Shown: positions 1 through 64,000 of the stretch, one piece after another
Layout of the letters: every line of letters begins with the position of its first letter
Position numbering within the stretch: position 1 is the first letter of the stretch
Assembly (NCBI GenBank): GCA_002162095.1
Contig: CP021424.1
Span: 806,001 to 870,000, forward strand
DNA from: Armatimonadetes bacterium Uphvl-Ar2
Lineage (GTDB): Bacteria > Armatimonadota > Fimbriimonadia > Fimbriimonadales > Fimbriimonadaceae
Reading direction: 5' to 3'
DNA length: 64,000 nucleotides
Translations under genes and position numbers: made by a program
Notes under the pieces: model-generated
Told to the model about the DNA's origin: nothing
The model's input: the letters and a program-made list of their open reading frames with translations, nothing else
The model's database searches: none

Positions 1-212
1 GTGCGACCCAGGTGGGGATTCAGCCGCTGGGGATGCTGGGGGTCAGCGCGGTGCTGGCCGCCGTGGGTTTGCAGAACGTGTACTTGGTCATCGGCCTGGT
101 GTGCGCGATTCCGGCCTTGTTGATGCTCCTTTCCGGTCCGTTCCGGGCCAGCCGCATGCCCACCCCCGCGCAGGATGCGCTCAACGCACCCGAACCTGAA
201 GCCCCAGCCTAA
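1..212 (+). CDS. MFS transporter, C-terminal fragment (5' end outside window)
   Basis: The open frame enters from the left edge and stops at TAA 210-212, so only about 70 C-terminal residues are visible. They hold a hydrophobic helix (VYLVIGLVCAIPALLMLL) after a short amphipathic stretch, then a polar Pro/Ala-rich tail, as in the last transmembrane helix and cytoplasmic tail of a major facilitator superfamily permease. The substrate cannot be told from this part. It converges on and overlaps by 4 bases the minus-strand gene ending at 209. Confidence 0.6.
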   Translation, partial: ATQVGIQPLGMLGVSAVLAAVGLQNVYLVIGLVCAIPALLMLLSGPFRASRMPTPAQDALNAPEPEAPA

Positions 213-733
213 GCCGCGTAGAGCGGAATCTGCCGCGCCACCACTTGCAGGGCCCACACGAACTCGGGGAAGCCTTCACTCAGCTTGAGAAACGTGGGGG
301 CCTCGGCATCGTGAGGCGGGTAATCGAACGAACCGACCACTGCGTAGCTGGCCGCGCCCTGGGATTGGTAGCTCAGCCGGAACGCCACATCCTCCACTTG
401 CAACCGTTCCAGGTGCGGCGGATAAACCCCGCTCCAGAACAGGATGTAGTCCGCCAAGTGCTTGTGCACCGTGCGCTCTTGTTCAAACGATTGCGCGTTC
501 AGGCGCACATCCCCGGCGGCAATCATCTCAATCACGCTTCGCAGGGGCTTGCCTTCTGCGTCGTGCAGGCCAAACATGCGGTCGGTTTGGGCAAATGCCG
601 CCAGCAACCCGCCCAAATACGCGGTCACGTCGTCCATGCCGTGCGAAGCCACGTGCTGGGCAATCACCTCGCCCACCGCATCGGCAAAGAACTGCTGCAG
701 GTCGTTGTGGTCCGGTCGTAAGATGTCACTCAT
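209..733 (-). CDS. Hypothetical protein, 174 aa
   Basis: I do not recognise this protein. It is a soluble, acidic, single-domain-sized product with no signal peptide, membrane segment or familiar motif. Codon use is typical of the window, with strong GC preference at third positions. An AGGG Shine-Dalgarno element (plus-strand 737-744) lies 6 bases before ATG 733, which supports this start and makes it one of the minority of genes here with a clear ribosome binding site. It stands alone, convergent with the MFS gene and divergent from the gene at 869. Confidence 0.75.
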   Translation of the reverse strand: MSDILRPDHNDLQQFFADAVGEVIAQHVASHGMDDVTAYLGGLLAAFAQTDRMFGLHDAEGKPLRSVIEMIAAGDVRLNAQSFEQERTVHKHLADYILFWSGVYPPHLERLQVEDVAFRLSYQSQGAASYAVVGSFDYPPHDAEAPTFLKLSEGFPEFVWALQVVARQIPLYAA

Positions 734-868
734 GGGTTCACCCTGAGATTCCGCTCTTGAATCTATTGGACGACCGAGGGCTTACCTGGAGTTCCGGGCA
801 ACTCTTCCTACAAAAACCTGGAAACCGTGCGGTGAACGGAAAGCGTCTAAACTAAAGGAGGCGAAACC

Positions 869-1729
869 ATGATAAGCGATCCTTACGCCGCGCAATCTCG
901 ACGACAGCGCACGGGCCTGATTGTAGGTGCGGTGCTGGCCGTTTTGGTGCTGGTGCTCGGGTCGCGGCAATTGGGGCTCAGCCAGGGCACGCAGGCGCCG
1001 GACTTCGGGGGCGGTTTGCAGGCCCGCTCGGCCGCGCCGCCGCCCATCACCGCCGAATCCTCCGCCCCTCCTCCGCCCTTGCTGACCGAGGCCGCCGAAC
1101 CCCCGCCCGAAGCCGCCCGCATGCCGGCGGATATCCGCGAGTGGCTGGAGCACCTGGAACGCATTGAGCGCCAACGCCAAGCGTTGGCCACCCAGCAGGT
1201 CAGCTCGGCCATGGTGAGTCTCACCATGCTGCAAGGGGCGGGTGCCACCCAACAGATTCTGGACGGGCTGCTGGACACCGGAGAAGAAGAACCGACGACG
1301 AACGAGCCTGCCAACCCCGCCGCCGAACTGCAAAAGGACAACCAGGATTACCAAGCGCAGTGGGCGCAGCTGATGGCGGACTTCCGCGCCCTGCCCCCAC
1401 CGCCCGCCTGCGTGCCGCTCCGTAACAGCTTCGACCAGACGCTGGGGCAGACGGAAATGATGATTGACGAGATCGTGGGGGCGATGGACAAAGCCGGCAG
1501 CGACCCGCAAGCCGCCCTGCGCGACCTCTTTGGCATGCGGGGCACCAGCGGAGGCCGGATTGATGCCGCCGCCGCCCAGAGCAACCGCAACCTGGATGAA
1601 GTGTGCCGCCCGTACGGCGTGCGGCCGTGGTTCCAGATTCAAACCGACAGCCAGGCCGGCATTCTGGGCAAGATGGGTGGCCTGCCGGATATTGGTGGTT
1701 TAGGCGGCGGGTTGGGCGGCGGGCTGTAA
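869..1729 (+). CDS. Hypothetical membrane-anchored protein, 286 aa
   Basis: Function not recognised. Residues ~12-32 form one hydrophobic helix after a basic Arg-rich N-terminus, so the protein is probably anchored in the inner membrane with the rest outside. A Pro/Ala-rich linker (~50-85) leads to a mostly helical region (~90-250), and the C-terminus ends in a Gly-rich GGL/GGG tail. Two Cys residues (in the PPPPACVPL stretch and in LDEVCRPYG) could form a disulfide. A very good Shine-Dalgarno (AAGGAGG, 855-861) sits 7 bases before ATG 869, with a TAAACT hexamer at 848-853 that could be its -10. Confidence 0.75.
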   Translation: MISDPYAAQSRRQRTGLIVGAVLAVLVLVLGSRQLGLSQGTQAPDFGGGLQARSAAPPPITAESSAPPPPLLTEAAEPPPEAARMPADIREWLEHLERIERQRQALATQQVSSAMVSLTMLQGAGATQQILDGLLDTGEEEPTTNEPANPAAELQKDNQDYQAQWAQLMADFRALPPPPACVPLRNSFDQTLGQTEMMIDEIVGAMDKAGSDPQAALRDLFGMRGTSGGRIDAAAAQSNRNLDEVCRPYGVRPWFQIQTDSQAGILGKMGGLPDIGGLGGGLGGGL

Positions 1730-1783
1730 TCGCCCGGCGCGCATCGAGCATCGATCACGGGAGCGATTCGACGGGCTTCCGGG

Positions 1784-1789
1784 CATAAT
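1784..1789 (+). promoter_or_regulatory. -10 element CATAAT of the GH109-like gene
   Basis: CATAAT ends 10 bases before ATG 1800. No Shine-Dalgarno fits between them and no good -35 is visible, so the transcript probably has a very short leader. Confidence 0.5.
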
Positions 1790-1799
1790 AGGGGTCACG

Positions 1800-3197
1800 A
1801 TGGAACGCAGAGAGTTCTTGAAGGGAGCCGCCGTGGCCGCCGGAGCCGGAATCTTGGGGGCAAGCGCCCTGGCCCAAACCAAGGGCAATGACGCCAACCG
1901 CAAGCGCGAAGAGCTTTTGCGTGTTCCCGCCCGCAAAGGCAAGTACATGGGTGGTTTTGCCGCCCCGGCCATGGACCGAATCCGCGTCGGCTTCATTGGC
2001 GTGGGCGCTCGCGGCCCCGGGCACCTGGCGCACGCGCTGGTGATTGAAGGCTGCGAAGTGGTCGCCATCTGCGACACCCACAAGCCCTCGCTGGATCGCG
2101 CCGTCAAGATGGTGACCGACGCCGGTCGCCCGGCCCCCAAGACGTTCGGGGAGCGCGGACCGGAAGATTTCCGCCGCATGCTGGAAATGAAGGACCTGGA
2201 TGTGGTCTACATTTGCACCCCCTGGGAATGGCACGCCCCCATGGCCATCGCCGCCATGCGCGCCGGCAAGCACGCCTTGGTGGAAGTGCCGATGGCGTAC
2301 ACCGTCGAGGACATGTGGGACATCGTCAACACGTCCGAAGAAACCCAGCGCCACTGCATGATGCTGGAGAACGTCAACTACGGACGCGAAGAACTGATGG
2401 TGTTGAACCTGGTGCGCCAAGGCCGCCTGGGCGAACTGCTGCACGGGGAAGCCGCCTACATTCACGACCTGCGCGGCCAAATGCACGAGATTGACCACGG
2501 CACGGGAAGCTGGCGCACGTTCCACTATGCGCAGCGCAACGGCAACCTGTATCCCACCCACGGCCTCGGCCCGGTGGCGCAATACATGAACATAGACCGG
2601 GGCGACCGCATGGATTACCTCACGTCGGTGAGTTCGCCCAGCATGGCCCGCGCCATTTATGCCCGCACGGCATTCCCCGAGGGTCACCCGCGCCGGGACA
2701 TCAAGTTCCAGTGCGGCGACATCAACACCACCATCGTCAAGACGGTCCTTGGCCGTACGATGATGATCCAGTGGGACGAGCAACTGCCGCGACCCTACAC
2801 CCGTCACAACCTCATCCAGGGCACCAACGGTGTGTGGACCGGGTTCCCGGGCCGCGTGGTCATTGAGAACGAAACCCCGGACACCCACAGCTGGGTGCAA
2901 GGAAGTGCCCTTCAAGATCATTACAAGAAGTACGACCACCCGCTGTGGGTGCGTCTGGAAGCCGACGCCCAGAAGAACGGTGGCCACGGCGGGATGGACT
3001 TCATCATGAACTGGCGCGTGATGTACTGCCTGCGCAACGGCTTGCCGCTGGACCAGAACGTCTACGAAGGCGCGTCGTGGTCGGTGATCGCCCCGCTCAG
3101 CGAGTGGTCGGTGGCCAATCGCAGCCAGAGCATTGACGTGCCGGATTTCACGCGTGGCGATTGGGCGCGCACCGAGCCGCTCGCCATCGTGGACTAA
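1800..3197 (+). CDS. Gfo/Idh/MocA-family protein of the GH109 type (NAD-dependent glycosidase-like), Tat-exported
   Basis: Residues 1-26 are a twin-arginine signal (ERREFLKG, then an Ala/Gly-rich core), so a folded NAD-containing protein is sent across the inner membrane. A Rossmann dinucleotide site GFIGVGARG lies at 64-72. The following blocks match glycoside hydrolase family 109, the alpha-N-acetylgalactosaminidase family that uses bound NAD+ in an oxidation-elimination-hydration mechanism: EVPMAYTVE (162-170), HCMMLENVNYGREELM (185-200), GEAAYIHDLRGQ, and GGHGGMDFIMNWR near 393-405. Length (465 aa) fits the family. Related subfamilies act on other sugars, so the substrate is an inference. 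It is monocistronic, with a hairpin terminator just downstream. Confidence 0.85.
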   Translation: MERREFLKGAAVAAGAGILGASALAQTKGNDANRKREELLRVPARKGKYMGGFAAPAMDRIRVGFIGVGARGPGHLAHALVIEGCEVVAICDTHKPSLDRAVKMVTDAGRPAPKTFGERGPEDFRRMLEMKDLDVVYICTPWEWHAPMAIAAMRAGKHALVEVPMAYTVEDMWDIVNTSEETQRHCMMLENVNYGREELMVLNLVRQGRLGELLHGEAAYIHDLRGQMHEIDHGTGSWRTFHYAQRNGNLYPTHGLGPVAQYMNIDRGDRMDYLTSVSSPSMARAIYARTAFPEGHPRRDIKFQCGDINTTIVKTVLGRTMMIQWDEQLPRPYTRHNLIQGTNGVWTGFPGRVVIENETPDTHSWVQGSALQDHYKKYDHPLWVRLEADAQKNGGHGGMDFIMNWRVMYCLRNGLPLDQNVYEGASWSVIAPLSEWSVANRSQSIDVPDFTRGDWARTEPLAIVD

Positions 3198-3216
3198 GCG
3201 CCGGACTCAGAAACCA

Positions 3217-3251
3217 AAAAGCCTCTCTCGGGGAAACCGGGAGAGGCTTTT
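3217..3251. terminator. Bidirectional intrinsic terminator
   Basis: An 11-bp stem (GCCTCTCTCGG pairing with CCGGGAGAGGC, one G-U) with a short GAAA-type loop is flanked by AAAAA on the left and TTTTCTTTT on the right. It can therefore stop transcription from the plus-strand gene ending at 3197 and from the minus-strand gene ending at 3272. Confidence 0.8.
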
Positions 3252-3271
3252 CTTTTGAAAGTTGGCTGAGT

Positions 3272-3577
3272 TTAGAAGGAGCGGAGCTTAGCGGCCAGAG
3301 CCTCGACGTCCTGGGCGCTGAACTCCTTGGTGGCGACATAGGGGGCCAGGTCTTCTTCAATCCCGAGGTAACTCGGTCCGGACCACACGCCCAACGGGGC
3401 GGCACTGCTATCCAGCTTGACCAAGGTGATGCGGAATCCGTCGCGCTTGGGATTGCTCTCCAGCCATCGCATGCCGTTCTCCATCAGGTCTGGGATCGAG
3501 GTGTAGACCCCGGTCACGTCAGAAACGCCCTCAGCGTTCAGTTGTTCGGTTACCCAGTAGATTCGGCGGAACACCAT
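3272..3577 (-). CDS. Hypothetical protein, 101 aa
   Basis: Function not recognised. A small soluble protein with alternating hydrophobic residues (FRITLVKLD, YLGIEEDLAPYV) that suggest a compact alpha/beta fold. Its base composition is lower in GC than the neighbouring housekeeping genes and it lies beside a toxin-antitoxin pair on the same strand, so it may belong to the same acquired island. The start is ATG 3577; the 119 bases between it and the antitoxin stop at 3697 hold no gene that I can support. Confidence 0.55.
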   Translation of the reverse strand: MVFRRIYWVTEQLNAEGVSDVTGVYTSIPDLMENGMRWLESNPKRDGFRITLVKLDSSAAPLGVWSGPSYLGIEEDLAPYVATKEFSAQDVEALAAKLRSF

Positions 3578-3696
3578 TGGTCGGCCCTGCTAGAAGCTTC
3601 GGTAGTTTTCCATACATGCGCGAGAGGGGTACGGACTATCTCCAACGGGCCTAAGCCCTTGGGTTCCGAACCCCACTCCAAGGTCTATGGTGGGCC

Positions 3697-4209
3697 TCAC
3701 TGACAAGCAACATGGATCGCGCCGGAACCAACCTTGGGGCTTGAGGTGTGAATGACGATATCCACGTCCAGCCCCATATTGAGCAAGCGTGCCAAAAGCC
3801 ACTCGGTCGAGAACTCACTTAACCGGCCGCGAATGATCTTGGAGACCTTGGGCTGGTCAATTCCCATGAGTTCAGCGGCTTGGGCCTGAGTCAATCCTTT
3901 GGCCTCGATGATATCGTGAATGGTCACTGCCAACTGTGCCTTCGCCAGCAGCTCCTCCGGATTGTCAAGACCGAGGTCGGCAAAGACATTGCCCGAACCA
4001 TAGTAAACGCCCTGATCATCGCTCTCGTCCGCAGGTTTCGCAAGCTTCGTTGAGTTGCGCCCGACTTTGGCTCGGCCCTTGGGCTCGCCAGGAGTTGTCG
4101 TAGGTCGATTCTCTTGGCCGTTTGCCACGTATTCGAGGGTTGCCCCATCAGAAACAAAGCTGGTCGGACTCCTCTTTGGCTCGTTCACTTTCCTTGTTGA
4201 TTTTTCCAT
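3697..4209 (-). CDS. HigA-like antitoxin, XRE-family helix-turn-helix
   Basis: The C-terminal ~95 residues match the XRE/HigA-type antitoxin seen next to RelE/HigB toxins: GSGNVFADLGLDNPEELLAKA, then the HTH core LTQAQAAELMGIDQPKVSKIIRG and a C-terminal hydrophobic strand. It would neutralise the toxin encoded upstream and repress the operon. Unlike typical family members (~100 aa) it has an extra ~70-residue N-terminus that is basic, Thr/Pro-rich and probably disordered. Its start (ATG 4209) lies inside the end of the toxin gene, a 25-base overlap that implies translational coupling. The region is lower in GC than the window, a sign of transfer. Confidence 0.85.
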   Translation of the reverse strand: MEKSTRKVNEPKRSPTSFVSDGATLEYVANGQENRPTTTPGEPKGRAKVGRNSTKLAKPADESDDQGVYYGSGNVFADLGLDNPEELLAKAQLAVTIHDIIEAKGLTQAQAAELMGIDQPKVSKIIRGRLSEFSTEWLLARLLNMGLDVDIVIHTSSPKVGSGAIHVACQ

Positions 4210-4559
4210 TCTTGATACTCCTTCTCCGCCGCTTTCAGCCTTGACTCCACTTTATCGAGGTCCTGCTTCGGGGTTGCCACCCCCGACTTCGACTTCTTTT
4301 GGAAGCAGTGAAGGACGTAGATGATCTCTGCAAATCGAACGGTGTAGACGGCTCGATAGGTGTTTCCATCATAGTCCTCGACTACCTCCAGCACTCCTGC
4401 GCCCTTATAGCCCTTCAGGGGTTTGGCAGAGTCATGCTTCTTTCCTCTTTGAGCCTCATAGAGTGCGAAACCGACGCCGATCTGAACAACCTTTGGGAAG
4501 GATCGCAAGTCCTTTCGACTAGATGCTATCCAGTTGACCGGCTTCAAATCGTCGGACAT
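4185..4559 (-). CDS. HigB/Gp49-like (RelE superfamily) toxin
   Basis: About 124 residues with the layout of the phage-derived Gp49-like/HigB family: RKDLRSFPKVVQIGVGFALYEAQRG, then KPLKGYKGAGVLEVVEDYDGNTYRAVYTVRF and YVLHCFQKKSKSG. Proteins of this family are ribosome-dependent mRNA interferases. The C-terminus is a charged helix (LDKVESRLKAAEKEYQEWKNQQ). I chose ATG 4559 rather than the TTG further upstream (4601), because the upstream codons overlap a palindrome and a terminator stem. The toxin precedes the antitoxin, the HigBA order. Confidence 0.8.
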   Translation of the reverse strand: MSDDLKPVNWIASSRKDLRSFPKVVQIGVGFALYEAQRGKKHDSAKPLKGYKGAGVLEVVEDYDGNTYRAVYTVRFAEIIYVLHCFQKKSKSGVATPKQDLDKVESRLKAAEKEYQEWKNQQGK

Positions 4560-4560
4560 T

Positions 4561-4576
4561 ATGCTAGTAATAGCAT
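4561..4576. promoter_or_regulatory. Perfect 6-bp palindrome next to the toxin start (candidate HigA operator)
   Basis: ATGCTA-GTAA-TAGCAT begins one base upstream of the toxin ATG. A second imperfect dyad (CATACC/CGTATG) follows at about 4575-4590. The position over the likely promoter/start suits autoregulation by the HTH antitoxin; this is inferred from position and symmetry. Confidence 0.45.
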
Positions 4577-4591
4577 ACCATATGACGTATG

Positions 4592-4631
4592 AAAAATCCA
4601 ATCTGTTCGCCTCAAGATGAGGAGAACAGAT
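4592..4631 (-). terminator. Intrinsic terminator of speE
   Basis: A 14-bp stem with one mismatch (plus-strand arms 4601-4614 and 4618-4631, loop AGA) is followed on the minus strand by TGGATTTTTC. It ends the speE transcript and also lies just upstream of the toxin gene, insulating the toxin-antitoxin pair from read-through. Confidence 0.75.
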
Positions 4632-4658
4632 CGAAACTCGGGAATTTGGTGGCGATGC

Positions 4659-5603
4659 TTACGCTTCCCAGAGGAACGGTTCGGCGTCCGTGAGGATGCG
4701 ACCGTGCTGCTTGATGGCGCGGAGCATGTATTCCGGCAACGTGAACATCGCGTTGTGGAAGCGCGGCGTGTAGTACCGGTTGGTGGTCACGCCTCGCTCG
4801 GCCAGGCGCTGAGCGATCAGTTCCGGCGTCAGTTCCAGCGGGTCATGCTTCTTGCTGGCCAGGATGAAGCCCCACGGCATCTGGAACGTGGTGACCAGGC
4901 CGTAGTAACCGCGCACGTACGGGAACTGCTCCTTCAGGCTGTCCAGCGTCTCGTGCACCGCCGCAAAGCAGTACGGGTACGTCTCGTTGCAGGCCCCGCT
5001 TTGCAGCACAAACACGCCGTCGTCGCTGAGGGCTTCGGCCACGTGCTGGAAGTACTCCTTGGTGTAGAGATAGAGCGCCGGGCCCCCTTCAATCGGGCCG
5101 GGCAGGTCGCTCAGGATGACGTCGTAGTTGGCACCCTTGTGGTCTTCCACCCACTTGCGGGCGTCCTTGTGCACCAGGTTGGCGCGCGGGTCATCAAAGC
5201 AGTCGTGGTGCCACTCCTTCATGTGCACCTTCACCATGTCCACCAGCTCTTCGTCCAGGTCCACCATGTCGCAGTGCTCCACGGTGTTGTGCTGCAGGGC
5301 TTGCCACAGGGTCGCGCCCTCGCCGCCGCCGCACACCAGCACCTTCTTCGGGTTCGGGTGGGTGGTCATGGCCGGCTGGACCATGCTCTCGTGATAAACG
5401 TACTCGTCCAGAAGGCTGCTTTGGATCTTATAGTCCAGGAACAGCGTCTTGCCGAAGGTCGGCATTTCGACGATCTGGTACTGCTGAAACTGGGTGTGGC
5501 CTTCCACAAGGAATCGGTCAACGGAGAAGTGCCAGGTCACCGCATCGGTGTGGGTTTCGGCGATGAACATCCCCGTGCTTTGGGAGAACAAGCGATCACT
5601 CAT
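4659..5603 (-). CDS. speE: Spermidine synthase-like aminopropyltransferase
   Basis: Transfers the aminopropyl group of decarboxylated S-adenosylmethionine to a di- or triamine (or agmatine) in polyamine synthesis. At 314 aa it has the beta-strand N-domain, YHESMVQPAM (70-79), the nucleotide site GGGEGAT (92-98), MVDLDEELV (113-121) and a conserved C-terminal half. GGGEG rather than GGGDG, and the IEGGPALYLYTKEYF block, resemble Thermus SpeE and plant thermospermine synthase more than Escherichia coli SpeE. The catalytic loop reads DLPGP (166-170) where the family has DxxDP, so the second Asp is Gly. The start codon is preceded by a GATAAT hexamer 11 bases away. Confidence 0.9.
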   Translation of the reverse strand: MSDRLFSQSTGMFIAETHTDAVTWHFSVDRFLVEGHTQFQQYQIVEMPTFGKTLFLDYKIQSSLLDEYVYHESMVQPAMTTHPNPKKVLVCGGGEGATLWQALQHNTVEHCDMVDLDEELVDMVKVHMKEWHHDCFDDPRANLVHKDARKWVEDHKGANYDVILSDLPGPIEGGPALYLYTKEYFQHVAEALSDDGVFVLQSGACNETYPYCFAAVHETLDSLKEQFPYVRGYYGLVTTFQMPWGFILASKKHDPLELTPELIAQRLAERGVTTNRYYTPRFHNAMFTLPEYMLRAIKQHGRILTDAEPFLWEA

Positions 5604-5614
5604 GGAGCGTGGTC

Positions 5615-5620
5615 ATTATC
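5615..5620 (-). promoter_or_regulatory. -10 element GATAAT of speE
   Basis: On the minus strand GATAAT ends 11 bases before ATG 5603, again without a Shine-Dalgarno in between. Confidence 0.5.
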
Positions 5621-5741
5621 CCCCGCGAGGTGGGCACCCCTAAGGGTCCCTATGCCCTCTTTCCCCCTGGATCCGCGCCAGGAGCCCGGCATATTTGCGA
5701 GGTTGGTTCGGAGAAGGCCCCCGTTCGCGCCGAGAAGGGGC

Positions 5742-5747
5742 TAAAGT
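5742..5747 (+). promoter_or_regulatory. -10 element TAAAGT of the PEP-CTERM gene
   Basis: TAAAGT followed by six bases (GAAAGG) and ATG 5754. The predicted transcription start coincides with the start codon, although GAAAGG could also act as a Shine-Dalgarno if initiation is further upstream. Confidence 0.45.
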
Positions 5748-5753
5748 GAAAGG

Positions 5754-6680
5754 ATGCAAGTGAAGACCCTACTGATGCTCGCGGCCCTGAGCCTGGCGGC
5801 CGCCAGTCAAGCTCAGTACCTGCTGATACCGAACAGCGGGCGCGACCAGGTGTGGCAAGTCAGCGCGTTTGATGGCAGCATCATCAGCCAAAACTTCATC
5901 CAAGACACTTCTCTTGATCTGCCGCTGCATGCGATCTCGAGTGGACGCGGCACGATTTTCGTTAGCGACCAGAACCTGGACGCCGTGCGGGAATACGATA
6001 TGAACGGCACATTACTCGGGGTCGTCGCCGGTCCGGCGCAAGGGCTGGACAACATTCGAGGCATTGCCGTTCGCAATGGCGAACTCTACGTCACCGTGTC
6101 AGCGGGCTCCTTCGCGAACACCATTCAGAAGTTCAACCTCACGACGAATCAACAAAGCACCTGGGCCACCCTACCGTCCGGTTCGGCCAGTCCCTGGTTC
6201 ATCTACTTCCGTGATAACGATGTGCTGGTCAGCGAAAGCAGCGGCGACGACATCGTTCGCTACGACCTGAATGGGACCTTCCTCAACCGTTTCTACAACT
6301 CTCCGGGTTCAAATGACCTCAACTTCCCGCAGCAGATCACGGAATCGGCGGTGGGTGATGTTTATGTGGCAGGCTTTAGCCTCCCGACCGCGCTCTACAA
6401 GTTCGATGCGAACGGCACCAAGACGGGGACGTTCCCGGTCAACACGGGCCTGCGCGGGATTTATGAACTCGGCAACGGAAAGTTCCTTTGGACAGCCGGC
6501 ACCCGCTTCGGCACGTTCGATCCGGCGACGAATCAGTTCACCGACATCGTGAACGACCTTCCCTCGGGCAGCTTCCGCTACATCAGCTACGTCCCGGCGG
6601 TGCCGGAACCGGCCACGATGACGGTGATGGGTCTTGGCTTGCTGGCCATGCTCCGCCGCCGAAATCGTCAGCGCGGGTAA
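5754..6680 (+). CDS. Secreted PEP-CTERM protein with a predicted beta-propeller
   Basis: Residues 1-20 are a signal peptide (VKTLLMLAALSLAAASQAQ). The body (~25-280) contains repeated strand-loop units such as FVSDQNLDAVREYDMNGTLLGVV and VSESSGDDIVRYDLNGTFLNRF, like NHL/SMP-30-type propellers. The C-terminus has VPEPAT, a hydrophobic helix and an Arg-rich tail, the PEP-CTERM sorting signal that is cut by an exosortase in diderm bacteria with exopolysaccharide. The protein is thus sent to the cell surface or outside. The exosortase is not in this window. A GAGGCAA/TTGCCTC hairpin follows at 6695-6712. Confidence 0.85.
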   Translation: MQVKTLLMLAALSLAAASQAQYLLIPNSGRDQVWQVSAFDGSIISQNFIQDTSLDLPLHAISSGRGTIFVSDQNLDAVREYDMNGTLLGVVAGPAQGLDNIRGIAVRNGELYVTVSAGSFANTIQKFNLTTNQQSTWATLPSGSASPWFIYFRDNDVLVSESSGDDIVRYDLNGTFLNRFYNSPGSNDLNFPQQITESAVGDVYVAGFSLPTALYKFDANGTKTGTFPVNTGLRGIYELGNGKFLWTAGTRFGTFDPATNQFTDIVNDLPSGSFRYISYVPAVPEPATMTVMGLGLLAMLRRRNRQRG

Positions 6681-6694
6681 GGACTTCATCAGCA

Positions 6695-6712
6695 GAGGCA
6701 AGCCGTTGCCTC
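6695..6712 (+). terminator. Hairpin, possible weak terminator
   Basis: A 7-bp perfect stem (GAGGCAA, loop GCCG, TTGCCTC) lies 14 bases after the PEP-CTERM stop codon. No proper T-tract follows, so termination is uncertain. Confidence 0.35.
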
Positions 6713-6723
6713 CTCATTCGGGC

Positions 6724-6729
6724 CACAAT
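6724..6729 (+). promoter_or_regulatory. -10 element CACAAT of the TolB-like gene
   Basis: CACAAT, six bases (CGAAAT), then ATG 6736. This supports choosing ATG 6736 over longer frames and points to a leaderless mRNA. Confidence 0.45.
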
Positions 6730-6735
6730 CGAAAT

Positions 6736-8430
6736 ATGATCGTGGCCTTTTTGGTTGCCGCACCCGCCCTCAATCCGCTCGCCGTTGCGCAGGATTGCCC
6801 CACCCACGGCTTGCTGGCCTCGCTTGCCCCTATGCCCAAGCATGGCGCTCCCCAAGACGCCCCCGCAAGCCAAAAGCACCCCAATCATCCGCAAGAATTC
6901 CACCTGACCAACGTGACCCAGCTCACCTTTGGCGGCCAAAACGCCGAAGCCTACTGGAGCGTCGACGGCACCCAAATCACTTACCAAACCCGCCAGCCGG
7001 AGTATCCCGACGAGCAAATCATCACGATGAACGCCGACGGCTCCAAGAAGACGCTGGTAAGCACCGGCGAGGGCCGTTGCACCTGCAGCTACTTCTCCCC
7101 GGACGCCAAGCACGTCTACTTCAGCTCCACACATGAAGTGAACAAGGGTGCGCAAGCTCCGCTGGACATGAGCCTGGGCTACCTGTGGAAGGTGAACCCG
7201 CAGTTCTCGCTGTATCGCCGCAATCTGGCGACCAACGCCATCGAGCCGATCCTGCGGCGCAACGCCTATATCGCCGAGACCACTATCGCCGCTGATGGCA
7301 GCTACATGACGTGGACCAGCACCATGGACGGCGACCTGGAAATCTACCGATCCAACCTGGACGGCACGGACATCAAGCGCCTGACGAACAACGTGGGCTA
7401 CGATGGCGGCCCGTTCATCAGTTGGGATGGCAAGCAGATCGTGTACCGACGCGATGACCTGCGCACCGACACCGAAATCAACGACTACAAGCGCTTGTTG
7501 GCCGAAAACCTGGTGCGGCCTGGCCGCCTCGATATCTGGGTGATGGACGCCGACGGCGGCAACAATCGGCGCGTGACCCGGTTGGGCGGGGCCTCGTTTG
7601 CGCCGTTCCTGCACCCGGATGGCCGCCAGATCATTTTCAGCAGCAACTTCCATGACCCCAAGGGGCGCGAGTTCGACCTATTCGTAGTGAACACGGACGG
7701 TACGGGCCTGCGCCAGATCACCTTCACGCCGGAATTCGATGGGTTCCCGATGTTCAACCGGGAAGGCACGAAGCTCATCTTTGGCAGTAACCGTTTTGGC
7801 AAAGAGCAAGGCGAGACAAATGTCTTTGTGGCCGACTGGGTGGAGCCCGACGTCACTCGCGTGAAGGCGGAGGCCACCGATGACGTGTGGCTCTACCCCT
7901 TTGCCACCAACCAGGACAGTGACTCGTTCTTGCGCGTGTGGGGCACGGGGGCTGACCTCGCTACCTTCACCGAGGACGGCGAAGATAGCGTGAGTCTAGT
8001 GCGCTTCCCGGCGCAAGAGATCCCGGCGGGGGACATTGTTTCGGCGCGGGTGGTGCTTACCCACGTGAACCCGGAAGGCGGCCAGCGTGCCAACGTTCGC
8101 AAGTATCCGATCGAGATTCGTTCCGTGAAGAGCGGCTTTAGCGAAAAGTCGTGGGCGCACGCCCTGGGGGCTACGCATTGGCCCGGCCCGGGAGTGCTGG
8201 GTTCGGCTCAGTTCGGCGAAACCCGCGAGGATGGCTCGTTCGAAACGGTCTTTGAAATCGCCCAGGTAGACAAGCTGCGCGAACTCCTAAGTGATCCGCT
8301 CGGCCCAGCCTTTGCCTTCACCAGCACGGCCCCGGCTTCCGAAGTCGGCCGCACGGGGGTTTACAAGTTCTTCTCACGCAACGCGCCGGATGCCGCCGTG
8401 CGCCCGCGACTCGAAATCACCGTCCGCTAA
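6736..8430 (+). CDS. Secreted TolB-like (PD40/WD40-type) propeller protein with a C-terminal beta domain
   Basis: A 564-residue exported protein. A short hydrophobic N-terminus (MIVAFLVAAPALNPLAVAQ) acts as signal peptide. Residues ~55-385 carry repeated PD40 motifs, e.g. AYWSVDGTQITYQT, CSYFSPDAKHVYFSS, PFLHPDGRQIIFSSN and PMFNREGTKLIFGSN, the TolB-type six-bladed propeller. The last ~170 residues look like a separate all-beta domain of the DNRLRE/carbohydrate-binding kind (DSFLRVWGTG...ARVVLTHV...RPRLEITVR). This architecture is common in extracellular or periplasmic proteins that bind polymers or peptides; no enzymatic residues are evident. It is monocistronic and convergent with waaA. Confidence 0.8.
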   Translation: MIVAFLVAAPALNPLAVAQDCPTHGLLASLAPMPKHGAPQDAPASQKHPNHPQEFHLTNVTQLTFGGQNAEAYWSVDGTQITYQTRQPEYPDEQIITMNADGSKKTLVSTGEGRCTCSYFSPDAKHVYFSSTHEVNKGAQAPLDMSLGYLWKVNPQFSLYRRNLATNAIEPILRRNAYIAETTIAADGSYMTWTSTMDGDLEIYRSNLDGTDIKRLTNNVGYDGGPFISWDGKQIVYRRDDLRTDTEINDYKRLLAENLVRPGRLDIWVMDADGGNNRRVTRLGGASFAPFLHPDGRQIIFSSNFHDPKGREFDLFVVNTDGTGLRQITFTPEFDGFPMFNREGTKLIFGSNRFGKEQGETNVFVADWVEPDVTRVKAEATDDVWLYPFATNQDSDSFLRVWGTGADLATFTEDGEDSVSLVRFPAQEIPAGDIVSARVVLTHVNPEGGQRANVRKYPIEIRSVKSGFSEKSWAHALGATHWPGPGVLGSAQFGETREDGSFETVFEIAQVDKLRELLSDPLGPAFAFTSTAPASEVGRTGVYKFFSRNAPDAAVRPRLEITVR

Positions 8431-8439
8431 GTACAAGCA

Positions 8440-9717
8440 CTAGCGCGGTGCGGTTTTGGTTTGCGCCTGGGCGAGGGCTTCGGCAATTGCCTCGGCGTAC
8501 CGGGCGCTGGCACCCAGGTTCTGCTGCACAAGGGCGCGGGCCTGGGTGCTCATCGTTTGGCGTCGGGCCGGGTCGGCCAGTAGGTCAGCCAAGGTTTGAG
8601 CTAGCTCGGCGGGCGTGACGGCGACCACCGAGGCCTCCTCACGCTTGGCCATCTCGGCCACGTCACGGAAGTTCTGCATATGCGGGCCATGCAGCACGGG
8701 CGCCCCTTTCGCGAGGGCCTGAATGAGGTTCTGCCCGCCGAGGTTGGCAAAGCCGCCCCCAATCACCGCCACGTCGGCCACGGCATAGACATCGCCGAGT
8801 TCGCCGTAGGTATCGAGCAGGGTGATTCGCTCGTAAGTGCCCTGGCTGCGCCGCCCCACGGCCACGCCTTGCCCTTGCAGCCGCTCGGCGATGGCATCGG
8901 CTCGTTCTAGGTGGCGGGGTGCCCACACAACCTGCACATCCGCCAGTCTCGGGTCCGCCAATGCCTCGGCGACGAAGGCCTCTTCCTCCTCCCCGCGCGT
9001 CGAGCCGATGACAACCACCGGACGCTCGGGGTTCAGCCTCAATTCTTCACGCCACTTCTCGGGGTTGCTCTCGCCGGCCGCCGCTTCGTCGAACTTACAA
9101 TTGCCCAGCACTTGGGCGTCCTTGGCTCCCAGGCGGGTAATGCGCTCCGCGTCCGTCGCGGTTTGCATCAGCGGCCGATCGAGATACTTGAGGAGCGCCG
9201 CGTAGAACGGCCGAATCCGCATGGACCGCGGAAAGCTGCGGTCGCTGATCCGACCGTTGACCAGCAAAGTCGGCACGCGCCACTGCCGCGCCACCCACAG
9301 CCAGTTCATCCATAGCTCGGTTTCCATGATCGCGAGCACCTGCGGGCGCACCCGGGCCATCGCGTTCAGCACAAACCGGGGTACGTCAATCGGCGCGTAG
9401 ATGACGTAATCAAACAGTTCCTTAGGGCCATCTTTGGCGGCCTGGTAGCCGCTGCTGGTGGTCACGCTCAGCACGATTTCAGCCTCCGGCGAGCGCTCGC
9501 GAATGGCCCGCAGAATGGGCCGCGCGGCCATCACCTCCCCCACGCTCACGGCGTGCAGCCACACCCGGGGTCGCTCTTTGGTGGGCCGGGGCACGCTGTA
9601 TTGCCCCACGCGCTCGTTCCAGTTCGGTGCGGGCGACCGCTGTTTGGTCCGCCACCACATCCACGCCGACCAAAACGGTGCGGTCAGAATCAGCAAGAGA
9701 TTGTAAAGGAGAACCAT
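8440..9717 (-). CDS. waaA: 3-deoxy-D-manno-octulosonic acid (KDO) transferase
   Basis: Transfers KDO from CMP-KDO to lipid A precursor at the inner face of the inner membrane, the first core step of lipopolysaccharide. The 425-aa sequence starts with a membrane anchor helix (LLYNLLLILTAPFWSAWMWW). It then has the GT30 N-domain (WLHAVSVGEVMAARPI, SVTTSSGYQAA, METELWMNWL) and a GT-B C-domain with VIGSTRGEEEE, WAPRHLERAD, DVAVIGGGFANLGGQN and HGPHMQNF. Its start lies 3 bases after the purC stop, so the two are co-transcribed. Its presence is strong evidence for an LPS-bearing outer membrane. Confidence 0.95.
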   Translation of the reverse strand: MVLLYNLLLILTAPFWSAWMWWRTKQRSPAPNWNERVGQYSVPRPTKERPRVWLHAVSVGEVMAARPILRAIRERSPEAEIVLSVTTSSGYQAAKDGPKELFDYVIYAPIDVPRFVLNAMARVRPQVLAIMETELWMNWLWVARQWRVPTLLVNGRISDRSFPRSMRIRPFYAALLKYLDRPLMQTATDAERITRLGAKDAQVLGNCKFDEAAAGESNPEKWREELRLNPERPVVVIGSTRGEEEEAFVAEALADPRLADVQVVWAPRHLERADAIAERLQGQGVAVGRRSQGTYERITLLDTYGELGDVYAVADVAVIGGGFANLGGQNLIQALAKGAPVLHGPHMQNFRDVAEMAKREEASVVAVTPAELAQTLADLLADPARRQTMSTQARALVQQNLGASARYAEAIAEALAQAQTKTAPR

Positions 9718-9720
9718 GGA

Positions 9721-10626
9721 CTACGGCCCGCTGAGTGAATGCGGCACGCCGCCCACGATACGGCGGAATGCTTCGAGGTAGAGGTCGCGAGTGCGCGCTA
9801 CCACGTCGGCGGGAAGTTCCGGCCCCGGCGGGGTCTTGTCCCAATCCGACCGCTCCAGAAAGTTGCGCACGTACTGCTTGTCGAACCCCGGCAGGGCCAC
9901 CCCCGGCTGATAGTGGCGCTCGTCCCAATACCGGCTGCTGTCGGGCGAAAGCGCCTCATCAATCCAGATGAGCCCCTCGTCGGTGTGGCCAAATTCGAAC
10001 TTGGTGTCCGCCAAAATGAGCCCGGCCTTGCGGGCGTGCGCGGCCGCTTCGGTATAGAGGCTCAGGGTCCAGGCTTCCGCTTGGGCCACCGTCTCTTCGC
10101 CTTCGATGGCCACGGCTTCGGCGCGGGAAATGTTTTGGTCATGCCCAGTTTGGGCCTTGGTGGAAGGGGTGAAGATCGGTCGCGGAAGGGCGTCTCCATC
10201 CTTGAGCGCGGGCACCAAATCGTATTGATGGACATTCGCGCCCTGGGTGCGATATTCCTTAAAGAGCGACCCCGTGATGTAGCCTCGGGCCACACACTCA
10301 ATGCCCAGCGGCCGCGCCTTGCGGGCCAGCACGCACCGCCCGTAAAGTTGGGGTTCATCAAAGCCGATCCGGTCGGCAATCACGCGATCGTCCCCGCTAA
10401 TCACGTGGTGCGGCACACTTTGCCCCAGCCGCTCGAACCAGTACAGGCTCATTTGGTTGAGGATGCGGCCCTTGTCCGGGATGCCGTTGGCCATCACCAC
10501 ATCGAAGGCGCTGATCCGGTCGGTAGCAACGATGAGCAGGCAGTCACCGAGGTCAAAAACGTCGCGTACTTTGCCCTTGTACGGGGCCGGGAGCCCGGGC
10601 AATTCCGTGGATAGCAAAGCACTCAT
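9721..10626 (-). CDS. purC: Phosphoribosylaminoimidazole-succinocarboxamide (SAICAR) synthase
   Basis: ATP-dependent joining of aspartate to CAIR in purine synthesis. The 301-residue form (as in yeast and several bacterial phyla, longer than the E. coli 237-aa type) shows YKGKVRDVFDLGD near the N-terminus, ATDRISAFDVVM (phosphate and ATP contact), the Arg-rich CVLARKARPLGIECVARGYITGS block, and LADTKFEFG...LIWIDEALSPDSSRYW. First gene of a purC-waaA operon. A CATAAT hexamer six bases before ATG 10626 suggests a leaderless transcript. Confidence 0.97.
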   Translation of the reverse strand: MSALLSTELPGLPAPYKGKVRDVFDLGDCLLIVATDRISAFDVVMANGIPDKGRILNQMSLYWFERLGQSVPHHVISGDDRVIADRIGFDEPQLYGRCVLARKARPLGIECVARGYITGSLFKEYRTQGANVHQYDLVPALKDGDALPRPIFTPSTKAQTGHDQNISRAEAVAIEGEETVAQAEAWTLSLYTEAAAHARKAGLILADTKFEFGHTDEGLIWIDEALSPDSSRYWDERHYQPGVALPGFDKQYVRNFLERSDWDKTPPGPELPADVVARTRDLYLEAFRRIVGGVPHSLSGP

Positions 10627-10632
10627 ACGGCC

Positions 10633-10638
10633 ATTATG
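10633..10638 (-). promoter_or_regulatory. -10 element CATAAT of purC
   Basis: On the minus strand CATAAT-GGCCGT-ATG: six bases separate the hexamer from the start codon, so the predicted +1 is the A of the ATG. Confidence 0.55.
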
Positions 10639-10650
10639 CCGCGCCTCCCT

Positions 10651-11163
10651 TCAGCGCGCGTCGGCGAAGGGATAGGCGGCCCGGGTCCGTTCCAGGTGCT
10701 CTTCGTACCGCTTGATATCGCGGCCAATTTCGTCGGGGTTGCGGCCCGCGTAGCTTAGGGCGGCGCGGACATCCAGCTCGGACAGCATGGGCATGCACTC
10801 CAGCACTTGATCCACCGCACCGAGGCGGCGATACTCACGAACGACTTCCCAGATGGCCACCGGACTCGAAACCAACCGGGCCACCCCGCCCACATCCTTC
10901 TTGACGCGGGCCATGTCGTCGCTGAGTTCTTCTTGCTCGCTGAGCGCAGTCACCCGCTTCGCCAATACGTCGGGGGAGAGGTTGAGGTACGCGGCCGCTT
11001 CGTTCAGCTCCACCATGTCCTCTTGCACCGCCATTGCAGTCAGCTCAATCTGGAGGTCCGTATCGTGGGCGAAGATGGCAGCCAAGGCCGAGGCAATGCG
11101 GCCAGGACGCTCGAGCGCCATGCGCTCCACTTGCGGCAGGATCCAGGGCTTAACTTCGGACAT
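10651..11163 (-). CDS. DUF433-type (Vap15-like) HTH protein, 170 aa
   Basis: The C-terminal ~60 residues match DUF433, a small helix-turn-helix domain found in VapB-like antitoxins: VWEVVREYRRLGAVDQVLECMPMLSELDVRAALSYAGRNPDEI. The N-terminal ~100 residues are helical with no motif that I recognise. No toxin gene adjoins it: the next gene upstream (11235-12143) is a hydrolase. It may therefore be a stand-alone regulator. A clear Shine-Dalgarno (GAGGTAA) precedes ATG 11163. Confidence 0.7.
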   Translation of the reverse strand: MSEVKPWILPQVERMALERPGRIASALAAIFAHDTDLQIELTAMAVQEDMVELNEAAAYLNLSPDVLAKRVTALSEQEELSDDMARVKKDVGGVARLVSSPVAIWEVVREYRRLGAVDQVLECMPMLSELDVRAALSYAGRNPDEIGRDIKRYEEHLERTRAAYPFADAR

Positions 11164-11234
11164 GGCGTTACCTCGTAATCGGCAGTGAAGAACGCCCTTG
11201 TTCGTCCACCCTAGTTCAAGACGGAGATAGATGC

Positions 11235-12143
11235 TTACTCGTCGCAGGCAGGGGGACCTTTCCGGACGGCATCAAAAAACGTCGTGACCGCTTCCTTATA
11301 CCTTTGCGGGTGGTCCAGGCGGGCCCGCCCGTGGCTGGAATCCGGAAACCACACGACCGAAGCCTGCGGCCCGGCAATCTCGGCCAACCTCTCCAGGGTG
11401 GCGCGCGGCACGAGCGGGTCGGCCTCCCCGTGCAAGAACAGGATGGGCTTGCCGGCCAGCTTCGCCAGCGGCCCGTCGGTGCGGATATCCGAGGGGCGAA
11501 TGCCCGTCATCCGCTGGGCGAAGAACTGGCTGGGCTTCAGGTACTTGGCGTACTTGTTCCGCCCGATGAACTCCCACCACCCTCTGGCGGCTTCGTCTAG
11601 GCTCCCGTAGACCCCATCGAGAATCAGGGCATCCACGGCTTCGGGTTGCTCGCTGAGAGCAAAGAGCCCTGCGGCCGCCCCCATGCTGCTGCCCATGTAG
11701 ACCAGCTTGGCCCCCGGGGATCGCTGGCGGGCATAGGCCACCGCCGCCCGGACATCGTTGGCTTCCGTCGGCCCAATGGTGGACATCCGCCCGCTACTGC
11801 CTCCGTGCGCCCGAAAGTCAAAGAACAACGCACTGGGGCGGGGGTGCAAGTGGGCCAACTGAGGCACAAACTCGCTGCGGTTCATGATGTAGCCGTGGGC
11901 GAAAACCATGACCACCTCGGGGTCGCCGTCGCACCACCACGCCCGGAGTCGCTGGCCATCATTGGTTTCGATCAGCACGGCTTCTTGGGGGATGCCCAAC
12001 TCGCCCGGCGCTATCCAGTGCGGCACGCGCATGGGAAACACGCTAAACCTTGCCGCCAGGTAAAGCGCCAAGAAGTACAGCCCCGCGACGCCCCCGGCGA
12101 GGATCGCAAGGCTGATAAAAACGGGCTGGAACCAACTAGGCAT
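11235..12143 (-). CDS. Membrane-anchored alpha/beta hydrolase
   Basis: A 302-aa protein of the serine hydrolase fold (peptidase S9/BAAT-like). One TM helix near residues 8-32 (ISLAILAGGVAGLYFLALYL) anchors it, with the hydrolase domain following. Visible catalytic features: oxyanion HG (FAHGYIMN, 81-88), nucleophile elbow GSSMGA with Ser153, Asp242 in HGEADPLV, and His271 in DSSHGRARLDHP. Family members hydrolyse esters or small peptides; the substrate is unknown. It is divergent from the ASCH gene, with no strong promoter hexamer on its side. Confidence 0.85.
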   Translation of the reverse strand: MPSWFQPVFISLAILAGGVAGLYFLALYLAARFSVFPMRVPHWIAPGELGIPQEAVLIETNDGQRLRAWWCDGDPEVVMVFAHGYIMNRSEFVPQLAHLHPRPSALFFDFRAHGGSSGRMSTIGPTEANDVRAAVAYARQRSPGAKLVYMGSSMGAAAGLFALSEQPEAVDALILDGVYGSLDEAARGWWEFIGRNKYAKYLKPSQFFAQRMTGIRPSDIRTDGPLAKLAGKPILFLHGEADPLVPRATLERLAEIAGPQASVVWFPDSSHGRARLDHPQRYKEAVTTFFDAVRKGPPACDE

Positions 12144-12176
12144 AAGACAGAACTGGATAGAATGAGAGCAACGCTG

Positions 12177-12524
12177 ATGTTTGCTCTGAATTTCTACTCC
12201 GAGTTATACGACGATCTCTTGCTGAGCAACCGCAAAACGGCTACGATCCGACTCGGGGACAAGGCGGACAAGTATCAAACGGGCATGATTGTGTGGGTCA
12301 CAGTGGGCCCGCGCTTTGGCCGACGCCAGAAGCTGTTCGCCGCCATTTTGGACCGAGTGGAGGTGAAACCGATCTCCGAACTCAGCCCCCGCGATATCGA
12401 GCGGGAGAACCCGGAACTGCGCAGCGAGGACGAAGTGATCGCATTGCTCACGCGAATCTACGGGGAATTCGTCACCCCGGCCCATCTTTGTACGGTGATT
12501 TACTTCAGCCGTGTTGACGAATAG
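12177..12524 (+). CDS. ASCH-domain protein (PUA-like fold)
   Basis: A 115-residue protein with the ASCH layout: LLSNRKTATIRLGD near the N-terminus (the conserved K-T-x-T/x-R substrate loop), GMIVWVTVG, KLFAAILDRVEVKPISEL and a C-terminal TVIYFSRV strand. ASCH domains are RNA-binding or amidohydrolase-like (YqfB type). An in-frame ATG also exists at 12162, but a TAGAAT hexamer (12158-12163) overlaps it, so ATG 12177, 13 bases after that hexamer, is more likely. Monocistronic, divergent from the hydrolase. Confidence 0.8.
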   Translation: MFALNFYSELYDDLLLSNRKTATIRLGDKADKYQTGMIVWVTVGPRFGRRQKLFAAILDRVEVKPISELSPRDIERENPELRSEDEVIALLTRIYGEFVTPAHLCTVIYFSRVDE

Positions 12525-12578
12525 GTTTGTGCCCTCGTAGGTTCTCTCTAGGCAAGCTTTGCCGAGTTGACCGCAACG

Positions 12579-14159
12579 ATGACCACCTGGATCGCGAACG
12601 CTGAACGATGCCAGCGCATGGACCAACGGGCCTCCCAAGAATTCGGGATTCCCAGGGACCAGCTTATGGAACGTGCCGGCAAGCTCGTGTTCGAGGCTAT
12701 GGTCGAACTCTTGCCGGATGGCGGCTCGCTCACCGTGCTGTGCGGCAAGGGCAATAACGGCGGCGATGGCTTTGTGGTGGCCCGACTGGCCCACGAGCGA
12801 GGCTACGGTGTTGAGTGCCTGGTCGCGACTCAGAATCCTGGCGATCTCTCCCCGCTTTGCGCCTTGCAGTTTGAGAAGGCCGTCGCGGCGGGCATTACCC
12901 CCCACTTTGCCGGCGAAACGGGCTGGACAAGGCGACTCGAGAGCATCCCTTGCCGCGACTTGGTGATTGATGCGCTCCTCGGCACCGGTGTTACCGGACC
13001 GGTGCACGGCTCGATTCTGGAGGCCATCGAGGCTGTGAATCGCAGTGGAACCCCCGTGGTTTCGGTGGACATCCCGAGCGGTGTGCACACCGACACCGGC
13101 GAGGAACTCGGGGCGAGCATCTGGGCGCTCCGCACGTTGACGATTGGCTTGCCCAAGCCTTGTCTGTTCCAGGGCATTGGCATTGAGCACTCGGGGTTTT
13201 GGACGGTGGCCGACATTGGCTACCCCGCCGAAGTGCTGCGCGAACCCACCGAAGCGTTCTTGGTGAGCGAGCAGTGGGTGGGGCAGTTTTTGCCGGAACG
13301 GTTCCGGGCTAGCCACAAAGGCAGTAACGGCCATACGCTCATCGTGGCGGGCAGCCACTGGATGCCAGGTTCGGCGGTTTTGGCGGCCAAAGCGGCCGTG
13401 CGGGCCGGGGCCGGCTTGGTGACTGTGGCAAGCGTGCCTAGCGTGTGCCAGGCAGTGATGGCGCAGGTGCCGGAGGCGATCTTGCTTCCATTGCCCGAGG
13501 TTGATGGCGTTATCGCTCCGGCGGCGGCGGAGGTGATTCGCAACTACCCGCGTCGATTCCAGTCCGCATTGTTTGGTCCGGGCATTACGCACCAAGCCCC
13601 AGTGCGCGAGTTCTTACAACGCGTGTGGGAGAACTGGGAGCACCCCGCGTGTATCGACGCCGATGCCCTCAATTTGGTGGCCGAAGGCATTCCCCTTCCG
13701 ACCGGGCCGACCGTGATCACCCCGCACCCCGGCGAGATGAGCCGCCTGATGCAGGAATCGATCGCGCAGGTGCAGAACGACCGCTTTGACACGATCACCC
13801 GGGCCTCGGAGCAGTACCAAACCACAGTGCTCTTGAAGGGACCGTACAGCCTCATCCGCTCGCCGCGCGAACCGATCATCGTGAACAGCACCGGCAACCC
13901 CGGCATGGCCAGCGCGGGCATGGGCGATGTGCTGGCGGGCGTCATTGCCACCCTGCTGGCGCAGGAGCTTCCCCCGGCCCACGCGGCGGCGGTGGGTGCC
14001 TATTGGCACGGGGCGGCGGGCGACTGGGCGGCGGAGAATATCGGCCCCGTCGGCTTCTTGGCGCACGAAGTTGCGGATGCTTTGCCCCGGGCACGAGTTA
14101 CAATGATGGGAACGTGCGGATTGGATTCGTTCTCCTGTTTGGGTGGCTCGGAGCTTTAA
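12579..14159 (+). CDS. nnr: Bifunctional NAD(P)H-hydrate epimerase / ADP-dependent NAD(P)H-hydrate dehydratase
   Basis: Repairs hydrated NADH/NADPH. The N-terminal epimerase domain (~1-220, YjeF_N) shows VLCGKGNNGGDGFVVARLA, DALLGTGVTGPV and VSVDIPSGVHTDTGE. The C-terminal dehydratase (~225-510, ribokinase-like) shows SHKGSNGHTLIVAGS, TPHPGEMSRL and GNPGMASAGMGDVLAGVIA with the catalytic Asp in GMGD. Length 526 aa is usual for the fused form. ATG 12579 is preferred over the in-frame TTG 12567. The 3' end overlaps the next gene by 46 bases. Confidence 0.96.
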   Translation: MTTWIANAERCQRMDQRASQEFGIPRDQLMERAGKLVFEAMVELLPDGGSLTVLCGKGNNGGDGFVVARLAHERGYGVECLVATQNPGDLSPLCALQFEKAVAAGITPHFAGETGWTRRLESIPCRDLVIDALLGTGVTGPVHGSILEAIEAVNRSGTPVVSVDIPSGVHTDTGEELGASIWALRTLTIGLPKPCLFQGIGIEHSGFWTVADIGYPAEVLREPTEAFLVSEQWVGQFLPERFRASHKGSNGHTLIVAGSHWMPGSAVLAAKAAVRAGAGLVTVASVPSVCQAVMAQVPEAILLPLPEVDGVIAPAAAEVIRNYPRRFQSALFGPGITHQAPVREFLQRVWENWEHPACIDADALNLVAEGIPLPTGPTVITPHPGEMSRLMQESIAQVQNDRFDTITRASEQYQTTVLLKGPYSLIRSPREPIIVNSTGNPGMASAGMGDVLAGVIATLLAQELPPAHAAAVGAYWHGAAGDWAAENIGPVGFLAHEVADALPRARVTMMGTCGLDSFSCLGGSEL

Positions 14160-15058
14160 CGGCTTGGGCGGCCCCGGACTCGGTCAAACTCACCTTCCCC
14201 GCTCAGGCGGAGTACCTGGTGTGGGTGCAGAGCGAGTCAGAAACCTTCCTGACTGACCGCGCCACCAATATCCAGGGCACCAGTGGCGAAGTCAAAGTGG
14301 TCGCCGCCGGAGAGAAACCGAGCGTCTACGTGCTGGACGGCAAAACGAATCTCTTGGCGGTGAAGCCGCTGGGCGAGGTGAAAGACGCCGCCTGGACTCT
14401 GAAGAAGGAAGACTTCACCCGCATTGCCCGGCTGGACCTGACCGCCGAAACCAGCAAGGGCAAGGTGGCCAGTGGCCTCTTCCGTGTGAAAACCGGTGAC
14501 CAAACCCGCACTGCCCTGCTGACCCCCGAAGACAAGGGCCGCGTCACCCTGTGGAACCTGCCCCCCGGTCCGGTGGAGGTGGTATTCGAGACCAAATCGG
14601 GCGAGAAAACCCTCGCCACATCCGCCCAGCGTGTGGAGTTAAGCCGCGAAGCCGGCCGCGTGGGGGTGCTGGTGACCGCCGATGACGCCGCCCCCGTGGT
14701 GGAGCAGGAGAAGGACCCCGCCACGGGCCAAGAGCCCGGGGCCGCCGCCCCGGCGGGTGCCCGCCCAGGCGATGCCCCCGCGCCGCGTGCATCCGGTGGA
14801 GTTTCGCCCTTTGTAAGCCTGCTGACGGGCCTGATTGGCCTGGCCGCTGTGGGGGGTGTCATCTTCTGGCTGCTGAAGTACAAGGGCGACCAGGTGCAAG
14901 GCTTTTTGAAGCAGGCCGGGCTGGCCCAAGCCGCTCCGACCGCGGACGACGGGGACCCCACACCCCCATGGCCATCCCGCAGCGCCAAGGCCCGGGCGAG
15001 AAGATCGTCCTCGATCCCGTGGCAAACCCGGTGGCGACTCCCGTCGCCGCGCCCGTAG
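14114..15058 (+). CDS. Membrane protein, N-terminal part of a frameshifted FHA-domain protein
   Basis: Starts at GTG 14114 inside the end of nnr and encodes a signal peptide (IGFVLLFGWLGALTAWA). An all-beta extracytoplasmic region (~20-215) and an acidic/Pro-Ala linker follow, then one TM helix (FVSLLTGLIGLAAVGGVIFWLL, ~235-257) and a short cytoplasmic stretch. After about residue 283 the frame becomes implausible (Arg/Ser-rich). The overlapping frame at 14968 then encodes an FHA domain. Adding one C to the C5 run at 14963-14967 fuses both into a ~411-aa type I membrane protein with a cytoplasmic FHA domain. I think this is the original gene, broken by a one-base deletion or a sequencing error. 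Confidence 0.7.
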   Translation: MRIGFVLLFGWLGALTAWAAPDSVKLTFPAQAEYLVWVQSESETFLTDRATNIQGTSGEVKVVAAGEKPSVYVLDGKTNLLAVKPLGEVKDAAWTLKKEDFTRIARLDLTAETSKGKVASGLFRVKTGDQTRTALLTPEDKGRVTLWNLPPGPVEVVFETKSGEKTLATSAQRVELSREAGRVGVLVTADDAAPVVEQEKDPATGQEPGAAAPAGARPGDAPAPRASGGVSPFVSLLTGLIGLAAVGGVIFWLLKYKGDQVQGFLKQAGLAQAAPTADDGDPTPPWPSRSAKARARRSSSIPWQTRWRLPSPRP

Positions 15059-15348
15059 TCGTGCCCAGTAGCCCGCGTTTGGTGCTCAGTTCTGGTTCGC
15101 CGGTGGCCCTGGTCCCCGGCAGCATTGAACTCGGACGCGAAGTTACCGGGCCGTTGGCCATGCCTCAGGAGTCCAGTGTCTCGCGGCGGCACGCGCAGTT
15201 CGAATGGGATGGCGCCCACCTCACCGTCACGGACCTCGGCTCTACCAACGGCACCTACGTGCGCGGCACCAAAATCTCGGGGCCGACTCCGGTGCTGCCG
15301 GGCGACACCGTTCAGTGCGGAGCCATCGTCCTTCGCTTTGAGGGCTAA
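14968..15348 (+). CDS. FHA domain, C-terminal part of the same frameshifted protein
   Basis: A classic forkhead-associated phosphothreonine-binding fold: GSIELGREVTG (phosphopeptide-binding Gly-Arg), SVSRRHAQFEW (Ser-Arg-Arg-His) and VTDLGSTNGTYVRGTKI (the STNGT loop). It could be translated alone from ATG 14968, but the ribosome site is weak. The sequence before it reads as the continuation of the membrane protein upstream, if one base is restored. It ends in TAA directly abutting ATG 15349 of the next FHA gene, so the two are co-expressed. Confidence 0.8.
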   Translation: MAIPQRQGPGEKIVLDPVANPVATPVAAPVVVPSSPRLVLSSGSPVALVPGSIELGREVTGPLAMPQESSVSRRHAQFEWDGAHLTVTDLGSTNGTYVRGTKISGPTPVLPGDTVQCGAIVLRFEG

Positions 15349-16767
15349 ATGAACGGACTCTTTCGCGTTTTGGTGCAGGGGGCCATCGGGCGGGCGCTCG
15401 CGGGCTTCCTCGCGGGGGCCTTGGTGTGGTTGGTGGTGGAACCCATGTTCCCCAAGGCTGGCAACCTCGGCATCGCTTTCTCCGCCTCGCCGGAATGGGT
15501 GCGGGCCGAGCGCGCGCTCATCGTCGGCACCATTCTCGCTATTGGCATCGCCTGCGGGTTCATTCAAGGCCTCGCCAAGGGGAGCCGGCACCACCTTTGG
15601 GTCACCACTCTACTCGCCGCCGTGTTCACGTTCGTTGGCGGGATGATGGGCTGGCAAGTCAGCGGAGTCATTTTCCAGGCGATGATGGGCGCGCAGGTGA
15701 TGGCGCAACGCGACGGCGACCCCACCACCATCGTGCGGGTGTTCACGTTCATCCCCCTCGGCATTGGCATTGGCCTCGGGCTGGGCGTTTCTCAGCTCAA
15801 CGTGCGCGGCGCGATGTCGGGGGCCTTTGGGGGGCTCATCGGCGGGGCCGTGACCGGGATGATCTTCAATCCCATTTCCACCGTTTTGGGCACCGCCATG
15901 GTGGCCAACGCCAACCCCGGCGAAGTGGTCGAGATTGGGGCGCCGGGCCGCGCGGTGCTCACAGCAGGCATTGGGTTGCTGGTGGGGCTGTTTACGGCCT
16001 TAGCTGAGCAAGCCAGCCGCCGTGCGTGGGTGCGCCTGGTGGTGGGCCGCAACGAAGGCCGCGATTGGCCGATTGACAACCAGCAAACGCTGATTGGCCG
16101 CGATGAACGCGCGGGGATTCCGTTGTTCGGCGATGGGAGCGTGGCCCCGCACCACGCCACCATCGTCCGCCAGGACGGGCAGTATCTGCTGATGGATGCG
16201 GGAACCCCGGCGGGCATCGGCCATAACGGCATTCGGGTGCCGCAGGCGGTGCTTCAGCACGGCGACACCTTCCAGATTGGCGGGCATCAGTTGCAGTTCT
16301 TCCTGCGCGGGATGGGACGACCCCAACCCGTGGCGATGGTGAACCCCGGCGCGCAACCCGCCCCGATGACGCCCATCGTCCAAAACCCCTCCGTCCAAAA
16401 CCCCACCGCCCAGCCCATGCCCCAACCGATGGGCGCTGCCACCGTCGCAATTCCGGCACAACCCATGACGACGTCCGCCTACCAAATCGTGGTCCTTAGT
16501 GGCCCGATGGCCGGGCACCGGCAGTTCCTCACCGACCAATTCGAAATCGGAAGAGAAGGCACCGGCCTGCGGCTCACCACCGATAGCCAGGCTTCCCGGC
16601 GGCATTGCCTCGTCAGCATGGTGGCGGGCCAGGTGACGGTCACCGACCTCAACAGCACCAACGGCACCTACATCAACGGCCAGCGCGTGACGTCCTCGCC
16701 CTTGCGGCCGGGGGATGTGCTCCGCATCGGCGGTACCGAAATGCGCCTCGAGAATCCTGTAGCTTAA
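15349..16767 (+). CDS. Polytopic membrane protein with two cytoplasmic FHA domains
   Basis: The N-terminal ~220 residues form about five or six Gly-rich TM helices (e.g. ALAGFLAGALVWLVV, ALIVGTILAIGIACGFI, LLAAVFTFVGGMMGW, IPLGIGIGLGLGVS). A first, degenerate FHA domain follows at ~228-310 (LVVGRNEGRDW, LIGRDERAGI, VAPHHATIVR). After a Pro/Gln-rich linker comes a canonical FHA domain at ~385-470 (FEIGREGTGLRL, ASRRHCLVSM, DLNSTNGTYINGQRV). The two domains would dock Thr-phosphorylated partners at the membrane; the VWA protein encoded convergently is a good candidate. No kinase lies within the window. Confidence 0.88.
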   Translation: MNGLFRVLVQGAIGRALAGFLAGALVWLVVEPMFPKAGNLGIAFSASPEWVRAERALIVGTILAIGIACGFIQGLAKGSRHHLWVTTLLAAVFTFVGGMMGWQVSGVIFQAMMGAQVMAQRDGDPTTIVRVFTFIPLGIGIGLGLGVSQLNVRGAMSGAFGGLIGGAVTGMIFNPISTVLGTAMVANANPGEVVEIGAPGRAVLTAGIGLLVGLFTALAEQASRRAWVRLVVGRNEGRDWPIDNQQTLIGRDERAGIPLFGDGSVAPHHATIVRQDGQYLLMDAGTPAGIGHNGIRVPQAVLQHGDTFQIGGHQLQFFLRGMGRPQPVAMVNPGAQPAPMTPIVQNPSVQNPTAQPMPQPMGAATVAIPAQPMTTSAYQIVVLSGPMAGHRQFLTDQFEIGREGTGLRLTTDSQASRRHCLVSMVAGQVTVTDLNSTNGTYINGQRVTSSPLRPGDVLRIGGTEMRLENPVA

Positions 16768-16773
16768 AAGTGC

Positions 16774-18162
16774 CTAGACCTTGCCCTGGTCGAGGTTGAC
16801 CACGGTGCCCATCAGGGTCTTCTCGGCCCCGCCGAGGTCGCCCTTTTGGATCGCCTGCATGGCCAGGGTGACTTCCTGCGCCTCTTGCCCGCGCCCCTGC
16901 GAGGTCAGGATCATCTGCGTCTTTTGCAGTTCGGCCATTGCTTCGGCGAGGTTGATCTGCTGCGTCTTGAGCCCCATGATCGTGCGCTCGACAATGCGCG
17001 AGGCCGCCGAAACCTCCAGCGCCCCTGCCACGCGCGGGTCCACCGGCTGGCTAAACCGCTCGCGGTCGGCGGTGAACTCCTGCACAAAGTCCACATCCAC
17101 CGTACGCACCTGGCCGCTGGCGGTGTCTTCGAACGCCAACGTCCCGTTCATCACCCGGTAGTGCCCCAGCGGGTGGTTGGGGAACTCCAAATCGAACGCC
17201 TGGCGCAGGCTGTGCCCGCGCTCCAGGTCGGCGAGGTCCAGCGTGAACTCCCGCGACCCGGGGGCCACCTTGTGCCCGGCGGCTTCGCGCAATTCCACCC
17301 AGCGGCTGAGCTTGAGGCGTAGCTTGAGGTTGGTGGCGGCCACGCTCATGGCCGTGCGCAGCTCCTTGCCAAAGATCTCGGGCAGCATGTGCGGCTGCGG
17401 GATGTAGTAGTAGTTGCCCCCGGCCCGCTTGGCCATGGCGGCAATGAGCTCCTCGTTGTAATCCGGCCCGAAGCCCAAAAAGGTTGCCGTGATCCCCTGC
17501 GCCTTAGTCGCCCCGGCGAGTTCGGTGAGTTCGGCGAAGCCCTTCACGCCCGAGGTCGGCTCCCCGTCGCTCAGCACAATCATGCGGGTGGCGCGACTGG
17601 CATGGCGGCGCTCGGCCAGCATTCCGGCGGCCATCTGCACGCCGCCGTAGAGGTCGGTGGTGTAGCCGGCCGTCAGCCCCGCGATGCCCTGCTTGATGCG
17701 CTCGCGGTCCGTCACGTTTTGGGGCGCCATCAGCACGTCCACCTTCTCGTCGAACGTGATGATGCTCAGCACGTCGTCCGGGCCGAGTTGGTCCACCACC
17801 ATCTGGCAGGCTTCCTTGGCGTAGGCCAGGGGGGCGCCTTCCATGCTGCCGCTGCGGTCCACCACCAGGCACAAATTGAGCGGCGTGCGCGGACCCGCCG
17901 CGCCCAAACCGGGCAAAGCCACTCCATCGCCGGCGGAAATCTCCAGCACAAACTGCTCCCGGGCCGGGCCGTTGGCCAGCGTGGCTTGCCGCCCGTTGAT
18001 CACCGTCATGCTGATTCCGGGCGTGACCTGGAACGCCGTGGTCACCTCGCCGGTGGGGGCACTCAGGGGGCCTGCTGTCATCGCCTGGGTGCGATTCAGG
18101 TCCGTCGGATTCCCCGGACCTCCGACCATGGTCTTGTTCGGGTCGAACGGCGTCTGGCTCAT
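16774..18162 (-). CDS. VWA-domain protein with an N-terminal Thr-rich FHA-docking-type tail
   Basis: A 462-aa soluble protein. A von Willebrand factor A domain (~90-265) has an intact metal site: DRSGSM, then Thr in TTDLYGG and Asp in LSDGEPTSG. The C-terminal half is a beta domain (~270-370) plus a helical tail, as in the Mg-chelatase/YfbK-like VWA group. The first ~30 residues contain DPNKTMVGG and DLNRTQAMT, threonines in a context like the phosphorylated tails bound by FHA domains in other bacteria. With the FHA genes next door this suggests a phospho-dependent complex; this is inferred. TAAACT lies six bases before ATG 18162. Confidence 0.88.
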   Translation of the reverse strand: MSQTPFDPNKTMVGGPGNPTDLNRTQAMTAGPLSAPTGEVTTAFQVTPGISMTVINGRQATLANGPAREQFVLEISAGDGVALPGLGAAGPRTPLNLCLVVDRSGSMEGAPLAYAKEACQMVVDQLGPDDVLSIITFDEKVDVLMAPQNVTDRERIKQGIAGLTAGYTTDLYGGVQMAAGMLAERRHASRATRMIVLSDGEPTSGVKGFAELTELAGATKAQGITATFLGFGPDYNEELIAAMAKRAGGNYYYIPQPHMLPEIFGKELRTAMSVAATNLKLRLKLSRWVELREAAGHKVAPGSREFTLDLADLERGHSLRQAFDLEFPNHPLGHYRVMNGTLAFEDTASGQVRTVDVDFVQEFTADRERFSQPVDPRVAGALEVSAASRIVERTIMGLKTQQINLAEAMAELQKTQMILTSQGRGQEAQEVTLAMQAIQKGDLGGAEKTLMGTVVNLDQGKV

Positions 18163-18168
18163 GGTTCT

Positions 18169-18174
18169 AGTTTA
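18169..18174 (-). promoter_or_regulatory. -10 element TAAACT of the VWA gene
   Basis: On the minus strand TAAACT, six bases, then ATG 18162. It lies between the divergent VWA and purE genes, which each have their own hexamer. Confidence 0.45.
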
Positions 18175-18199
18175 GCTTGCCCCCGCCCCTTTTGAGCGG

Positions 18200-18205
18200 T
18201 ATCTT
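18200..18205 (+). promoter_or_regulatory. -10 element TATCTT of purE
   Basis: TATCTT, seven bases (GTGAACT), then ATG 18213; no Shine-Dalgarno between them. Confidence 0.45.
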
Positions 18206-18212
18206 GTGAACT

Positions 18213-18731
18213 ATGGGTGACGCAACTTCGACCCCCCTCGTCGGCATTATCATGGGGTCGGACAGCGATTTGCCGACCATGCAGCCCGCCGCCGAGGCGC
18301 TGGAAGAGTTCGGCATCCCCTACGAGCTCGAAGTCGTGAGCGCCCACCGCACGCCGAAGCGGATGTTCGAATACGCCCAATCCGCCCGCGCCCGGGGCCT
18401 GCGCATCATCATCGCCGGGGCCGGCGGCGCCGCCCACTTGCCCGGCATGGTCGCCAGTCTCACCCCGCTTCCCGTCATCGGCGTACCGGTGGAAAGCCAC
18501 GCGCTCAAGGGCATGGATTCTCTGCTCAGCATTGTGCAGATGCCCAAGGGGGTGCCCGTGGCCACCGTCGCCATCGGCAACGGGCGCAACGCGGGCCTGC
18601 TGGCCGTGCGCATCCTGGCCACCACCGACCTCGCGCTGGCCGGGCAACTGGACGCCGCCATCCTGCTGATGGAAAACGACGTGCTGCGCCGCAACGAGTC
18701 CGTCCGACGGACTACGGGCCGCCCCGAGTGA
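18213..18731 (+). CDS. purE: N5-carboxyaminoimidazole ribonucleotide mutase
   Basis: Class I PurE, converting N5-CAIR to CAIR in purine synthesis. Diagnostic blocks: [11 protein letters not shown] (substrate phosphate loop), [15 protein letters not shown] with the catalytic His, [49 protein letters not shown], and the C-terminal [10 protein letters not shown]. At 172 aa it has the normal length of the stand-alone enzyme. No purK is adjacent. It probably forms a short operon with folD 19 bases downstream, linking purine and one-carbon metabolism. Confidence 0.97.
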
Positions 18732-18750
18732 GCCGCCAAACTATCAAGGC

Positions 18751-19608
18751 ATGAGTGCTCCCATCCTGGACGGCCGCGCCCTAAGTACGCAGTTCCGCGC
18801 CGAATTGCAGACCCGCGTCGCCGCGCTCCGGGCTCAGGGCATCGTGCCGCGCCTGGAAGCCATCGTCGCCGCCCAGGACCCCGCCAGCCTCGCCTACGTG
18901 CGGATGAAGCGCAGCTGGGCCGAGAAAGCGGGCATGGAAAGCGGCAGCTGGGAAGCCAACGAACACACCACCCAGGCCGAGCTATTGGACCAGATCGCTA
19001 AGCTCAACGCGGACCCCAAGGTGCACGGCGTGCTGCTGCAACACCCGCTGCCCAAGCACCTGGATGAAGACGCCGCCCTACTGGCCCTGGGGCCGGACAA
19101 GGACGCCGACGGCATCACCCCTGCCAGCCTGGGGCGCCTGACGGCGGGCCTGCCGGGGTTCCGGTGCGCCACCCCGCTCGGCATCATGCGGCTGTTGCAG
19201 CACCACCAGATTGAACTCGCGGGCCGACGTGCGATTGTGATTGGGCGGAGCGTGATTTTGGGCAAGCCGATGGCCCTGATGCTGCTGGAAGCCAACGCCA
19301 CCGTCACCATCGCCCACAGCCGCACCCAAAACCTGGCGGACCTGGTGCGCGAGCACGACATTGTAGTGGCCGCCGTGGGCCGCGCCGAGATGGTGAAAGG
19401 CGACTGGCTGAAGCCCGGGGCCGTGGTGGTGGATGCGGGCTACAACAAGGTGGAGGGCCGCACCCACGACGTGGGCGACTGCGAGTACGACTCCTGCGCC
19501 GAGGTGGCGAGTTGGATCACCCCGGTGCCGGGGGGCGTCGGGCCGATGACGGTGGTCTCCCTGCTGATGAACACGGTGGACGCCGCCGAAGCCCAACTGA
19601 AAGGCTAA
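18751..19608 (+). CDS. folD: Methylenetetrahydrofolate dehydrogenase / methenyltetrahydrofolate cyclohydrolase
   Basis: Bifunctional enzyme that makes 10-formyl-THF, the formyl donor of purine synthesis. It has the signature YVRMK with Tyr49 and Lys53 (cyclohydrolase centre), GVLLQHPLPKHLDEDAAL, PDKDADGITPASLG, the NADP-binding IGRSVILGKPMALML, and the C-terminal TPVPGGVGPMTVVSLLMNT. Length 285 aa is standard. It follows purE by 19 bases. Its stop codon lies one base from the 3' end of the convergent RNase P RNA gene. Confidence 0.97.
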   Translation: MSAPILDGRALSTQFRAELQTRVAALRAQGIVPRLEAIVAAQDPASLAYVRMKRSWAEKAGMESGSWEANEHTTQAELLDQIAKLNADPKVHGVLLQHPLPKHLDEDAALLALGPDKDADGITPASLGRLTAGLPGFRCATPLGIMRLLQHHQIELAGRRAIVIGRSVILGKPMALMLLEANATVTIAHSRTQNLADLVREHDIVVAAVGRAEMVKGDWLKPGAVVVDAGYNKVEGRTHDVGDCEYDSCAEVASWITPVPGGVGPMTVVSLLMNTVDAAEAQLKG

Positions 19609-19609
19609 A

Positions 19610-19929
19610 GGAGTCAGGCTATAAGCCGGATTCTGTCTTTGTACGACGATTTCTCTCGGCGGCCTACCCGGAGGGTCACCGGGCCGGATCAGCCCCTCCC
19701 TATTTGGCCTTGCTGCGAATGGGGGTTACCAAGCCGAACGAGTTGCCCCGCTCGCTGGTGAGCTCTTACCTCACCGTTTCACCCTTACCCCGTGCCTTGC
19801 GGCCGAGGCGGTTTGTTTTCTGTGGCCCTGTCCGTCGGGTCGCCCCGCCCAGGCTTGCGCCTGGCACCCTGCCCTGTGCAGTCCGGACTTTCCTCCCCGG
19901 TTTCCCGAGGCCGTCGCCCGCCTGACTCC
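19610..19929 (-). ncRNA. rnpB: RNase P RNA (type A)
   Basis: On the minus strand the RNA begins GGAGTCAGGC and ends GCCTGACTCC, a perfect 10-bp P1 helix. Near the 5' end is GAGGAAAGTCCGGAC, and near the 3' end CAGAATCCGGCTTAT, the universally conserved P4-forming segments. Between them are ACAGAAA and GGGTAAGGGTGAAACGGTGAGGTAAGAGCTCACCAGC, also typical of bacterial type A. At about 320 nt it is on the short side. A TACAAT hexamer lies exactly 6 bases upstream of the 5' end. It is transcribed in the same direction as rnhC, 29 bases downstream of that gene's stop. RnpA, its protein partner, is encoded at 55.1-55.4 kb. Confidence 0.96.
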
Positions 19930-19935
19930 GCCCCT

Positions 19936-19941
19936 ATTGTA
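19936..19941 (-). promoter_or_regulatory. -10 element TACAAT of rnpB
   Basis: Minus-strand TACAAT with 6 bases to the RNA 5' end defined by the P1 helix. This gives an internal ruler: in this genome the transcript starts about 7 bases after the hexamer. Confidence 0.65.
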
Positions 19942-19958
19942 GCCGTTCCTTTGGCTTG

Positions 19959-20612
19959 CTACGAGAGCAGGGGACCGGCCCCGATCTTTTGGGTGGTCTT
20001 AAAGTGGAGCTTGGCGACTTCCTTCAGCTGGTCCGCGCCGTGGGTGGCCAGGAACCGGCGCCCCGCTGCATCCACCGGCGGCCCCGCCCCCTTGGGCAGG
20101 GTCATGGCGAAGCGCTCGCCCAGCGCATTGAGGCGGGTGAGGAACTCGGCGCGGGCCAGGATGCTGGCCGCCGCTACCGCAATGTCGCGCTCCCCGCGCA
20201 CCATGCTCACCAGTTCCACGCCGCGCCCGCGCTCCTTCAGTTTGCTGCGCAGGCCCTTGGGGTCGGCGAACTGGTCGCTGATGACGAGGCCGCAGTTGGG
20301 GACCTTTTCGAGGCAGTTCTCGATGGCCTGCGCGTGGCCCCAGGCCAGCAGTCGGTTGAGGTTGAGGATGCGGGCGTAGAGTTCGTTGTACTTGGCGGGG
20401 CCGATGGTGATCATGGCGTGGGGGCAGGTGCGCCGGATGATTCCCGCCAGGCGCAGGGCCTGAGGGTCGGTGAGTTGCTTGCTGTCGCGGACGCCTTCGA
20501 GTTCGGCGAGGTGTTCTGGGCCGACGTAGCAGGCCGCGATCACCAGCGGGCCGAAGAAGTCGCCTTTGCCGCTTTCGTCCACCCCGATGCGGGGCGTGGA
20601 GAGGTCGTACAC
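19959..20612 (-). CDS. rnhC: Ribonuclease HIII-like protein lacking the N-terminal domain
   Basis: Cuts RNA in RNA-DNA hybrids. The sequence begins almost directly at the catalytic domain: VDESGKGDFFGPLV (Asp12, Glu13), VRDSKQLTD (Asp43) and later SDQFAD. DESGKGD is the RNase HIII form (RNase HII has DEAGRG). Usual RNase HIII is ~300 aa, with an N-terminal TBP-like substrate-binding domain; here there are only 217 aa and no such domain. The start is GTG 20612, nine bases after a TAGAAT hexamer, with no upstream in-frame codons long enough to hold the missing domain. Confidence 0.88.
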   Translation of the reverse strand: MYDLSTPRIGVDESGKGDFFGPLVIAACYVGPEHLAELEGVRDSKQLTDPQALRLAGIIRRTCPHAMITIGPAKYNELYARILNLNRLLAWGHAQAIENCLEKVPNCGLVISDQFADPKGLRSKLKERGRGVELVSMVRGERDIAVAAASILARAEFLTRLNALGERFAMTLPKGAGPPVDAAGRRFLATHGADQLKEVAKLHFKTTQKIGAGPLLS

Positions 20613-20621
20613 GTTGGTTGG

Positions 20622-20627
20622 ATTCTA
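20622..20627 (-). promoter_or_regulatory. -10 element TAGAAT of rnhC
   Basis: Minus-strand TAGAAT, nine bases, then GTG 20612. It lies only about 24 bases from the plus-strand TACGAT of the first array gene, so the two promoters are divergent and close. Confidence 0.5.
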
Positions 20628-20644
20628 GTCGATGGGGTGGGGGT

Positions 20645-20716
20645 CTCAGGTACGATGCCCCCAGGCAGATGGACAAGGGCGGGGATGAACACCTGGTGGC
20701 CTTGCAACGGCTGGAA
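20645..20716 (+). repeat. Half copy of the array junction repeat (5' edge of array)
   Basis: Carries CTCAGGTACGATGCCCCCAG and the first ~48 coding bases shared by all four array genes, but lacks the gene-3'-end portion found in the three internal junctions. This marks the left boundary of the duplicated unit. It contains the hexamer TACGAT at 20651-20656, 12 bases before ATG 20669. Confidence 0.85.
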
Positions 20717-21658
20717 AATGAGCTGCGTCTTGTGCGCGAGAGCGTCGCCCTTGCGTTGCCGCACCTTCAGGGCCACAAGTTCTTTGCCTATCACAAGACT
20801 TCTCTCGGCGGCACCCTTGGTGGAGCGGCTTCCATCGCTGAGGATATTCAGAGGCTCAAGCCCTTTTGGAAGGATCTGGATCCCTCGGCAATCGATAAAC
20901 TCGCCGAGGCGGCGGGGACCGTGGCGGCCTACCTTGAACGCTTCCTTGGCTTGAGATCTCAGGGGCGGAAGGTCGGAAAGCAAGAAGCCAAGTCCATGTT
21001 TTGGGACATTCACCCTCACATTCAATCCATGTCGAAAGGTCGAACTGAACTGGATGTGAGAAGAGTTCACGCCGTCTTCGATCGGGCGGGATCGGCTTCA
21101 CACTCTCTCGGAGTCGAGTCCGACCAAGTCCAGCCTCCTTTGGAAGAGGAGCCCGCCCCAGAACGAGCTGACGCCATACGGTTTGCCGATGATATCGAGA
21201 CGCATCGAGATCACATCTTGCGTATTGATAGACGTCTTCGCCTCTTCGATCATCCTGATAACGTGAAGTGTTCTATTGTGGTCGCCGCATTGGCGATCAT
21301 TCTATCGTTGTACTTTAATGAAGGAGTTGTGACTCTCAGGGAGGGATTTGGTGTGTTACTTGCCATCGCAATGATGATTTTATGTCTTGCAGAAATCATA
21401 AGCGATGTCATTTCACACTTTCGATCAAATGAGTCACTAAAGGCTCGCGCTCAATTACTGGAGGTCGCCAGTAACTACATTCGCCAATCTGGGGGCCATG
21501 TGACATCCGATGCCATCTTTGCTCTCATCGCATACGCTTGGAGCCACCGCGACGACTGGACGACCAAATCCAAGGAAATCGCAAGGAAAACCGAAGAACT
21601 GAAGGCCCTCATCGCGGGCACGCCACCCAGCGGACCGACCGCTACTGCTGCCCAATAA
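20669..21658 (+). CDS. Array paralog 1: two-TM membrane protein of unknown family, 329 aa
   Basis: Function not recognised. It starts MDKGGDEHLVALQRLE, which all four paralogs share with at most one change. A helical N-domain (~15-195) has the shared pattern I..LK..W..L....L..L...A, here IQRLKPFWKDLDPSAIDKLAEAA. Two TM helices follow (~205-222 CSIVVAALAIILSLYF; ~228-250 GVLLAIAMMILCLAEII). A cytoplasmic helical tail contains KARAQLLEVASNYI and HRDD and ends KTEELKALIAGTPPSGPTAT. There is no signal peptide, so both termini are probably cytoplasmic. First of four tandem genes at a ~1.05-kb period. Low similarity in the middle and near-identity at the ends set it apart from ordinary recent duplicates. 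Confidence 0.85.
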   Translation: MDKGGDEHLVALQRLENELRLVRESVALALPHLQGHKFFAYHKTSLGGTLGGAASIAEDIQRLKPFWKDLDPSAIDKLAEAAGTVAAYLERFLGLRSQGRKVGKQEAKSMFWDIHPHIQSMSKGRTELDVRRVHAVFDRAGSASHSLGVESDQVQPPLEEEPAPERADAIRFADDIETHRDHILRIDRRLRLFDHPDNVKCSIVVAALAIILSLYFNEGVVTLREGFGVLLAIAMMILCLAEIISDVISHFRSNESLKARAQLLEVASNYIRQSGGHVTSDAIFALIAYAWSHRDDWTTKSKEIARKTEELKALIAGTPPSGPTATAAQ

Positions 21659-21768
21659 CCTCCGGCTGGCGCGCAGATTGCCCGCATGCTCGCCCCCTCA
21701 GGTACGATGCCCCCAGGCAGATGGACAAGGGCGGGGATGAACACCTGGTTGCCTTGCAACGACTGGAA
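21592..21768 (+). repeat. Array junction repeat, copy 1 (~177 bp)
   Basis: Comprises the last ~65 coding bases of paralog 1, a 62-base spacer and the first ~48 coding bases of paralog 2. It recurs, nearly unchanged, 1052 bases later and again after a further 1049. The spacer holds TTGCCC (21678-21683), 19 bases, then TACGAT (21703-21708), a possible promoter for each gene. Confidence 0.9.
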
Positions 21769-22710
21769 AATGAGTTCGCGGCACTCGACGCGGAACTATC
21801 CCGGGTTGACCAAGAACTCTCGCAGGTCCAAAAGGATATTGAGAATGGGTTTGAGATTTGGAGAGAGGTTCACTGCTCTCAAGTGTACGTAGAGCAGATT
21901 CGTGAGATGAAGCACTACTGGAAGGCCGCCGACGCCAAGCTGCTGAAAGAACTCATCCAGACGGCTAATCAAACGACTGGACTCTTTATGAATGAAGAGT
22001 ATTCGAACAGTTTGCATGGAAGTGTTGCAAAGCAAGCTGTTGCATCCAAACTTAATGACCTACAGCGTTGTAACCGACTTCTACTAAACGGTCGAAATGC
22101 CTTGAGTGCTGCAGTAGTAAGATTCATTCTCGCTGATACTAATCAGACTTCCGCACCTGGAAGATTTGCCAACCCTTACTACATGGAGGACGACCAGGGT
22201 TCGGAGTCTCTAGATTCCAATCGCGGATTGACTTTAGCCGAAGTGCTTCGCCTTCATGGCGAGTTTGCGATTGAATCCGTAAAAGGTATTTGGAACTACA
22301 TTGAACCAAACATCATACTTCCAATTCTACTCATCCTCACCACTGTTGCCAGCGCCATCAATCACTTCGCAGGCGGCAAACATCTTGAGCATAGATTCAC
22401 GTTTTACACGCTTTATATCGCAACAATATTTGCACTACTATTCATGATATGGAAATCACTATCCGATCGCAAGGGTGCCAGGAGAAGGATCATGTCTCGA
22501 GCGAACTTTCTGTTGACCGCGTCGGAGTTCCTTTCCGAGCCGAGAGAGCAGTCCAGCACGCCCCTGGCCATTGACCTGATCACCTTTGCCGCCCAGCACT
22601 TCGATGACGAGGAGATCGAGCCTGAGGCATTTGAATACCGTACGGCAGAACTGAAGGCCCTTATTGCGGGCACGCCGCCCAGCGGACCAACCGCTACCAC
22701 TACCCAATAA
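21721..22710 (+). CDS. Array paralog 2: two-TM membrane protein of unknown family, 329 aa
   Basis: Same length (329 aa) and layout as paralog 1: N-terminus MDKGGDEHLVALQRLENE, then a predicted coiled coil (LDAELSRVDQELSQVQKDIE). IREMKHYWKAADAKLLKELIQTA fits the shared pattern. Two TM helices follow (IILPILLILTTVASAI and FYTLYIATIFALLFMIW), then RANFLLTASEFL and the C-terminus TAELKALIAGTPPSGPTATTTQ. Between the ends it cannot be aligned to paralog 1 at the DNA level by eye. Codon use in the core is noticeably more AT-rich than in the flanking housekeeping genes. Both termini are probably cytoplasmic. No catalytic motif is seen. Confidence 0.85.
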   Translation: MDKGGDEHLVALQRLENEFAALDAELSRVDQELSQVQKDIENGFEIWREVHCSQVYVEQIREMKHYWKAADAKLLKELIQTANQTTGLFMNEEYSNSLHGSVAKQAVASKLNDLQRCNRLLLNGRNALSAAVVRFILADTNQTSAPGRFANPYYMEDDQGSESLDSNRGLTLAEVLRLHGEFAIESVKGIWNYIEPNIILPILLILTTVASAINHFAGGKHLEHRFTFYTLYIATIFALLFMIWKSLSDRKGARRRIMSRANFLLTASEFLSEPREQSSTPLAIDLITFAAQHFDDEEIEPEAFEYRTAELKALIAGTPPSGPTATTTQ

Positions 22711-22820
22711 GCTTCTGCTGTCGTGCAGATTGCCCGCATGCTCGCCCTCTCAGGTACGATGCCCCCAGGCAGATGGACAAGAGCGGGGATGAACACCTGG
22801 TTGCCTTGCAACGGCTGGAG
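22644..22820 (+). repeat. Array junction repeat, copy 2 (~177 bp)
   Basis: Same content as copy 1: the 3' end of paralog 2, a 62-base spacer with TACGAT, and the 5' end of paralog 3. It differs by a few substitutions, mainly in the first ~15 bases of the spacer. It lies exactly 1052 bases after copy 1. Confidence 0.9.
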
Positions 22821-23759
22821 GAGGCGCTGAATGCGTTGGCGCACCAAGCGACTGCGGCGCAGGAATTCCTCCTCCGCCGCCGGTTTTCCTCTCAAATGAA
22901 GCATGCCCTCAAGGGCCATCTTCAGTTTTCAGAGACTCTCTCGGGCGAGATACTCACGCTCAAACCACACTGGCCTGGGCTGGAGCCAGGTCTCTTGCAA
23001 GAATGCATCGAATGTGCCGAGCACACAACTACCATCCTCAGTCGTTTCAATGCGGTAAGCGAGCAGAAGCGAGCCCCTGGCCCTTTTGACATCGAAGGCG
23101 TCATCGCGCAGATTCCTAAGCCTATCGACTCTCTATCGAGTATTAGAGATCGCCTCGTTTCCCTAAGAGTTCGTTCTCTATTCCCTAATGAGTCCTCTCC
23201 TGTCGATGCAAGCGTCAATCACACAAACGTATCTGGAGACGACGAGGTCGATCTGGGCAAAGGCAATAGCATGAGGGCGCTTCATCTCGCGGACGAGATG
23301 GAATCTCAGGCGCACACGCTCCTCGATGGCCATCGCAAGTCAAGCCCTTTCACCGGTACTCCAATCCTGAGTGAAGCTGTTGTGTTCTCAAGCAGCCTCC
23401 TCGCCATTACGATTAGTAGGTTGAGCCCAAACCGAGGCTCGATGAGCGACGCACTCTTTGCAATCGCACTCGTCACGGCTGCGCTCAGCCTCCCCTCGAT
23501 CGTGAGAGACCTCGTTTTTAGAGCCAAAACCAGCAAGGCGGTAAAGGCGCGGGCGAGACTTCTCCTTGCCGCCAGTAGCCAAATCAAGGCGAGCCAGGGC
23601 GTGATCACATCAGCTCCCATGATTGAGATCATTGAGTTCGCATTGCGGCACCGCCATGATGAGACGGAATACAAGACCTTTGACTTGAAGACGGAAGAAC
23701 TGAAGGCCCTCAGCGCGGGCACGCCGCCCAGCGGACCGACCGCTATTGCTACCCAATAA
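22773..23759 (+). CDS. Array paralog 3: two-TM membrane protein of unknown family, 328 aa
   Basis: N-terminus MDKSGDEHLVALQRLE (one change), then a helical domain containing ILTLKPHWPGLEPGLLQECIECA in the shared pattern. An Asn/Ser-rich variable stretch at ~140-170 separates this from the two TM helices (EAVVFSSSLLAITISRL and DALFAIALVTAALSLPSIV). The tail KARARLLLAASSQIK...IIEFALRHRHDE leads to KTEELKALSAGTPPSGPTA. Length differs by one residue from paralogs 1 and 2. ATG 22773 is placed identically relative to the repeat. Function unknown; the shared architecture implies a common role with different recognition surfaces, which is an inference. Confidence 0.85.
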   Translation: MDKSGDEHLVALQRLEEALNALAHQATAAQEFLLRRRFSSQMKHALKGHLQFSETLSGEILTLKPHWPGLEPGLLQECIECAEHTTTILSRFNAVSEQKRAPGPFDIEGVIAQIPKPIDSLSSIRDRLVSLRVRSLFPNESSPVDASVNHTNVSGDDEVDLGKGNSMRALHLADEMESQAHTLLDGHRKSSPFTGTPILSEAVVFSSSLLAITISRLSPNRGSMSDALFAIALVTAALSLPSIVRDLVFRAKTSKAVKARARLLLAASSQIKASQGVITSAPMIEIIEFALRHRHDETEYKTFDLKTEELKALSAGTPPSGPTAIATQ

Positions 23760-23869
23760 CCTCCCACCGCCGCGCGGATTGCCCGCATGCTCGCCCCCTC
23801 AGGTACGATGCCCTCAGGCAGATGGACAAGGGCGGGGATGAGCACCTGGTTGCCTTGCAACGGCTGGAA
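23693..23869 (+). repeat. Array junction repeat, copy 3 (~177 bp)
   Basis: The 3' end of paralog 3, a 62-base spacer with TACGAT, and the 5' end of paralog 4. It lies 1049 bases after copy 2, the 3-base difference coming from the one-residue-shorter paralog 3. Confidence 0.9.
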
Positions 23870-24787
23870 GATGCACTGAATGCCTTGCAAGCAAGTACAT
23901 CTGCTGTTCGCATGCATCTTGCGAAGAGCAAGGCGATCTACATGGAGAAGTACTTCCTCATGGATTGGCTTCGCGTTCATCAATCAATGATCGCCAACCT
24001 TTTTTCGCTCAAGGGCTATTGGCCGAACCTCTCCGAACTACAACTAAGTGATCTCATTGATTTCGTGAAGCAATCGGATGAGCCTCTCAAGCAGCTAGCT
24101 GATGCCGGCGAAACCACCGGAACACTGCGCAAGCAAGATGTTGTTTCGGCACTCCTGCCTCTTCACTACCCATTCAAGCAAATCTGGAAGATTCGACTTG
24201 CCATTCATCAGATTCGGCTAGACCTCATCTACCCAAGCGGCTCTGATTCCCCGAGTACGACCCTAGTCGACACTCCTCAAGCTCATTTGATTCCGGGCGA
24301 CCCCGAGGCGCAGAGACAAGCGGAGGCATTGAACCTAGCCAATGAATTGCGGGCTCACGGCGAAAGCCTCGTTACGGATTTCAAGTCTCACCACCTCGCA
24401 ACCAAGCTGCCGTTGGTTACCAACAGTGCCTTTGCCGCCCTCTTCCTCTTTGCTCTTTCCGGGCGCCTCGTCGAGGATCGTAGTGACTACGCCAATATTA
24501 CGTTGAAGGCGACTTTCCTTATCCTGATTGCATACTTCTTGTTTCAACTTCAAGCCGCAGTGAATGAGCGATTGAGGTTGAAGGAGTCAGCTAAGGCACG
24601 GCGAAGGCTTCTTGTGGCCATCAGTGATTACATTGATGCCTCAACTGGGGCATCGCTGAATCCGGCGATCAAGGACATCATCGCGTACGCTATTGAGCAC
24701 CGTGACAACGTGCAGGCAGAGCCCAGCCAGTTTGACCAAAAGACTGAGGAACTGAAGGCCTTGGTTGCCAGCACCAAGTCTCTTTAG
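23822..24787 (+). CDS. Array paralog 4: two-TM membrane protein of unknown family, 321 aa
   Basis: N-terminus MDKGGDEHLVALQRLEDALNAL, close to paralog 3 over the first ~22 residues, then diverged. LFSLKGYWPNLSELQLSDLIDF fits the shared pattern. Two TM helices follow (LVTNSAFAALFLFALSG and ATFLILIAYFLFQLQAAV), then KARRRLLVAISDYID, IIAYAIEHRDN and KTEELKAL. It then ends in VASTKSL instead of the GTPPSGPTAT tail of the other three, so the right edge of the repeat is missing here. This is the last gene of the array; the convergent aminopeptidase gene starts 5 bases on. Confidence 0.85.
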   Translation: MDKGGDEHLVALQRLEDALNALQASTSAVRMHLAKSKAIYMEKYFLMDWLRVHQSMIANLFSLKGYWPNLSELQLSDLIDFVKQSDEPLKQLADAGETTGTLRKQDVVSALLPLHYPFKQIWKIRLAIHQIRLDLIYPSGSDSPSTTLVDTPQAHLIPGDPEAQRQAEALNLANELRAHGESLVTDFKSHHLATKLPLVTNSAFAALFLFALSGRLVEDRSDYANITLKATFLILIAYFLFQLQAAVNERLRLKESAKARRRLLVAISDYIDASTGASLNPAIKDIIAYAIEHRDNVQAEPSQFDQKTEELKALVASTKSL

Positions 24788-24792
24788 TCGAG

Positions 24793-25917
24793 CTACGCCC
24801 CGAGCTGATCCGGGTTCAGCCCCTGCAGTTCCGGCAGCAGGAAGATGCCGTCCTGACGGATGAGCACGTCATCGAACCAGACTTCCCCGCCGCCGTAATC
24901 CGCGCGCTGGATGTTCACGATGTCCCAGTGGATCGCGCTCTGGTTGCCATTCCCGCCCGGCCCGGTATACGCATTGCCCGGCGTGAAGTGGAAGCTCCCC
25001 GCGATCTTCTCATCAAAAAGCGTGTCCTTCATCGGGTGCAGCACAAACGGGTTGTAGCCCAGCGCAAACTCGCCAAAGTAGCGCGCCCCCTCGTCGGTGT
25101 CTAGGATCTCGTTCACCTTGTCGGTCTGCGCCCCTGCTTCGGCGTGCACAATGCGCCCGTCTTGCACTTCAAACCGGATGTTCTTGAACTCCGTGCCCTG
25201 ATACAGCGACACCGTGTTGTATTGCACCGTGCCGTTCACGCTCTCGCGCACCGGGCAGCTGAAGCACTCGCCATCGGGGATGTTGCGCCGCCCGTGGCAG
25301 CTCACGGCGCCAATGCCCTTGATGCTGAACTCGATATCCGTGCCCGGCCCCACCAGGCGCACGCGGTCGGTGCGGTTCATCAGCTCCACCAGCGGGCGGG
25401 CCGCCACTTCCATGCGCTTGTAATCCATGGTGCACACCCGGAAGTAGAAATCCTCCCACGCAGCGGTGCTCATGTTGGCCTGCTGGGCCATGCTGGCAGT
25501 CGGCCAGCGCAGGGCCACCCACTTGGTGTTGGGCACGCGCCGCTGGAACACCACCGGGGCCGCATACAGCTGGCTCCAAATCGTCATCTTGTCGCTCGGC
25601 ACGTCGGCCAGGGCGCTCACGTTGTGGCTGCCGCGAAGGGCAATGTAGGCCGTCATCCGGTCCATTTCGTCCGCTTCGTTGGCGGCAATGGTGGTGGCGT
25701 TGGCCTCGGTCATGCCCATCAGCAGTTGGCGGCGCACCACTTCGCTCTCGAGCCGCACTGCCACCTGCGCCCCGCTGGTTTGGGCCACCCGCACCACTTC
25801 GGCCACCGCATCCTCGGGCACATCAAAGGCGTGGATGAGCACGCGGTCATCGGACGTGAGTTGCGTGGAGTGGGTCACCAGGAGTTCGGCCAATTGCGTG
25901 ACGCGCGGGTCGAGCAT
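24793..25917 (-). CDS. M29-family aminopeptidase
   Basis: A thermophilic-type metallo-aminopeptidase (AmpS/PepS/aminopeptidase T family), 374 aa, cytoplasmic. The metal-binding C-terminal half is intact: PDGECFSCPVRES (Glu), YFGEFALGYNP, HPMKDTLFDEKIAGSFHFTPGNAY (His, Glu, His, Tyr) and SAIHWDIV (His, Asp). The N-domain begins DPRVTQLAELLVTHS, as in homologs. ATG 25917 is chosen over GTG 25926, because a TAAAGT hexamer lies seven bases before it. Divergent from the potassium/amino acid permease gene. Confidence 0.92.
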   Translation of the reverse strand: MLDPRVTQLAELLVTHSTQLTSDDRVLIHAFDVPEDAVAEVVRVAQTSGAQVAVRLESEVVRRQLLMGMTEANATTIAANEADEMDRMTAYIALRGSHNVSALADVPSDKMTIWSQLYAAPVVFQRRVPNTKWVALRWPTASMAQQANMSTAAWEDFYFRVCTMDYKRMEVAARPLVELMNRTDRVRLVGPGTDIEFSIKGIGAVSCHGRRNIPDGECFSCPVRESVNGTVQYNTVSLYQGTEFKNIRFEVQDGRIVHAEAGAQTDKVNEILDTDEGARYFGEFALGYNPFVLHPMKDTLFDEKIAGSFHFTPGNAYTGPGGNGNQSAIHWDIVNIQRADYGGGEVWFDDVLIRQDGIFLLPELQGLNPDQLGA

Positions 25918-25924
25918 ATTCTTC

Positions 25925-25930
25925 ACTTTA
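25925..25930 (-). promoter_or_regulatory. -10 element TAAAGT of the aminopeptidase gene
   Basis: Minus-strand TAAAGT, seven bases (GAAGAAT), ATG 25917. It overlaps the alternative GTG start, which argues against that start. Confidence 0.5.
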
Positions 25931-26013
25931 CCGATTTGTCCTGGTTTCCCTCGGCCCGGTGGAGGTTAGGCTTTGGGTCTATCCGGGGGCCTGAGTATGC
26001 TTTTGCGTTGGTC

Positions 26014-27966
26014 ATGCCTCTGGGCGACATCCTTCTCGGCCGACGACTCGGCAACTCCGAAGATAAAGAACAAAAAATCGGCCCTACGACCGGTTTTCCG
26101 CTCCTCGGAATCGACGCCCTTTCCAGCACCGCTTACGGTACGGAAGCCGCCCTCTTCGTTTTGATGTGGGTCGGCATGGTCGGCTTCAGCGTGCTCATGC
26201 CCATCACCTGGGTGATCATCGCGGTGATGACGATCGTGATGCTGAGCTACCTGCAAACGGTGGTCGCCTATCCCAACGGGGGCGGCAGCTACACCGTGGC
26301 CACTGAGAACCTGGGGCGCAAGCCGGGCCTCATCGCGGGCAGTGCGCTGTTGCTGGACTACATCCTGGTCGTCGCCATTGGTTCGTCGGCGGGCGTGGGG
26401 GCGCTGGTGTCGGCCTTCCCGCACCTCCAGCCCTACTTGGTGCCGATGTCGCTCGTTTTGGTGCTGATGATGACGATCATCAACCTGCGCGGGGTGAAGG
26501 AATCGGGGGCGGCCTTTGCCATCCCGGTTTATGGGTACATTGTCATCCTTCTCGGCATCATCGCCCTCGGCATCTTTAAGACGGTGCAGGCCGGGGGGAA
26601 CCCGGTGCCGCTGGTTGCGCCCGAGCAGATCCACCAGACCACGCAGACCATTGGTTGGCTCTTGTTGCTGAAGGCCTTTAGCAACGGGTGCGCGGCCCTC
26701 ACCGGGATTGAAGCGGTGGCCAACGGGGTGCCGTTGTTCCGCGACCCCGCCAGCAAAAACGCTCAGCGCGTCCTCATCATGGTCGTCGGCGTGATGGCGC
26801 TCATCTTCGCCGGTCTCGCCTTTTTGGCGAATGCCTACAAGACGCCGGCGATGTCGGCCGAAGAAGGTAACTACCGCACGGTGCTCTCGCAGATCGTGGC
26901 GGCGGTGGTGGGCAACGGCCCCGCTTATTACATCTTCCTCTTCTTCCTCTTGGCGCTCATGGCGCTCTCGGCCAATACGGCTTATGCGGGCTTCCCGCGC
27001 ATGTGCCGCCTGCTGGCCCGGGATGACTATTTGCCGCACGCCTTCGCCGCGCGGGGCCGCCGCCTGGTGTTCCACTACGGCATCTGGGTGCTCACCGCCT
27101 TTGCTTGTCTGCTCATCATCGCGTTTGGCGGCTTGCTGGAACGCCTGCTCCCGCTCTACGCCGTGGGGGTCTTTGTGGCGTTTACGCTCAGCCAGTTCGG
27201 GATGGTGAAGCACTGGAAGCGACACCCCGAAGAGCTGGCCCAGAAGCGATTCCCGTGGCTGCCGAAGACTATCAACTTCATTGGCGGGGTTGTGACCGGC
27301 GTGGCCACAATCGTCATTCTTTACACCAAGTTCCAGCAGGGCGCGTGGCTGGCCCTCATCATGATGCCGGGCTTTGTGGTGCTGTTCCTGGCCATCAAGC
27401 GGCACTACATCGAGGTGAACCGCATGACCTCGGCCCACCACAGCATCGACACCGAGAACCTCGAGCCGCCGCTCATCATCGTGCCCGTGCAACGGTGGAG
27501 CTCGATGACCGAGCACGCGATCCAGTTCTCGGTGACGCTGAGCCCGGACGTGGAGGCCATCCACATTGCCGATGGCGAGGATGATGAATCCATCATGTAC
27601 CTTCACCGCGACTGGAACCAGTTTGTGGTGGAGCCCCTGGAAGCCATCGGCAAGAAAGCTCCCGAGCTCATCGTGGTGCCCAGCCCCTATCGGCACATCA
27701 TTCGGCTCATCCTGGATTACGTGCGGGCTAAGCGCAAGACGCACCCCGGCCGCCGCATCATGGTGGTGGTGCCGGAGTTGGTGGAAGCCAAGTGGTACCA
27801 ATACTTGCTCCACAATCAGCGGGCACAGGCTCTCAAGGCCGCCTTGCTGCTGCAGGGCCAGCAAGACATCATGGTGCTCAACGTGCCTTGGTACATGCAC
27901 CCCGAGCGCCGCGCCAAGGAAGCCGGACCCGAGGACAGCCGCCGCGACCGATTGACCGGGTTGTAA
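26014..27966 (+). CDS. APC-superfamily permease, KimA-like (probable K+ or amino acid importer)
   Basis: A 650-aa inner-membrane protein with ~12 TM helices in the first ~460 residues and a ~190-residue cytoplasmic domain. The N-terminal signature LGRRLGNSEDKEQ...GIDALSSTAYGTEA, the helix-1 region and the length match the KimA/YdaO potassium-importer group better than 450-aa amino acid permeases. The C-terminal part (LIIVPVQRWSSMTEHAIQFSV..., VVEPLEAIGKKAPELIVVPSPYR) is a UspA-like fold, the region where KimA binds regulatory nucleotide in other bacteria. Substrate remains inferred. ATG 26014 begins the conserved N-terminus; longer in-frame starts run into the divergent aminopeptidase. Confidence 0.85.
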   Translation: MPLGDILLGRRLGNSEDKEQKIGPTTGFPLLGIDALSSTAYGTEAALFVLMWVGMVGFSVLMPITWVIIAVMTIVMLSYLQTVVAYPNGGGSYTVATENLGRKPGLIAGSALLLDYILVVAIGSSAGVGALVSAFPHLQPYLVPMSLVLVLMMTIINLRGVKESGAAFAIPVYGYIVILLGIIALGIFKTVQAGGNPVPLVAPEQIHQTTQTIGWLLLLKAFSNGCAALTGIEAVANGVPLFRDPASKNAQRVLIMVVGVMALIFAGLAFLANAYKTPAMSAEEGNYRTVLSQIVAAVVGNGPAYYIFLFFLLALMALSANTAYAGFPRMCRLLARDDYLPHAFAARGRRLVFHYGIWVLTAFACLLIIAFGGLLERLLPLYAVGVFVAFTLSQFGMVKHWKRHPEELAQKRFPWLPKTINFIGGVVTGVATIVILYTKFQQGAWLALIMMPGFVVLFLAIKRHYIEVNRMTSAHHSIDTENLEPPLIIVPVQRWSSMTEHAIQFSVTLSPDVEAIHIADGEDDESIMYLHRDWNQFVVEPLEAIGKKAPELIVVPSPYRHIIRLILDYVRAKRKTHPGRRIMVVVPELVEAKWYQYLLHNQRAQALKAALLLQGQQDIMVLNVPWYMHPERRAKEAGPEDSRRDRLTGL

Positions 27967-28025
27967 GGCAAGGGTTCTGGAGCTTCGCCAATCGAGTATT
28001 ATAGGGGGCCGCTAACCGAACGCGT

Positions 28026-29537
28026 ATGGAACCACGACAAAAGCAAGCGCTGTTGAGCGTCTGGATTGCCTTGTCGGCAGTGTTTGGCACTGTCTTCGTC
28101 ACCTGGTTGGCGGTGAATTCCATTCCGCAATCCGGGATCGGCAACGACCGGGCTCGCATTGTGGACTTGAACCAAGTTCCGGAGCGTCCGGTGTCCGCCC
28201 CGGCGAAGACCCCGGCCCTAGTGACCAAGGCCGATCCGCCGGTTAAGAAGCCGCCGACGGTGGCGAAGCCGACCAAGCCGGCTCCTGTTGAAAAGAAGCC
28301 CGCTGAATCGAAGCCGGTGGAAAACAAGCCCGTTGCGAAGGAGCCCGTGAAGATGGCCCCCGTGCAGCGCGCGGAGCCCCAACCGGCAGAATCCAAGCCG
28401 GCCGAACCGCGACAGACTCCCGGCCCGGTAGCCAAGAACGAACCGGCCCCGGCCAAGCCCGCCCAGCCGGCCAAAACGGATCCCAAGCTCGCGCTAAAAA
28501 AGCCGCGTGAGAACGCCAATCCGGCCCCCGTGCGCAAGGAAGAGCCGCGAGCCAAGCCTGAATCCCAGCCGAAGGAATCCCCCAAGCCCGCCGCGCCCAA
28601 CCTGCGCGACAAGCCCTCGGGTGTGCCTATGCGCATGGCGCCGGTGCCGGCTCCCCCCAAGGACAAGACGAAGGACAAGTCCGACGTGATGATGCCGATT
28701 CCGGTGGAACCGGAACCCCGGATTGCACCGAACCGCCCCGAGCCGACCCCGCTGCTCACCCCGCGCCCCAACAGTTTGCCCGCGTACTCGCCGGTCGAAG
28801 TCACCTTCCCGCGCCCTATGGGCCTCGTGCCCGCCCCGTTTGGCTACGCCCAAATCTGGAACGGCAACCGGGATGAGAAGCTCGTGTGCTTTACCTTCGA
28901 CGACGGGCCGCACCCCAGCTTCACCCCGCGCCTGCTCAAGCTCCTGCGGGAGCAAGACGTCAAGGTCACCTTCTTCTTCATCGGGCGAAACGTGGATATC
29001 TGCCCGGACATCGCCCGCGCGGCCCTGGCTGACGGCCATGAACTGGCCAACCACACGTACGACCACATCCGCCTGACAGGTGTGCCCCCGGCGGTGATTG
29101 AACGAGAACTCACCGAAGGGGCGGCCTCTATTGAGCGTGCCACTGGCGTCTGGCCGATCGTTTTCCGCACACCGGGCGGCGGCTATTCGCAAGAAGTTCT
29201 CAGCGTGGCTCAGCGCCTTGGCATGACCATGGCGCAATGGTCTTCCAACGCCATGGACGCCACCCAGGCCAACGGGGAGAACCCCTCGCCGGACCGCATT
29301 TATCGCAACGTGATGTCCACCATGAAGCCGGGCAGCATCGTTCTCCTGCACGAGCCCTCCAAGGGTTCGCTGGAAGCTCTACCGCGCATCATCCGCGATC
29401 TTCGCGCCCAGGGCTACCGCTTTGTCACCCTCAAAGAGATGATGGAACGACACGGCAACGAGATCACCACCTGGGAAGAAGCCCGCTCGCGCGGGGACTT
29501 CTCGCCGCGAGATTACGTCCTAAGTAAGGATGGTTAG
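28026..29537 (+). CDS. Membrane-anchored polysaccharide deacetylase (NodB domain) with a long Pro/Lys-rich linker
   Basis: Removes acetyl groups from a cell-wall or exopolysaccharide amino sugar. Residues ~10-30 form a TM anchor. Residues ~55-255 are a low-complexity Pro/Ala/Lys/Glu linker that could span the periplasm or peptidoglycan. The CE4/NodB domain follows (~285-480): FTFDDGPHP (Asp base and metal Asp), ELANHTYDH (two metal His), RTPGG (motif 3; usually R-P-P-Y/F, the aromatic is absent), and a C-terminal IVLLHEPSKGS (motif 5 His). A TATTAT hexamer lies at 27997-28002. Overlaps the MscS gene by 8 bases. Confidence 0.9.
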   Translation: MEPRQKQALLSVWIALSAVFGTVFVTWLAVNSIPQSGIGNDRARIVDLNQVPERPVSAPAKTPALVTKADPPVKKPPTVAKPTKPAPVEKKPAESKPVENKPVAKEPVKMAPVQRAEPQPAESKPAEPRQTPGPVAKNEPAPAKPAQPAKTDPKLALKKPRENANPAPVRKEEPRAKPESQPKESPKPAAPNLRDKPSGVPMRMAPVPAPPKDKTKDKSDVMMPIPVEPEPRIAPNRPEPTPLLTPRPNSLPAYSPVEVTFPRPMGLVPAPFGYAQIWNGNRDEKLVCFTFDDGPHPSFTPRLLKLLREQDVKVTFFFIGRNVDICPDIARAALADGHELANHTYDHIRLTGVPPAVIERELTEGAASIERATGVWPIVFRTPGGGYSQEVLSVAQRLGMTMAQWSSNAMDATQANGENPSPDRIYRNVMSTMKPGSIVLLHEPSKGSLEALPRIIRDLRAQGYRFVTLKEMMERHGNEITTWEEARSRGDFSPRDYVLSKDG

Positions 29538-31551
29538 CGCGCGCCGACTTCTCGCCACATTTACCCTCGTGGTGGTGGCGGTGGTCGCGTATGCCCAGGT
29601 TCAGCTCGATCAGAGCAACCCCCGCGCATTGCTTAAGACCTTTCCGGAGGTGATGCGCTCGGGTTCCCTCTCCGACGCGCTCCCGGCCCTGGATATCGAC
29701 CGAAAGCCGGAGGACAACGAAGGCTCTCCTACCCCCGAACTTGAGCGCACACTGACTCATCTGGCTGAGGTGCTCGATGCCCTGGGGGTTGACCCTAGCC
29801 AAGTGCCTGAGAACCCCGGCGCCGACCGCCTGACGGTGCAGCCCGTGCGCAACGAGTTCGACAGCCTAGTCGGCAACGTTTCTCTGGTCCGCAACGGGAG
29901 CCGCTGGCAGTTCAGCCGCGAGACTCTCGCGGACCTGGATGCCATTCACACCGCCGTGTTCCGGGCGCGCTCCGGAGAAGGCACGAGCGGCGAAGTGGCC
30001 AAGGATGTGGTCGCCCCGGACGGATTGAAGTCTCCGCGCGACACGATGCGCACGTTCCTGACGGCGATGAACGAGGATCGCCCCGGAGAAGCGGCGGCCG
30101 CACTGGACCTGCGCCAAATCAACTCCGTCATTCGCGATGAGGAAGGCCCGCGTTTGGCGGCGCTCCTGCTTGCCATCCTCAACCGGACGGAGTACATCGA
30201 CCTCAGCCGCATCCCCGACGACCCCGCCGAAGAGCCGTTCCTCTACCGCTCGTACACGCAGCGGGCAACGGGTCAAGCGGTGGGCAGTATTGTCCTGGCC
30301 CGCCAGGAGGATGGTGGCTGGCGGTTTACCCCCACCACGGTCAAGGAACTCGATGCGATTTGGCAGACGGTGAAGGATCAGCCGCTGGTATCTGGCACCA
30401 AGGACATCGACCCGGCCGCCCTCGATCCCTCGGCGTATCTCAAATCGCAGTTCCCGCCGCAGTTCCACGGCAAAACGTTGTGGCTAGAAAACTGGCAGTG
30501 GCTGAGCCTGCTGGGGTTGCTGTTGGGCGCGGGAGCCATTGGCCACGGGGTGCGCTTGGTGGTCCGCATGGTGCTGCGTCGCACGCTCAACCCGGATCAG
30601 TTCGCCGCGAACCGCTCTAAGCTCCGCACCTTTGGCCGGTCGCTCAGTTTGGTCATCGCCTGTAGCGTGCTGCACGCGGGGCTGGCTTCACTCGGCTTGC
30701 CCGAGTGGTGGCGCGCCACTCTCTTGGTGGTGGCCAAGCTCGGCTGGGCGCTGGGCGGGGCGATGGCGCTGAGTGCCGCCTGGGATCTGGCCCTGGCGTG
30801 GTGGTCACGCCGGGACGAAGCCCAAAGCGGTCGCCGCGAGAAGCTCGTCGTGCCGGTGCTCAGTCGCCTCGCCCGGGCGTTCCTGCTCGTCCTCGCGCTG
30901 TTCGTGTTTTTGGCGGCCATCGGGGTCAATGTCACGGGCATCGTGGCGGGCCTTGGCATCGGGGGCTTGGTGGTGGCGCTGGCGGCCAAGGATAGTGTCG
31001 AGAACCTTTTTGGCTCCGTCACGGTGCTGGTCGAATCCCCTTTCCAACTTGGAGATTGGATTCGGATTGGCGATGTGGACGGCGTGGTGGAGGAGATCAA
31101 TCTGCGCTCCACCCGGGTGCGGACCTTCCAAGATTCGCTCATTACGCTCCCTAACAGCCGCCTCATCACCGCCCACGTGGAGAACTTCGGGCGCCGCCGA
31201 CGCCGCCAAGTCAAGACAAAACTCGGGCTCTCTTACAGCACCACGGTGGAGCAGATGACCGAATTCACGGCCCGCGTGCGACACCTCTTGGCCTCCCACG
31301 ACTCCGTTTATGAGGGCGAAAGCTACGCCTACTTCGCCGATTTTGGCGAGAGCACGCTGGATGTTCGCTTACAGTTCTTCTTGCTCGCGGAAACCCTGGG
31401 CGAAGAGCTCCGGTTGCGAGAGGAAATCATGACGGAAATCATTCAGATTGCCCAAGATATGGGCGTTACGTTTGCCTTCCCCACCCGTACATTGGTACAC
31501 GAGCCCACCACGCCGCCCGTCGTGCCAAACTCACCTCAGTATCCCAAGTGA
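29530..31551 (+). CDS. MscS-family mechanosensitive channel with a large periplasmic N-domain
   Basis: A 673-aa member of the long MscS/MscM class. A signal peptide (LLATFTLVVVAVVAYAQ) and a ~300-residue periplasmic region precede three TM helices. The pore-lining TM3 and vestibule show the family pattern GIVAGLGIGGLVVALAAKDSVENLFGS, then ESPFQLGDWIRIGDVDGVVEEINLRSTRVRTFQDSLITLPNS, and the cytoplasmic alpha/beta domain. Releases solutes under membrane tension. It overlaps the deacetylase upstream by 8 bases and the peptidase downstream by one base, so the three genes form one envelope operon. Confidence 0.93.
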   Translation: MVSARRLLATFTLVVVAVVAYAQVQLDQSNPRALLKTFPEVMRSGSLSDALPALDIDRKPEDNEGSPTPELERTLTHLAEVLDALGVDPSQVPENPGADRLTVQPVRNEFDSLVGNVSLVRNGSRWQFSRETLADLDAIHTAVFRARSGEGTSGEVAKDVVAPDGLKSPRDTMRTFLTAMNEDRPGEAAAALDLRQINSVIRDEEGPRLAALLLAILNRTEYIDLSRIPDDPAEEPFLYRSYTQRATGQAVGSIVLARQEDGGWRFTPTTVKELDAIWQTVKDQPLVSGTKDIDPAALDPSAYLKSQFPPQFHGKTLWLENWQWLSLLGLLLGAGAIGHGVRLVVRMVLRRTLNPDQFAANRSKLRTFGRSLSLVIACSVLHAGLASLGLPEWWRATLLVVAKLGWALGGAMALSAAWDLALAWWSRRDEAQSGRREKLVVPVLSRLARAFLLVLALFVFLAAIGVNVTGIVAGLGIGGLVVALAAKDSVENLFGSVTVLVESPFQLGDWIRIGDVDGVVEEINLRSTRVRTFQDSLITLPNSRLITAHVENFGRRRRRQVKTKLGLSYSTTVEQMTEFTARVRHLLASHDSVYEGESYAYFADFGESTLDVRLQFFLLAETLGEELRLREEIMTEIIQIAQDMGVTFAFPTRTLVHEPTTPPVVPNSPQYPK

Positions 31552-33608
31552 TGATTTCTGCCCGTGCATTCTTCCTCTCGGCCACCCTCTTGGCCGGGGC
31601 CACCGTTTTGGCGCAACAGCGGCTCCCGAGTTACCCCGGTGTCCGCGAAGGGCAAGCTGCGCGCCAAGCATTGGCGAGTTCTGTTTCTTTGGCGCGCACC
31701 AGCGGCTGGTGGCAAGACAACTTCACGTTCATTCATCCGGTCGGCAACGAAACGTTCGCATTTGATGCCCGCACCGGGCAACGAACGGCCCTTACGGCTC
31801 GCCCCACCCGCCCGGCCGTCGGTGGCGGGGGACGACAACCCGGCCGGGGTCGGCAGTTCACCACCCTCGCGTCGCCGGACGGTTCTGCCCGTGCGGATTA
31901 CAAAGATGGCAACCTGAGCCTGACCGAAAACGGCCGCACCACCGCCCTAAGCCAAGACGGCGATGAAGCCCGAGGCATCAAGTACGGCTCGGCCAGTTGG
32001 GTGTACGGCGAAGAGCTGGCCCAAAACGAGGCCTTTGGGTTCAGCCCCAACAGCCGCTACGTCTGGTTCTATCGCTTTGATGAAAGCCGCGTACCGATTT
32101 ACTATCTCACGCTGAACCAGCGCGACCCTCAAAGCACCCTCGCCACCGAGCGGTACCCCAAGCCCGGGCAACCGAACCCGGAAGTCGAGCTTTACGTTTT
32201 TGACCGCCAGACCCGGCAAACCACCCGGATGCAGGTGCGCCCCGGCGCCTTTGACGAAGGAGTTGGGCACTACATCTTCCGGATTGGCTGGCTGGCCGAC
32301 GGACGGCTGTACTTCCGCCGCGCGGATCGCCGCCAGCAAGTGCTGGAGCTCTGCGCCAGCGACCCCACCACGGGCATCACGAAGGTGCTGCAGCGCGAAA
32401 CCAACCCCGAGGGCTGGGTGGATGGCGACTTCCCGATGTTCCCCGTGGGCAACGACCGCTTGCTGAGCATCACCGAGCGCAACGGCTTCGCCAACTGGGC
32501 ATGGGTCGGGATGGACGGCACCGTCACCCCGCTGACCAGCCACCAGGCCGAAGTCCGGCGCCCCGTCCACTTTGATGATCAGAACCAGGTGCTGTTCTAC
32601 ATGGCGCTGGACGGCAAGCGGCACGGCGCCCAGCTTTGGCGCGTAGGCTACAACGGCCAAGGCGCCGCTCGCCTGACCGACCATGAACTCGCCCACCAAG
32701 TGATGCCGAGCCCCGATGGCCAGTTCTTCGTCGTGACCTCACAGAGCGACACCGTGCCCCCGGTGGTGCGGATCATCGACCGCAACGGCCAAGTGAAGGC
32801 CACGGTGGCCGAAAGCAATGTGGAAGGCATCACGCGCGCGGGATACCGCCGCACGGAGGCGCTGACCTTCACCTCGGCCGACGGCCGCACCGAGCTGAAT
32901 GCCCGATTGCACTACCCGGTCAACTTCGACCCGAGCAAGAAGTACCCGATGATCCTGCCGGTGTACGGTGGGCCGCTGGGGGCGTTCCAAACCAGCTGGA
33001 ACCCGAGCTTTGAGCTCCCGGACAGCTACTGCGACTACGGGTTCTTTGTGCTGGAAGTCGAAAACCGCGGTCCGAGCGGGCGCGGGGTGGCGTTCAAGAA
33101 CGCGATGTACCGGCACATGGGCCGCGCCGAGATTGACGACATGGCCAAGGGCGTGGAGATGGCCCGCACCAAGCCGGGGGTGGACGGCAACCGCGTCGGC
33201 ATCATCGGCACCAGCTACGGGGGCTACACCAGCATCATGGCGATCCTGCGCTACCCGGACCACTTCCACGCGGCCGTCTCCAACAGCAACGTGAGCGACT
33301 GGCGCAACTACGACACCACGTACACCGAGCGGTACATGGACCTGCTGGAGCGCAACGTGGAAGGCTACGACGCAGGCCGCGCCGCCACCTACGCCGCCAA
33401 CCTGAAGGGGGCGCTGATGATCTACTACGGCACCGCTGACGACAACACGCACCCGACGAACTCGCTTCAGATCATTGCGGCGCTGCAGCGGGCGGGCAAG
33501 TCGTTTGAAGTGCAAGTGGGGCCAGATGCGGGCCACTCCGCCGTCAGTTACCAGCGGAGTCTGGAGTTCTTGATCGAGAACCTGATTCTCCGCCCGGCGA
33601 CGCCCTAG
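31551..33608 (+). CDS. S9-family (DPP IV-like) prolyl peptidase, exported
   Basis: Residues 1-21 are a signal peptide (RAFFLSATLLAGATVLAQ). Residues ~40-430 form the DPP IV-type beta-propeller, with the Glu-rich and SWVYGEELAQNEAFGFSPNSRYVWFYRFDE segment that resembles the DPP4 N-terminus. The C-terminal alpha/beta hydrolase carries the triad: nucleophile in GTSYGGYTS (Ser ~554), Asp in YGTADDNTH (~628) and His in DAGHS (~661). It would remove dipeptides from periplasmic peptides. ATG 31551 overlaps the MscS stop as TGATG; a GTG at 31548 is an alternative start. Confidence 0.93.
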   Translation: MISARAFFLSATLLAGATVLAQQRLPSYPGVREGQAARQALASSVSLARTSGWWQDNFTFIHPVGNETFAFDARTGQRTALTARPTRPAVGGGGRQPGRGRQFTTLASPDGSARADYKDGNLSLTENGRTTALSQDGDEARGIKYGSASWVYGEELAQNEAFGFSPNSRYVWFYRFDESRVPIYYLTLNQRDPQSTLATERYPKPGQPNPEVELYVFDRQTRQTTRMQVRPGAFDEGVGHYIFRIGWLADGRLYFRRADRRQQVLELCASDPTTGITKVLQRETNPEGWVDGDFPMFPVGNDRLLSITERNGFANWAWVGMDGTVTPLTSHQAEVRRPVHFDDQNQVLFYMALDGKRHGAQLWRVGYNGQGAARLTDHELAHQVMPSPDGQFFVVTSQSDTVPPVVRIIDRNGQVKATVAESNVEGITRAGYRRTEALTFTSADGRTELNARLHYPVNFDPSKKYPMILPVYGGPLGAFQTSWNPSFELPDSYCDYGFFVLEVENRGPSGRGVAFKNAMYRHMGRAEIDDMAKGVEMARTKPGVDGNRVGIIGTSYGGYTSIMAILRYPDHFHAAVSNSNVSDWRNYDTTYTERYMDLLERNVEGYDAGRAATYAANLKGALMIYYGTADDNTHPTNSLQIIAALQRAGKSFEVQVGPDAGHSAVSYQRSLEFLIENLILRPATP

Positions 33609-33621
33609 TTTTCAGGCAGCC

Positions 33622-34503
33622 TTAGTCTCGCGGCATCGGCGAGGGCGCTTCGATATGTGGAGCGCTCATCGCCAGGAGCCGCGCCCAGTTCTCGCGGAGG
33701 TCTTCCAGAAGCGGGGTGCGCATGCGGCACGCGCGCACCTCGGCCTCGTCCACTTCGGCCATCACAATGGCTTCCTCCAGGAGCGGGGCCTGCCCCAGGG
33801 CCACCCCGTCTGGGCCGATGATAAAGCTCCCGCCAGTGAACCCTTTGCCCCCTTCAAATCCGCAAAGCATGCTCGCCGCGCCATAGACCCCGTGCTCTTC
33901 GGCCATCGCGCTCACCATGCGCTCGTAGCGCAGGAGATTGCCGGGCTTCTCGTTTTGGAATCCCCGCGCGGGCGAGGCACTCGGCACCACCACGAGGTGG
34001 CAGCCCGCCAGGGCCAGGAGCGTGCCCATGGTGCTGTGCCACACATCTTCGCAGATGAGGCAGCCCACGCGGCCGTGCCGAGTCTCAAAGACGCCCAGGT
34101 GGTCGCCCGGGGCGTGGAAACGGGCTTCGTCAAACACGCCGTAGGTCGGCAAAAAGATTTTGCGGTAGTTGCCGCGTACCGTGACTCGCCCGCCCTCGAC
34201 CAACAGGTGCACCGCACTGTTATAGGGCCGACCGTCGCTCTGCTCGTAGTAGCCCAGGATGATCTCAAGCGGGCCAACCCCTTGCACGTGCGGGGCGAGT
34301 TCGTCGGCCACCTGTTCGGGGCGCGCCGAGTGCTCGTCCGCCCCGCCTTCGAGGAAGTAGCCCGTCCAAATGCTCTCGGGGAAGACCACCAGTTCCGCTC
34401 CCTTTGCCGCCGCTTGATGCACCAGCTCGCCGATCCGCGCCGCATTGGCCGAGGCACGACCTTTCTCCGGACTGAATTGCGCCACGGCCAGCTGATAGGG
34501 CAT
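33622..34503 (-). CDS. Carbon-nitrogen hydrolase (nitrilase superfamily)
   Basis: A 293-aa cytoplasmic amidase-type enzyme. The catalytic Glu-Lys-Cys triad is visible: Glu43 (VVFPESIW), Lys115 (NYRKIFLP) and Cys151 (CLICEDVWHS). The sequence style (YYEQSDGRPYNSAVHLLVEGG, YRKIFLPTYGVFDEARFH) is close to the glutaminase domain of NAD synthetases, but no synthetase domain follows. It could supply ammonia or act on a free amide; the substrate is not evident. ATG 34503 lies seven bases after TAGAAT. Confidence 0.9.
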   Translation of the reverse strand: MPYQLAVAQFSPEKGRASANAARIGELVHQAAAKGAELVVFPESIWTGYFLEGGADEHSARPEQVADELAPHVQGVGPLEIILGYYEQSDGRPYNSAVHLLVEGGRVTVRGNYRKIFLPTYGVFDEARFHAPGDHLGVFETRHGRVGCLICEDVWHSTMGTLLALAGCHLVVVPSASPARGFQNEKPGNLLRYERMVSAMAEEHGVYGAASMLCGFEGGKGFTGGSFIIGPDGVALGQAPLLEEAIVMAEVDEAEVRACRMRTPLLEDLRENWARLLAMSAPHIEAPSPMPRD

Positions 34504-34510
34504 GGCTTGT

Positions 34511-34516
34511 ATTCTA
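34511..34516 (-). promoter_or_regulatory. -10 element TAGAAT of the nitrilase gene
   Basis: Minus-strand TAGAAT, seven bases (ACAAGCC), ATG 34503. No Shine-Dalgarno between them, so the mRNA is probably leaderless. The hexamer lies just past the 3' end of the helicase gene. Confidence 0.5.
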
Positions 34517-34529
34517 TGCCAAAGGGGCG

Positions 34530-36791
34530 TTACTCCACGTCGGGGATGGTCCCACGGCGGACATGGATCGATTCATCCGCCAAGTACGGCTCCAAAGCAT
34601 CGCGCAGGATGTAGTTGTTGCCGGTCGGCATGAGGCACAGGCGGTGGCGAGCGCGTGTCATGCCCACATAGAGCAGGCGCTTGGCCTCCTCCTTCAATCG
34701 AGCGGAATACTGGTCATGCAAGGCACGCACGGCCGCTTGCTCCTTCGTCCCCGTGGCCCAGAGGTTGCCCTCCACGCTGTAGACCAACGAATCCACGTAG
34801 GACGGCCGAGAGGAGCCCCACAGCACGATCGCGGCATCAAACTCCAGCCCCTTGCTAGAGTGGATGGTGCGTAGCTGCACGGCGGGCGCGTCGGCATCGC
34901 TGGTGTCGGCGTCCGAGTCCCCGGTGGCATAGTTGTGGATGTCGCGAATCGCCTCGGCGAACTGGCGGGGCGGATAATCCGGGTAGGTCGTCGCCTTCAC
35001 CAGCAGCTTGCGCACGTTGGCCAGGATCTGGTCGCGCCGAGGCAGGGTGGCGATATTGACCATGTAGGGCGACTTTTCCAGCGCCACGCCCAGCACTTCC
35101 CAGGCCGCCATCCGGTCGGCGCGCTGGCGCAGGGGCCGGAACCAATCCCAAAATGTCTGCAGCGCCACCCGGTCCGCATAAACCTGCGGCTCGTAGTTCT
35201 CCAGCTGCGTGGCAATCTGTTTGCGGTTCGCAAGGTCCATCACGGCATCCAGGCTCAGGCCCACAAAGGGACTCCGCAAGAACGCAAACCACACAAAGTC
35301 ATCGCGCGGGTCGCTTACGGCCCCCATCAGGTTCTGGATATCCGCCGATTCCAGGCGGCTCCACAGGTGGCGGCCCGCCACCCGGCGCGGGATGCCTTGC
35401 TGGTCCAACGCCTGCGCCACCTGCCCAAGCATCCGGTGCTGATTGGCCAGCACGGCGATCTCGTTGAGCTTAAATCCTTCGTTCTTCAGGGCTTCCACTT
35501 GCTGGGCCAGCGACTGCGCGTAGCTCATTCCCTGCGGCGTCGTCCACAGTTCCACCCCCTCGTAGCGCGGGGCAGGGTCGGCGTCCAGGTCGAACTCGGG
35601 CACGATGTCGTGGCGGAGATAGTCCGGCCCCCACACCCGCCGGAACACGTCATCCACAAACGTCTGGATGCCCACGCCACTGCGGAAGTTTTGCGCCAGC
35701 GAGAGCGTCGGCCACACCTCCGCCTGGCGCTGGAACCCTTCCGGGTCCGCCTGACGGAAGAAGTAGATGCTCTGCTGGGCATCGCCCACGTACATCTTGT
35801 GGCCAATGGGCATGGCCTCCAGCAGCCGGTGCTGGGCGCGGCTGAGGTCTTGTGCTTCGTCCACAAAGAGGACATCGAACTGATGCGAGAGGCGGGCTTG
35901 GACAAATGGGCGCGTCTGCACCAGGTCTACAGCCAGGCCTTCCAGAGCGGTTTGGTCGAACTCTTGTCGCTCCCACATCGCGTCATTCAGGCGCGTCACG
36001 GATTCCTTGAGGATGCGCATCCACGCCTGGGTGCGGCGGATATCGGGGCCGTCAAAGTCCTCGCGGTGGTCATCACTGTGCACCAGCGTTGCCTTCAGGC
36101 CATGCGGCAGCTTCTTGGGCTTGGCGGCTTCTTTAGCTTGCGGGATATTGTCGACGGGCAGCGGGAAGGCGGTGCCCATCCACTCGGAGAAGGCTTCGCA
36201 CCACGCCTGGTACATGGCCTCGGGCTGGTTGAGGTGCTCCCACGGGTTGATCCCCGCCGCCATGTAGTTGCGGGCGCGGTCCATCATCTCCAGGCCGAGC
36301 TTTTCGAATTCGGTCGGGAAGCGCCGCCCGTCGCGCTTGGTCGAGCTGAGGTCGCGCAGGATCGCGTTGATCTCCTGATCGTCTTGGCTGAGGTCGGTGG
36401 CCGCCCCGTGCAGGCACTGCCAGGCTAGCGGCTTGGCCACGGCATCGCGGATGTCTTGGAACTCCGGATCGAGCCCCGCCACCAGCGCGTTTTCCGAAAG
36501 AATCCGGCGATAAAAGCTGTGGATAGTCTGGATCGGGCCGGTTTCGGCGAGGCTGGCCGCCTCGGCGTGGCCGCTTGCCGTCAGCGCATTCACGATACGG
36601 GTCTTCATGTCGTAAGCCGCGCGGCGAGTGAAGGTGATGGTGAGGATGCGGTCCGGGTTGATGCCCTGCTCCACAAAGCGCAGATACCGGCGCGTGAGCA
36701 CCGTGGTTTTGCCCGACCCCGCCCCGGCCCGCACCAAGAATCGGGGCAAATCAGACTCGATAATCGCTCGTTGCTCGGCGGAGAGGTTCAA
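34530..36791 (-). CDS. UvrD/AddA-type superfamily 1A helicase without a nuclease domain
   Basis: A 753-aa ATP-dependent 3'-5' helicase. All motifs are intact: Q motif LSAEQRAII, Walker A AGAGSGKTTVL, Ia TFTRRAAYDMKTRI, Walker B VLFVDEAQDL, III YVGDAQQSIYFFR, IV LAQNFRSG, V QLRTIHSSKGLEFDAAIVLWG and VI LLYVGMTRARHRLCL. It ends ~45 residues after motif VI, so the ~250-aa RecB/AddA nuclease domain is absent. The start is TTG 36791, overlapping the upstream stop as TTGA, with GGAGGG eight bases upstream. Position directly after an AddB-like gene suggests that the two act together in double-strand-break processing. Confidence 0.9.
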   Translation of the reverse strand: MNLSAEQRAIIESDLPRFLVRAGAGSGKTTVLTRRYLRFVEQGINPDRILTITFTRRAAYDMKTRIVNALTASGHAEAASLAETGPIQTIHSFYRRILSENALVAGLDPEFQDIRDAVAKPLAWQCLHGAATDLSQDDQEINAILRDLSSTKRDGRRFPTEFEKLGLEMMDRARNYMAAGINPWEHLNQPEAMYQAWCEAFSEWMGTAFPLPVDNIPQAKEAAKPKKLPHGLKATLVHSDDHREDFDGPDIRRTQAWMRILKESVTRLNDAMWERQEFDQTALEGLAVDLVQTRPFVQARLSHQFDVLFVDEAQDLSRAQHRLLEAMPIGHKMYVGDAQQSIYFFRQADPEGFQRQAEVWPTLSLAQNFRSGVGIQTFVDDVFRRVWGPDYLRHDIVPEFDLDADPAPRYEGVELWTTPQGMSYAQSLAQQVEALKNEGFKLNEIAVLANQHRMLGQVAQALDQQGIPRRVAGRHLWSRLESADIQNLMGAVSDPRDDFVWFAFLRSPFVGLSLDAVMDLANRKQIATQLENYEPQVYADRVALQTFWDWFRPLRQRADRMAAWEVLGVALEKSPYMVNIATLPRRDQILANVRKLLVKATTYPDYPPRQFAEAIRDIHNYATGDSDADTSDADAPAVQLRTIHSSKGLEFDAAIVLWGSSRPSYVDSLVYSVEGNLWATGTKEQAAVRALHDQYSARLKEEAKRLLYVGMTRARHRLCLMPTGNNYILRDALEPYLADESIHVRRGTIPDVE

Positions 36792-39646
36792 GTCGTGCCC
36801 TCCGTGGCGGCATCCCCAAATTCGGCGTGGGCGCGGCAGAGCTCCCCGTAGCGGCACTGTTCACAGTGCGGCCCTGGCTGGGGGCGAGCGGTGCCGGAAT
36901 CCAAAATGCGGAAGCCTTCCAGCGCCCGGTGCCGGGCGTACTGCCGGGTAAGCGACAAGGTGGCGGCGTGGACGATTTCCACCATTTGGTGTTTGGTGTC
37001 CATCCCGGCGCGTAGACCCCGATCGTTGAGAATGTGCCGCTGGCGCCCATTCAGCACCGTTTCGACCTCAAGAATCGGCACCTGCCCCTCGCCCACGGGC
37101 AGCTGGGACATCAAAATCATGATCTCCCAGAAGCGATACGGGTCTTGCGCTTCGCTCGGCCCCGGCGTCCACTCCCACTTCTTGGCATCGGGCAGGCTCA
37201 CCATCGACGTAAAGAAAGTCACCGTATGGTTCGTGCGCTCGACTTCCAGCACATCGGCTTGCAGACGCACAGTACGGTCGTCGCCTTCAATGGGCGTGAG
37301 GATGACGGGATTGGCTTCGCCTTTGCCACGCCATTCGTGGTATGTGCGGGCCAGGTGCTCGCGGTGCGCCCAACCAGTGAGGAGCTTCTTGGAAGCCACT
37401 TCAATCACGCGGCGTTCGGTTTCCGAGAGGAACGGCGCGATGGCATTCCAGCGCTCATTGTAGGCTTGGCGCAAGGCGGCCCTCGCCTCCTTCCCGTCTG
37501 GCAACTGCGGCAACCTGACGTTCATGGGCAGCGATGCAAACCGCATCAGGCTCAGCCGTTCGGAAGCCGGATAGAGCCGCAGGCGCTGCTCCACCACCGC
37601 CCGGAAGCCGCACAGCCGCGCCATGCTGAGTTGGGCGGGCGTCACCGGTTGGTCGCCGGGGCGAATCTGCTCTTGCACACCCACCTGGATCACTTCCGCC
37701 ACCTCCGGCGGCCGCGTAGGCTGCGCCCATGCCTCCACGATGTCACGCTCCGCCCGCGAGCGACACATATCGGGAGGCGGCAAAGTCCAACTGCGGTCGT
37801 AGACTTTGGCGGCCAAATCCTCCTGCCCGGCGGCCCGCAACGTCGCGCGAATGTAGCCGGATTCAATGGTTTCCCGGTCGTCATCCACCAGCGGATACAT
37901 CAGTGTTAATGAATCCTGGGCCAGCGCCACGGTGCGCGCCCAGCGGTCGCGTTCGGCCAGGGCCGTTTCAGTGCTGTTCGGCAACCAGTGACCTTGGTCG
38001 CGCAGGGCCTGAACGATGGCGTCGGGCAGGATGGTGTTCTCCCGCCGACGCACCGGAATCTTGCTCTCCAGCGCCCCCAGCACCCACACCTGGCGGACAT
38101 CTTTGAGGCTGGACCCCGCCACCAAGAGCTGCACCCCATTCTCCGATTGCGCGGGCACGGTCACCATCTCGTTCGTCCACCACTGCCGCAGATAGATAAC
38201 AAGTTGGGCAAAGCTCACCAGCTGCGCCCCGAAGATCGTCGCGTAGTCGGCCAGCGGACGCTGAAGGGCGGTGATCGCCCGGTCATCGCGCCCTTCGGTG
38301 GGGTCGCCGGGGTCAGGCGTGCCGTTGACGTGCATCACATCCCCGATGAGGGTGCGGAGATGGTCGCGCCACTGGATGAGAGTGAGCGATTGATGCCCGT
38401 ACAAGGCCCGCCACTCCAGCGCGCACTGCAGCCATACCATGCGCTCGCTTTGGTCGCGGGCCCACACCGCCAGGTCGCCCCACGCGCCATTGCCTTCAAA
38501 AGCAAGTTGCCGCGTGATATTGTCAAGCTCGCCCCACTCGCTGGCATCCAGCCCCACGTAGCTCAGCTGCCCCACCCGGGCCAGGCTTCGGGGGTCGGGC
38601 TCATTCAGGGCTTCGAGCAGCTCCAAGCAGAAGCGCGCCAGGCCGTTGGTGAGCAACGGGGCGCTGTAATGCGCCCGAATCGGCACCCCAAACCGGCTCG
38701 CACTCACAATGGCCAGGGGCGCGTACTCCTTCACATCCGGCACCACCAGGGCCTGGTGCCGTCCGGGCGCGGGGTCGGCCATCGCCTCGCGCAGTGCCCA
38801 TTCGCATTCGGCCAGGGCATCAAAGGCCGGGTGCAGAGCCAAGGCGGGCGGTGGCACCGGGGGTTCGCTCTTCTCGGTGAAGAGGTTGGCCCACCACACC
38901 GGCTTCTCGCTGTACACCACCGGCCACCCCATGCGTTCAGACACCCGGCGGTGGGGTTCGAAGAGGGGCGACTCCGCCGAAACCGCATCCACCACCACCC
39001 GCACGTCCAGGCCCATGGTTACCAGCCACTTCGCCCAGCGTTCGGCCAGCAGATGCTCGCTGGTGCCCATCAGCACCACCACCCCGTCGAACATCGGCAG
39101 GGGCTGCGGGAGGATGGTGAGAGATTGCCGCAGCCGGTCACTGCCCAGCAGCCGGCTTTGGTCCTTCAGCAGGGCCTCGGCGTGCGCGCCCAGGCTGGCC
39201 AGCCCTTGCGTCCATTCGCGCCAGGGGCCGCTCATCGTTTCGGCCACTGCCATCAATTGGTCCACGCCGATATCGGCCTGACGCAGATCGCTCCAGCAAT
39301 CGGCCAGTTCCACCGCAAACCCGACGTGGTGAGCACTGGCGGCAAAGAGGTGGTCCGGCCCGAGGGTGCGCTGGGCGTCCACAAAGGCCGCGCACAGTTG
39401 CCCTTTGGTGGCAATGCGCCCCGCCGGAACCCCGCAGGCCGTCAGCAAGCGGCCCGCAAATTCACCCAGCGGCACCGTCTCCATGCGCTCCAACTGGTCT
39501 TCGTCGAGGAGGTCGCGGGCGGACTTGAGGCGCGGGTCGTCCGGACCCGTGATAACCCACCGTCCCCCGGGCAGCGCCGCCAGAAAGTCACGGAGGTGCG
39601 GCGCGGTGGGCGGCAGACCGAAAAGGGTTCCGCGCGCGGTGGCCAT
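36788..39646 (-). CDS. AddB-like protein with a degenerate PD-(D/E)XK nuclease domain
   Basis: 952 aa. The C-terminal region is organised like the AddB iron-staple nuclease: a Cys in LSMARLCGFRAVVEQRLRLYP (~650-670) and CEQCRYGELC at ~928-937 give the four Cys that bind a 4Fe-4S cluster. Where AddB has the GxxDRID...DYKT nuclease core, this protein has LQADVLEVERTNHTVTFFTSM, so the first Asp is kept but the Asp-x-Lys pair is missing. The N-terminus also has no Walker A. The middle part (WVLGALESKIPVRRRENTILPD) resembles the inactivated helicase part of AddB. ATG 39646 is preferred over TTG 39649. Co-transcribed with the helicase. Confidence 0.8.
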   Translation of the reverse strand: MATARGTLFGLPPTAPHLRDFLAALPGGRWVITGPDDPRLKSARDLLDEDQLERMETVPLGEFAGRLLTACGVPAGRIATKGQLCAAFVDAQRTLGPDHLFAASAHHVGFAVELADCWSDLRQADIGVDQLMAVAETMSGPWREWTQGLASLGAHAEALLKDQSRLLGSDRLRQSLTILPQPLPMFDGVVVLMGTSEHLLAERWAKWLVTMGLDVRVVVDAVSAESPLFEPHRRVSERMGWPVVYSEKPVWWANLFTEKSEPPVPPPALALHPAFDALAECEWALREAMADPAPGRHQALVVPDVKEYAPLAIVSASRFGVPIRAHYSAPLLTNGLARFCLELLEALNEPDPRSLARVGQLSYVGLDASEWGELDNITRQLAFEGNGAWGDLAVWARDQSERMVWLQCALEWRALYGHQSLTLIQWRDHLRTLIGDVMHVNGTPDPGDPTEGRDDRAITALQRPLADYATIFGAQLVSFAQLVIYLRQWWTNEMVTVPAQSENGVQLLVAGSSLKDVRQVWVLGALESKIPVRRRENTILPDAIVQALRDQGHWLPNSTETALAERDRWARTVALAQDSLTLMYPLVDDDRETIESGYIRATLRAAGQEDLAAKVYDRSWTLPPPDMCRSRAERDIVEAWAQPTRPPEVAEVIQVGVQEQIRPGDQPVTPAQLSMARLCGFRAVVEQRLRLYPASERLSLMRFASLPMNVRLPQLPDGKEARAALRQAYNERWNAIAPFLSETERRVIEVASKKLLTGWAHREHLARTYHEWRGKGEANPVILTPIEGDDRTVRLQADVLEVERTNHTVTFFTSMVSLPDAKKWEWTPGPSEAQDPYRFWEIMILMSQLPVGEGQVPILEVETVLNGRQRHILNDRGLRAGMDTKHQMVEIVHAATLSLTRQYARHRALEGFRILDSGTARPQPGPHCEQCRYGELCRAHAEFGDAATEGTT

Positions 39647-39811
39647 CAAGGCCGATTATCCTGATTTCGGCCTGCAGGTGAACGGTAACCTACCGGACGT
39701 GAGGGAATCGCCCCCTTCTGGTCCAAACCCGACGGGGAAACCGGCACCGAAGCCGGCCGCCCGACCCGGAAAGGCCCCCGCAAACCCCGCTGGACCACGT
39801 TCCGCCGATTC

Positions 39812-40435
39812 TTGGGCAATGTGTTGCCGCTGGTGCTCAGCGTGCCCTTTTTGGTGCTGGCGGTGCAGCGGGCGGCCGAGTTTGGGCCAGACCCCCTGGT
39901 GTGGCGGTACGGAGCGTTCTTCTTGGCGATCGGCTGGGGGACGACCGCCTTTCTGGGGTACCTGGGGAACGGGTCGTTGCAAGAGAACCTGGCGGTGCAG
40001 CGGCACGCTATTGCCCCGTTTGAAAAACGGCCGCGCTGGTTTGTGGGGGTGGCGACTCCGGGCTTCAAGAGCGCCCTTGACCCGCACGAGGATGTCGCGT
40101 TCCTGGTGCTGCACGAGGACAAGCTGGAGATCTTTGGCGAACGGGTGCGGCTCTACATCCCCCGCGCCCAAATCCGGGTGATGCGCCTGCGCCCCAACAT
40201 CCACTCCTGGCTGTTCCTGGGCGGGTGGATCAGTATCGAAGGCGAGCGAGAAGGCCAACCCTTCCGCATCCTGGTGGAGCCCCGCATGAGCCCGGCGGTG
40301 CTGCTGAATGCCCTGGCCCGACGCCGCCTGCTCGGCGAATGGTCGGCCTGGTGGAAGCGCGGCCTTGCCCCTACCCCGACCCCTGACCAACAAGAAAACC
40401 GCCCTGAACCCGAAGTGGATTCAGAGCGGTCTTGA
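39812..40435 (+). CDS. Hypothetical membrane protein, ~207 aa (N-terminus uncertain)
   Basis: Function not recognised. Two TM helices near the start (VLPLVLSVPFLVLAVQRAA; WRYGAFFLAIGWGTTAFLGYL) are followed by a cytoplasmic beta-rich domain with VAFLVLHEDKLEIFGERVRLYIPRAQIRVMRL...HSWLFLGGWISIEG, like a PH-type domain that checks lipids or protein partners. The first usable start is TTG 39812, but the frame stays open upstream to 39689 with a convincing basic stretch (RPTRKGPRKPRWTTFRRF) directly before it. The real start may therefore be non-standard, or a frameshift may lie near 39780. The 3' end contains a terminator hairpin. Confidence 0.65.
   Translation: MGNVLPLVLSVPFLVLAVQRAAEFGPDPLVWRYGAFFLAIGWGTTAFLGYLGNGSLQENLAVQRHAIAPFEKRPRWFVGVATPGFKSALDPHEDVAFLVLHEDKLEIFGERVRLYIPRAQIRVMRLRPNIHSWLFLGGWISIEGEREGQPFRILVEPRMSPAVLLNALARRRLLGEWSAWWKRGLAPTPTPDQQENRPEPEVDSERS
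40391..40430. terminator. Hairpin terminator inside the 3' end of the plus-strand gene
   Basis: The arms 40398-40408 (ACCGCCCTGAA) and 40420-40430 (TTCAGAGCGGT) pair with one mismatch. On the minus strand the stem is followed by TTTTCTTG, so it ends the methyltransferase transcript (stop at 40449) while lying within the last codons of the convergent gene. Confidence 0.65.
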
Positions 40436-40448
40436 TGGGTTGCGCGGC

Positions 40449-41228
40449 TTAGCTGGTCTTGCGGCCGTGGGCAAAGCCCCGGCAGTAGCCCAGGTGAGTG
40501 GGCTGCTCCATGAGCTTCCACACCGAGCAATCGAGGTAACCCGCCGCCATGGTCATGAGGCCGAGGCAGCTGAGGCTGGGCGCCCACCAGTTGGTGTTGT
40601 TATCGCCGTATTCGTTGTTCGGATAGAACTCCATCACGGGCTGTGCGCCGCCGTAGCCGTGACCGAGGCCACCTTGGTACGGGCTGAAGTCGTCGCAAAT
40701 CGCGGTTTCAATGAAAATCTCGCCGGTGTTCACGCTGCTGAGCAGGTCAAGCGCGAGGAGCGGGTACCGAAGGTGGTACAGGGTGCCGAAGAAGAACACC
40801 ACATCGAAGGTGCCCAGCACTTCGGGGTTGACCTGATAGACCGACATCTCGATCCGTTGGCACTGCTCTTCGGTGTAGCCCAGCGCGTCGCGGCAAAGAT
40901 CGAAGGTCTGCCACGCCTTGCGGTCGCGTTCATCCAGGCTGCCCAGATAGTCGCTGAAATCGTCAATGGCGACGACCTGTTCCGCGCCGCGCTTCAGCGC
41001 TTCAAACGCCCAGTAGCCGTCCCAAGAACCGACATCCAGCACGCGCTTGCCGGTCAGGTCGGCGGGGATGCCATAAGAGTCGCGGTCGAGCGGAGCCCAG
41101 CCGGGGGTCGTGATGCCGTGGGGCAGGTCAATGCGGTGGTACCAAAATGGGAACGAGTTCACCTGCTCCAGCAGAGCGTCTCGATTTGCATTTTTGTCCG
41201 GGGCCAGGTGATTTTGCGGGGCCGCCAT
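40449..41228 (-). CDS. CmoB/DUF1698-like SAM-dependent methyltransferase
   Basis: About 259 aa. It has the DUF1698 layout: SFPFWYHRIDLPHGITTPGW, SAM motif I KRVLDVGSWDGYWAFEALKRGA with the acidic IDDFSDY, and FDVVFFFGTLYHLRYPLLALDLL (motif IV/post). The C-terminal FYPNNEYGDNNTNWWAPSL is typical of CmoB-like proteins. True CmoB carboxymethylates tRNA wobble uridine, but many relatives sit in glycan clusters, and this one is divergent from two GT41 glycosyltransferases, so a glycan or protein substrate is equally possible. ATG 41228 fits homologs; an in-frame ATG at 41252 would overlap the start of the divergent gene. Confidence 0.82.
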   Translation of the reverse strand: MAAPQNHLAPDKNANRDALLEQVNSFPFWYHRIDLPHGITTPGWAPLDRDSYGIPADLTGKRVLDVGSWDGYWAFEALKRGAEQVVAIDDFSDYLGSLDERDRKAWQTFDLCRDALGYTEEQCQRIEMSVYQVNPEVLGTFDVVFFFGTLYHLRYPLLALDLLSSVNTGEIFIETAICDDFSPYQGGLGHGYGGAQPVMEFYPNNEYGDNNTNWWAPSLSCLGLMTMAAGYLDCSVWKLMEQPTHLGYCRGFAHGRKTS

Positions 41229-41250
41229 ACCGATAACTTCGGCAGGTCTC

Positions 41251-42984
41251 ATGAAATCTGTACCCCTTCCCGCTCCGTGCCCGGCCCTGCAGCAAGCTTT
41301 GGCCGCCCACGGCAAGGGCGATTTGAAGTCGGCCCGGACCTGGTACGACCAAGCAGTAGACGCACCTGAAGCGGCCGCCTTGGCGTGGCTGGGGCGTGGG
41401 GTTTTGCGATTCCAGACCGGAGACCGAGCCGGGGGCATTGTGGATATGGAGACCGCCCTCGATCGAAATCCTCACGATGACGAGGCCTGGAGCAACCTGG
41501 CCAACGCCTATCGCGCCGAAGCTCAATTTGAAGCGGGAGCCGAATGTGCGCGCCGAGCCGTGGAACTGAATCCCCGCCAAGCCTTGGCCCACGCCAACCT
41601 CGCCGCGTGCTTGAGACCGCTCGGCGACCTGGTGGAAGCCCGTGCGCATGCGGAGGAAGCCGTCCGCCTCGCCCCGGACCTAAACAGCGGGTGGCGCACC
41701 CTGGGGGCCGTGTGGCTGCACATGGGCGACGCGCGACGCGCGAGCGACTGCTTCTACCGGGCTTTGCAACTGGATCCGGCCCTGCCGGATGCCTGGAGTG
41801 AGTGGCTGTTTGCTTTGCAATACCGCGACGACATCTCGGCAGATGACATTATGGAGGCCACCCGGTTGTGGTCTCGCTCTCAGCCTTCGGCGGTGCCCGG
41901 GGCGCGGCCTTCTGCGATTCAGCGCATTGGGCTGGTGAGCGGCGACTTTCGGGCGCACCCGGTGGGCCGCATGATGCTGGCCTTCGTGCCTGCCCTTCGC
42001 GCTTTGGGCGTGGACGTGGTGCTGATTGCCAACCAAAGCCAAATGGACGGCGTGACCGAGCAACTGCAAGATGCCGCCAGCGCTTGGCACAACGTGTGGG
42101 CGCTACCCACCGAGACCGCTTGCTCGTTGGTGCGGCGGGAAAATCTTGACCTTTTGGTGGACCTCTCGGGGCACTCCGCCGACCACCGCCTGGACATTTT
42201 TGCCGCCCGGTGCGCGCCTTTCCAGGTTTCCTGGCTGGGCTACAGCGCGACCACCGGCGTGCCCGCGATGGATGCCTGGATGGGCTGCCCGTGGACGATG
42301 CCCGAGGGCACCGAAGCCACCGCCACCGAAGCCTTACTCCGCTTGCCCAACGTGTTTACTTGTGATTCGCGCGCGCCGCAAAGCGTGCCGGCGGGTCCGC
42401 GCGACCATGTGGTCTTTGGTTCGTTCAACAACCTCGCCAAGCTCTCGGACACGACCATCGCGCTCTGGAGTGCGGTGCTGGCGGGGATTCCGGACAGCCG
42501 CATGATCCTGAAGTATCGCGGCCTTGGTGACCCGGCTCTGGCCGATGCCCTGGTGGCGCGATTCGAAGCAAACGGCATTGAGGCGAGCCGAATTGAATGC
42601 CGCGACTGGACCGAAGAGGCTGACGTGAACGCCGCCTTTGCCGACGTGGACATCATGCTGGACACGTTCCCCTACAGCGGGGCGACGACCACGCTGGACG
42701 CCCTGCAACGCGGGGTTCCGGTGGTGACCATGGTGAGCGACCGGTACGCCGGGCGCATGAGTGCCGCCTTCCTGGCCGCCTACGGCGCTGAAGATCTCAT
42801 CACGAGCACCCCGGAAGACTATGTAGAGTGCGCGGTGCACCTGGCCCTGGACGGTGCTCGCCGCCAGCAATTGCGTGAGGAACTTCCCCGCCGAGGTGCC
42901 ACGAGTTCTGTGCATCAACCCCAACAATTTGCCACCGAATGGTTAGCCACCGTGCAGTCACTGGCCCAGGAGCGTGCCGCTTGA
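41251..42984 (+). CDS. TPR-GT41 O-GlcNAc-transferase-like protein 1
   Basis: A 577-aa protein with about four TPR repeats (~10-170, e.g. DEAWSNLANAYRAEAQFEAGAECARRAVELNP) and a GT41 (SPINDLY/OGT-type) catalytic domain. Key blocks: IGLVSGDFRAHPVGRMM (His of the HP motif), LLVDLSGHSADHRLDIFAARCAPFQVSWLGYSATTG, FGSFNNLAKLSDTTIALW (the Lys that contacts the UDP moiety) and DVDIMLDTFPYSGATTTLDAL. It transfers a sugar, in OGT GlcNAc, to Ser/Thr of proteins in the cytoplasm. The next gene overlaps it by 4 bases and is a paralog. A candidate target in this window is flagellin. Confidence 0.92.
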   Translation: MKSVPLPAPCPALQQALAAHGKGDLKSARTWYDQAVDAPEAAALAWLGRGVLRFQTGDRAGGIVDMETALDRNPHDDEAWSNLANAYRAEAQFEAGAECARRAVELNPRQALAHANLAACLRPLGDLVEARAHAEEAVRLAPDLNSGWRTLGAVWLHMGDARRASDCFYRALQLDPALPDAWSEWLFALQYRDDISADDIMEATRLWSRSQPSAVPGARPSAIQRIGLVSGDFRAHPVGRMMLAFVPALRALGVDVVLIANQSQMDGVTEQLQDAASAWHNVWALPTETACSLVRRENLDLLVDLSGHSADHRLDIFAARCAPFQVSWLGYSATTGVPAMDAWMGCPWTMPEGTEATATEALLRLPNVFTCDSRAPQSVPAGPRDHVVFGSFNNLAKLSDTTIALWSAVLAGIPDSRMILKYRGLGDPALADALVARFEANGIEASRIECRDWTEEADVNAAFADVDIMLDTFPYSGATTTLDALQRGVPVVTMVSDRYAGRMSAAFLAAYGAEDLITSTPEDYVECAVHLALDGARRQQLREELPRRGATSSVHQPQQFATEWLATVQSLAQERAA

Positions 42985-45038
42985 GCAATCTGAGCCGTGC
43001 CTACCAACGGGCGATAACGCCCCCGAGCAACCATATCGTCAAGAGCCTCAGCGAAGGATTGGCCCTGCACCAGCAGGGCTTGATTGCAGAAGCCCTGGAG
43101 GTCTACGAATCCATTTTGCAAACTGATCCGCGCCACTACGACGCTCTGCAACTCAGTGGCACCGGCCTCCTGCAACTGGGCCAAGCCGCCGCCGCTTGTG
43201 ATCGTCTCGGTGCCGCGATTGAGGTGAACAACCAAGACCCCGGCACTTGGAGCAATTGGCTGGCGGCCCTCAATGAAGCCGGACATTACGCCGAAGCCAT
43301 TGCGACTGGCCAACGAGCTTACGAGCAGTTCCCGGGCGTGGCGAGCCTCGTATTCAATCTCGGCAACGCTTACCGCGAAATGGACCGCTGGGCCGAAGCC
43401 GCCGCCGCCTACCAGGCCGCCCGAGAGGCCACGCCGAACATGGCCGCCGCCTGGGGCAATGAGGCCGACGCCCGCCTGGAACTCGGCGAACGAGAACAAG
43501 CCCAGGCGTGCGCCGAGCAAGCCCTGGCCCTGCAACCCGACTTGCACTCCGCCCGCGTGACGCTGGGTTTGATTTACGACCACAGTCGGCGCGCGGACCT
43601 CGCCATCGCCGAATACGAGCGGGTGCTGGAAGACGTGCCGACCTACGTGAAGGCGCACGTGAACCTCGCCAACTCCCTGCGCGATTTCGGCGAGATTGAC
43701 CGCAGCGAAGACTACGCCACAATTGCCTGCGGCCTCAGCCAAGATACGCCCGAAGCCTGGATCGCCCGCGGCCACGCACTGCTGGGCCAAGGCTATGCCG
43801 ACGATGCGGCGATGAGCTTTGAGATTGCGACCGAGCTCAACCCGCACGAACCGATTTATCTCAGCAACTACCTGATGGCGCGGCAATACGCGCCGGACAC
43901 CTCCGCCGAGGACCTCAAGCTACTGGCCCAGGGCATGGACGGGCTCTACGGCTCCCTTTACAAGCCGCCGACGCCCGGACCGGTGCGCCGCATTGGGTTC
44001 GTGAGCGGAGACTTGGGCTGGCACCCGGTCGGTCGATTCTTGCTGCCCGTTTTGAAGGCGCTGGCGGGTCGCACGGAAGTTTTCCTCTATCCTACGAACG
44101 AGCGAGACGAACCGCATGGTCAAGCCCTGCGCGAACTAGCCGTGGCCTCCCGTGGCTTGCACCGACTCCCCACCGCCGACGCCGTGCGGATGATCCAAGC
44201 CGACGACATTGACCTTTTGGTGGACTTGAGCGGCCACACTGCCGACCACCGCCTCGATATCTTTGCTCGCCGGGCCGCCCCCATGCAGGCCACCTACCTG
44301 GGCTACTCGGGCACCACGGGCATCGCCAACATGGACGCAATCCTCAGCGATGAACTACAAGTTCCCGCCGAGGAGATCACCAATTTCTCTGAGCGGCCCT
44401 GGTACATCCCGGGCGGGTCATTCACCTGGCCTGACCTCGAGATTCCGGCTGAAGCCAAGCTTTCACAACCTCACGATGGGGTCGTCTTTGCGTCCTTCAA
44501 CAATGCGGCCAAGCTGAGCGAACCCTGCCTCTTCCAGTGGGCGCGCTTGGTCTCCTCCATTCCTGGCGCCAGCCTTCTCCTCAAGAATCCCGGCTTCCGC
44601 AGCGAGCGCGCCCGCGCCCACGTCTTCGAAATCCTGGTGATGGGCGGCATGGACCCGCGTCTGGTGCGGTTCGAAACTCTCCTCCCCACCCGCGAACACT
44701 TCCTCCTATACCAAGAGGTGGATATTGCGTTGGACCCGTGGCCATATGGTGGCGCCACCACCACCGTCGAGACCCTGGCGTGCGGGGTGCCCGTACTCAC
44801 CTTGGCGGGCAGCCGATACACCCAGCGCATGAGCGCGAGCATCCTCAGCACGGTGGGACTCACCGAAGGCATCACGTACACATTGGATGAGTGGCTAGAG
44901 CGCGGCCGCGCCTGGGCCGAAGACGCCGCCTGGCGCCAGAACCTGCGCCAAACGCTCCCCGATCAAACCGAATCGGCACTGCGCCAGCAAGCTCTGCGCA
45001 TTGCCAATACGCTTCTGCAAGGTCCACCACTCGGTTAA
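42981..45038 (+). CDS. TPR-GT41 O-GlcNAc-transferase-like protein 2
   Basis: A 685-aa paralog with a longer TPR arm, about seven to eight repeats over ~15-300 (e.g. PGVASLVFNLGNAYREMDRWAEAAAAYQAAREATP). The same GT41 blocks are intact: IGFVSGDLGWHPVGRF, LLVDLSGHTADHRLDIFARRAAPMQATYLGYSGTTG, FASFNNAAKLSEPCLFQW and DIALDPWPYGGATTTVETLACGVPVLTL. The start is TTG 42981, overlapping the upstream stop as TTGA, with GGAG nine bases upstream. Different TPR lengths suggest different protein substrates for the two enzymes. Confidence 0.92.
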   Translation: MSNLSRAYQRAITPPSNHIVKSLSEGLALHQQGLIAEALEVYESILQTDPRHYDALQLSGTGLLQLGQAAAACDRLGAAIEVNNQDPGTWSNWLAALNEAGHYAEAIATGQRAYEQFPGVASLVFNLGNAYREMDRWAEAAAAYQAAREATPNMAAAWGNEADARLELGEREQAQACAEQALALQPDLHSARVTLGLIYDHSRRADLAIAEYERVLEDVPTYVKAHVNLANSLRDFGEIDRSEDYATIACGLSQDTPEAWIARGHALLGQGYADDAAMSFEIATELNPHEPIYLSNYLMARQYAPDTSAEDLKLLAQGMDGLYGSLYKPPTPGPVRRIGFVSGDLGWHPVGRFLLPVLKALAGRTEVFLYPTNERDEPHGQALRELAVASRGLHRLPTADAVRMIQADDIDLLVDLSGHTADHRLDIFARRAAPMQATYLGYSGTTGIANMDAILSDELQVPAEEITNFSERPWYIPGGSFTWPDLEIPAEAKLSQPHDGVVFASFNNAAKLSEPCLFQWARLVSSIPGASLLLKNPGFRSERARAHVFEILVMGGMDPRLVRFETLLPTREHFLLYQEVDIALDPWPYGGATTTVETLACGVPVLTLAGSRYTQRMSASILSTVGLTEGITYTLDEWLERGRAWAEDAAWRQNLRQTLPDQTESALRQQALRIANTLLQGPPLG

Positions 45039-45041
45039 ACA

Positions 45042-45079
45042 AGAAATCCCCACGCTTCCGTCCTTGGAAGCGCAGGGAT
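45042..45079 (-). terminator. Terminator between the GT41 and GspE/PilB genes
   Basis: The arms 45046-45059 and 45066-45079 form a long imperfect stem (GCTTCC/GGAAGC core). On the minus strand it is followed by TTTCTTGTTT, so it ends the secretion-ATPase transcript; it may also slow plus-strand transcripts of the GT41 genes. Confidence 0.65.
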
Positions 45080-45098
45080 GATTGGACTTGTGCTCGAC

Positions 45099-46844
45099 TT
45101 AAGCCGCAATCTGCAGCATGTCTTGCGGGCGGAGCAGCTTTTCGAACGCGATCAGTCGCTTGGCTTCTTCCAGCGTCGTTTCACCGGCCAGCACGCGCTC
45201 CAGGGCGTCTTCCTGCAGGGTTCGGTAGCCGTAATCTACCCCGGCCAGGCGGATTTCCTCCACCGTGGCCCCCTTGGCAATCAGGCTCGCCACGTCGCTC
45301 GTCACCGGCAGCACTTCGTGCACTGCCGTTCGGCTATGGTAACCCGTGTGGAAGCATGCTTCGCAGCCCGCGGATCGCCACACTTCATCAATGCCGTCTA
45401 CGCCAAAGTAAGTGCGCATCAGCACTTCTTCTTCTGCCGTCGTGGCTCCGAGTTCACGGCAATCCGGGCACAACTTGCGCAGCAAGCGCTGGGCCGTCAC
45501 GCCGATGAGCGAAGAACTCAGCAGGAACGGGTCCACCCCCAGGTCCAGAAGTCGCGGTACGGCGCTCGCGGCATCGTTACAGTGCAGCGTGCTCAGCACC
45601 AAGTGGCCCGTCATGGCGGCGCGGATGGCCGTCTCAGCGGTTTCCTTATCGCGAATCTCACCCACCAGGATGATGTCCGGGTCTTGGCGCAGGATGGCGC
45701 GGAGCTGCTTGGCAAAGGTTTGGCCAATGCCCTCTTGCACCTGCGCCTGGTTGATGCCTTCGACGTCGTACTCCACCGGGTCTTCGCAGGTCATGATGTT
45801 GCGCGCGTTGTCGCGCAGTTCCTGCAGGGCGGCGTAAAGCGTCGTCGTCTTCCCGCTACCGGTCGGGCCGGTGACGAGGAAGAGGCCGTAAGGCCGTTGC
45901 ACCAATTGGCGGAAGAGCGATTCGTTTTGCGCCGTGAAGCCCAGGTGTTCCAGGCTCTTGAGGCCGACTGCGCGGTCCAGAACACGCATAACGATGCGCG
46001 GGCCGTGCACGTTGGGCAGCACGCTGATGCGGACGTCCACGGATTGACCGTCGAGTTCCACCGTCATGCGGCCGTCTTGCGGCTGGCGCTGCTCCACGAT
46101 GTCCATGCCGGAAATGATCTTCAGACGCGCCGTAAGCATCGGGATCAAGCCGTCCGGAATTTCGCGCAGCTTCACCAGCATCCCGTCGATGCGGTAGCGC
46201 ACTTCCATCTTGTCGAAGCGCGGCTCTAGGTGAATGTCGCTGGCGTGCAGGCGGATAGCGTCCCCAATGATCTGGTTGACCATGCCCACCACCGGGCGCG
46301 TGTCCGATTCGCTGATAACCGTGCGCTCCTGGCGGACGCGGCGATCATTATCTACGCCGTACTCGGCAATGGCTTGCTTGACCAACGTGTCCACGTCCGA
46401 GCCCGCCGACTTGCCGCGCTGACCGTGCAGCACCCGAAGTTGGTTATAGATTCGCGCTTCGTCAACCAGCACCGGCTCCACGCGCAGGTTGGTGGTGTTG
46501 CGCACCAGTTCAATCGCGTCGGTGTCGGCCGGATTGCGCATGCCCAGGGTGAGCAAGTCACCCCGCAGGGCCACCGGCAACACGGCGTAGCGCTCGCAAA
46601 GCTCGATGTCCACCTTGTCCAGCGCTTTGGTGTCCGGGTTGTCGCGTCGCAGATCCCAAGCCGGAACCCCCATCTGCGTCGCCAGCGCCTGCAACAGCTT
46701 CCATTCGTCAATCACGCCCATCCGCACAAGAATCGTGCCGATCGGTGCGTGGCTCCGGCGCTGAGTTTCCAGCGCGCGGTCAAGTTGTTCTGCCGTAATG
46801 AGTCTTTGACTCACCAGCAAGTCGCCTAGTTGAATCCTTCGCAT
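45099..46844 (-). CDS. GspE/PilB-family secretion or type IV pilus assembly ATPase
   Basis: A 581-aa hexameric ATPase that drives pilus or pseudopilus polymerisation from the cytoplasmic face. Domains in order: MshEN/GspE_N (~1-140, LGDLLVSQRLITAEQLDRAL) and a linker with MVNQIIGDAIRLHASDIHLEP. Then come Walker A (GPTGSGKTTTLYAAL), the Asp box (NIMTCEDPVEYDVEGINQ), Walker B (ILRQDPDIILVGEIRDKETAE) and the His box (TGHLVLSTLHCND). A Zn-binding tetracysteine follows (CPDC...CEAC). No pilin, pilC or secretin is adjacent. The leader upstream of ATG 46844 contains nested inverted repeats. Confidence 0.95.
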   Translation of the reverse strand: MRRIQLGDLLVSQRLITAEQLDRALETQRRSHAPIGTILVRMGVIDEWKLLQALATQMGVPAWDLRRDNPDTKALDKVDIELCERYAVLPVALRGDLLTLGMRNPADTDAIELVRNTTNLRVEPVLVDEARIYNQLRVLHGQRGKSAGSDVDTLVKQAIAEYGVDNDRRVRQERTVISESDTRPVVGMVNQIIGDAIRLHASDIHLEPRFDKMEVRYRIDGMLVKLREIPDGLIPMLTARLKIISGMDIVEQRQPQDGRMTVELDGQSVDVRISVLPNVHGPRIVMRVLDRAVGLKSLEHLGFTAQNESLFRQLVQRPYGLFLVTGPTGSGKTTTLYAALQELRDNARNIMTCEDPVEYDVEGINQAQVQEGIGQTFAKQLRAILRQDPDIILVGEIRDKETAETAIRAAMTGHLVLSTLHCNDAASAVPRLLDLGVDPFLLSSSLIGVTAQRLLRKLCPDCRELGATTAEEEVLMRTYFGVDGIDEVWRSAGCEACFHTGYHSRTAVHEVLPVTSDVASLIAKGATVEEIRLAGVDYGYRTLQEDALERVLAGETTLEEAKRLIAFEKLLRPQDMLQIAA

Positions 46845-46853
46845 TGACCAAGT

Positions 46854-46914
46854 CCCGTATAAACAATCGGCCCCCTGCCATAGACAGGGGGACGATGAAT
46901 ATACGGGTTTTTTT
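46854..46914. promoter_or_regulatory. Nested inverted repeats in the secretion-ATPase leader
   Basis: Outer arms CCCGTATA (46854-46861) and TATACGGG (46900-46907) enclose a second hairpin, CCCCCTG (46871-46877) with CAGGGGG (46885-46891). T7 follows on the plus strand at 46908-46914. On the minus strand this is the 5' leader of the ATPase mRNA, 10 bases before its ATG. On the plus strand it looks like a terminator for antisense transcription. Its role is undecided. Confidence 0.5.
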
Positions 46915-46924
46915 AGGAAAACCC

Positions 46925-49900
46925 TTACGGCTTGACCGTCGGGAACGGCGGTTCCGGAATGGCCGGCACCGGATTCTTGCGAACCTGTTCCATCAGGTAT
47001 TCCACGCCCCGCTTCAGCTGCGGGTCGTTGCCGTTCTTGTAGTCCACCGGAGTCCAGTCGACTTCAATATCCGGATCCACGCCCGTGTTCTCAGCAATGA
47101 ACTTGCCGCGCACGCGGTCGAAGATGCCGAACGCCGGCGAGGTCACGCTGCCGCCATCGCTGAGCGGCAAGCCCCCACTGATGCCAACGAGACCACCCCA
47201 AGTGCGAGTGCCGATGAGGGGCCCGATCTTGGCTTCCTTAAAGAGCCACGGGAGCATGTCGCCACCAGATCCGGCGTAGTTGTTGATCAACATCGCCTTC
47301 GGCCCTTCCACGTAATTCTGATACACTGCATAGGTAGCTCCGTGGCGCGGCTTGAGGCCGGTCAGGACGTCGCGCTTGAGGTACTCGATGAAGAACGTCG
47401 GGAGGAAACCGCCACCGTTGTAGCGTTCATCCACCAGGACGGCCTTCTTACCGCCCATGGAGCCATAGGCTCGCATGAACTCGGTAATCCCACCCACGCT
47501 GGTATCGGGGACGTGAATGTAGCCAATGGTGCCATTGCTCATCTTGTCCACGTATTCGCGGTTGCGGGTCACCCAGTCTTCGTAGCGCAGGCGCATTTCG
47601 TTGCTGATGGGTTGCACCGTCACCGTGCGGGCACCGGCTTCGCTCGGGCGGCTGTTCACCGTCAGCGTCACGTTCTTGCCCACCTTGTCGACCAAGTAGT
47701 CGGCAATGTTGTCGTTGGCCGTCAGGTTCTTGCCGTCGATGGCCAGGATGTAGTCGCCGTCCTTCACGTCGATGCCGACGCGACCGAGCGGGCTTTGGTA
47801 CTCCTCACCGTAGTTGAGGCCCTTGAGCACGCGCTTGATGCGGATGCGTCCATTCTCGACGGCGTAGTCCGCGCCGAGCATGCCCGCCGGAGCGGTGCGG
47901 ATCTGGACGTCCTCGTCGCCACCGGAGACGTAGGCGTGGCCCGTGCCGAGTTCACCCACCATCTTGCCGAGCAGCCAGTTCAAGTCACTGCGGCTGCTGA
48001 GCGACGGGAGGAGGCGCGCCCACTTGTCGCCGATGCCCTTCCAATCTAGGCCGAGCATGTCCTTGTCGTAGAACTCATCGCGCTGGAGACGCCAGGCTTC
48101 CCAGTACATCTGCTTCCATTCCGCCTTATGGTCCCAAGTGAAGGCGACGTTGTCCAGGTTCACGCGGCCTTGACCGACTTGAACGCCGGGGCGCAGGTCG
48201 ACGATGCCGATGAGGTTGCCCGCCACATAGGCACCCTTGGTGCGGTTCTTGTTGAACGAGATCCCGCCGATTCCTTGCAGGATGGGCACCGATTGGCGGC
48301 TGTTGAAGTCGTACTTCAGCAGGATGCCGCCCGTCCAAACGAAGACGCCATTATTGGCGCCCACCACGGCACCGTAAGAACCCGGACCCCACGGCATCGG
48401 CATCACCCGTTCGGCCATGTTGTCAAAGTCAATCTCCGGCGTGGTGGCCTGAACCTTTTCCTCTTCCTGGGCAGGCAGCGGCTCTTCGTCGCCCGGAACG
48501 AGGAACGGGTTGCCCATGCCCTTCAGCAACGGCAGCACATACACGCGCTCGGTGTTGGTTTGCACCATCGAAAGTTCGAGGTCGGTCGGCGTGAAGCCAA
48601 ACGTTCGGTTCGACGTGAAGTACAGGTACTTGCCGCTCAGGTCGAAGGTGACAATGCTGTTGTTGTAGAACCCGCCCACAACATTGTGCGTCTTCTTCGT
48701 CGTGCGGTCGTAAATGAACACACCGAACTGAGCGGACTCCGTCGGCGCGGTGTAAACCACGTAACGGCCATCTTGGGAGATATCTACCGATCCGTTGGCA
48801 TCGCCACCCTTGTAGACCATTTCGACTTGAGCCGATTCCAGGTCCAGCCACATCAGGCGGTTGTCATGCGTGCGATACATGATGCCCTTGCCGTCCGGGC
48901 TATACCTGAAGTTGCGTATGCGGTCGCCAGCGGGGGTCTTTACCGGTTCCGGGGCACCACCGCGCTGCGGTACGCGATAGATTTGGTACTCACCCGATTC
49001 GTCGCTCATGAACGCGATGTGGGCGCCATCCGGGCTCCAGGTCACGTTCCTTTCGCGCACGCCCGGCTTGCCCATCAGCATGCGGGTGTCGCCGGTGGTG
49101 GCGGGCACGCTGAACGACTTGCCGCGCGCATTCACCGCGAGGCGAGCGCCGGAGGGGCTGAGCGAGATTTCACTCACTTCGCCGCCAAAGCGTCGATAAG
49201 TGGGGCGAATTTGGTTCACGTCACCCGCAATCTCGGGCTTAAACAGGGTCACCTTGTTGTTGCTGAGGTCCATCATCTCGATGGCGCCATCGCGCTCGTA
49301 AACCAGGGTCTTGCCGTCGGTTTGCAGGTTGCTCACGTCCCCATCTGTGTAGTTCGTCAGCTTGGTCACGCGGTTGTTGGCCGGGTTCAGGCGATACACG
49401 TTCTGCGTGCCCGCTTCCTTGTCGCTGGAGAACACCACTTCGTTGCTCACCCACAGCGGGAAGTAGCTCTGCTCGCGCCCTTGTGGCATCTCGCTGTACT
49501 TGCCGGTGGCAAAGTTGTAGAAGCTGATGCGGCCCTGCGTGCCCCCTCGGTAGCGTCGCCAGTTGAAGGAGTAGCTATCCATGCGGTTGTAAACCAGGGT
49601 TTGGTTGTCCGCGGAGAAGTCACCGGTGCCGATTTCAAAAACTTCGTTGGTGATCGGCATGCCGCCCTTGGGATCCACCAAGAACAGGCGATCATGGCGG
49701 TTGGTCAAACTGCCGCTGAGCGACGTGTAGGCGATCTTGCCGTCGGCACGCCAGTCAATCACGTAGGCACCCATCGGGTCCATCGTGATGCGTCGCGGTT
49801 GGCCACCGTTCACGGAGACCACATAGACCTGCGGCACGCTGCCATCAAGTTGACCGGTGAAGGCAATCGTCTTGCCATCGGGCGAAAAGCGCGGGCGGCT

Positions 49901-50092
49901 TTCCGAACCGGGGTGGGACGTCAGGCGTCGCGCCGGACCTCCATTCTTCGAGCCAACCCAAAGATCCGTGGCGTAGTGGAAGACCACCGTTTCGCCGTGG
50001 ACGGCAGGCCAGCGAAGCAGCAGCGCGTCCGGATTGGGGTTTTGAACGACCGTCGCGAGAGCAAGTATCGTGGAGAGCATAAAGGAGTCCAT
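46925..50092 (-). CDS. Tricorn-type S41 peptidase
   Basis: A ~1055-aa protein with the tricorn architecture: a short signal-like N-terminus (SFMLSTILALATVV), then two beta-propellers (~20-330 and ~330-640; WD/PD40 units such as SRPRFSPDGKTIAFTG and VTWSPDGAHIAFMS). A core domain, a PDZ-like region (GRVGIDVKDGDYILAIDGKNLT) and the C-terminal S41 domain with the nucleophile in INNYAGSGGDMLPW follow. Degrades oligopeptides, probably in the periplasm. ATG 50092 and ATG 50080 are both possible starts. Its transcript runs towards the secretion ATPase gene, 80 bases away. Confidence 0.92.
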   Translation of the reverse strand: MDSFMLSTILALATVVQNPNPDALLLRWPAVHGETVVFHYATDLWVGSKNGGPARRLTSHPGSESRPRFSPDGKTIAFTGQLDGSVPQVYVVSVNGGQPRRITMDPMGAYVIDWRADGKIAYTSLSGSLTNRHDRLFLVDPKGGMPITNEVFEIGTGDFSADNQTLVYNRMDSYSFNWRRYRGGTQGRISFYNFATGKYSEMPQGREQSYFPLWVSNEVVFSSDKEAGTQNVYRLNPANNRVTKLTNYTDGDVSNLQTDGKTLVYERDGAIEMMDLSNNKVTLFKPEIAGDVNQIRPTYRRFGGEVSEISLSPSGARLAVNARGKSFSVPATTGDTRMLMGKPGVRERNVTWSPDGAHIAFMSDESGEYQIYRVPQRGGAPEPVKTPAGDRIRNFRYSPDGKGIMYRTHDNRLMWLDLESAQVEMVYKGGDANGSVDISQDGRYVVYTAPTESAQFGVFIYDRTTKKTHNVVGGFYNNSIVTFDLSGKYLYFTSNRTFGFTPTDLELSMVQTNTERVYVLPLLKGMGNPFLVPGDEEPLPAQEEEKVQATTPEIDFDNMAERVMPMPWGPGSYGAVVGANNGVFVWTGGILLKYDFNSRQSVPILQGIGGISFNKNRTKGAYVAGNLIGIVDLRPGVQVGQGRVNLDNVAFTWDHKAEWKQMYWEAWRLQRDEFYDKDMLGLDWKGIGDKWARLLPSLSSRSDLNWLLGKMVGELGTGHAYVSGGDEDVQIRTAPAGMLGADYAVENGRIRIKRVLKGLNYGEEYQSPLGRVGIDVKDGDYILAIDGKNLTANDNIADYLVDKVGKNVTLTVNSRPSEAGARTVTVQPISNEMRLRYEDWVTRNREYVDKMSNGTIGYIHVPDTSVGGITEFMRAYGSMGGKKAVLVDERYNGGGFLPTFFIEYLKRDVLTGLKPRHGATYAVYQNYVEGPKAMLINNYAGSGGDMLPWLFKEAKIGPLIGTRTWGGLVGISGGLPLSDGGSVTSPAFGIFDRVRGKFIAENTGVDPDIEVDWTPVDYKNGNDPQLKRGVEYLMEQVRKNPVPAIPEPPFPTVKP

Positions 50093-50165
50093 CCCCACAA
50101 CCTTGTGGGGTTCAACCCGTATACGTTACCGACTCAAAGAAGATGCCTTCGGCGCGAATGGTCCT

Positions 50166-50188
50166 AAAAATGTAATAGACCAGGGTCT
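50166..50188 (-). terminator. Possible terminator of the phosphodiester glycosidase gene
   Basis: The minus-strand AGACC-CT-GGTCT hairpin directly follows the stop codon and is followed by ATTACATTTTT. A second stem, CCGCCC-GCT-GGGCGG, overlaps the last codons. The T-tract is a few bases from the stem, so efficiency is uncertain. Confidence 0.4.
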
Positions 50189-51624
50189 TATTGCCGCCCA
50201 GCGGGCGGGTCCGTAGCCTCGCCGGGGACGGTGAGGATCGTTTCCACCCGCACTCCGCGCACCCAGGCCGCCACGCGCACATCGCCCGGGGTGAGCAAGG
50301 TGAGTTGACCGCTTTGGTCAATCCATCCGGCCCCCATCGCGCTCCAGAACACTTCGGCATCCGGCACCGCTGCGCCACTCTCATCGCGTAGCACCACCCG
50401 GGTGGTCGTGCCTGCCGCCAGTTGCCCCGGCGCTTGAATTTCGAATCGATCGCCACTGGGCGGGTTGAGCCCGCTGCCCATCACCAGCAAGAAGTTGGTC
50501 ACGGCGCGCTCGCGGCCATCGCTCGGGCGGTTTACCACCACGCCGCCGACGCCCGCCATGCTGCTTCCGCCGCCATCCAGGCACAGGGCTTCCACGCAGT
50601 TAAGGCGTTGCATCACCGTGGCCATTTCGGCCAGGGTGGCGCCCGCACTCATTGGTTGGCGGCCATCCACCACGACCAGCCAAATCTCTCCGGTCGCGGT
50701 AACGCCCACAGCGGTACGCGGGTGCCGGGCGGCCCCGAACGCATCGTTAAACCGCTCGGACGCGTAGCGAATGCCCACTTGCCCTTTCTCGATCAGGCGG
50801 TTGCCGCAGCCCATCACATGCGGGGTCTGGGCCAGGTCCACGCCCGATTGGTCGACTCGAATGGTGATGTCTTGGCCGGGCCGCAGCGCCTTGGCCTGGT
50901 TCCCTTTCGCCCCGTGCGCCGTCAACACAAACTGGCCGTCGCCGATCGTTACGTCCTTTTGGTTCGTGACGACCATCTTCACCTTGGCCTTCACGTTTTG
51001 ATTGAGCAGTAGCGGCCCCGAGGCGTCCATCACCACGTGGACGATATCGGCCGGTCCGCCACTGAGAGCTTGCCCGGCCCAGGCCGAGTTCAGAATCGCT
51101 TCATTGGCCACACAAGATTGGTTGATGCCATCCAGCGGGATCCGCACCGAACCCGCCACAATGCGCCCCGACCAACGCATTTGCGCCACGCGGCCCCCCT
51201 TGGGGCCCCACGCAAACACGGTGCGGTCCGGCCACGGCACGCTGATGATTTCTTTGTTGAGGATATGCGCGCCCAGCGGGTCGCCGCTCGGGCCGAAGAA
51301 GCCCGCATTCACACCCGCAATGGCCCCCGTCTCGCGGAGAGCCTGTGACAGCACACCCCGACCCTTGGTTTCATCCGTACCGTAGACCTTGCCCTGGGCG
51401 AGGTGCGGCACCAGTTTCACGCCCGGCACCCCCAGGTTCATCCGGAAGGCGTGCGTCACGCGCGGTACCGTGCGGTCAATCTCCTGACGGTAGGTGAGGC
51501 CCGGCACCACCAGCTTCTCCCACACCTCGGGGCGATCTTGAGCCGAAGCTTGCGTGACGAGGCCAAAAACGGCAAGACCCGTCGCACAGACGGCGGCCCC
51601 CAGGGTTAAGATTCGCGGACGCAT
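50188..51624 (-). CDS. Phosphodiester glycosidase-family protein (NAGPA domain), exported
   Basis: A 478-aa exported protein (signal peptide ~8-28, LGAAVCATGLAVFGLVTQASA). The central part matches the NAGPA/phosphodiester glycosidase domain: TGAIAGVNAGFFGPSGDPLG, HPRTAVGVTATGEIWLVVVDGRQPMSAGATLAEMA, EALCLDGGGSSMAG and RPSDGRERAVTNFLLV. The last ~90 residues look like an Ig-like beta domain (APGQLAAGTTTRVVLRDESGAAVPDAEVFW). Such enzymes cleave sugar-phosphodiester linkages, for example in wall polymers; the substrate is unknown. It overlaps the S66 peptidase gene by 19 bases and is the last gene of the rpmH operon. Confidence 0.88.
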   Translation of the reverse strand: MRPRILTLGAAVCATGLAVFGLVTQASAQDRPEVWEKLVVPGLTYRQEIDRTVPRVTHAFRMNLGVPGVKLVPHLAQGKVYGTDETKGRGVLSQALRETGAIAGVNAGFFGPSGDPLGAHILNKEIISVPWPDRTVFAWGPKGGRVAQMRWSGRIVAGSVRIPLDGINQSCVANEAILNSAWAGQALSGGPADIVHVVMDASGPLLLNQNVKAKVKMVVTNQKDVTIGDGQFVLTAHGAKGNQAKALRPGQDITIRVDQSGVDLAQTPHVMGCGNRLIEKGQVGIRYASERFNDAFGAARHPRTAVGVTATGEIWLVVVDGRQPMSAGATLAEMATVMQRLNCVEALCLDGGGSSMAGVGGVVVNRPSDGRERAVTNFLLVMGSGLNPPSGDRFEIQAPGQLAAGTTTRVVLRDESGAAVPDAEVFWSAMGAGWIDQSGQLTLLTPGDVRVAAWVRGVRVETILTVPGEATDPPAGRQ

Positions 51625-52532
51625 AACGGTTCGAGGTACGTGAGCGTACCCGCGTTCGCGTCCAGACTCGCACGTATCCCAAGGGGGAGGCTTAACATCT
51701 GCGCCGCGTGCCCCATCGGGTAGTCAAAAATCATCGGGATTTCCAGCGGCCCCAGGCGCTCCATCACCATCTCGCGCCACGGCGTGCCGCCAATCTTGGG
51801 ATCAATCCGGTCGTCGGTGCGCGTCATCTCGCCCACGACAATGCCCGCCGCGCCGTCGAGAGAATTCGTGTTGAGAAGGTGGGTCAGCATCGCGTCAATT
51901 CGGTGCGGTTGCTCGTCCACGTCTTCCAGCAGCACGATCTTGCCGCGCGCGGCCATTGCGTTGGGCGTACCGATGGCATCGCAAATCAGAATCATGCACC
52001 CGCCGGTGACCACGCCTTCCGCTGTGCCCCCCACCTTGGTCTCCCCGCGCGGAGCGGTAGCGGGAGTGCTGAAATCCCCTTTGAGTTGGCCGAGGAACGA
52101 CTCCCACACCCACGGTTCGCGATCCGAACCCAGCGTTAAGAGCATCGGGGCATGCAGCGTGGGCAGGCCACGCTGGTTGAGCGCCAAGTGCAGGGTGGTG
52201 ATGTCGCTAAAGCCCGCAAACAGCTTGCCGCTGGCGGCCATGGCATCGAGATCAAGATACGGGAATAGTCGGGCGCACCCGTAACCCCCTCGCGAACACA
52301 CCACGGCGTCCACGTCCGGGTCCAAGAAGGCTTCCATGAGGTCGGCGGCCCGGTCTTCGTCCGGTCCGGCCAAGAAGCCAGTCATCGCAAAGGCGTGCTC
52401 GGCAAAAGTAACCCGGTAGCCCTCGTTCTCGAGGACCTGGGTAGCGCGGGCCACCTGTTCCCGCGTGAGCCCCGAGGCCGGCGTTACCACACGAATGTGG
52501 TCACCGGGCCGAAGCGCACGCGGGCGGTTCAT
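51606..52532 (-). CDS. S66-family LD-carboxypeptidase (LdcA/MccF-like)
   Basis: A 308-aa cytoplasmic serine peptidase. Peptidoglycan-recycling LdcA trims the terminal D-Ala from tetrapeptides; MccF relatives cleave microcin-type conjugates. The fold landmarks are present: RPGDHIRVVTPASGL at the N-terminus, VVCSRGGYGCARLFPYLD, the nucleophile in AGFSDITTLHLAL, the Glu in IVLLEDVDEQPHRID, and the His in YPMGHAAQMLSLPLG. It starts 5 bases after jag and overlaps the next gene, so it is expressed with the YidC insertase operon. Confidence 0.9.
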   Translation of the reverse strand: MNRPRALRPGDHIRVVTPASGLTREQVARATQVLENEGYRVTFAEHAFAMTGFLAGPDEDRAADLMEAFLDPDVDAVVCSRGGYGCARLFPYLDLDAMAASGKLFAGFSDITTLHLALNQRGLPTLHAPMLLTLGSDREPWVWESFLGQLKGDFSTPATAPRGETKVGGTAEGVVTGGCMILICDAIGTPNAMAARGKIVLLEDVDEQPHRIDAMLTHLLNTNSLDGAAGIVVGEMTRTDDRIDPKIGGTPWREMVMERLGPLEIPMIFDYPMGHAAQMLSLPLGIRASLDANAGTLTYLEPLCVRES

Positions 52533-52537
52533 CGTCG

Positions 52538-53464
52538 TTAGGCCTTGGCGCCTTCTTCGATCGGGGCGATCACCACCCGGCGGTTCGGCTCTTCGCCTTC
52601 GCTGTAGGTCTGCACGCCTTCAAAGTCCGCCAGGATCTGGTGGATCACGCGTCGCTCAAACGCCGGGAGGGCGTCCAGAACGGCTTCTTCACCACGGGCC
52701 ACCACCTGTTCGGCGATCTGCGTGGCGAGGTCGGTGAGCACATCCTTGCGGTGGTCGCGGTAAGCGTCGGCGTCCAGCACCACGCGGATACCCGGTCGCA
52801 CCTTGCGGCCCGAGAACACGTTGAGCAGGTACTGCAGCGAGTTCAGCACTTCGCCGCGCCGACCGATGAGGTGGCTGGCGTCTTCGCCTTCAATGCTCAG
52901 GTGCACGTAGCGGCCTTCGCGCTGAGAAATCTTGACCGAAGCCTGCATATCGCCGGATTCGATGATTTCTTCAAGCATCGCGAGCAGCGCTTCCGCATCT
53001 TCCTCGGTGGCTTCCACGTCGGCTTCTTCGCGGCGCTCGCGCCCTCCCTTGCTTTCGCGCTCGGGGGCGGCTTCACCTTCGGCGGCTTCGGCCTTTTTTC
53101 CGCGACCTCGGCCTCGGGGCTTGGCGTCTTCCTTGGCTTCTTCCGCTACCGGAGCTTCTTCAACGACTTCAGCCGCAGGAGCGGCCTTCGCCGTGCGACC
53201 ACGGCCCTTGGGCTTTTCTTCGGCGACTTCTTCGGGCTTGGCGGCCGCCTTGGGCGCAGCCTTGGCCTTGGCGGCGGGCTTGGCGGCCTTGGCCGGAGCG
53301 GCACCATTCACTTCCGCGCGAATCTTGACGTTCATCTTGCCGAAGAGGCCCTTGGTTTCTTCCAGGACCGTCACGGTCAGCTCGTCGGGGGAGACGCCCA
53401 GCGACTTGGCCGCTTGAGCGACAGCCTCATCGTGGGAGGCAGCGGTAATTTCGATCGTTTGCAT
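52538..53464 (-). CDS. jag: Jag/KhpB RNA-binding protein
   Basis: 308 aa. It has a Jag_N domain (1-50, ITAASHDEAVAQAAKSLGVSPDELTVTVLEETKGLFG) and a long Lys/Ala/Glu-rich linker (~55-165). A type II KH domain (~190-250, VKISQREGRYVHLSIEGEDASHLIGRRGEVLNSLQYLLN) and an R3H domain (~255-305, DRHKDVLTDLA-type helix and LPAFERRVIHQILAD) follow. KhpB with KhpA binds small RNAs and affects division and cell length in Gram-positives. Its place directly after yidC is the classic jag position. The linker is longer and more charged than usual. Confidence 0.95.
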   Translation of the reverse strand: MQTIEITAASHDEAVAQAAKSLGVSPDELTVTVLEETKGLFGKMNVKIRAEVNGAAPAKAAKPAAKAKAAPKAAAKPEEVAEEKPKGRGRTAKAAPAAEVVEEAPVAEEAKEDAKPRGRGRGKKAEAAEGEAAPERESKGGRERREEADVEATEEDAEALLAMLEEIIESGDMQASVKISQREGRYVHLSIEGEDASHLIGRRGEVLNSLQYLLNVFSGRKVRPGIRVVLDADAYRDHRKDVLTDLATQIAEQVVARGEEAVLDALPAFERRVIHQILADFEGVQTYSEGEEPNRRVVIAPIEEGAKA

Positions 53465-53487
53465 GGGGGGTATGGAGGGGGTTGAGG

Positions 53488-54873
53488 TTACTTCTTCCGG
53501 CGCTTGCGGTTGTTGGGGTTGCCTTTGCTGCCGAAGAAATCGCTAGAGACATCATTTTGCTTCTTATCCTTCTCATCGTCAGGGGACCCGCCGGGAAGGG
53601 CGCCACCCTTGACCGACTGCACCGGCACCAATTCGGCCAGCGGCAGGCGGTATTCGATGAGGCTCTGTACGGTCGAGAGGATGTTGGTGAAGATCCAGTA
53701 CAAGACAAACGCCGACGGCAGCCCCGGCCAGAAGAACATCGTGACCGAGAAGATCACCGCGATGAGCAGGCCGATAAAGCGCTGCTGCGGGATTTCCTTG
53801 CCCGCAATCCGGATGGGCGGCGTTTGGCCACTATCCGTCACCGGCTGGAGTAGCGTGGTGACGACCATCGAGACGCCGTAAAGGAAAATCAGGATGAAGT
53901 CGGGTTCGCCCAGGTTGGCACCCATCGGAATGCCCAGAAACTTGTCCGCCCCCGGATGCACCCACAAGAACGAGCCTTTGGTGAACTCGAACTTGTACTT
54001 CCACATGCACTGATACACCGCCAAGAACAGCGGCATCTGAATCAAAGCGGGCATACAGCCGGCCATCGGGTTGATGCCGTACTGCTTGTAGATCGCCATC
54101 GTTTCCTGCTGGAACGCGGCAGGATCCTTCACTTGACCAGTCTTCTTGTCCTTGTACTTGTCTTGGATCTCCTTGATGCGCGGCGAGAGCTGCGCCATCT
54201 GGCGACCCCACTGGTACTGCTTGTGCGCCAGCGGCCAAATAATCCCGCGCACCACCAGGGCCAAGAGGAAGGCGGCAAAAGCATAGGAGAACGACGGAAT
54301 GCTGCCCGTGGCCTTCACGAGGACGTCAATCAGCTGCCAACCCGGCAGAACACCCCAAACGATCTCCTTCTTGTTGCGGGCGCTGAGCTCGGTGGTGATT
54401 TCATTGTAAAGCGACTCCGCGGTGACGGCCACGGGGGCTCCATCGCGACCCCGCACGGTTACGTCCACGTTCTTCCACATTGGAGTGCGGCGGTAGCTTT
54501 CGTACTGTGCGGCCAGCGTCGTGTAGCTGCGGTCAATCTTGGCGTAATGATCCCAGGCCACCCCGGTTTGGAACTGCGTGGCGGCCACGGTAAGAACGCT
54601 GGCCAGGCGGGCCTCATCGGCCTCTTGCTTCGTCAGTTTGCCCGCCTTCAGTTCCTCGTCAATCTTGGCGATGAGGAGCCGTTCCGTCTCAACGATCTTG
54701 AGGTCCAGCAGGTTCATGTTCTGCTGTTCCAACTCGGCCTGCACCTGCATGCGGGTGCGAGGATCGTTGGGCTTGTTCGACACGCAGAGCATCTGATACG
54801 AGATCATCAGCAGGATCGTGATCAGAGCAATCTGCAGGAAATTGCCTTGGGGGCGCGCTTGGGGTCTAGCCAT
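53488..54873 (-). CDS. yidC: Membrane protein insertase YidC
   Basis: A 461-aa inner-membrane insertase. TM1 lies at ~13-32 (LQIALITILLMISYQML). A helical periplasmic segment (~35-190) replaces the large beta-sandwich of E. coli YidC. The conserved core begins at ~200 with IPSFSYAFAAFLLALVVRGIIWPLAHKQYQWGRQMA and contains the coiled cytoplasmic loop IKEIQDKYKDKKTGQVKDPAAFQQETMAIYKQYGINPMAGCMPALIQMPLFLAVY. The remaining TM helices and a basic tail (NPNNRKRRKK) that can bind ribosomes follow. It lies between yidD and jag, as in most bacteria. Confidence 0.96.
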   Translation of the reverse strand: MARPQARPQGNFLQIALITILLMISYQMLCVSNKPNDPRTRMQVQAELEQQNMNLLDLKIVETERLLIAKIDEELKAGKLTKQEADEARLASVLTVAATQFQTGVAWDHYAKIDRSYTTLAAQYESYRRTPMWKNVDVTVRGRDGAPVAVTAESLYNEITTELSARNKKEIVWGVLPGWQLIDVLVKATGSIPSFSYAFAAFLLALVVRGIIWPLAHKQYQWGRQMAQLSPRIKEIQDKYKDKKTGQVKDPAAFQQETMAIYKQYGINPMAGCMPALIQMPLFLAVYQCMWKYKFEFTKGSFLWVHPGADKFLGIPMGANLGEPDFILIFLYGVSMVVTTLLQPVTDSGQTPPIRIAGKEIPQQRFIGLLIAVIFSVTMFFWPGLPSAFVLYWIFTNILSTVQSLIEYRLPLAELVPVQSVKGGALPGGSPDDEKDKKQNDVSSDFFGSKGNPNNRKRRKK

Positions 54874-54888
54874 GATGGATGAATTCGA

Positions 54889-55146
54889 TTACGGAACGGG
54901 GTCGTGACCGCCGGGGCGGCCAGGATGGCAGCGACCAATGCGCTTGAGCCCGAGCCACGATCCCTTGAGCAATCCGTACTTTTGGATGGCTTCCAATGTG
55001 TATTGGGAGCACGTCGGAGTGTATCGGCAACTGGGGGGCATCCACCGGGTCCCCCTTTGGTATAGGCGGATCATGAAGACGCCGAAGGCCCGTCCGAGCG
55101 AGAGCTTTGGACGGTCTCCATAAGGCGAGGAAGGACTTGAATCCAT
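54889..55146 (-). CDS. yidD: Membrane protein insertion efficiency factor YidD
   Basis: A small peripheral membrane protein that assists YidC. The diagnostic core is present: [33 protein letters not shown], then [27 protein letters not shown], with the three conserved Cys. Two starts are possible. ATG 55146 adds an amphipathic segment ([17 protein letters not shown]) needed for membrane binding, at the cost of a 76-base overlap with rnpA. ATG 55074 would overlap the rnpA stop as ATGA but would leave only a 61-aa protein without that helix. I favour 55146. Confidence 0.88.
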
Positions 55147-55409
55147 TGAGATAAGGTCACTTGGTCGGCGGAAGCCCGGGCGATGAGTACGGTATCGCAA
55201 TGGGCCCACTGGTCATTCCAAACGACGCGAAGCGCCTCGCGGATGCGGCGGCGGGTCCGATTGCGGCGAGGGTGATTGCCCAGAGCCCGTGCCACGCCGA
55301 TCCCCACGCGGCCCGAGCCCGGAAGGCAGTGCATACGACAAAAATGTTCACGAGCGGACGCACCTCTCGTGAACACTTGTTCAAAGTCGGCCTTAGGGAG
55401 CCCGTTCAG
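55071..55409 (-). CDS. rnpA: RNase P protein component (start codon unusual)
   Basis: Binds the RNase P RNA for tRNA 5' maturation. The conserved RNR region is clear: [28 protein letters not shown]. The family's N-terminal block (RLxxxxDFxxVFxxG) is also present, as [19 protein letters not shown]. However, no ATG, GTG or TTG precedes it in frame: the first usable one is GTG 55376, which would remove that block. A CTG at 55409 starts exactly at LNGLPK and overlaps the rpmH stop as CTGA, giving 112 aa, the usual length. I list this longer form. If initiation is at GTG 55376 the protein has 101 aa. Confidence 0.85.
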
Positions 55410-55540
55410 GCGCCTAGTCGCGCACGGCCCTTGGCACGGCGGCGGCGAAGAACGTTCTGGCCGTCCTGAGTGCGCATCCGGATTCGGAAGCCGTGCGTCT
55501 TAGATCGCTTCCGGTTATTGGGTTGGAAAGTTCGCTTCAT
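55406..55540 (-). CDS. rpmH: 50S ribosomal protein L34
   Basis: A 44-aa very basic protein with the complete L34 signature: [19 protein letters not shown], then [19 protein letters not shown]. Part of the 50S subunit near the exit tunnel. It opens the conserved rpmH-rnpA-yidD-yidC-jag operon, here extended by an S66 peptidase and a phosphodiester glycosidase. In many bacteria dnaA and oriC lie just upstream of rpmH; here leuC lies upstream instead, ending 85 bases away. Confidence 0.96.
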
Positions 55541-55625
55541 CGTTCTGGTCCTCGCAGAGAATGGTCGGACAAAGATACCCCGAAGCCGCACAACAGACGT
55601 GTCATGCGGCCCGAAATTCCCGGCG

Positions 55626-57017
55626 CTAGGCCGGAAGGAAGGGGCGAGGATCGGCCAAGTGACCTCGAATCGCCGCTGCCGCCGCCGAGATGGGGCTGAC
55701 CAAGTGCGTCCGGCTCCCCGGGCCTTGGCGGCCTTCGTAGGGTCGGTTGCTGGTGCTGGCGCTGCGCTCGCCGGGGCGCACAATGTCCCCGTTCATGCCC
55801 AGGCACATGCTGCAGCCAGCACGGTGCCATTCCCAGCCGGAGTCCTTGAAGATCTGGTCCAGCCCTTCGCTTTCGGCCTGGATGCGGACTTCTTCACTGC
55901 CCGGCACCACGAGGGCACGAACGCCGGAGGCCACCTGGTGCCCTCGCATCACTTCGGCGGCGGCGCGCAGGTCTTCGATCCGCGAGTTGGTGCAGCTCCC
56001 CAGGAACACGGTGTTCACCTTCAGTTCCTCAATGCCTTGCCCCGGTTCGACCCCCATGTACATTTGAGCGCGTTTTTCGGAGGCGTCCTTGGGTTCGGGG
56101 ATCGCCCCCGTAACGTCGACAGTCATGGCGGGCGTGGTGCCCCAGGTGACTTGCGGCACCAGGGCCGAGGCATCGATCTCGATCTCCCGGTCAAAGGTAG
56201 CGCCCTCGTCGGTAGCCAGTTGCCGCCACTCGGCAATCATGCGTTCGAGGTCCGCGCCTTTGGGGGCAAACGGGCGATCTTCCGCCGCAATGAACTCGAA
56301 CGTGGTGTCGTCCGGGGCAATCATCCCGGCCCGCGCCCCCATTTCGATGCTCATGTTGGCCATCGTCATGCGGCCTTGCATCGAGAGCGACCGCACGGCT
56401 TCGCCGCGATACTCCACCACGTGGCCGGTGCCGCCGCCCGCACCGAGGGTGCGGATGATGTAGAGAATCAGGTCTTTGGCCGTCACCCCGTAACCCAGTT
56501 GCCCGCGCGCATTCACCGCCAGGGTCTTGGGTTGCTTGGGCGAGCGCAGTGTCTGCGTGGCCAGCACGTGCTCCACCTCGGTGGTGCCGATCCCGAACGC
56601 GAGCGCTCCAAACGCGCCGTGGGTGCTGGTGTGGCTGTCGCCGCACACGATGGTAAGGCCAGGCAGCGTGATGCCCATCTGCGGGCCGATGACGTGGACA
56701 ATGCCCTGCCCCCGGTCGCCGTAGCCATAGAGCTTCACCCCGAACTCTTCACAGTTGCGGCGCATGGCTTCCAATTGCTGGCCACTGAGCGTGCTCGGGT
56801 CAATCGGGCGGCCGTCGGTCGGCACGTTATGGTCCACCGTCGCAAAGGTTAGGTCGGGCCGGCGCACGGGTCGCCCCGCCTCACGCAGGCCATCAAACGC
56901 TTGGGGACTGGTGACCTCGTGAATCAGGTGGCGATCGATATAGAGCAGCACGCCGCCCCCTTCGAGCTCGGTGACGACATGGTTGTCCCAAACCTTTTCA
57001 AACAGTGTTCGCGCCAT
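55626..57017 (-). CDS. leuC: 3-isopropylmalate dehydratase large subunit
   Basis: Isomerises 2- to 3-isopropylmalate in leucine synthesis, together with LeuD, which is not adjacent. At 463 aa it has the bacterial LeuC features: [52 protein letters not shown], and the 4Fe-4S Cys residues in FLGSCTNSR and GCSMCLGMN, then [23 protein letters not shown]. It starts 10 bases after a small Cys-containing ORF on the same strand, so the two are probably co-transcribed. Confidence 0.97.
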
Positions 57018-57027
57018 GAATGTCGCC

Positions 57028-57276
57028 CTATTCTACGCCCTCCACGGGCGGCCGTGATGCAGGTCGAGGTGGCATCGGTCGTCGCGCGGAGCGGCGAGGA
57101 GGGGCGGGTGTACGGCTTTGGATGAGGCGTTCCCGGTAATCCGAGAGCGGGCAGATGGCCCGCAAGCCCAAGACATTGGCCGCCTCGACCGCTTGTTCCC
57201 AGCGCAGAGGATTGACCTTCCCGTCCCGACATCGCTCGACATCCGGGTCGTACCGTGGGCAGTCACGACATCTCAT
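57028..57276 (-). CDS. Small Cys-rich protein upstream of leuC, 82 aa
   Basis: Function not recognised. The first ~50 residues look like a real small domain: [21 protein letters not shown] has CxxC and a third Cys, and a fourth Cys lies in [14 protein letters not shown], a plausible Zn or Fe-S site. The remaining ~30 residues are Pro/Arg-rich and probably disordered. It starts at ATG 57276, 17 bases from the divergent secreted protein, and ends 10 bases before leuC. A role in LeuC cluster assembly or regulation is conceivable but not shown. Confidence 0.65.
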
Positions 57277-57280
57277 CAGT

Positions 57281-57286
57281 TAGAAT
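57281..57286 (+). promoter_or_regulatory. -10 element TAGAAT of the gene at 57294
   Basis: TAGAAT, seven bases (GGTCTTC), ATG 57294. The hexamer overlaps an in-frame ATG at 57285, which therefore cannot be in the transcript. Confidence 0.5.
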
Positions 57287-57293
57287 GGTCTTC

Positions 57294-58289
57294 ATGCTAC
57301 CGGTTGCAGTCCTCGTCGCGGCGCAGCAAGATGCCATGACCCAGGATTCGGTGACGTACCGAGATGGCCTCATTTCGGTGGTTTTGGCCGAGCAGCGAAG
57401 CCAAGTGCGCATTGCCGATCGCCTGCCCGAGCTTCCGCGCACGGTCTCCCGCCAGATGTTTCAGCTCGGCGAAACCAAGGTCACTTTTGACAAGGACGGT
57501 CTGCTGATTGAGAAGAACGGCTGGAAGGGCCGCAGTCGCCTGGCCAGCGTGCCGACTTCGGACGTGCTGTTCACCCCCGAAATCATCGCCGAACACCGCG
57601 CCATGGCGAACCGGGGCGAAATCAGCCTCAACGTCTCGGCCATGAACGGCGCCGTCGCGGTGGAGGACAAGCTCTATATGTGGTTGCGCTGGGAGCGCAA
57701 GACCGGGGAAAGCTGGCTGGAGGGTGTTTTTGAACTCGATGCCTCGCTGGAGCAACCCACCACCAAGTTCATCGGCAAGATGCCGGGCAACAGCTTCGCG
57801 ACGGGTATTGCCAATGATCGACTCCGACTGGATGGCGAAGAACTGATCGCCCCGGTGCGGGCGCAGGAAGGATGGGGGCTGGGCCGCTTTAAGCTTGCCG
57901 ACGGCACCACCACCTTCGAAAAGGCCGCCTCCCAGGCCAAAGACGCCTTCTTTGTGCCCGGCAGCAAGATGATGGCGACCGTGCGTGCCACGAGCTACGG
58001 CACCACCATCGTGGGGCTGTGGGGGCCGGGGTTCGGCTACCGCGAAACGATTGAAAGCCGGGGCACCCTCGCCGGCATTTACGAACCGGGGATCGTGGTG
58101 TTCCGATTCGGAGGAACGGACGTCGTCTCGCACGGGCAAACCGGTGCCAAGATGGCGATCCCGAAGGGTGCGGGCTTCCGGGCCATTCCGGGCGGGCTGG
58201 TCTACTGGGAACCCAACGCCAACCCTAAGCGGGTGACGGTGGTGGACCGTAACTTTGTCACCCGGGGGCAGTGGCCCGCCGCGCGCTAA
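57294..58289 (+). CDS. Exported hypothetical protein, ~331 aa
   Basis: Function not recognised. A short signal peptide (LPVAVLVAAQQ) precedes an all-beta-looking protein with repeated strand-turn units (VTFDKDGLLIEKNGWKGR, LYMWLRWERKTGESWLEGVFELD, GRFKLADGTTTFEKA, TVRATSYGTTIVGLWGPGFGYRETIESRGTLAGIYEPGIVVFRFGG), which could form a propeller of six or so weak blades. No enzyme motif is visible. ATG 57294 is preferred over 57285 because of the TAGAAT position. It is convergent with the oxidoreductase gene. Confidence 0.75.
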   Translation: MLPVAVLVAAQQDAMTQDSVTYRDGLISVVLAEQRSQVRIADRLPELPRTVSRQMFQLGETKVTFDKDGLLIEKNGWKGRSRLASVPTSDVLFTPEIIAEHRAMANRGEISLNVSAMNGAVAVEDKLYMWLRWERKTGESWLEGVFELDASLEQPTTKFIGKMPGNSFATGIANDRLRLDGEELIAPVRAQEGWGLGRFKLADGTTTFEKAASQAKDAFFVPGSKMMATVRATSYGTTIVGLWGPGFGYRETIESRGTLAGIYEPGIVVFRFGGTDVVSHGQTGAKMAIPKGAGFRAIPGGLVYWEPNANPKRVTVVDRNFVTRGQWPAAR

Positions 58290-58295
58290 CCCGCC

Positions 58296-59276
58296 TTAAA
58301 CAACCGGAGCCGGAACCGGCTGGCCCAGGCTGCGATACGCGGCCAGGGCCACCGCCGAGGCCGCCAACCCATCCTGCGCCGAGGTGAGCGGTTCTCGCCC
58401 TTCCGCGATGGCATTGAGAAACTCTTCCACCATCAGCCGGTCGAGGTCGGCGCCAATGCCATTCATGCGCAGGCCACTGGCATCCGTGGGATAGACCTCC
58501 ATCCCGTAGCCAAAGAGGTCCGCCTCGGCAATCCCCTGGTCGCCCACCACGCGCAGGGTGACGTCGCCCCACGTCTTGTAGCCCGCCGGGCGGCTCCAAC
58601 TGCTGTCCAGCGTGGCAAAAATGCCGCCCGGGAACTCGATGGTCACCATCGCGGTGTCGTCGAACTCGCCTTGGAATCGGTTGTTCCCCGTCTGGGCTTG
58701 CACGCGCACCGGCTCGGCCCCCAGCACACGCCGCAACAAATCCGTCACGTGAACGGTGTGGTCAATCATTGCCCCGCCGCCGCTTAGGCTCGGATCGGTG
58801 AACCAGCCGCCCGGGCACGTGCCTCGGTTCGTGGTGGCCAGCGCCAAGACCTGACCGATCTCGCCCCTTTGCACCCGCGCCTTGAGGTCGGCGAAAACGG
58901 GGGAGAACGGGCACGGGAAAGCGGTCATCAAGGTGGTCTTTAAGCCCGGAAGCAGCGCCTTGATCCGAGCGGCATCCGCTTCGCTCCCTACAATCGGCTT
59001 CTCGCAGAGCACGTGGCATCCGGCGGCCACCGCCGCTTCGATGTGATCCGCGTGCTTGAGGTTTTCGCTGCAAATGACCACCGCATCACTGGCAGCCAGC
59101 AGCTCGTCCAGCGTGGCAAAGGTGTTCCATCCGTAGGTGCCGCAAAGCTGGGCCATCCGCGTCGGCTCGTCGTCCCATCCGCCCACCACTTGCACCCGGT
59201 CGGACATCTGATTCAGGACGCGGGCGTAGCTGCCCACATGCAGATGCGCCGAACTCACCAAGCCAACTCGGATCAT
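58296..59276 (-). CDS. Gfo/Idh/MocA-family oxidoreductase
   Basis: A 326-aa cytoplasmic NAD(P)-dependent oxidoreductase of the sugar/inositol dehydrogenase family. The N-terminal Rossmann domain begins IRVGLVSSAHLHVGSYARVL (a variant of GxGxxG), then AVVICSENLKHADHIEAAVAAGCHVLCEKPIVGS with the conserved EKP. The C-terminal alpha/beta domain has GGGAMIDHTVHVTDLLRRVLG (the catalytic-type GG..D..H). Substrate unknown. Unlike the GH109 relative at 1.8 kb it has no Tat signal. CATACT lies seven bases before ATG 59276. Confidence 0.9.
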   Translation of the reverse strand: MIRVGLVSSAHLHVGSYARVLNQMSDRVQVVGGWDDEPTRMAQLCGTYGWNTFATLDELLAASDAVVICSENLKHADHIEAAVAAGCHVLCEKPIVGSEADAARIKALLPGLKTTLMTAFPCPFSPVFADLKARVQRGEIGQVLALATTNRGTCPGGWFTDPSLSGGGAMIDHTVHVTDLLRRVLGAEPVRVQAQTGNNRFQGEFDDTAMVTIEFPGGIFATLDSSWSRPAGYKTWGDVTLRVVGDQGIAEADLFGYGMEVYPTDASGLRMNGIGADLDRLMVEEFLNAIAEGREPLTSAQDGLAASAVALAAYRSLGQPVPAPVV

Positions 59277-59283
59277 GCGCTCT

Positions 59284-59289
59284 AGTATG
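59284..59289 (-). promoter_or_regulatory. -10 element CATACT of the oxidoreductase gene
   Basis: Minus-strand CATACT, seven bases (AGAGCGC), ATG 59276. It lies in the 23-base gap after the tsaE stop, so the oxidoreductase may be transcribed separately from tsaE. Confidence 0.45.
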
Positions 59290-59299
59290 TCTCGCGCAC

Positions 59300-59725
59300 T
59301 TAGGTTAGGGCGGGGATAGTGCGGCCCTGGGGCGGCGTGACTATCAGCTCGCGACCCTCGGGTTCTACGGGCACAATCTCAACGCGCCAACGAGACTCTT
59401 CGTCCACCAGTTCGTCCAGCCCCTTGGGCCATTCAATGAGGATGATGTGCGTGTGCAGAAGATCTTCTAGCCCAATACCCTCGGGAGATTCCAGCCGATA
59501 AAGATCGAGGTGAGCCACCGGCAGCTCGAAATCGTAAACGCTGAGCAAGTTGAAAGACGGCGACCGCACCGCGCCCGCCCAGCCGCGGGCCCGCAAAATG
59601 CCGCGCACCAAGGTCGTCTTTCCGGCCCCCAGCGGGCCGTGCAGTTCCACCACATCGCCCGGCAGCAACACGGCCGCTAGCCATGCACCGGCGGCAAGGG
59701 TGGCCGCTTCGTCGGGCAGAAACAT
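59300..59725 (-). CDS. tsaE: tRNA threonylcarbamoyladenosine synthesis ATPase TsaE
   Basis: A small P-loop ATPase of the t6A37 tRNA-modification complex (with TsaB and TsaD, not in this window). At 141 aa it has VVELHGPLGAGKTTLVRGIL (Walker A), VRSPSFNLLSVYDFELPVAHLDLYRL and the late HIILIEWPKGLDEL (Walker B-like Glu-Trp). The length is standard. TACATT (59734-59739, minus strand) lies eight bases before ATG 59725, and the flagellin terminator is just upstream, so it has its own promoter. Confidence 0.94.
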   Translation of the reverse strand: MFLPDEAATLAAGAWLAAVLLPGDVVELHGPLGAGKTTLVRGILRARGWAGAVRSPSFNLLSVYDFELPVAHLDLYRLESPEGIGLEDLLHTHIILIEWPKGLDELVDEESRWRVEIVPVEPEGRELIVTPPQGRTIPALT

Positions 59726-59733
59726 AGAAATTC

Positions 59734-59739
59734 AATGTA
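59734..59739 (-). promoter_or_regulatory. -10 element TACATT of tsaE
   Basis: Minus-strand TACATT, eight bases, ATG 59725, directly after the T-rich tail of the flagellin terminator. Confidence 0.4.
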
Positions 59740-59741
59740 GC

Positions 59742-59774
59742 CGAAAACGAATCGACCCGGGCATTACGCCCGGG
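59742..59774 (-). terminator. Intrinsic terminator of the flagellin gene
   Basis: A perfect 7-bp GC stem (plus-strand CCCGGGC 59756-59762, loop ATTAC, GCCCGGG 59768-59774) is followed on the minus strand by TCGATTCGTTTTC. It lies 35 bases after the flagellin stop codon. Confidence 0.75.
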
Positions 59775-59808
59775 CCGTCTCTTCGCTTCATAAGGGAAAT
59801 CCCTTCGC

Positions 59809-61209
59809 TTAACCCTGCAGCAGGCTGAGAACCGCTTGCGGGGCCTGGTTGGCCTGCGCCAGCATCGAGATACCGCTCTGTTGCAGGATCTGCAGCTTAG
59901 TGTAGTTGGTCATTTCTTGGGCCACGTCCACTTCGCGGATGCTGGATTCGGTCGCGGCCAGGCTCTCTTTGGCAACGCCGAGGGCGCGCATGTTGGATTC
60001 CAACGTATTCTTCATGAACGAACCGATGTTCGCTCGCAGAGTGCTTACGTTCGTAATCGCGCTGTCGATCGATTCCAAGGCAGTCTGCACCGAGGTGCCG
60101 GTGATATCCAACGAACCAAGGCCCAGGTTGCTGGACGACATGTTGCCCAGGTTGAGCGTCACTGTTTCGCCGGCATTGGCCCCGACCTGGAATTGCGCTC
60201 CTTGAGTGAAGACCTGAATGACGTTGCCCTTGTCACTCACGGTGTTCGCACTGGCGTTGAGGCCAATCACGTTCCCACTCACATCACGCAGCTCCAGGCC
60301 CTTGCCTCGGCTGAAAGCGGCCGTAGTCGTTGCGCCACCCACGGTGTAGCTCACCGTGGCCACGGCGTCTTCGCCCACGTCGCTGGCGGAACCGGCGGCG
60401 GTGTTGATCACGCCCGCACTCGTCGTCAGCTGCACGGCCTTATCGGAGCCGTACTGGGTGTTGGTCAGCACCAGTTGGTTGCCACCGTTTATGGTGGCGC
60501 TCACGCCGGTTTCACCGACGGCGGCATTCACCATGTCCACCAGTTGGTCTCGCGTGGTGGCGGCCGTAGTTTCGAACGTCTTTCCGTTCAGAGTGAACTG
60601 ACCCGCACCCACCAGCACCGTACCAGCCGTGTAGGCCTGCGTTCCGGTGAGGGTGGCCCGACCGGCAGCGGTCGTCACGTTGACGCCCAGGGTGCCGTTG
60701 GCGTTGAGGGTGGTGCCGGCAAACGAACCGCTCGTGTACACGTTGGTGATCACGTTGAGATTGTTGATGTTGGCTTGCACCCCGGCCGACCCGTCCAGCA
60801 TCTTCTTGCGACCAAACGAGGTCGTGCTGGCCAAGCGGTCAATCGAGTTGAGAATGTTGTTCAACTGCGTTTGGTTGGCTTGCTTTTGGTCGGCATCGTA
60901 CGTACCATTGCCGTTGGCCACCGCCAGGGCACGGGCGTCTCTGAGCAGGCGGCTCATCTCATCCAGCGCCCCGTCGGCGGTCTTGGCAAAATTCATTGCG
61001 TCTTGGTTGTTGCGCAGAGCGGCATCCATCCCACCCAACTGGGCGCGGAAGTTTTCGCTCGCAATCAAACCGGCCGGGTCGTCCGAGCCGTTGACGATGC
61101 GCAAACCGGTCGAAAGCCGGTTAATGGATCGGTTCAAGTCACTTGAGGTGCCGTTGAGGTTGCGCAAGGCACCCATGGCGGCAACGTTGGTGTTGATACG
61201 AAAAGACAT
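59809..61209 (-). CDS. fliC: Flagellin
   Basis: A 466-aa flagellar filament protein. The N-terminal D0/D1 domain is canonical: RINTNVAAMGALRNLNGTSSDLNRSINRLSTGLRI, NGSDDPAGLIASENFRAQ. The C-terminal D1/D0 part ends SIREVDVAQEMTNYTKLQILQQSGISMLAQANQAPQAVLSLLQG. The middle (~145-345) is a Thr/Ala/Gly/Asn-rich variable region with two repeat-like domains, exposed on the filament and rich in possible O-glycosylation sites. It stands alone with its own terminator and a Shine-Dalgarno (AGGGAAAACGC before ATG). No other flagellar gene lies in this window. Confidence 0.97.
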   Translation of the reverse strand: MSFRINTNVAAMGALRNLNGTSSDLNRSINRLSTGLRIVNGSDDPAGLIASENFRAQLGGMDAALRNNQDAMNFAKTADGALDEMSRLLRDARALAVANGNGTYDADQKQANQTQLNNILNSIDRLASTTSFGRKKMLDGSAGVQANINNLNVITNVYTSGSFAGTTLNANGTLGVNVTTAAGRATLTGTQAYTAGTVLVGAGQFTLNGKTFETTAATTRDQLVDMVNAAVGETGVSATINGGNQLVLTNTQYGSDKAVQLTTSAGVINTAAGSASDVGEDAVATVSYTVGGATTTAAFSRGKGLELRDVSGNVIGLNASANTVSDKGNVIQVFTQGAQFQVGANAGETVTLNLGNMSSSNLGLGSLDITGTSVQTALESIDSAITNVSTLRANIGSFMKNTLESNMRALGVAKESLAATESSIREVDVAQEMTNYTKLQILQQSGISMLAQANQAPQAVLSLLQG

Positions 61210-61217
61210 GCGTTTTC

Positions 61218-61302
61218 CCTAGCAAAGCCACCAGCATTTATGCGAGCCAGTGGTTCTGCCAGGTGTCTTGTTCCGCACGAGACTTCTTGTTTACCTAGCA
61301 AA
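61218..61302 (-). promoter_or_regulatory. Flagellin upstream region with a repeated 9-mer
   Basis: CCTAGCAAA occurs at 61218-61226 and again at 61294-61302, each preceded on the plus strand by a TTT-rich stretch, 76 bases apart. The inner copy overlaps the Shine-Dalgarno of the flagellin gene. A sigma-28-like TAAA lies further up, but with too short a spacing to a -10, so I do not assign the promoter. Confidence 0.35.
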
Positions 61303-61420
61303 AATACTGGGATTTAGCAGAATTACCAGGTTTTTTGTTTCCCGGTATGAATATGGGCTTCGGGCCAGGGATTTGAACTCGGATGACGCGCCCGGCCCCC
61401 ACGGGGTAAACCAGCACCTC

Positions 61421-62953
61421 ATGTCACTGGTCGGTCAGGTGGGAAGGAAGCGGCCGCGCGCACGCTTGGCCATGGCGGTGATTTACAGCCTGCTTATCAT
61501 CGGCGCCATCACCACGCTATACCCCTTTGCCGTGATGGTGACCACGGCCACCAAGGGCCCGACCGACCAGAACGACAACAAGCTGTGGCCCGCCTACTGG
61601 TCGGACAATGCCGCCCTGACGGAAAAGTACATTGACGACAAGTATGCCGGGGACATGAGTCGGATTGCGGCCTCCCGCATTGGAGCGGATGCCTCTCCCG
61701 AGGAAGTCGCCAAGTACCGCAAGTTCCTGGCCGAGCTTCCGCCGACGCACTGGCAGTCGGGCTTCGCGACGCCCGCTAACCAGGTTTACAGTCGCCTGAG
61801 CGCCGCTTACCAAGCGGAAATGAAGGCCAAATTCCCGCGCTTGGATTCCCTGAACCAGGCTTATTTGGAGCTGAACACCACCTTCAGCAGCGTGGCGCCC
61901 CCCGCCGAGAACCAGCAGCGCAAGGGCTGGCTGCCCACCCCCGGCCCCAAGTATCAGGATTACGTCGCCTTCAAGGAGAAGCTGCCGACGGAGTTCCGCA
62001 TCCCCGTGCGCGCGCAGGTGATGTACCAAGAGTGGCTGCGTACGGTCTACAAGAACCAGATCGGAGATGTACCGGCGGCGGCGAAGGGTGAGGCGACCGC
62101 ATTTGAAGCCATTGCCTGGCCCCCGCCGCCCGAGTGGCGCGCACGATTTGAAGCCGAAGGCCTGCCCGTGGCCTACAAGGGCGACACCGTGGAAGACCGC
62201 TGGGCCAAGGTGAGCGACGGCCCCATGCCCATCGCGGCCGAAGAAGCCCTGTGGGTGCAGGAAAACGCCGGGGCCATCCGCCAAGACTTCCTCACGCGTA
62301 ACTTCCGCTACGTGGGCGGCTACATGCTGCTGAACGGGCGCGCCCTCATCAATACGGCAATTTTCTGCCTGCTGGCCATTCTCACTCAGCTGACGGTAAA
62401 CCCGCTGGCCGCCTACGTGCTCTCGCGCTATCCGATGAAGAGTACGGCCCGGGTACTGCTGTTCCTGCTGGCCACCATGGCCTTCCCCGCCGAGGTCGCG
62501 ATGATCCCTTCGTTCTTGCTGCTCAAGGACTTGGGTTTGCTGAACACCTTCGCCGCGCTGGTGCTACCCGCCGCCGCCAACGGCTACATGATCTTCTTGC
62601 TCAAGGGCTTCTTCGATTCCCTGCCCAATGAGATATTTGAGAGCGGCCAACTGGACGGCGCCAAGGAGAGCACCCTGATGATGCGCCTGGCCATGCCGCT
62701 GAGCAAGCCGGTACTGGGCTACCTGGCGCTGCTCGCCTTCATGGGTGCCTACGGGGCGTTTATGTATGCGTTCCTGGTGGCGCAAGACCAGCGGATGTGG
62801 ACGCTGATGGTGTTCATTTATCAGCTCCAGCAGAGTGCGCCGAAGGCAGTGATGATGGCGGCGGTGACGCTGGCGGCGGTGCCGACGTTAGTGGTGTTCT
62901 TGTCCGCTCAGCGCGTCATCATGCGCGGCATCGTTCTCCCCGGCGAGCGCTAA
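61421..62953 (+). CDS. Sugar-type ABC transporter permease (MalG-like) with a large periplasmic insertion
   Basis: 510 aa, against ~280 for ordinary MalG-type permeases. TM1 (MAVIYSLLIIGAITTLYPFAVMVTT) is followed by ~270 hydrophilic residues (e.g. TKGPTDQNDNKLWPAYWSDN, ADASPEEVAKYRKFLAELPPTHWQS) that must lie in the periplasm. The remaining five TM helices follow, with the ATPase-contact EAA loop LPNEIFESGQLDGAKESTLMMRLAMPLSKPVL. No MalF partner, binding protein or ATPase is adjacent. ATG 61421 is chosen; the frame is open further upstream but without membrane-protein character. Its 3' end overlaps plsC by 66 bases (convergent). Confidence 0.88.
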   Translation: MSLVGQVGRKRPRARLAMAVIYSLLIIGAITTLYPFAVMVTTATKGPTDQNDNKLWPAYWSDNAALTEKYIDDKYAGDMSRIAASRIGADASPEEVAKYRKFLAELPPTHWQSGFATPANQVYSRLSAAYQAEMKAKFPRLDSLNQAYLELNTTFSSVAPPAENQQRKGWLPTPGPKYQDYVAFKEKLPTEFRIPVRAQVMYQEWLRTVYKNQIGDVPAAAKGEATAFEAIAWPPPPEWRARFEAEGLPVAYKGDTVEDRWAKVSDGPMPIAAEEALWVQENAGAIRQDFLTRNFRYVGGYMLLNGRALINTAIFCLLAILTQLTVNPLAAYVLSRYPMKSTARVLLFLLATMAFPAEVAMIPSFLLLKDLGLLNTFAALVLPAAANGYMIFLLKGFFDSLPNEIFESGQLDGAKESTLMMRLAMPLSKPVLGYLALLAFMGAYGAFMYAFLVAQDQRMWTLMVFIYQLQQSAPKAVMMAAVTLAAVPTLVVFLSAQRVIMRGIVLPGER

Positions 62954-63616
62954 GGGCGCTTCTTGCATCGAAGGCGGCAGGCCAATGCGCTTGCCCGCCA
63001 GTTCGGTGGCATCGGCAATGCGCTCAGCCAGCATCCGGCACGCCTGCACCTTGTCTCTCGGGATGTCCTCCGGCGCAATGGGGGCGGTGTAGACAATGGT
63101 GATGCGGTGGCGGCGGAACTTCTTCGACCCGCGCGGCCACATAATTTCCGTCCCCCGGATGCCCGCCGGAATGATCGGTGCGTTTGCCCGGCGGCTGAGC
63201 ATGAAAACGCCCGATTGAAACTCGCCCATCGTCTCGCCATCGCCTCGCGTGCCCTCCGGGAACATCAGCACCAGCGAGTTCTGCTTCATCTGCTCGATGA
63301 ACCACTTGATCGAGTCGGTATCACTGCTTCCCCGGCGCACTGGGTGGGTGCCAATGCTGTGCAATAGCCACCCCAGCGGCCCCTTGAACAGTTCTTCCTT
63401 CGCCATCGCGCGCACCCAGCGGCGAGGCGGGGTCCCCAGCGCGGGCGGGTCGAGGTAGCTCATGTGATTGGCGACGATAATGGCCGGTCCGTCGTGCGGG
63501 ATGTGCTCTAGTCCTTGTACGCGCAGGCCACCCGTGGCCCGGTAGATCACCTCGCGCACCAAGAAAGTGATGAAGCGGTACCACAAGGAACCGCGCCGCC
63601 GGGTCTCCGCATTCAC
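62888..63616 (-). CDS. plsC: 1-acyl-sn-glycerol-3-phosphate acyltransferase
   Basis: Acylates lysophosphatidic acid to phosphatidic acid at the inner membrane. Motifs: ANHMSYLDPPAL (NHX4D catalytic motif), KEELFKGPLGWLLHSIGTHPVRRG, MFPEGTRGDGE (FPEGTR, substrate phosphate) and APIIPAGIRGTE. GTG 63616 is chosen, because the membrane-proximal helix WYRFITFLVREVIYRATGG follows as in homologs and TATAAT lies six bases upstream. The longer in-frame ATG 63667 and the start at 63700 would include the promoter and overlap the divergent gene. Confidence 0.9.
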   Translation of the reverse strand: MNAETRRRGSLWYRFITFLVREVIYRATGGLRVQGLEHIPHDGPAIIVANHMSYLDPPALGTPPRRWVRAMAKEELFKGPLGWLLHSIGTHPVRRGSSDTDSIKWFIEQMKQNSLVLMFPEGTRGDGETMGEFQSGVFMLSRRANAPIIPAGIRGTEIMWPRGSKKFRRHRITIVYTAPIAPEDIPRDKVQACRMLAERIADATELAGKRIGLPPSMQEAPLALAGENDAAHDDALSGQEHH

Positions 63617-63622
63617 GCCCTC

Positions 63623-63628
63623 ATTATA
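63623..63628 (-). promoter_or_regulatory. -10 element TATAAT of plsC
   Basis: A perfect consensus hexamer on the minus strand, six bases (GAGGGC) before GTG 63616. The GAGGG overlaps where the +1 would lie, so it cannot serve as a ribosome site if transcription starts at the usual distance. Confidence 0.55.
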
Positions 63629-63654
63629 GGAGAACTGGTGCACATGGATTGGAC

Positions 63655-63660
63655 TAGAAT
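63655..63660 (+). promoter_or_regulatory. -10 element TAGAAT of the VOC gene
   Basis: TAGAAT, five bases (CGGGC), ATG 63666. Divergent from the plsC hexamer, about 26 bases apart. Confidence 0.5.
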
Positions 63661-63665
63661 CGGGC

Positions 63666-64000
63666 ATGCCCCACCTCGATGCGATCGGAATCGTGGTCAC
63701 CGATATGGCTCGCGCCCTGGACTTCTACCGTCTGCTCGGGGTGCCGACGCCCACCGAATGGGAGGGCCCGCACGTCGAGGCCACCCTGGACAACGGCCTT
63801 CGACTCATGTTTGATGATCTGGAGTTGATGAAGTCGCTCCATCCGGATTGGCAGCCGCCCTTGGGTCACCGGATGGCGTTGGCGTTTGCCTGCGAGACAC
63901 CCGCCGAAGTGGATGAGGTGTACGGCCGCGTGGTGGCGGCCGGGTATTCGGGCAAGACGGAACCGTGGGATGCCTTTTGGGGCCAGCGCTACGCCACGCT
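63666..64000 (+). CDS. VOC-superfamily (glyoxalase/bleomycin-resistance-like) protein, truncated by window end
   Basis: The first ~111 residues are visible. MPHLDAIGIVVTDMARALDFYRLLG is the typical opening of a vicinal oxygen chelate module with a metal-type His near the start of strand 1. ATLDNGLRLMFDDLELM, then HRMALAFACETPAEVDEVYGRVVAAGYSGKTEPWDAFWGQRYATL, continue the second beta-alpha-beta unit. Members act as dioxygenases, lyases or drug-binding proteins; the class cannot be told. The C-terminus lies beyond position 64000. Confidence 0.85.
   Translation, partial: MPHLDAIGIVVTDMARALDFYRLLGVPTPTEWEGPHVEATLDNGLRLMFDDLELMKSLHPDWQPPLGHRMALAFACETPAEVDEVYGRVVAAGYSGKTEPWDAFWGQRYAT

Follow-up and report, generated by a model that had tools for sequence, protein, structure and literature searches.

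Within the 64,000-nt window (the whole stretch of DNA analysed, in which the positions below are counted), we found an array of four genes for two-transmembrane (TM) helical proteins with near-identical ends and deeply diverged cores, seated between two housekeeping genes at a site that, in the nearest relative compared, holds one different gene instead. As an orphan family, with sharp constant ends and the replacement of a whole slot in an otherwise collinear region, this is an unusual combination; the locus is the most novel part of our analysis, and the comparison with that relative, UBA2785, is its strongest new result. The explanation that we tentatively prefer, and to which we give somewhat less than an even chance, is that of a hypervariable slot where the ends are kept alike by recombination, the units are exchangeable, and the products would serve in intracellular conflict.

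The array consists of four intact ORFs arranged head to tail on the plus strand at positions 20669–24787 (Table 1), with start-to-start distances of 1052, 1052, and 1049 nt, and these coordinates bear out the number, lengths (329, 329, 328, and 321 aa), and spacing of consecutive ORFs that an earlier note on this DNA had given. Residues 1–16 read MDKGGDEHLVALQRLE in all four ORFs, with G4S in ORF3 as the single change, just as that note had allowed for at most one. Its common end of about 20 residues in three of the four proteins is likewise found in ORFs 1–3, which close with (K/R)T(E/A)ELKAL-AGTPPSGPTA---Q, a block of ~22 residues, and at the C-terminus of ORF4 KTEELKAL is kept and then followed by a different end, VASTKSL. 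Overall, the amino acid identity to ORF1 is just 25–33% for the other array proteins. The host genome is a single contig of 2.63 Mb, assigned to the Fimbriimonadaceae (Armatimonadota) by the named relatives of its flanking aminopeptidase. No further array copies were found elsewhere in it; what had looked like another head copy, at genome position 1060828, was dismissed as a 23-nt match within a different gene.

Table 1. Coordinates of the array, its repeats, the variable slot, and the flanking genes in the window.
Feature	Position	Strand	Remarks
Left flanking gene, RNase HII/HIII family	19959..20612	-	protein 100% identical in UBA2785
Variable slot	20628..24796	.	4169 nt here vs 1128 nt in UBA2785; flanked by the genes for RNase HIII and M29 aminopeptidase
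Head repeat copy 1	20644..20725	+	25 nt upstream and ORF1 start; repeat family D2
ORF1	20669..21658	+	329 aa; helical domain, two-TM hairpin (TM about 196-215, 223-244), and helical tail
Tail-spacer-head junction repeat 1	21587..21777	+	ORF1 end, 65-nt spacer, ORF2 start
ORF2	21721..22710	+	329 aa; architecture as ORF1
Tail-spacer-head junction repeat 2	22639..22829	+	from repeat families and boundary scan
ORF3	22773..23759	+	328 aa; architecture as ORF1; C half modelled alone
Tail-spacer-head junction repeat 3	23688..23878	+	from repeat families and boundary scan
ORF4	23822..24787	+	321 aa; architecture as ORF1; of the tail, only KTEELKAL in common
Truncated tail block in ORF4	24740..24774	+	GAACTGAAGGCC invariant, rest diverged; forms the right-hand array end
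Right flanking gene, peptidase M29	24793..25926	-	protein 98% identical in UBA2785

The likeness of the ends goes beyond the protein level and is that of a DNA repeat. An 82-nt head repeat family, comprising the 25 nt upstream of the ATG and the first codons, is 91–94% identical across the four copies. In a 214-nt repeat family covering the tail, the spacer, and the next head, the figure is 82–85%; for the tail of ORFs 1–3 plus the 65-nt spacer, the nucleotide identity is 79–91%. More conspicuously, the boundaries of these repeats are sharp, with a drop to background identity within a few nucleotides of the shared ends. Here, a change-point scan placed the head identity at 91–96% up to +47 to +66 nt and at 23–38% beyond that, with a tail identity of 88–91% starting 61–70 nt ahead of the stop codon. 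Upstream of the ORF1 ATG, the spacer is represented by its last 25 nt alone, and ORF4 is without most of the tail and without a spacer after it, which together imply that the repeated unit extends from −25 through the whole spacer and that the array was trimmed on both sides. An integron-like cassette array was considered and rejected, since the spacers are without attC-like folding (z −0.5 to −1.4 vs shuffles on both strands, and so little better than these); moreover, the neighbouring proteins that were scanned with Pfam include no integrase. Elsewhere in the genomes of the class, the junction DNA gave only chance-like matches of 19–39 nt.

In windows of 15 codons, the nucleotide identity is mostly 20–55% in the cores vs 96% in the head, a profile of near-identical edges and diverged cores that agrees with the earlier description. 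The cores are indeed related, though not by pattern only, as had been claimed: they are homologous by local alignment, with scores 6.6–33 SD above shuffles and none of 300 shuffles being as good. At the edges, the pooled pS and pN are 0.185 and 0.013 for the head and 0.24 and 0.10 for the tail, these being rough estimates, with that for the head resting on about two synonymous differences per pair, and the 65-nt spacer differs at 6–10 positions. The cores, on the other hand, are saturated, and being homologous but saturated they are far older than the split from UBA2785, relative to which the genes flanking the array have a pS of 0.14–0.15. By the same substitution counts, the common ancestor of the edges, or their last homogenisation, would be roughly as old as the divergence of the two genomes. 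Because the likeness extends to the spacer, which is not translated, recombination is favoured, whether as gene conversion or as unequal crossing-over, and the low pN/pS ratio suggests that the head peptide is under constraint too. Of the two alternatives that the earlier note had offered for the edges, homogenisation thus gains support from their low synonymous difference and alike spacer beside saturated cores, and functional locking gains support for the head protein; as far as these estimates go, both apply.

UBA2785 (genome G001), a MAG from the Fimbriimonadaceae (Armatimonadota), is the nearest relative that we compared. Positions 7717–64000 of the window match its contig C38 as two collinear blocks, 7717–20627 (12.9 kb, 90.7%) and 24797–64000 (39.2 kb, 92.5%), with 75 gap positions in total and exactly one interruption in the ~52 kb, which is at the array. 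The slot in UBA2785 is occupied by a single gene that encodes 358 aa in the same orientation as the array, and the start of this gene, like that of ORF1, lies ~55 nt from the RNase gene. In fact, its product also has the layout of the array proteins, with a long N part, two TM helices, and a C-terminal tail, but the gene has none of the common head and tail ends, and its protein has no significant similarity to the array cores (Z at most 2.15; hhalign P 0.08). Since the topology is shared without significant sequence similarity, assignment to the same family is unproven; and since both the shared ends and any significant core similarity are missing, the slot contents were replaced, rather than the array being simply expanded or shrunk. 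The variable copy number anticipated in the earlier note is borne out to the extent that one different gene fills the slot there. Base composition sets the slot apart as well, with a GC3 of 53–63% in the array and 50% in the UBA2785 slot gene vs 78–89% in five nearby genes. Such low GC and a sharp replacement between conserved flanks resemble strain-variable islands between housekeeping genes, though, unlike these, the slot is filled with one size class and one topology in both genomes seen. Raised flank identity near the slot (95.0% vs 91.6% elsewhere) was rejected as a sign of recent transfer, because other stretches are equally high.

Some further features of this region and its flanking genes were observed. 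Identity to UBA2785, with a median of 93%, falls to 79–82% over ~3 kb at window positions 10717–13716, where the gene order is kept, and to 82–84% in two 1-kb stretches at 30717–31716 and 49717–50716. Among those genomes of the family that have the two flanking genes near each other, one (G011) separates them by only about 18 nt, leaving an empty site, and in another, of a different genus (G005), an unrelated 225-aa ORF with one predicted TM segment lies between them (L037, about 3230–3907), so that the M29 peptidase–RNase HIII junction may be a recurrent insertion site.

Judged by hydropathy, all five proteins (the four from the array and the one from UBA2785) have two TM segments and no signal peptide, and each carries positive charge after TM2 and an inter-TM loop of 4–18 residues. 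From this charge and the short loop, the N and C parts are predicted to be cytoplasmic, as in an N-in/C-in hairpin. The AlphaFold model of ORF1, made from the four-sequence alignment, is all helical (pLDDT 71.6, pTM 0.63), with helices up to residue 144, a helix at 164–189, TM1 at 196–215, a helix at 223–273 that holds TM2, and two short helices. A model of the ORF3 C half (pLDDT 75.7), for which the UBA2785 protein was added to the alignment, matches this picture. When searched against the PDB with Foldseek, nothing below an E-value of 0.1 was returned, the matches being generic helical ones alone; VIA-align Z-scores of ~10 or less for helical bundles are uninformative by that tool's own note. 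A variable surface family, as raised in the earlier note, is disfavoured, as the missing signal peptide and the positive-inside pattern predict nearly the whole protein to be cytoplasmic.

The family had not been recognised from the sequence, nor did it find a match in Pfam, NCBIfam, PADLOC, PHROGs, or, by sequence, the PDB. Profile scans of 100 relatives, of the 113 genomes of the class, and of 291 genomes of the phylum revealed no further array homologs, and the weak extra profile matches, part of which were examined, lay in or against TolC-like, RmuC, McsB, HslU, NADH dehydrogenase, and other unrelated genes. Peptide-pattern scans of viral contigs and of genomes from 84,980 species gave no array relatives, and neither did searches of plasmids and phages. 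Against defence HMMs, the array proteins produced nothing at a meaningful E-value. Those neighbouring proteins scanned with Pfam include FHA, vWA, purE, folD, RNase HII, M29 peptidase, permease, deacetylase, and MscS, with no defence or toxin genes among them, so the co-localisation with defence genes that the earlier note had put forward as a check was not seen in this neighbourhood.

In the explanation that we prefer, the slot between two housekeeping genes would hold four members of a private, cytoplasm-facing, two-TM helical family here, and in UBA2785 a single protein that is built alike but otherwise very different. The four cores would represent old, mutually diverged lineages, with the short ends (a 25-nt leader and ~16 codons on one side, ~22 codons and the 65-nt spacer on the other) kept alike by recombination between copies and by purifying selection on the head. 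From these ends come direct repeats of ~190 nt, by which RecA-type recombination could add, delete, or swap whole units, and the units may move between cells as well; a point against such exchange is that the array is known from one genome only. As to function, the helical N domain might sense or bind a fast-changing intracellular partner, such as some component of a phage or a toxin that a rival delivers; at the inner membrane, the two-TM hairpin would then act either as an abortive-infection effector or as an immunity protein. The array is probably concerned with intracellular conflict, in that it turns over fast, has a foreign composition, places its variable domains in the cytoplasm, and comes in several copies; as there is no defence or toxin gene among the scanned neighbours and no meaningful defence HMM match, this functional half rests on turnover and topology. 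A bolder form of the proposal, which we think unlikely, is a new gene-cassette system of neither the surface nor the integron kind, in which complete membrane-protein genes with portable homology ends would be traded and stacked within the species at a fixed slot, giving a heritable repertoire for intracellular recognition or immunity. Should other strains prove to carry new cores between these same ends, the array would exemplify a simple way of building an intracellular recognition repertoire through RecA, and would do so in a phylum where little genetics has been done. Environmental metagenomes can now be searched at a concrete locus (in this genus, RNase HIII to M29 peptidase) and with two diagnostic sequences, and the orphan two-TM family is worth testing for phage defence.

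The main rival to an exchangeable-unit slot supposes nothing more than gene conversion acting on the ends of old paralogs, without exchange between cells. Here, the array would have arisen long ago by tandem duplication of a gene for an ordinary membrane protein, with cores too drifted to convert and similar ends that kept converting; the ends would be a passive relic, and the UBA2785 locus would have been replaced by chance. We regard this as a real possibility, if on the unlikely side, in that gene conversion by itself explains like ends and unlike cores and the four genes are intact, near-equal in length, and collinear. However, the slot is the sole rearranged place in 52 kb, and its occupant in UBA2785 is a gene of the same topology but unalike; moreover, the low GC3 suggests a recent arrival, and no single-copy ancestor is detectable in any genome of the family. 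Very improbable, to our mind, is surface antigen variation with silent cassettes, as in msp2 or vlsE, even though conserved ends, a variable core, and tandem copies are common to both (PMC4534519, PMC2789410). In Anaplasma msp2/p44 and Borrelia vlsE, near-constant 5' and 3' ends enclose a variable core in tandem or clustered copies (PMC4534519), and the constant ends of the array could similarly act as recombination arms. Unlike those cassettes, though, the array units are four complete genes with their own start codons and not silent fragments, the whole 270-codon core is diverged, with 25–33% amino acid identity to ORF1 being far beyond cassette variation, and the product has no signal peptide and a core predicted to face the cytoplasm. 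Nor were silent donor copies and a single expression site identified, there being four full ORFs and no other copies in the genome.

Alternatively, the array could be a bank of membrane immunity proteins in tandem, directed at two or more toxins that are secreted or delivered by contact, with the toxins themselves absent. Arrays of orphan immunity genes exist, and the array members are tandem, intact, and diverged, but typical immunity proteins are smaller than these, and no toxin, secretion, or RHS/LXG-like gene is present among the scanned neighbours; we hold this reading to be rather improbable. Polymorphic toxin systems are described as having diversified immunity proteins (PMC3482391). 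Their genes are like the array in being diverged paralogs that occur in runs and vary between strains, and unlike it in that the array is without a toxin or secretion marker and that near-identical ends are not a defining feature of such genes. A different effector reading, as stand-alone SLATT-like two-TM conflict effectors, takes up a likeness suggested in the earlier note, and we consider it doubtful enough to be given only a slight chance. Its topological part stands, as the two-TM hairpin with both termini predicted inside and a helix running on past TM2 is also that of SLATT/DUF4231. Moreover, Foldseek searches of a viral library included four SLATT-named proteins among the best 50 matches to the C half (probability 0.28–0.84) and two SLATT-named viral proteins for the whole model, though these matches are weak (E-value 0.2 or worse, TM-score at most 0.46). 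Membership finds no support in the sequence tests: the array proteins have no Pfam SLATT or DUF4231 match at E up to 1 or 5, and a profile–profile comparison of the family with DUF4231/SLATT sequences of the same phylum gave a probability of 0.1–0.4%. The large N-terminal helical domain and the tandem arrangement set the array apart too, and among the Pfam-scanned neighbours there is no SMODS, SLOG, TIR, or nucleotide second-messenger enzyme, including nucleotide cyclase. SLATT proteins also occur stand-alone, and the missing partner therefore weighs little.

Elsewhere in the Fimbriimonadaceae, a 605-aa protein (G110, contig C16, L169:550-2367) has a middle part that matches DUF4231 above the cut-off and a C-terminal part with a sub-threshold SLATT_1 match, and its N part looks SLOG-like by eye. 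On these matches, it is likely to be a SLATT effector unrelated to the array.
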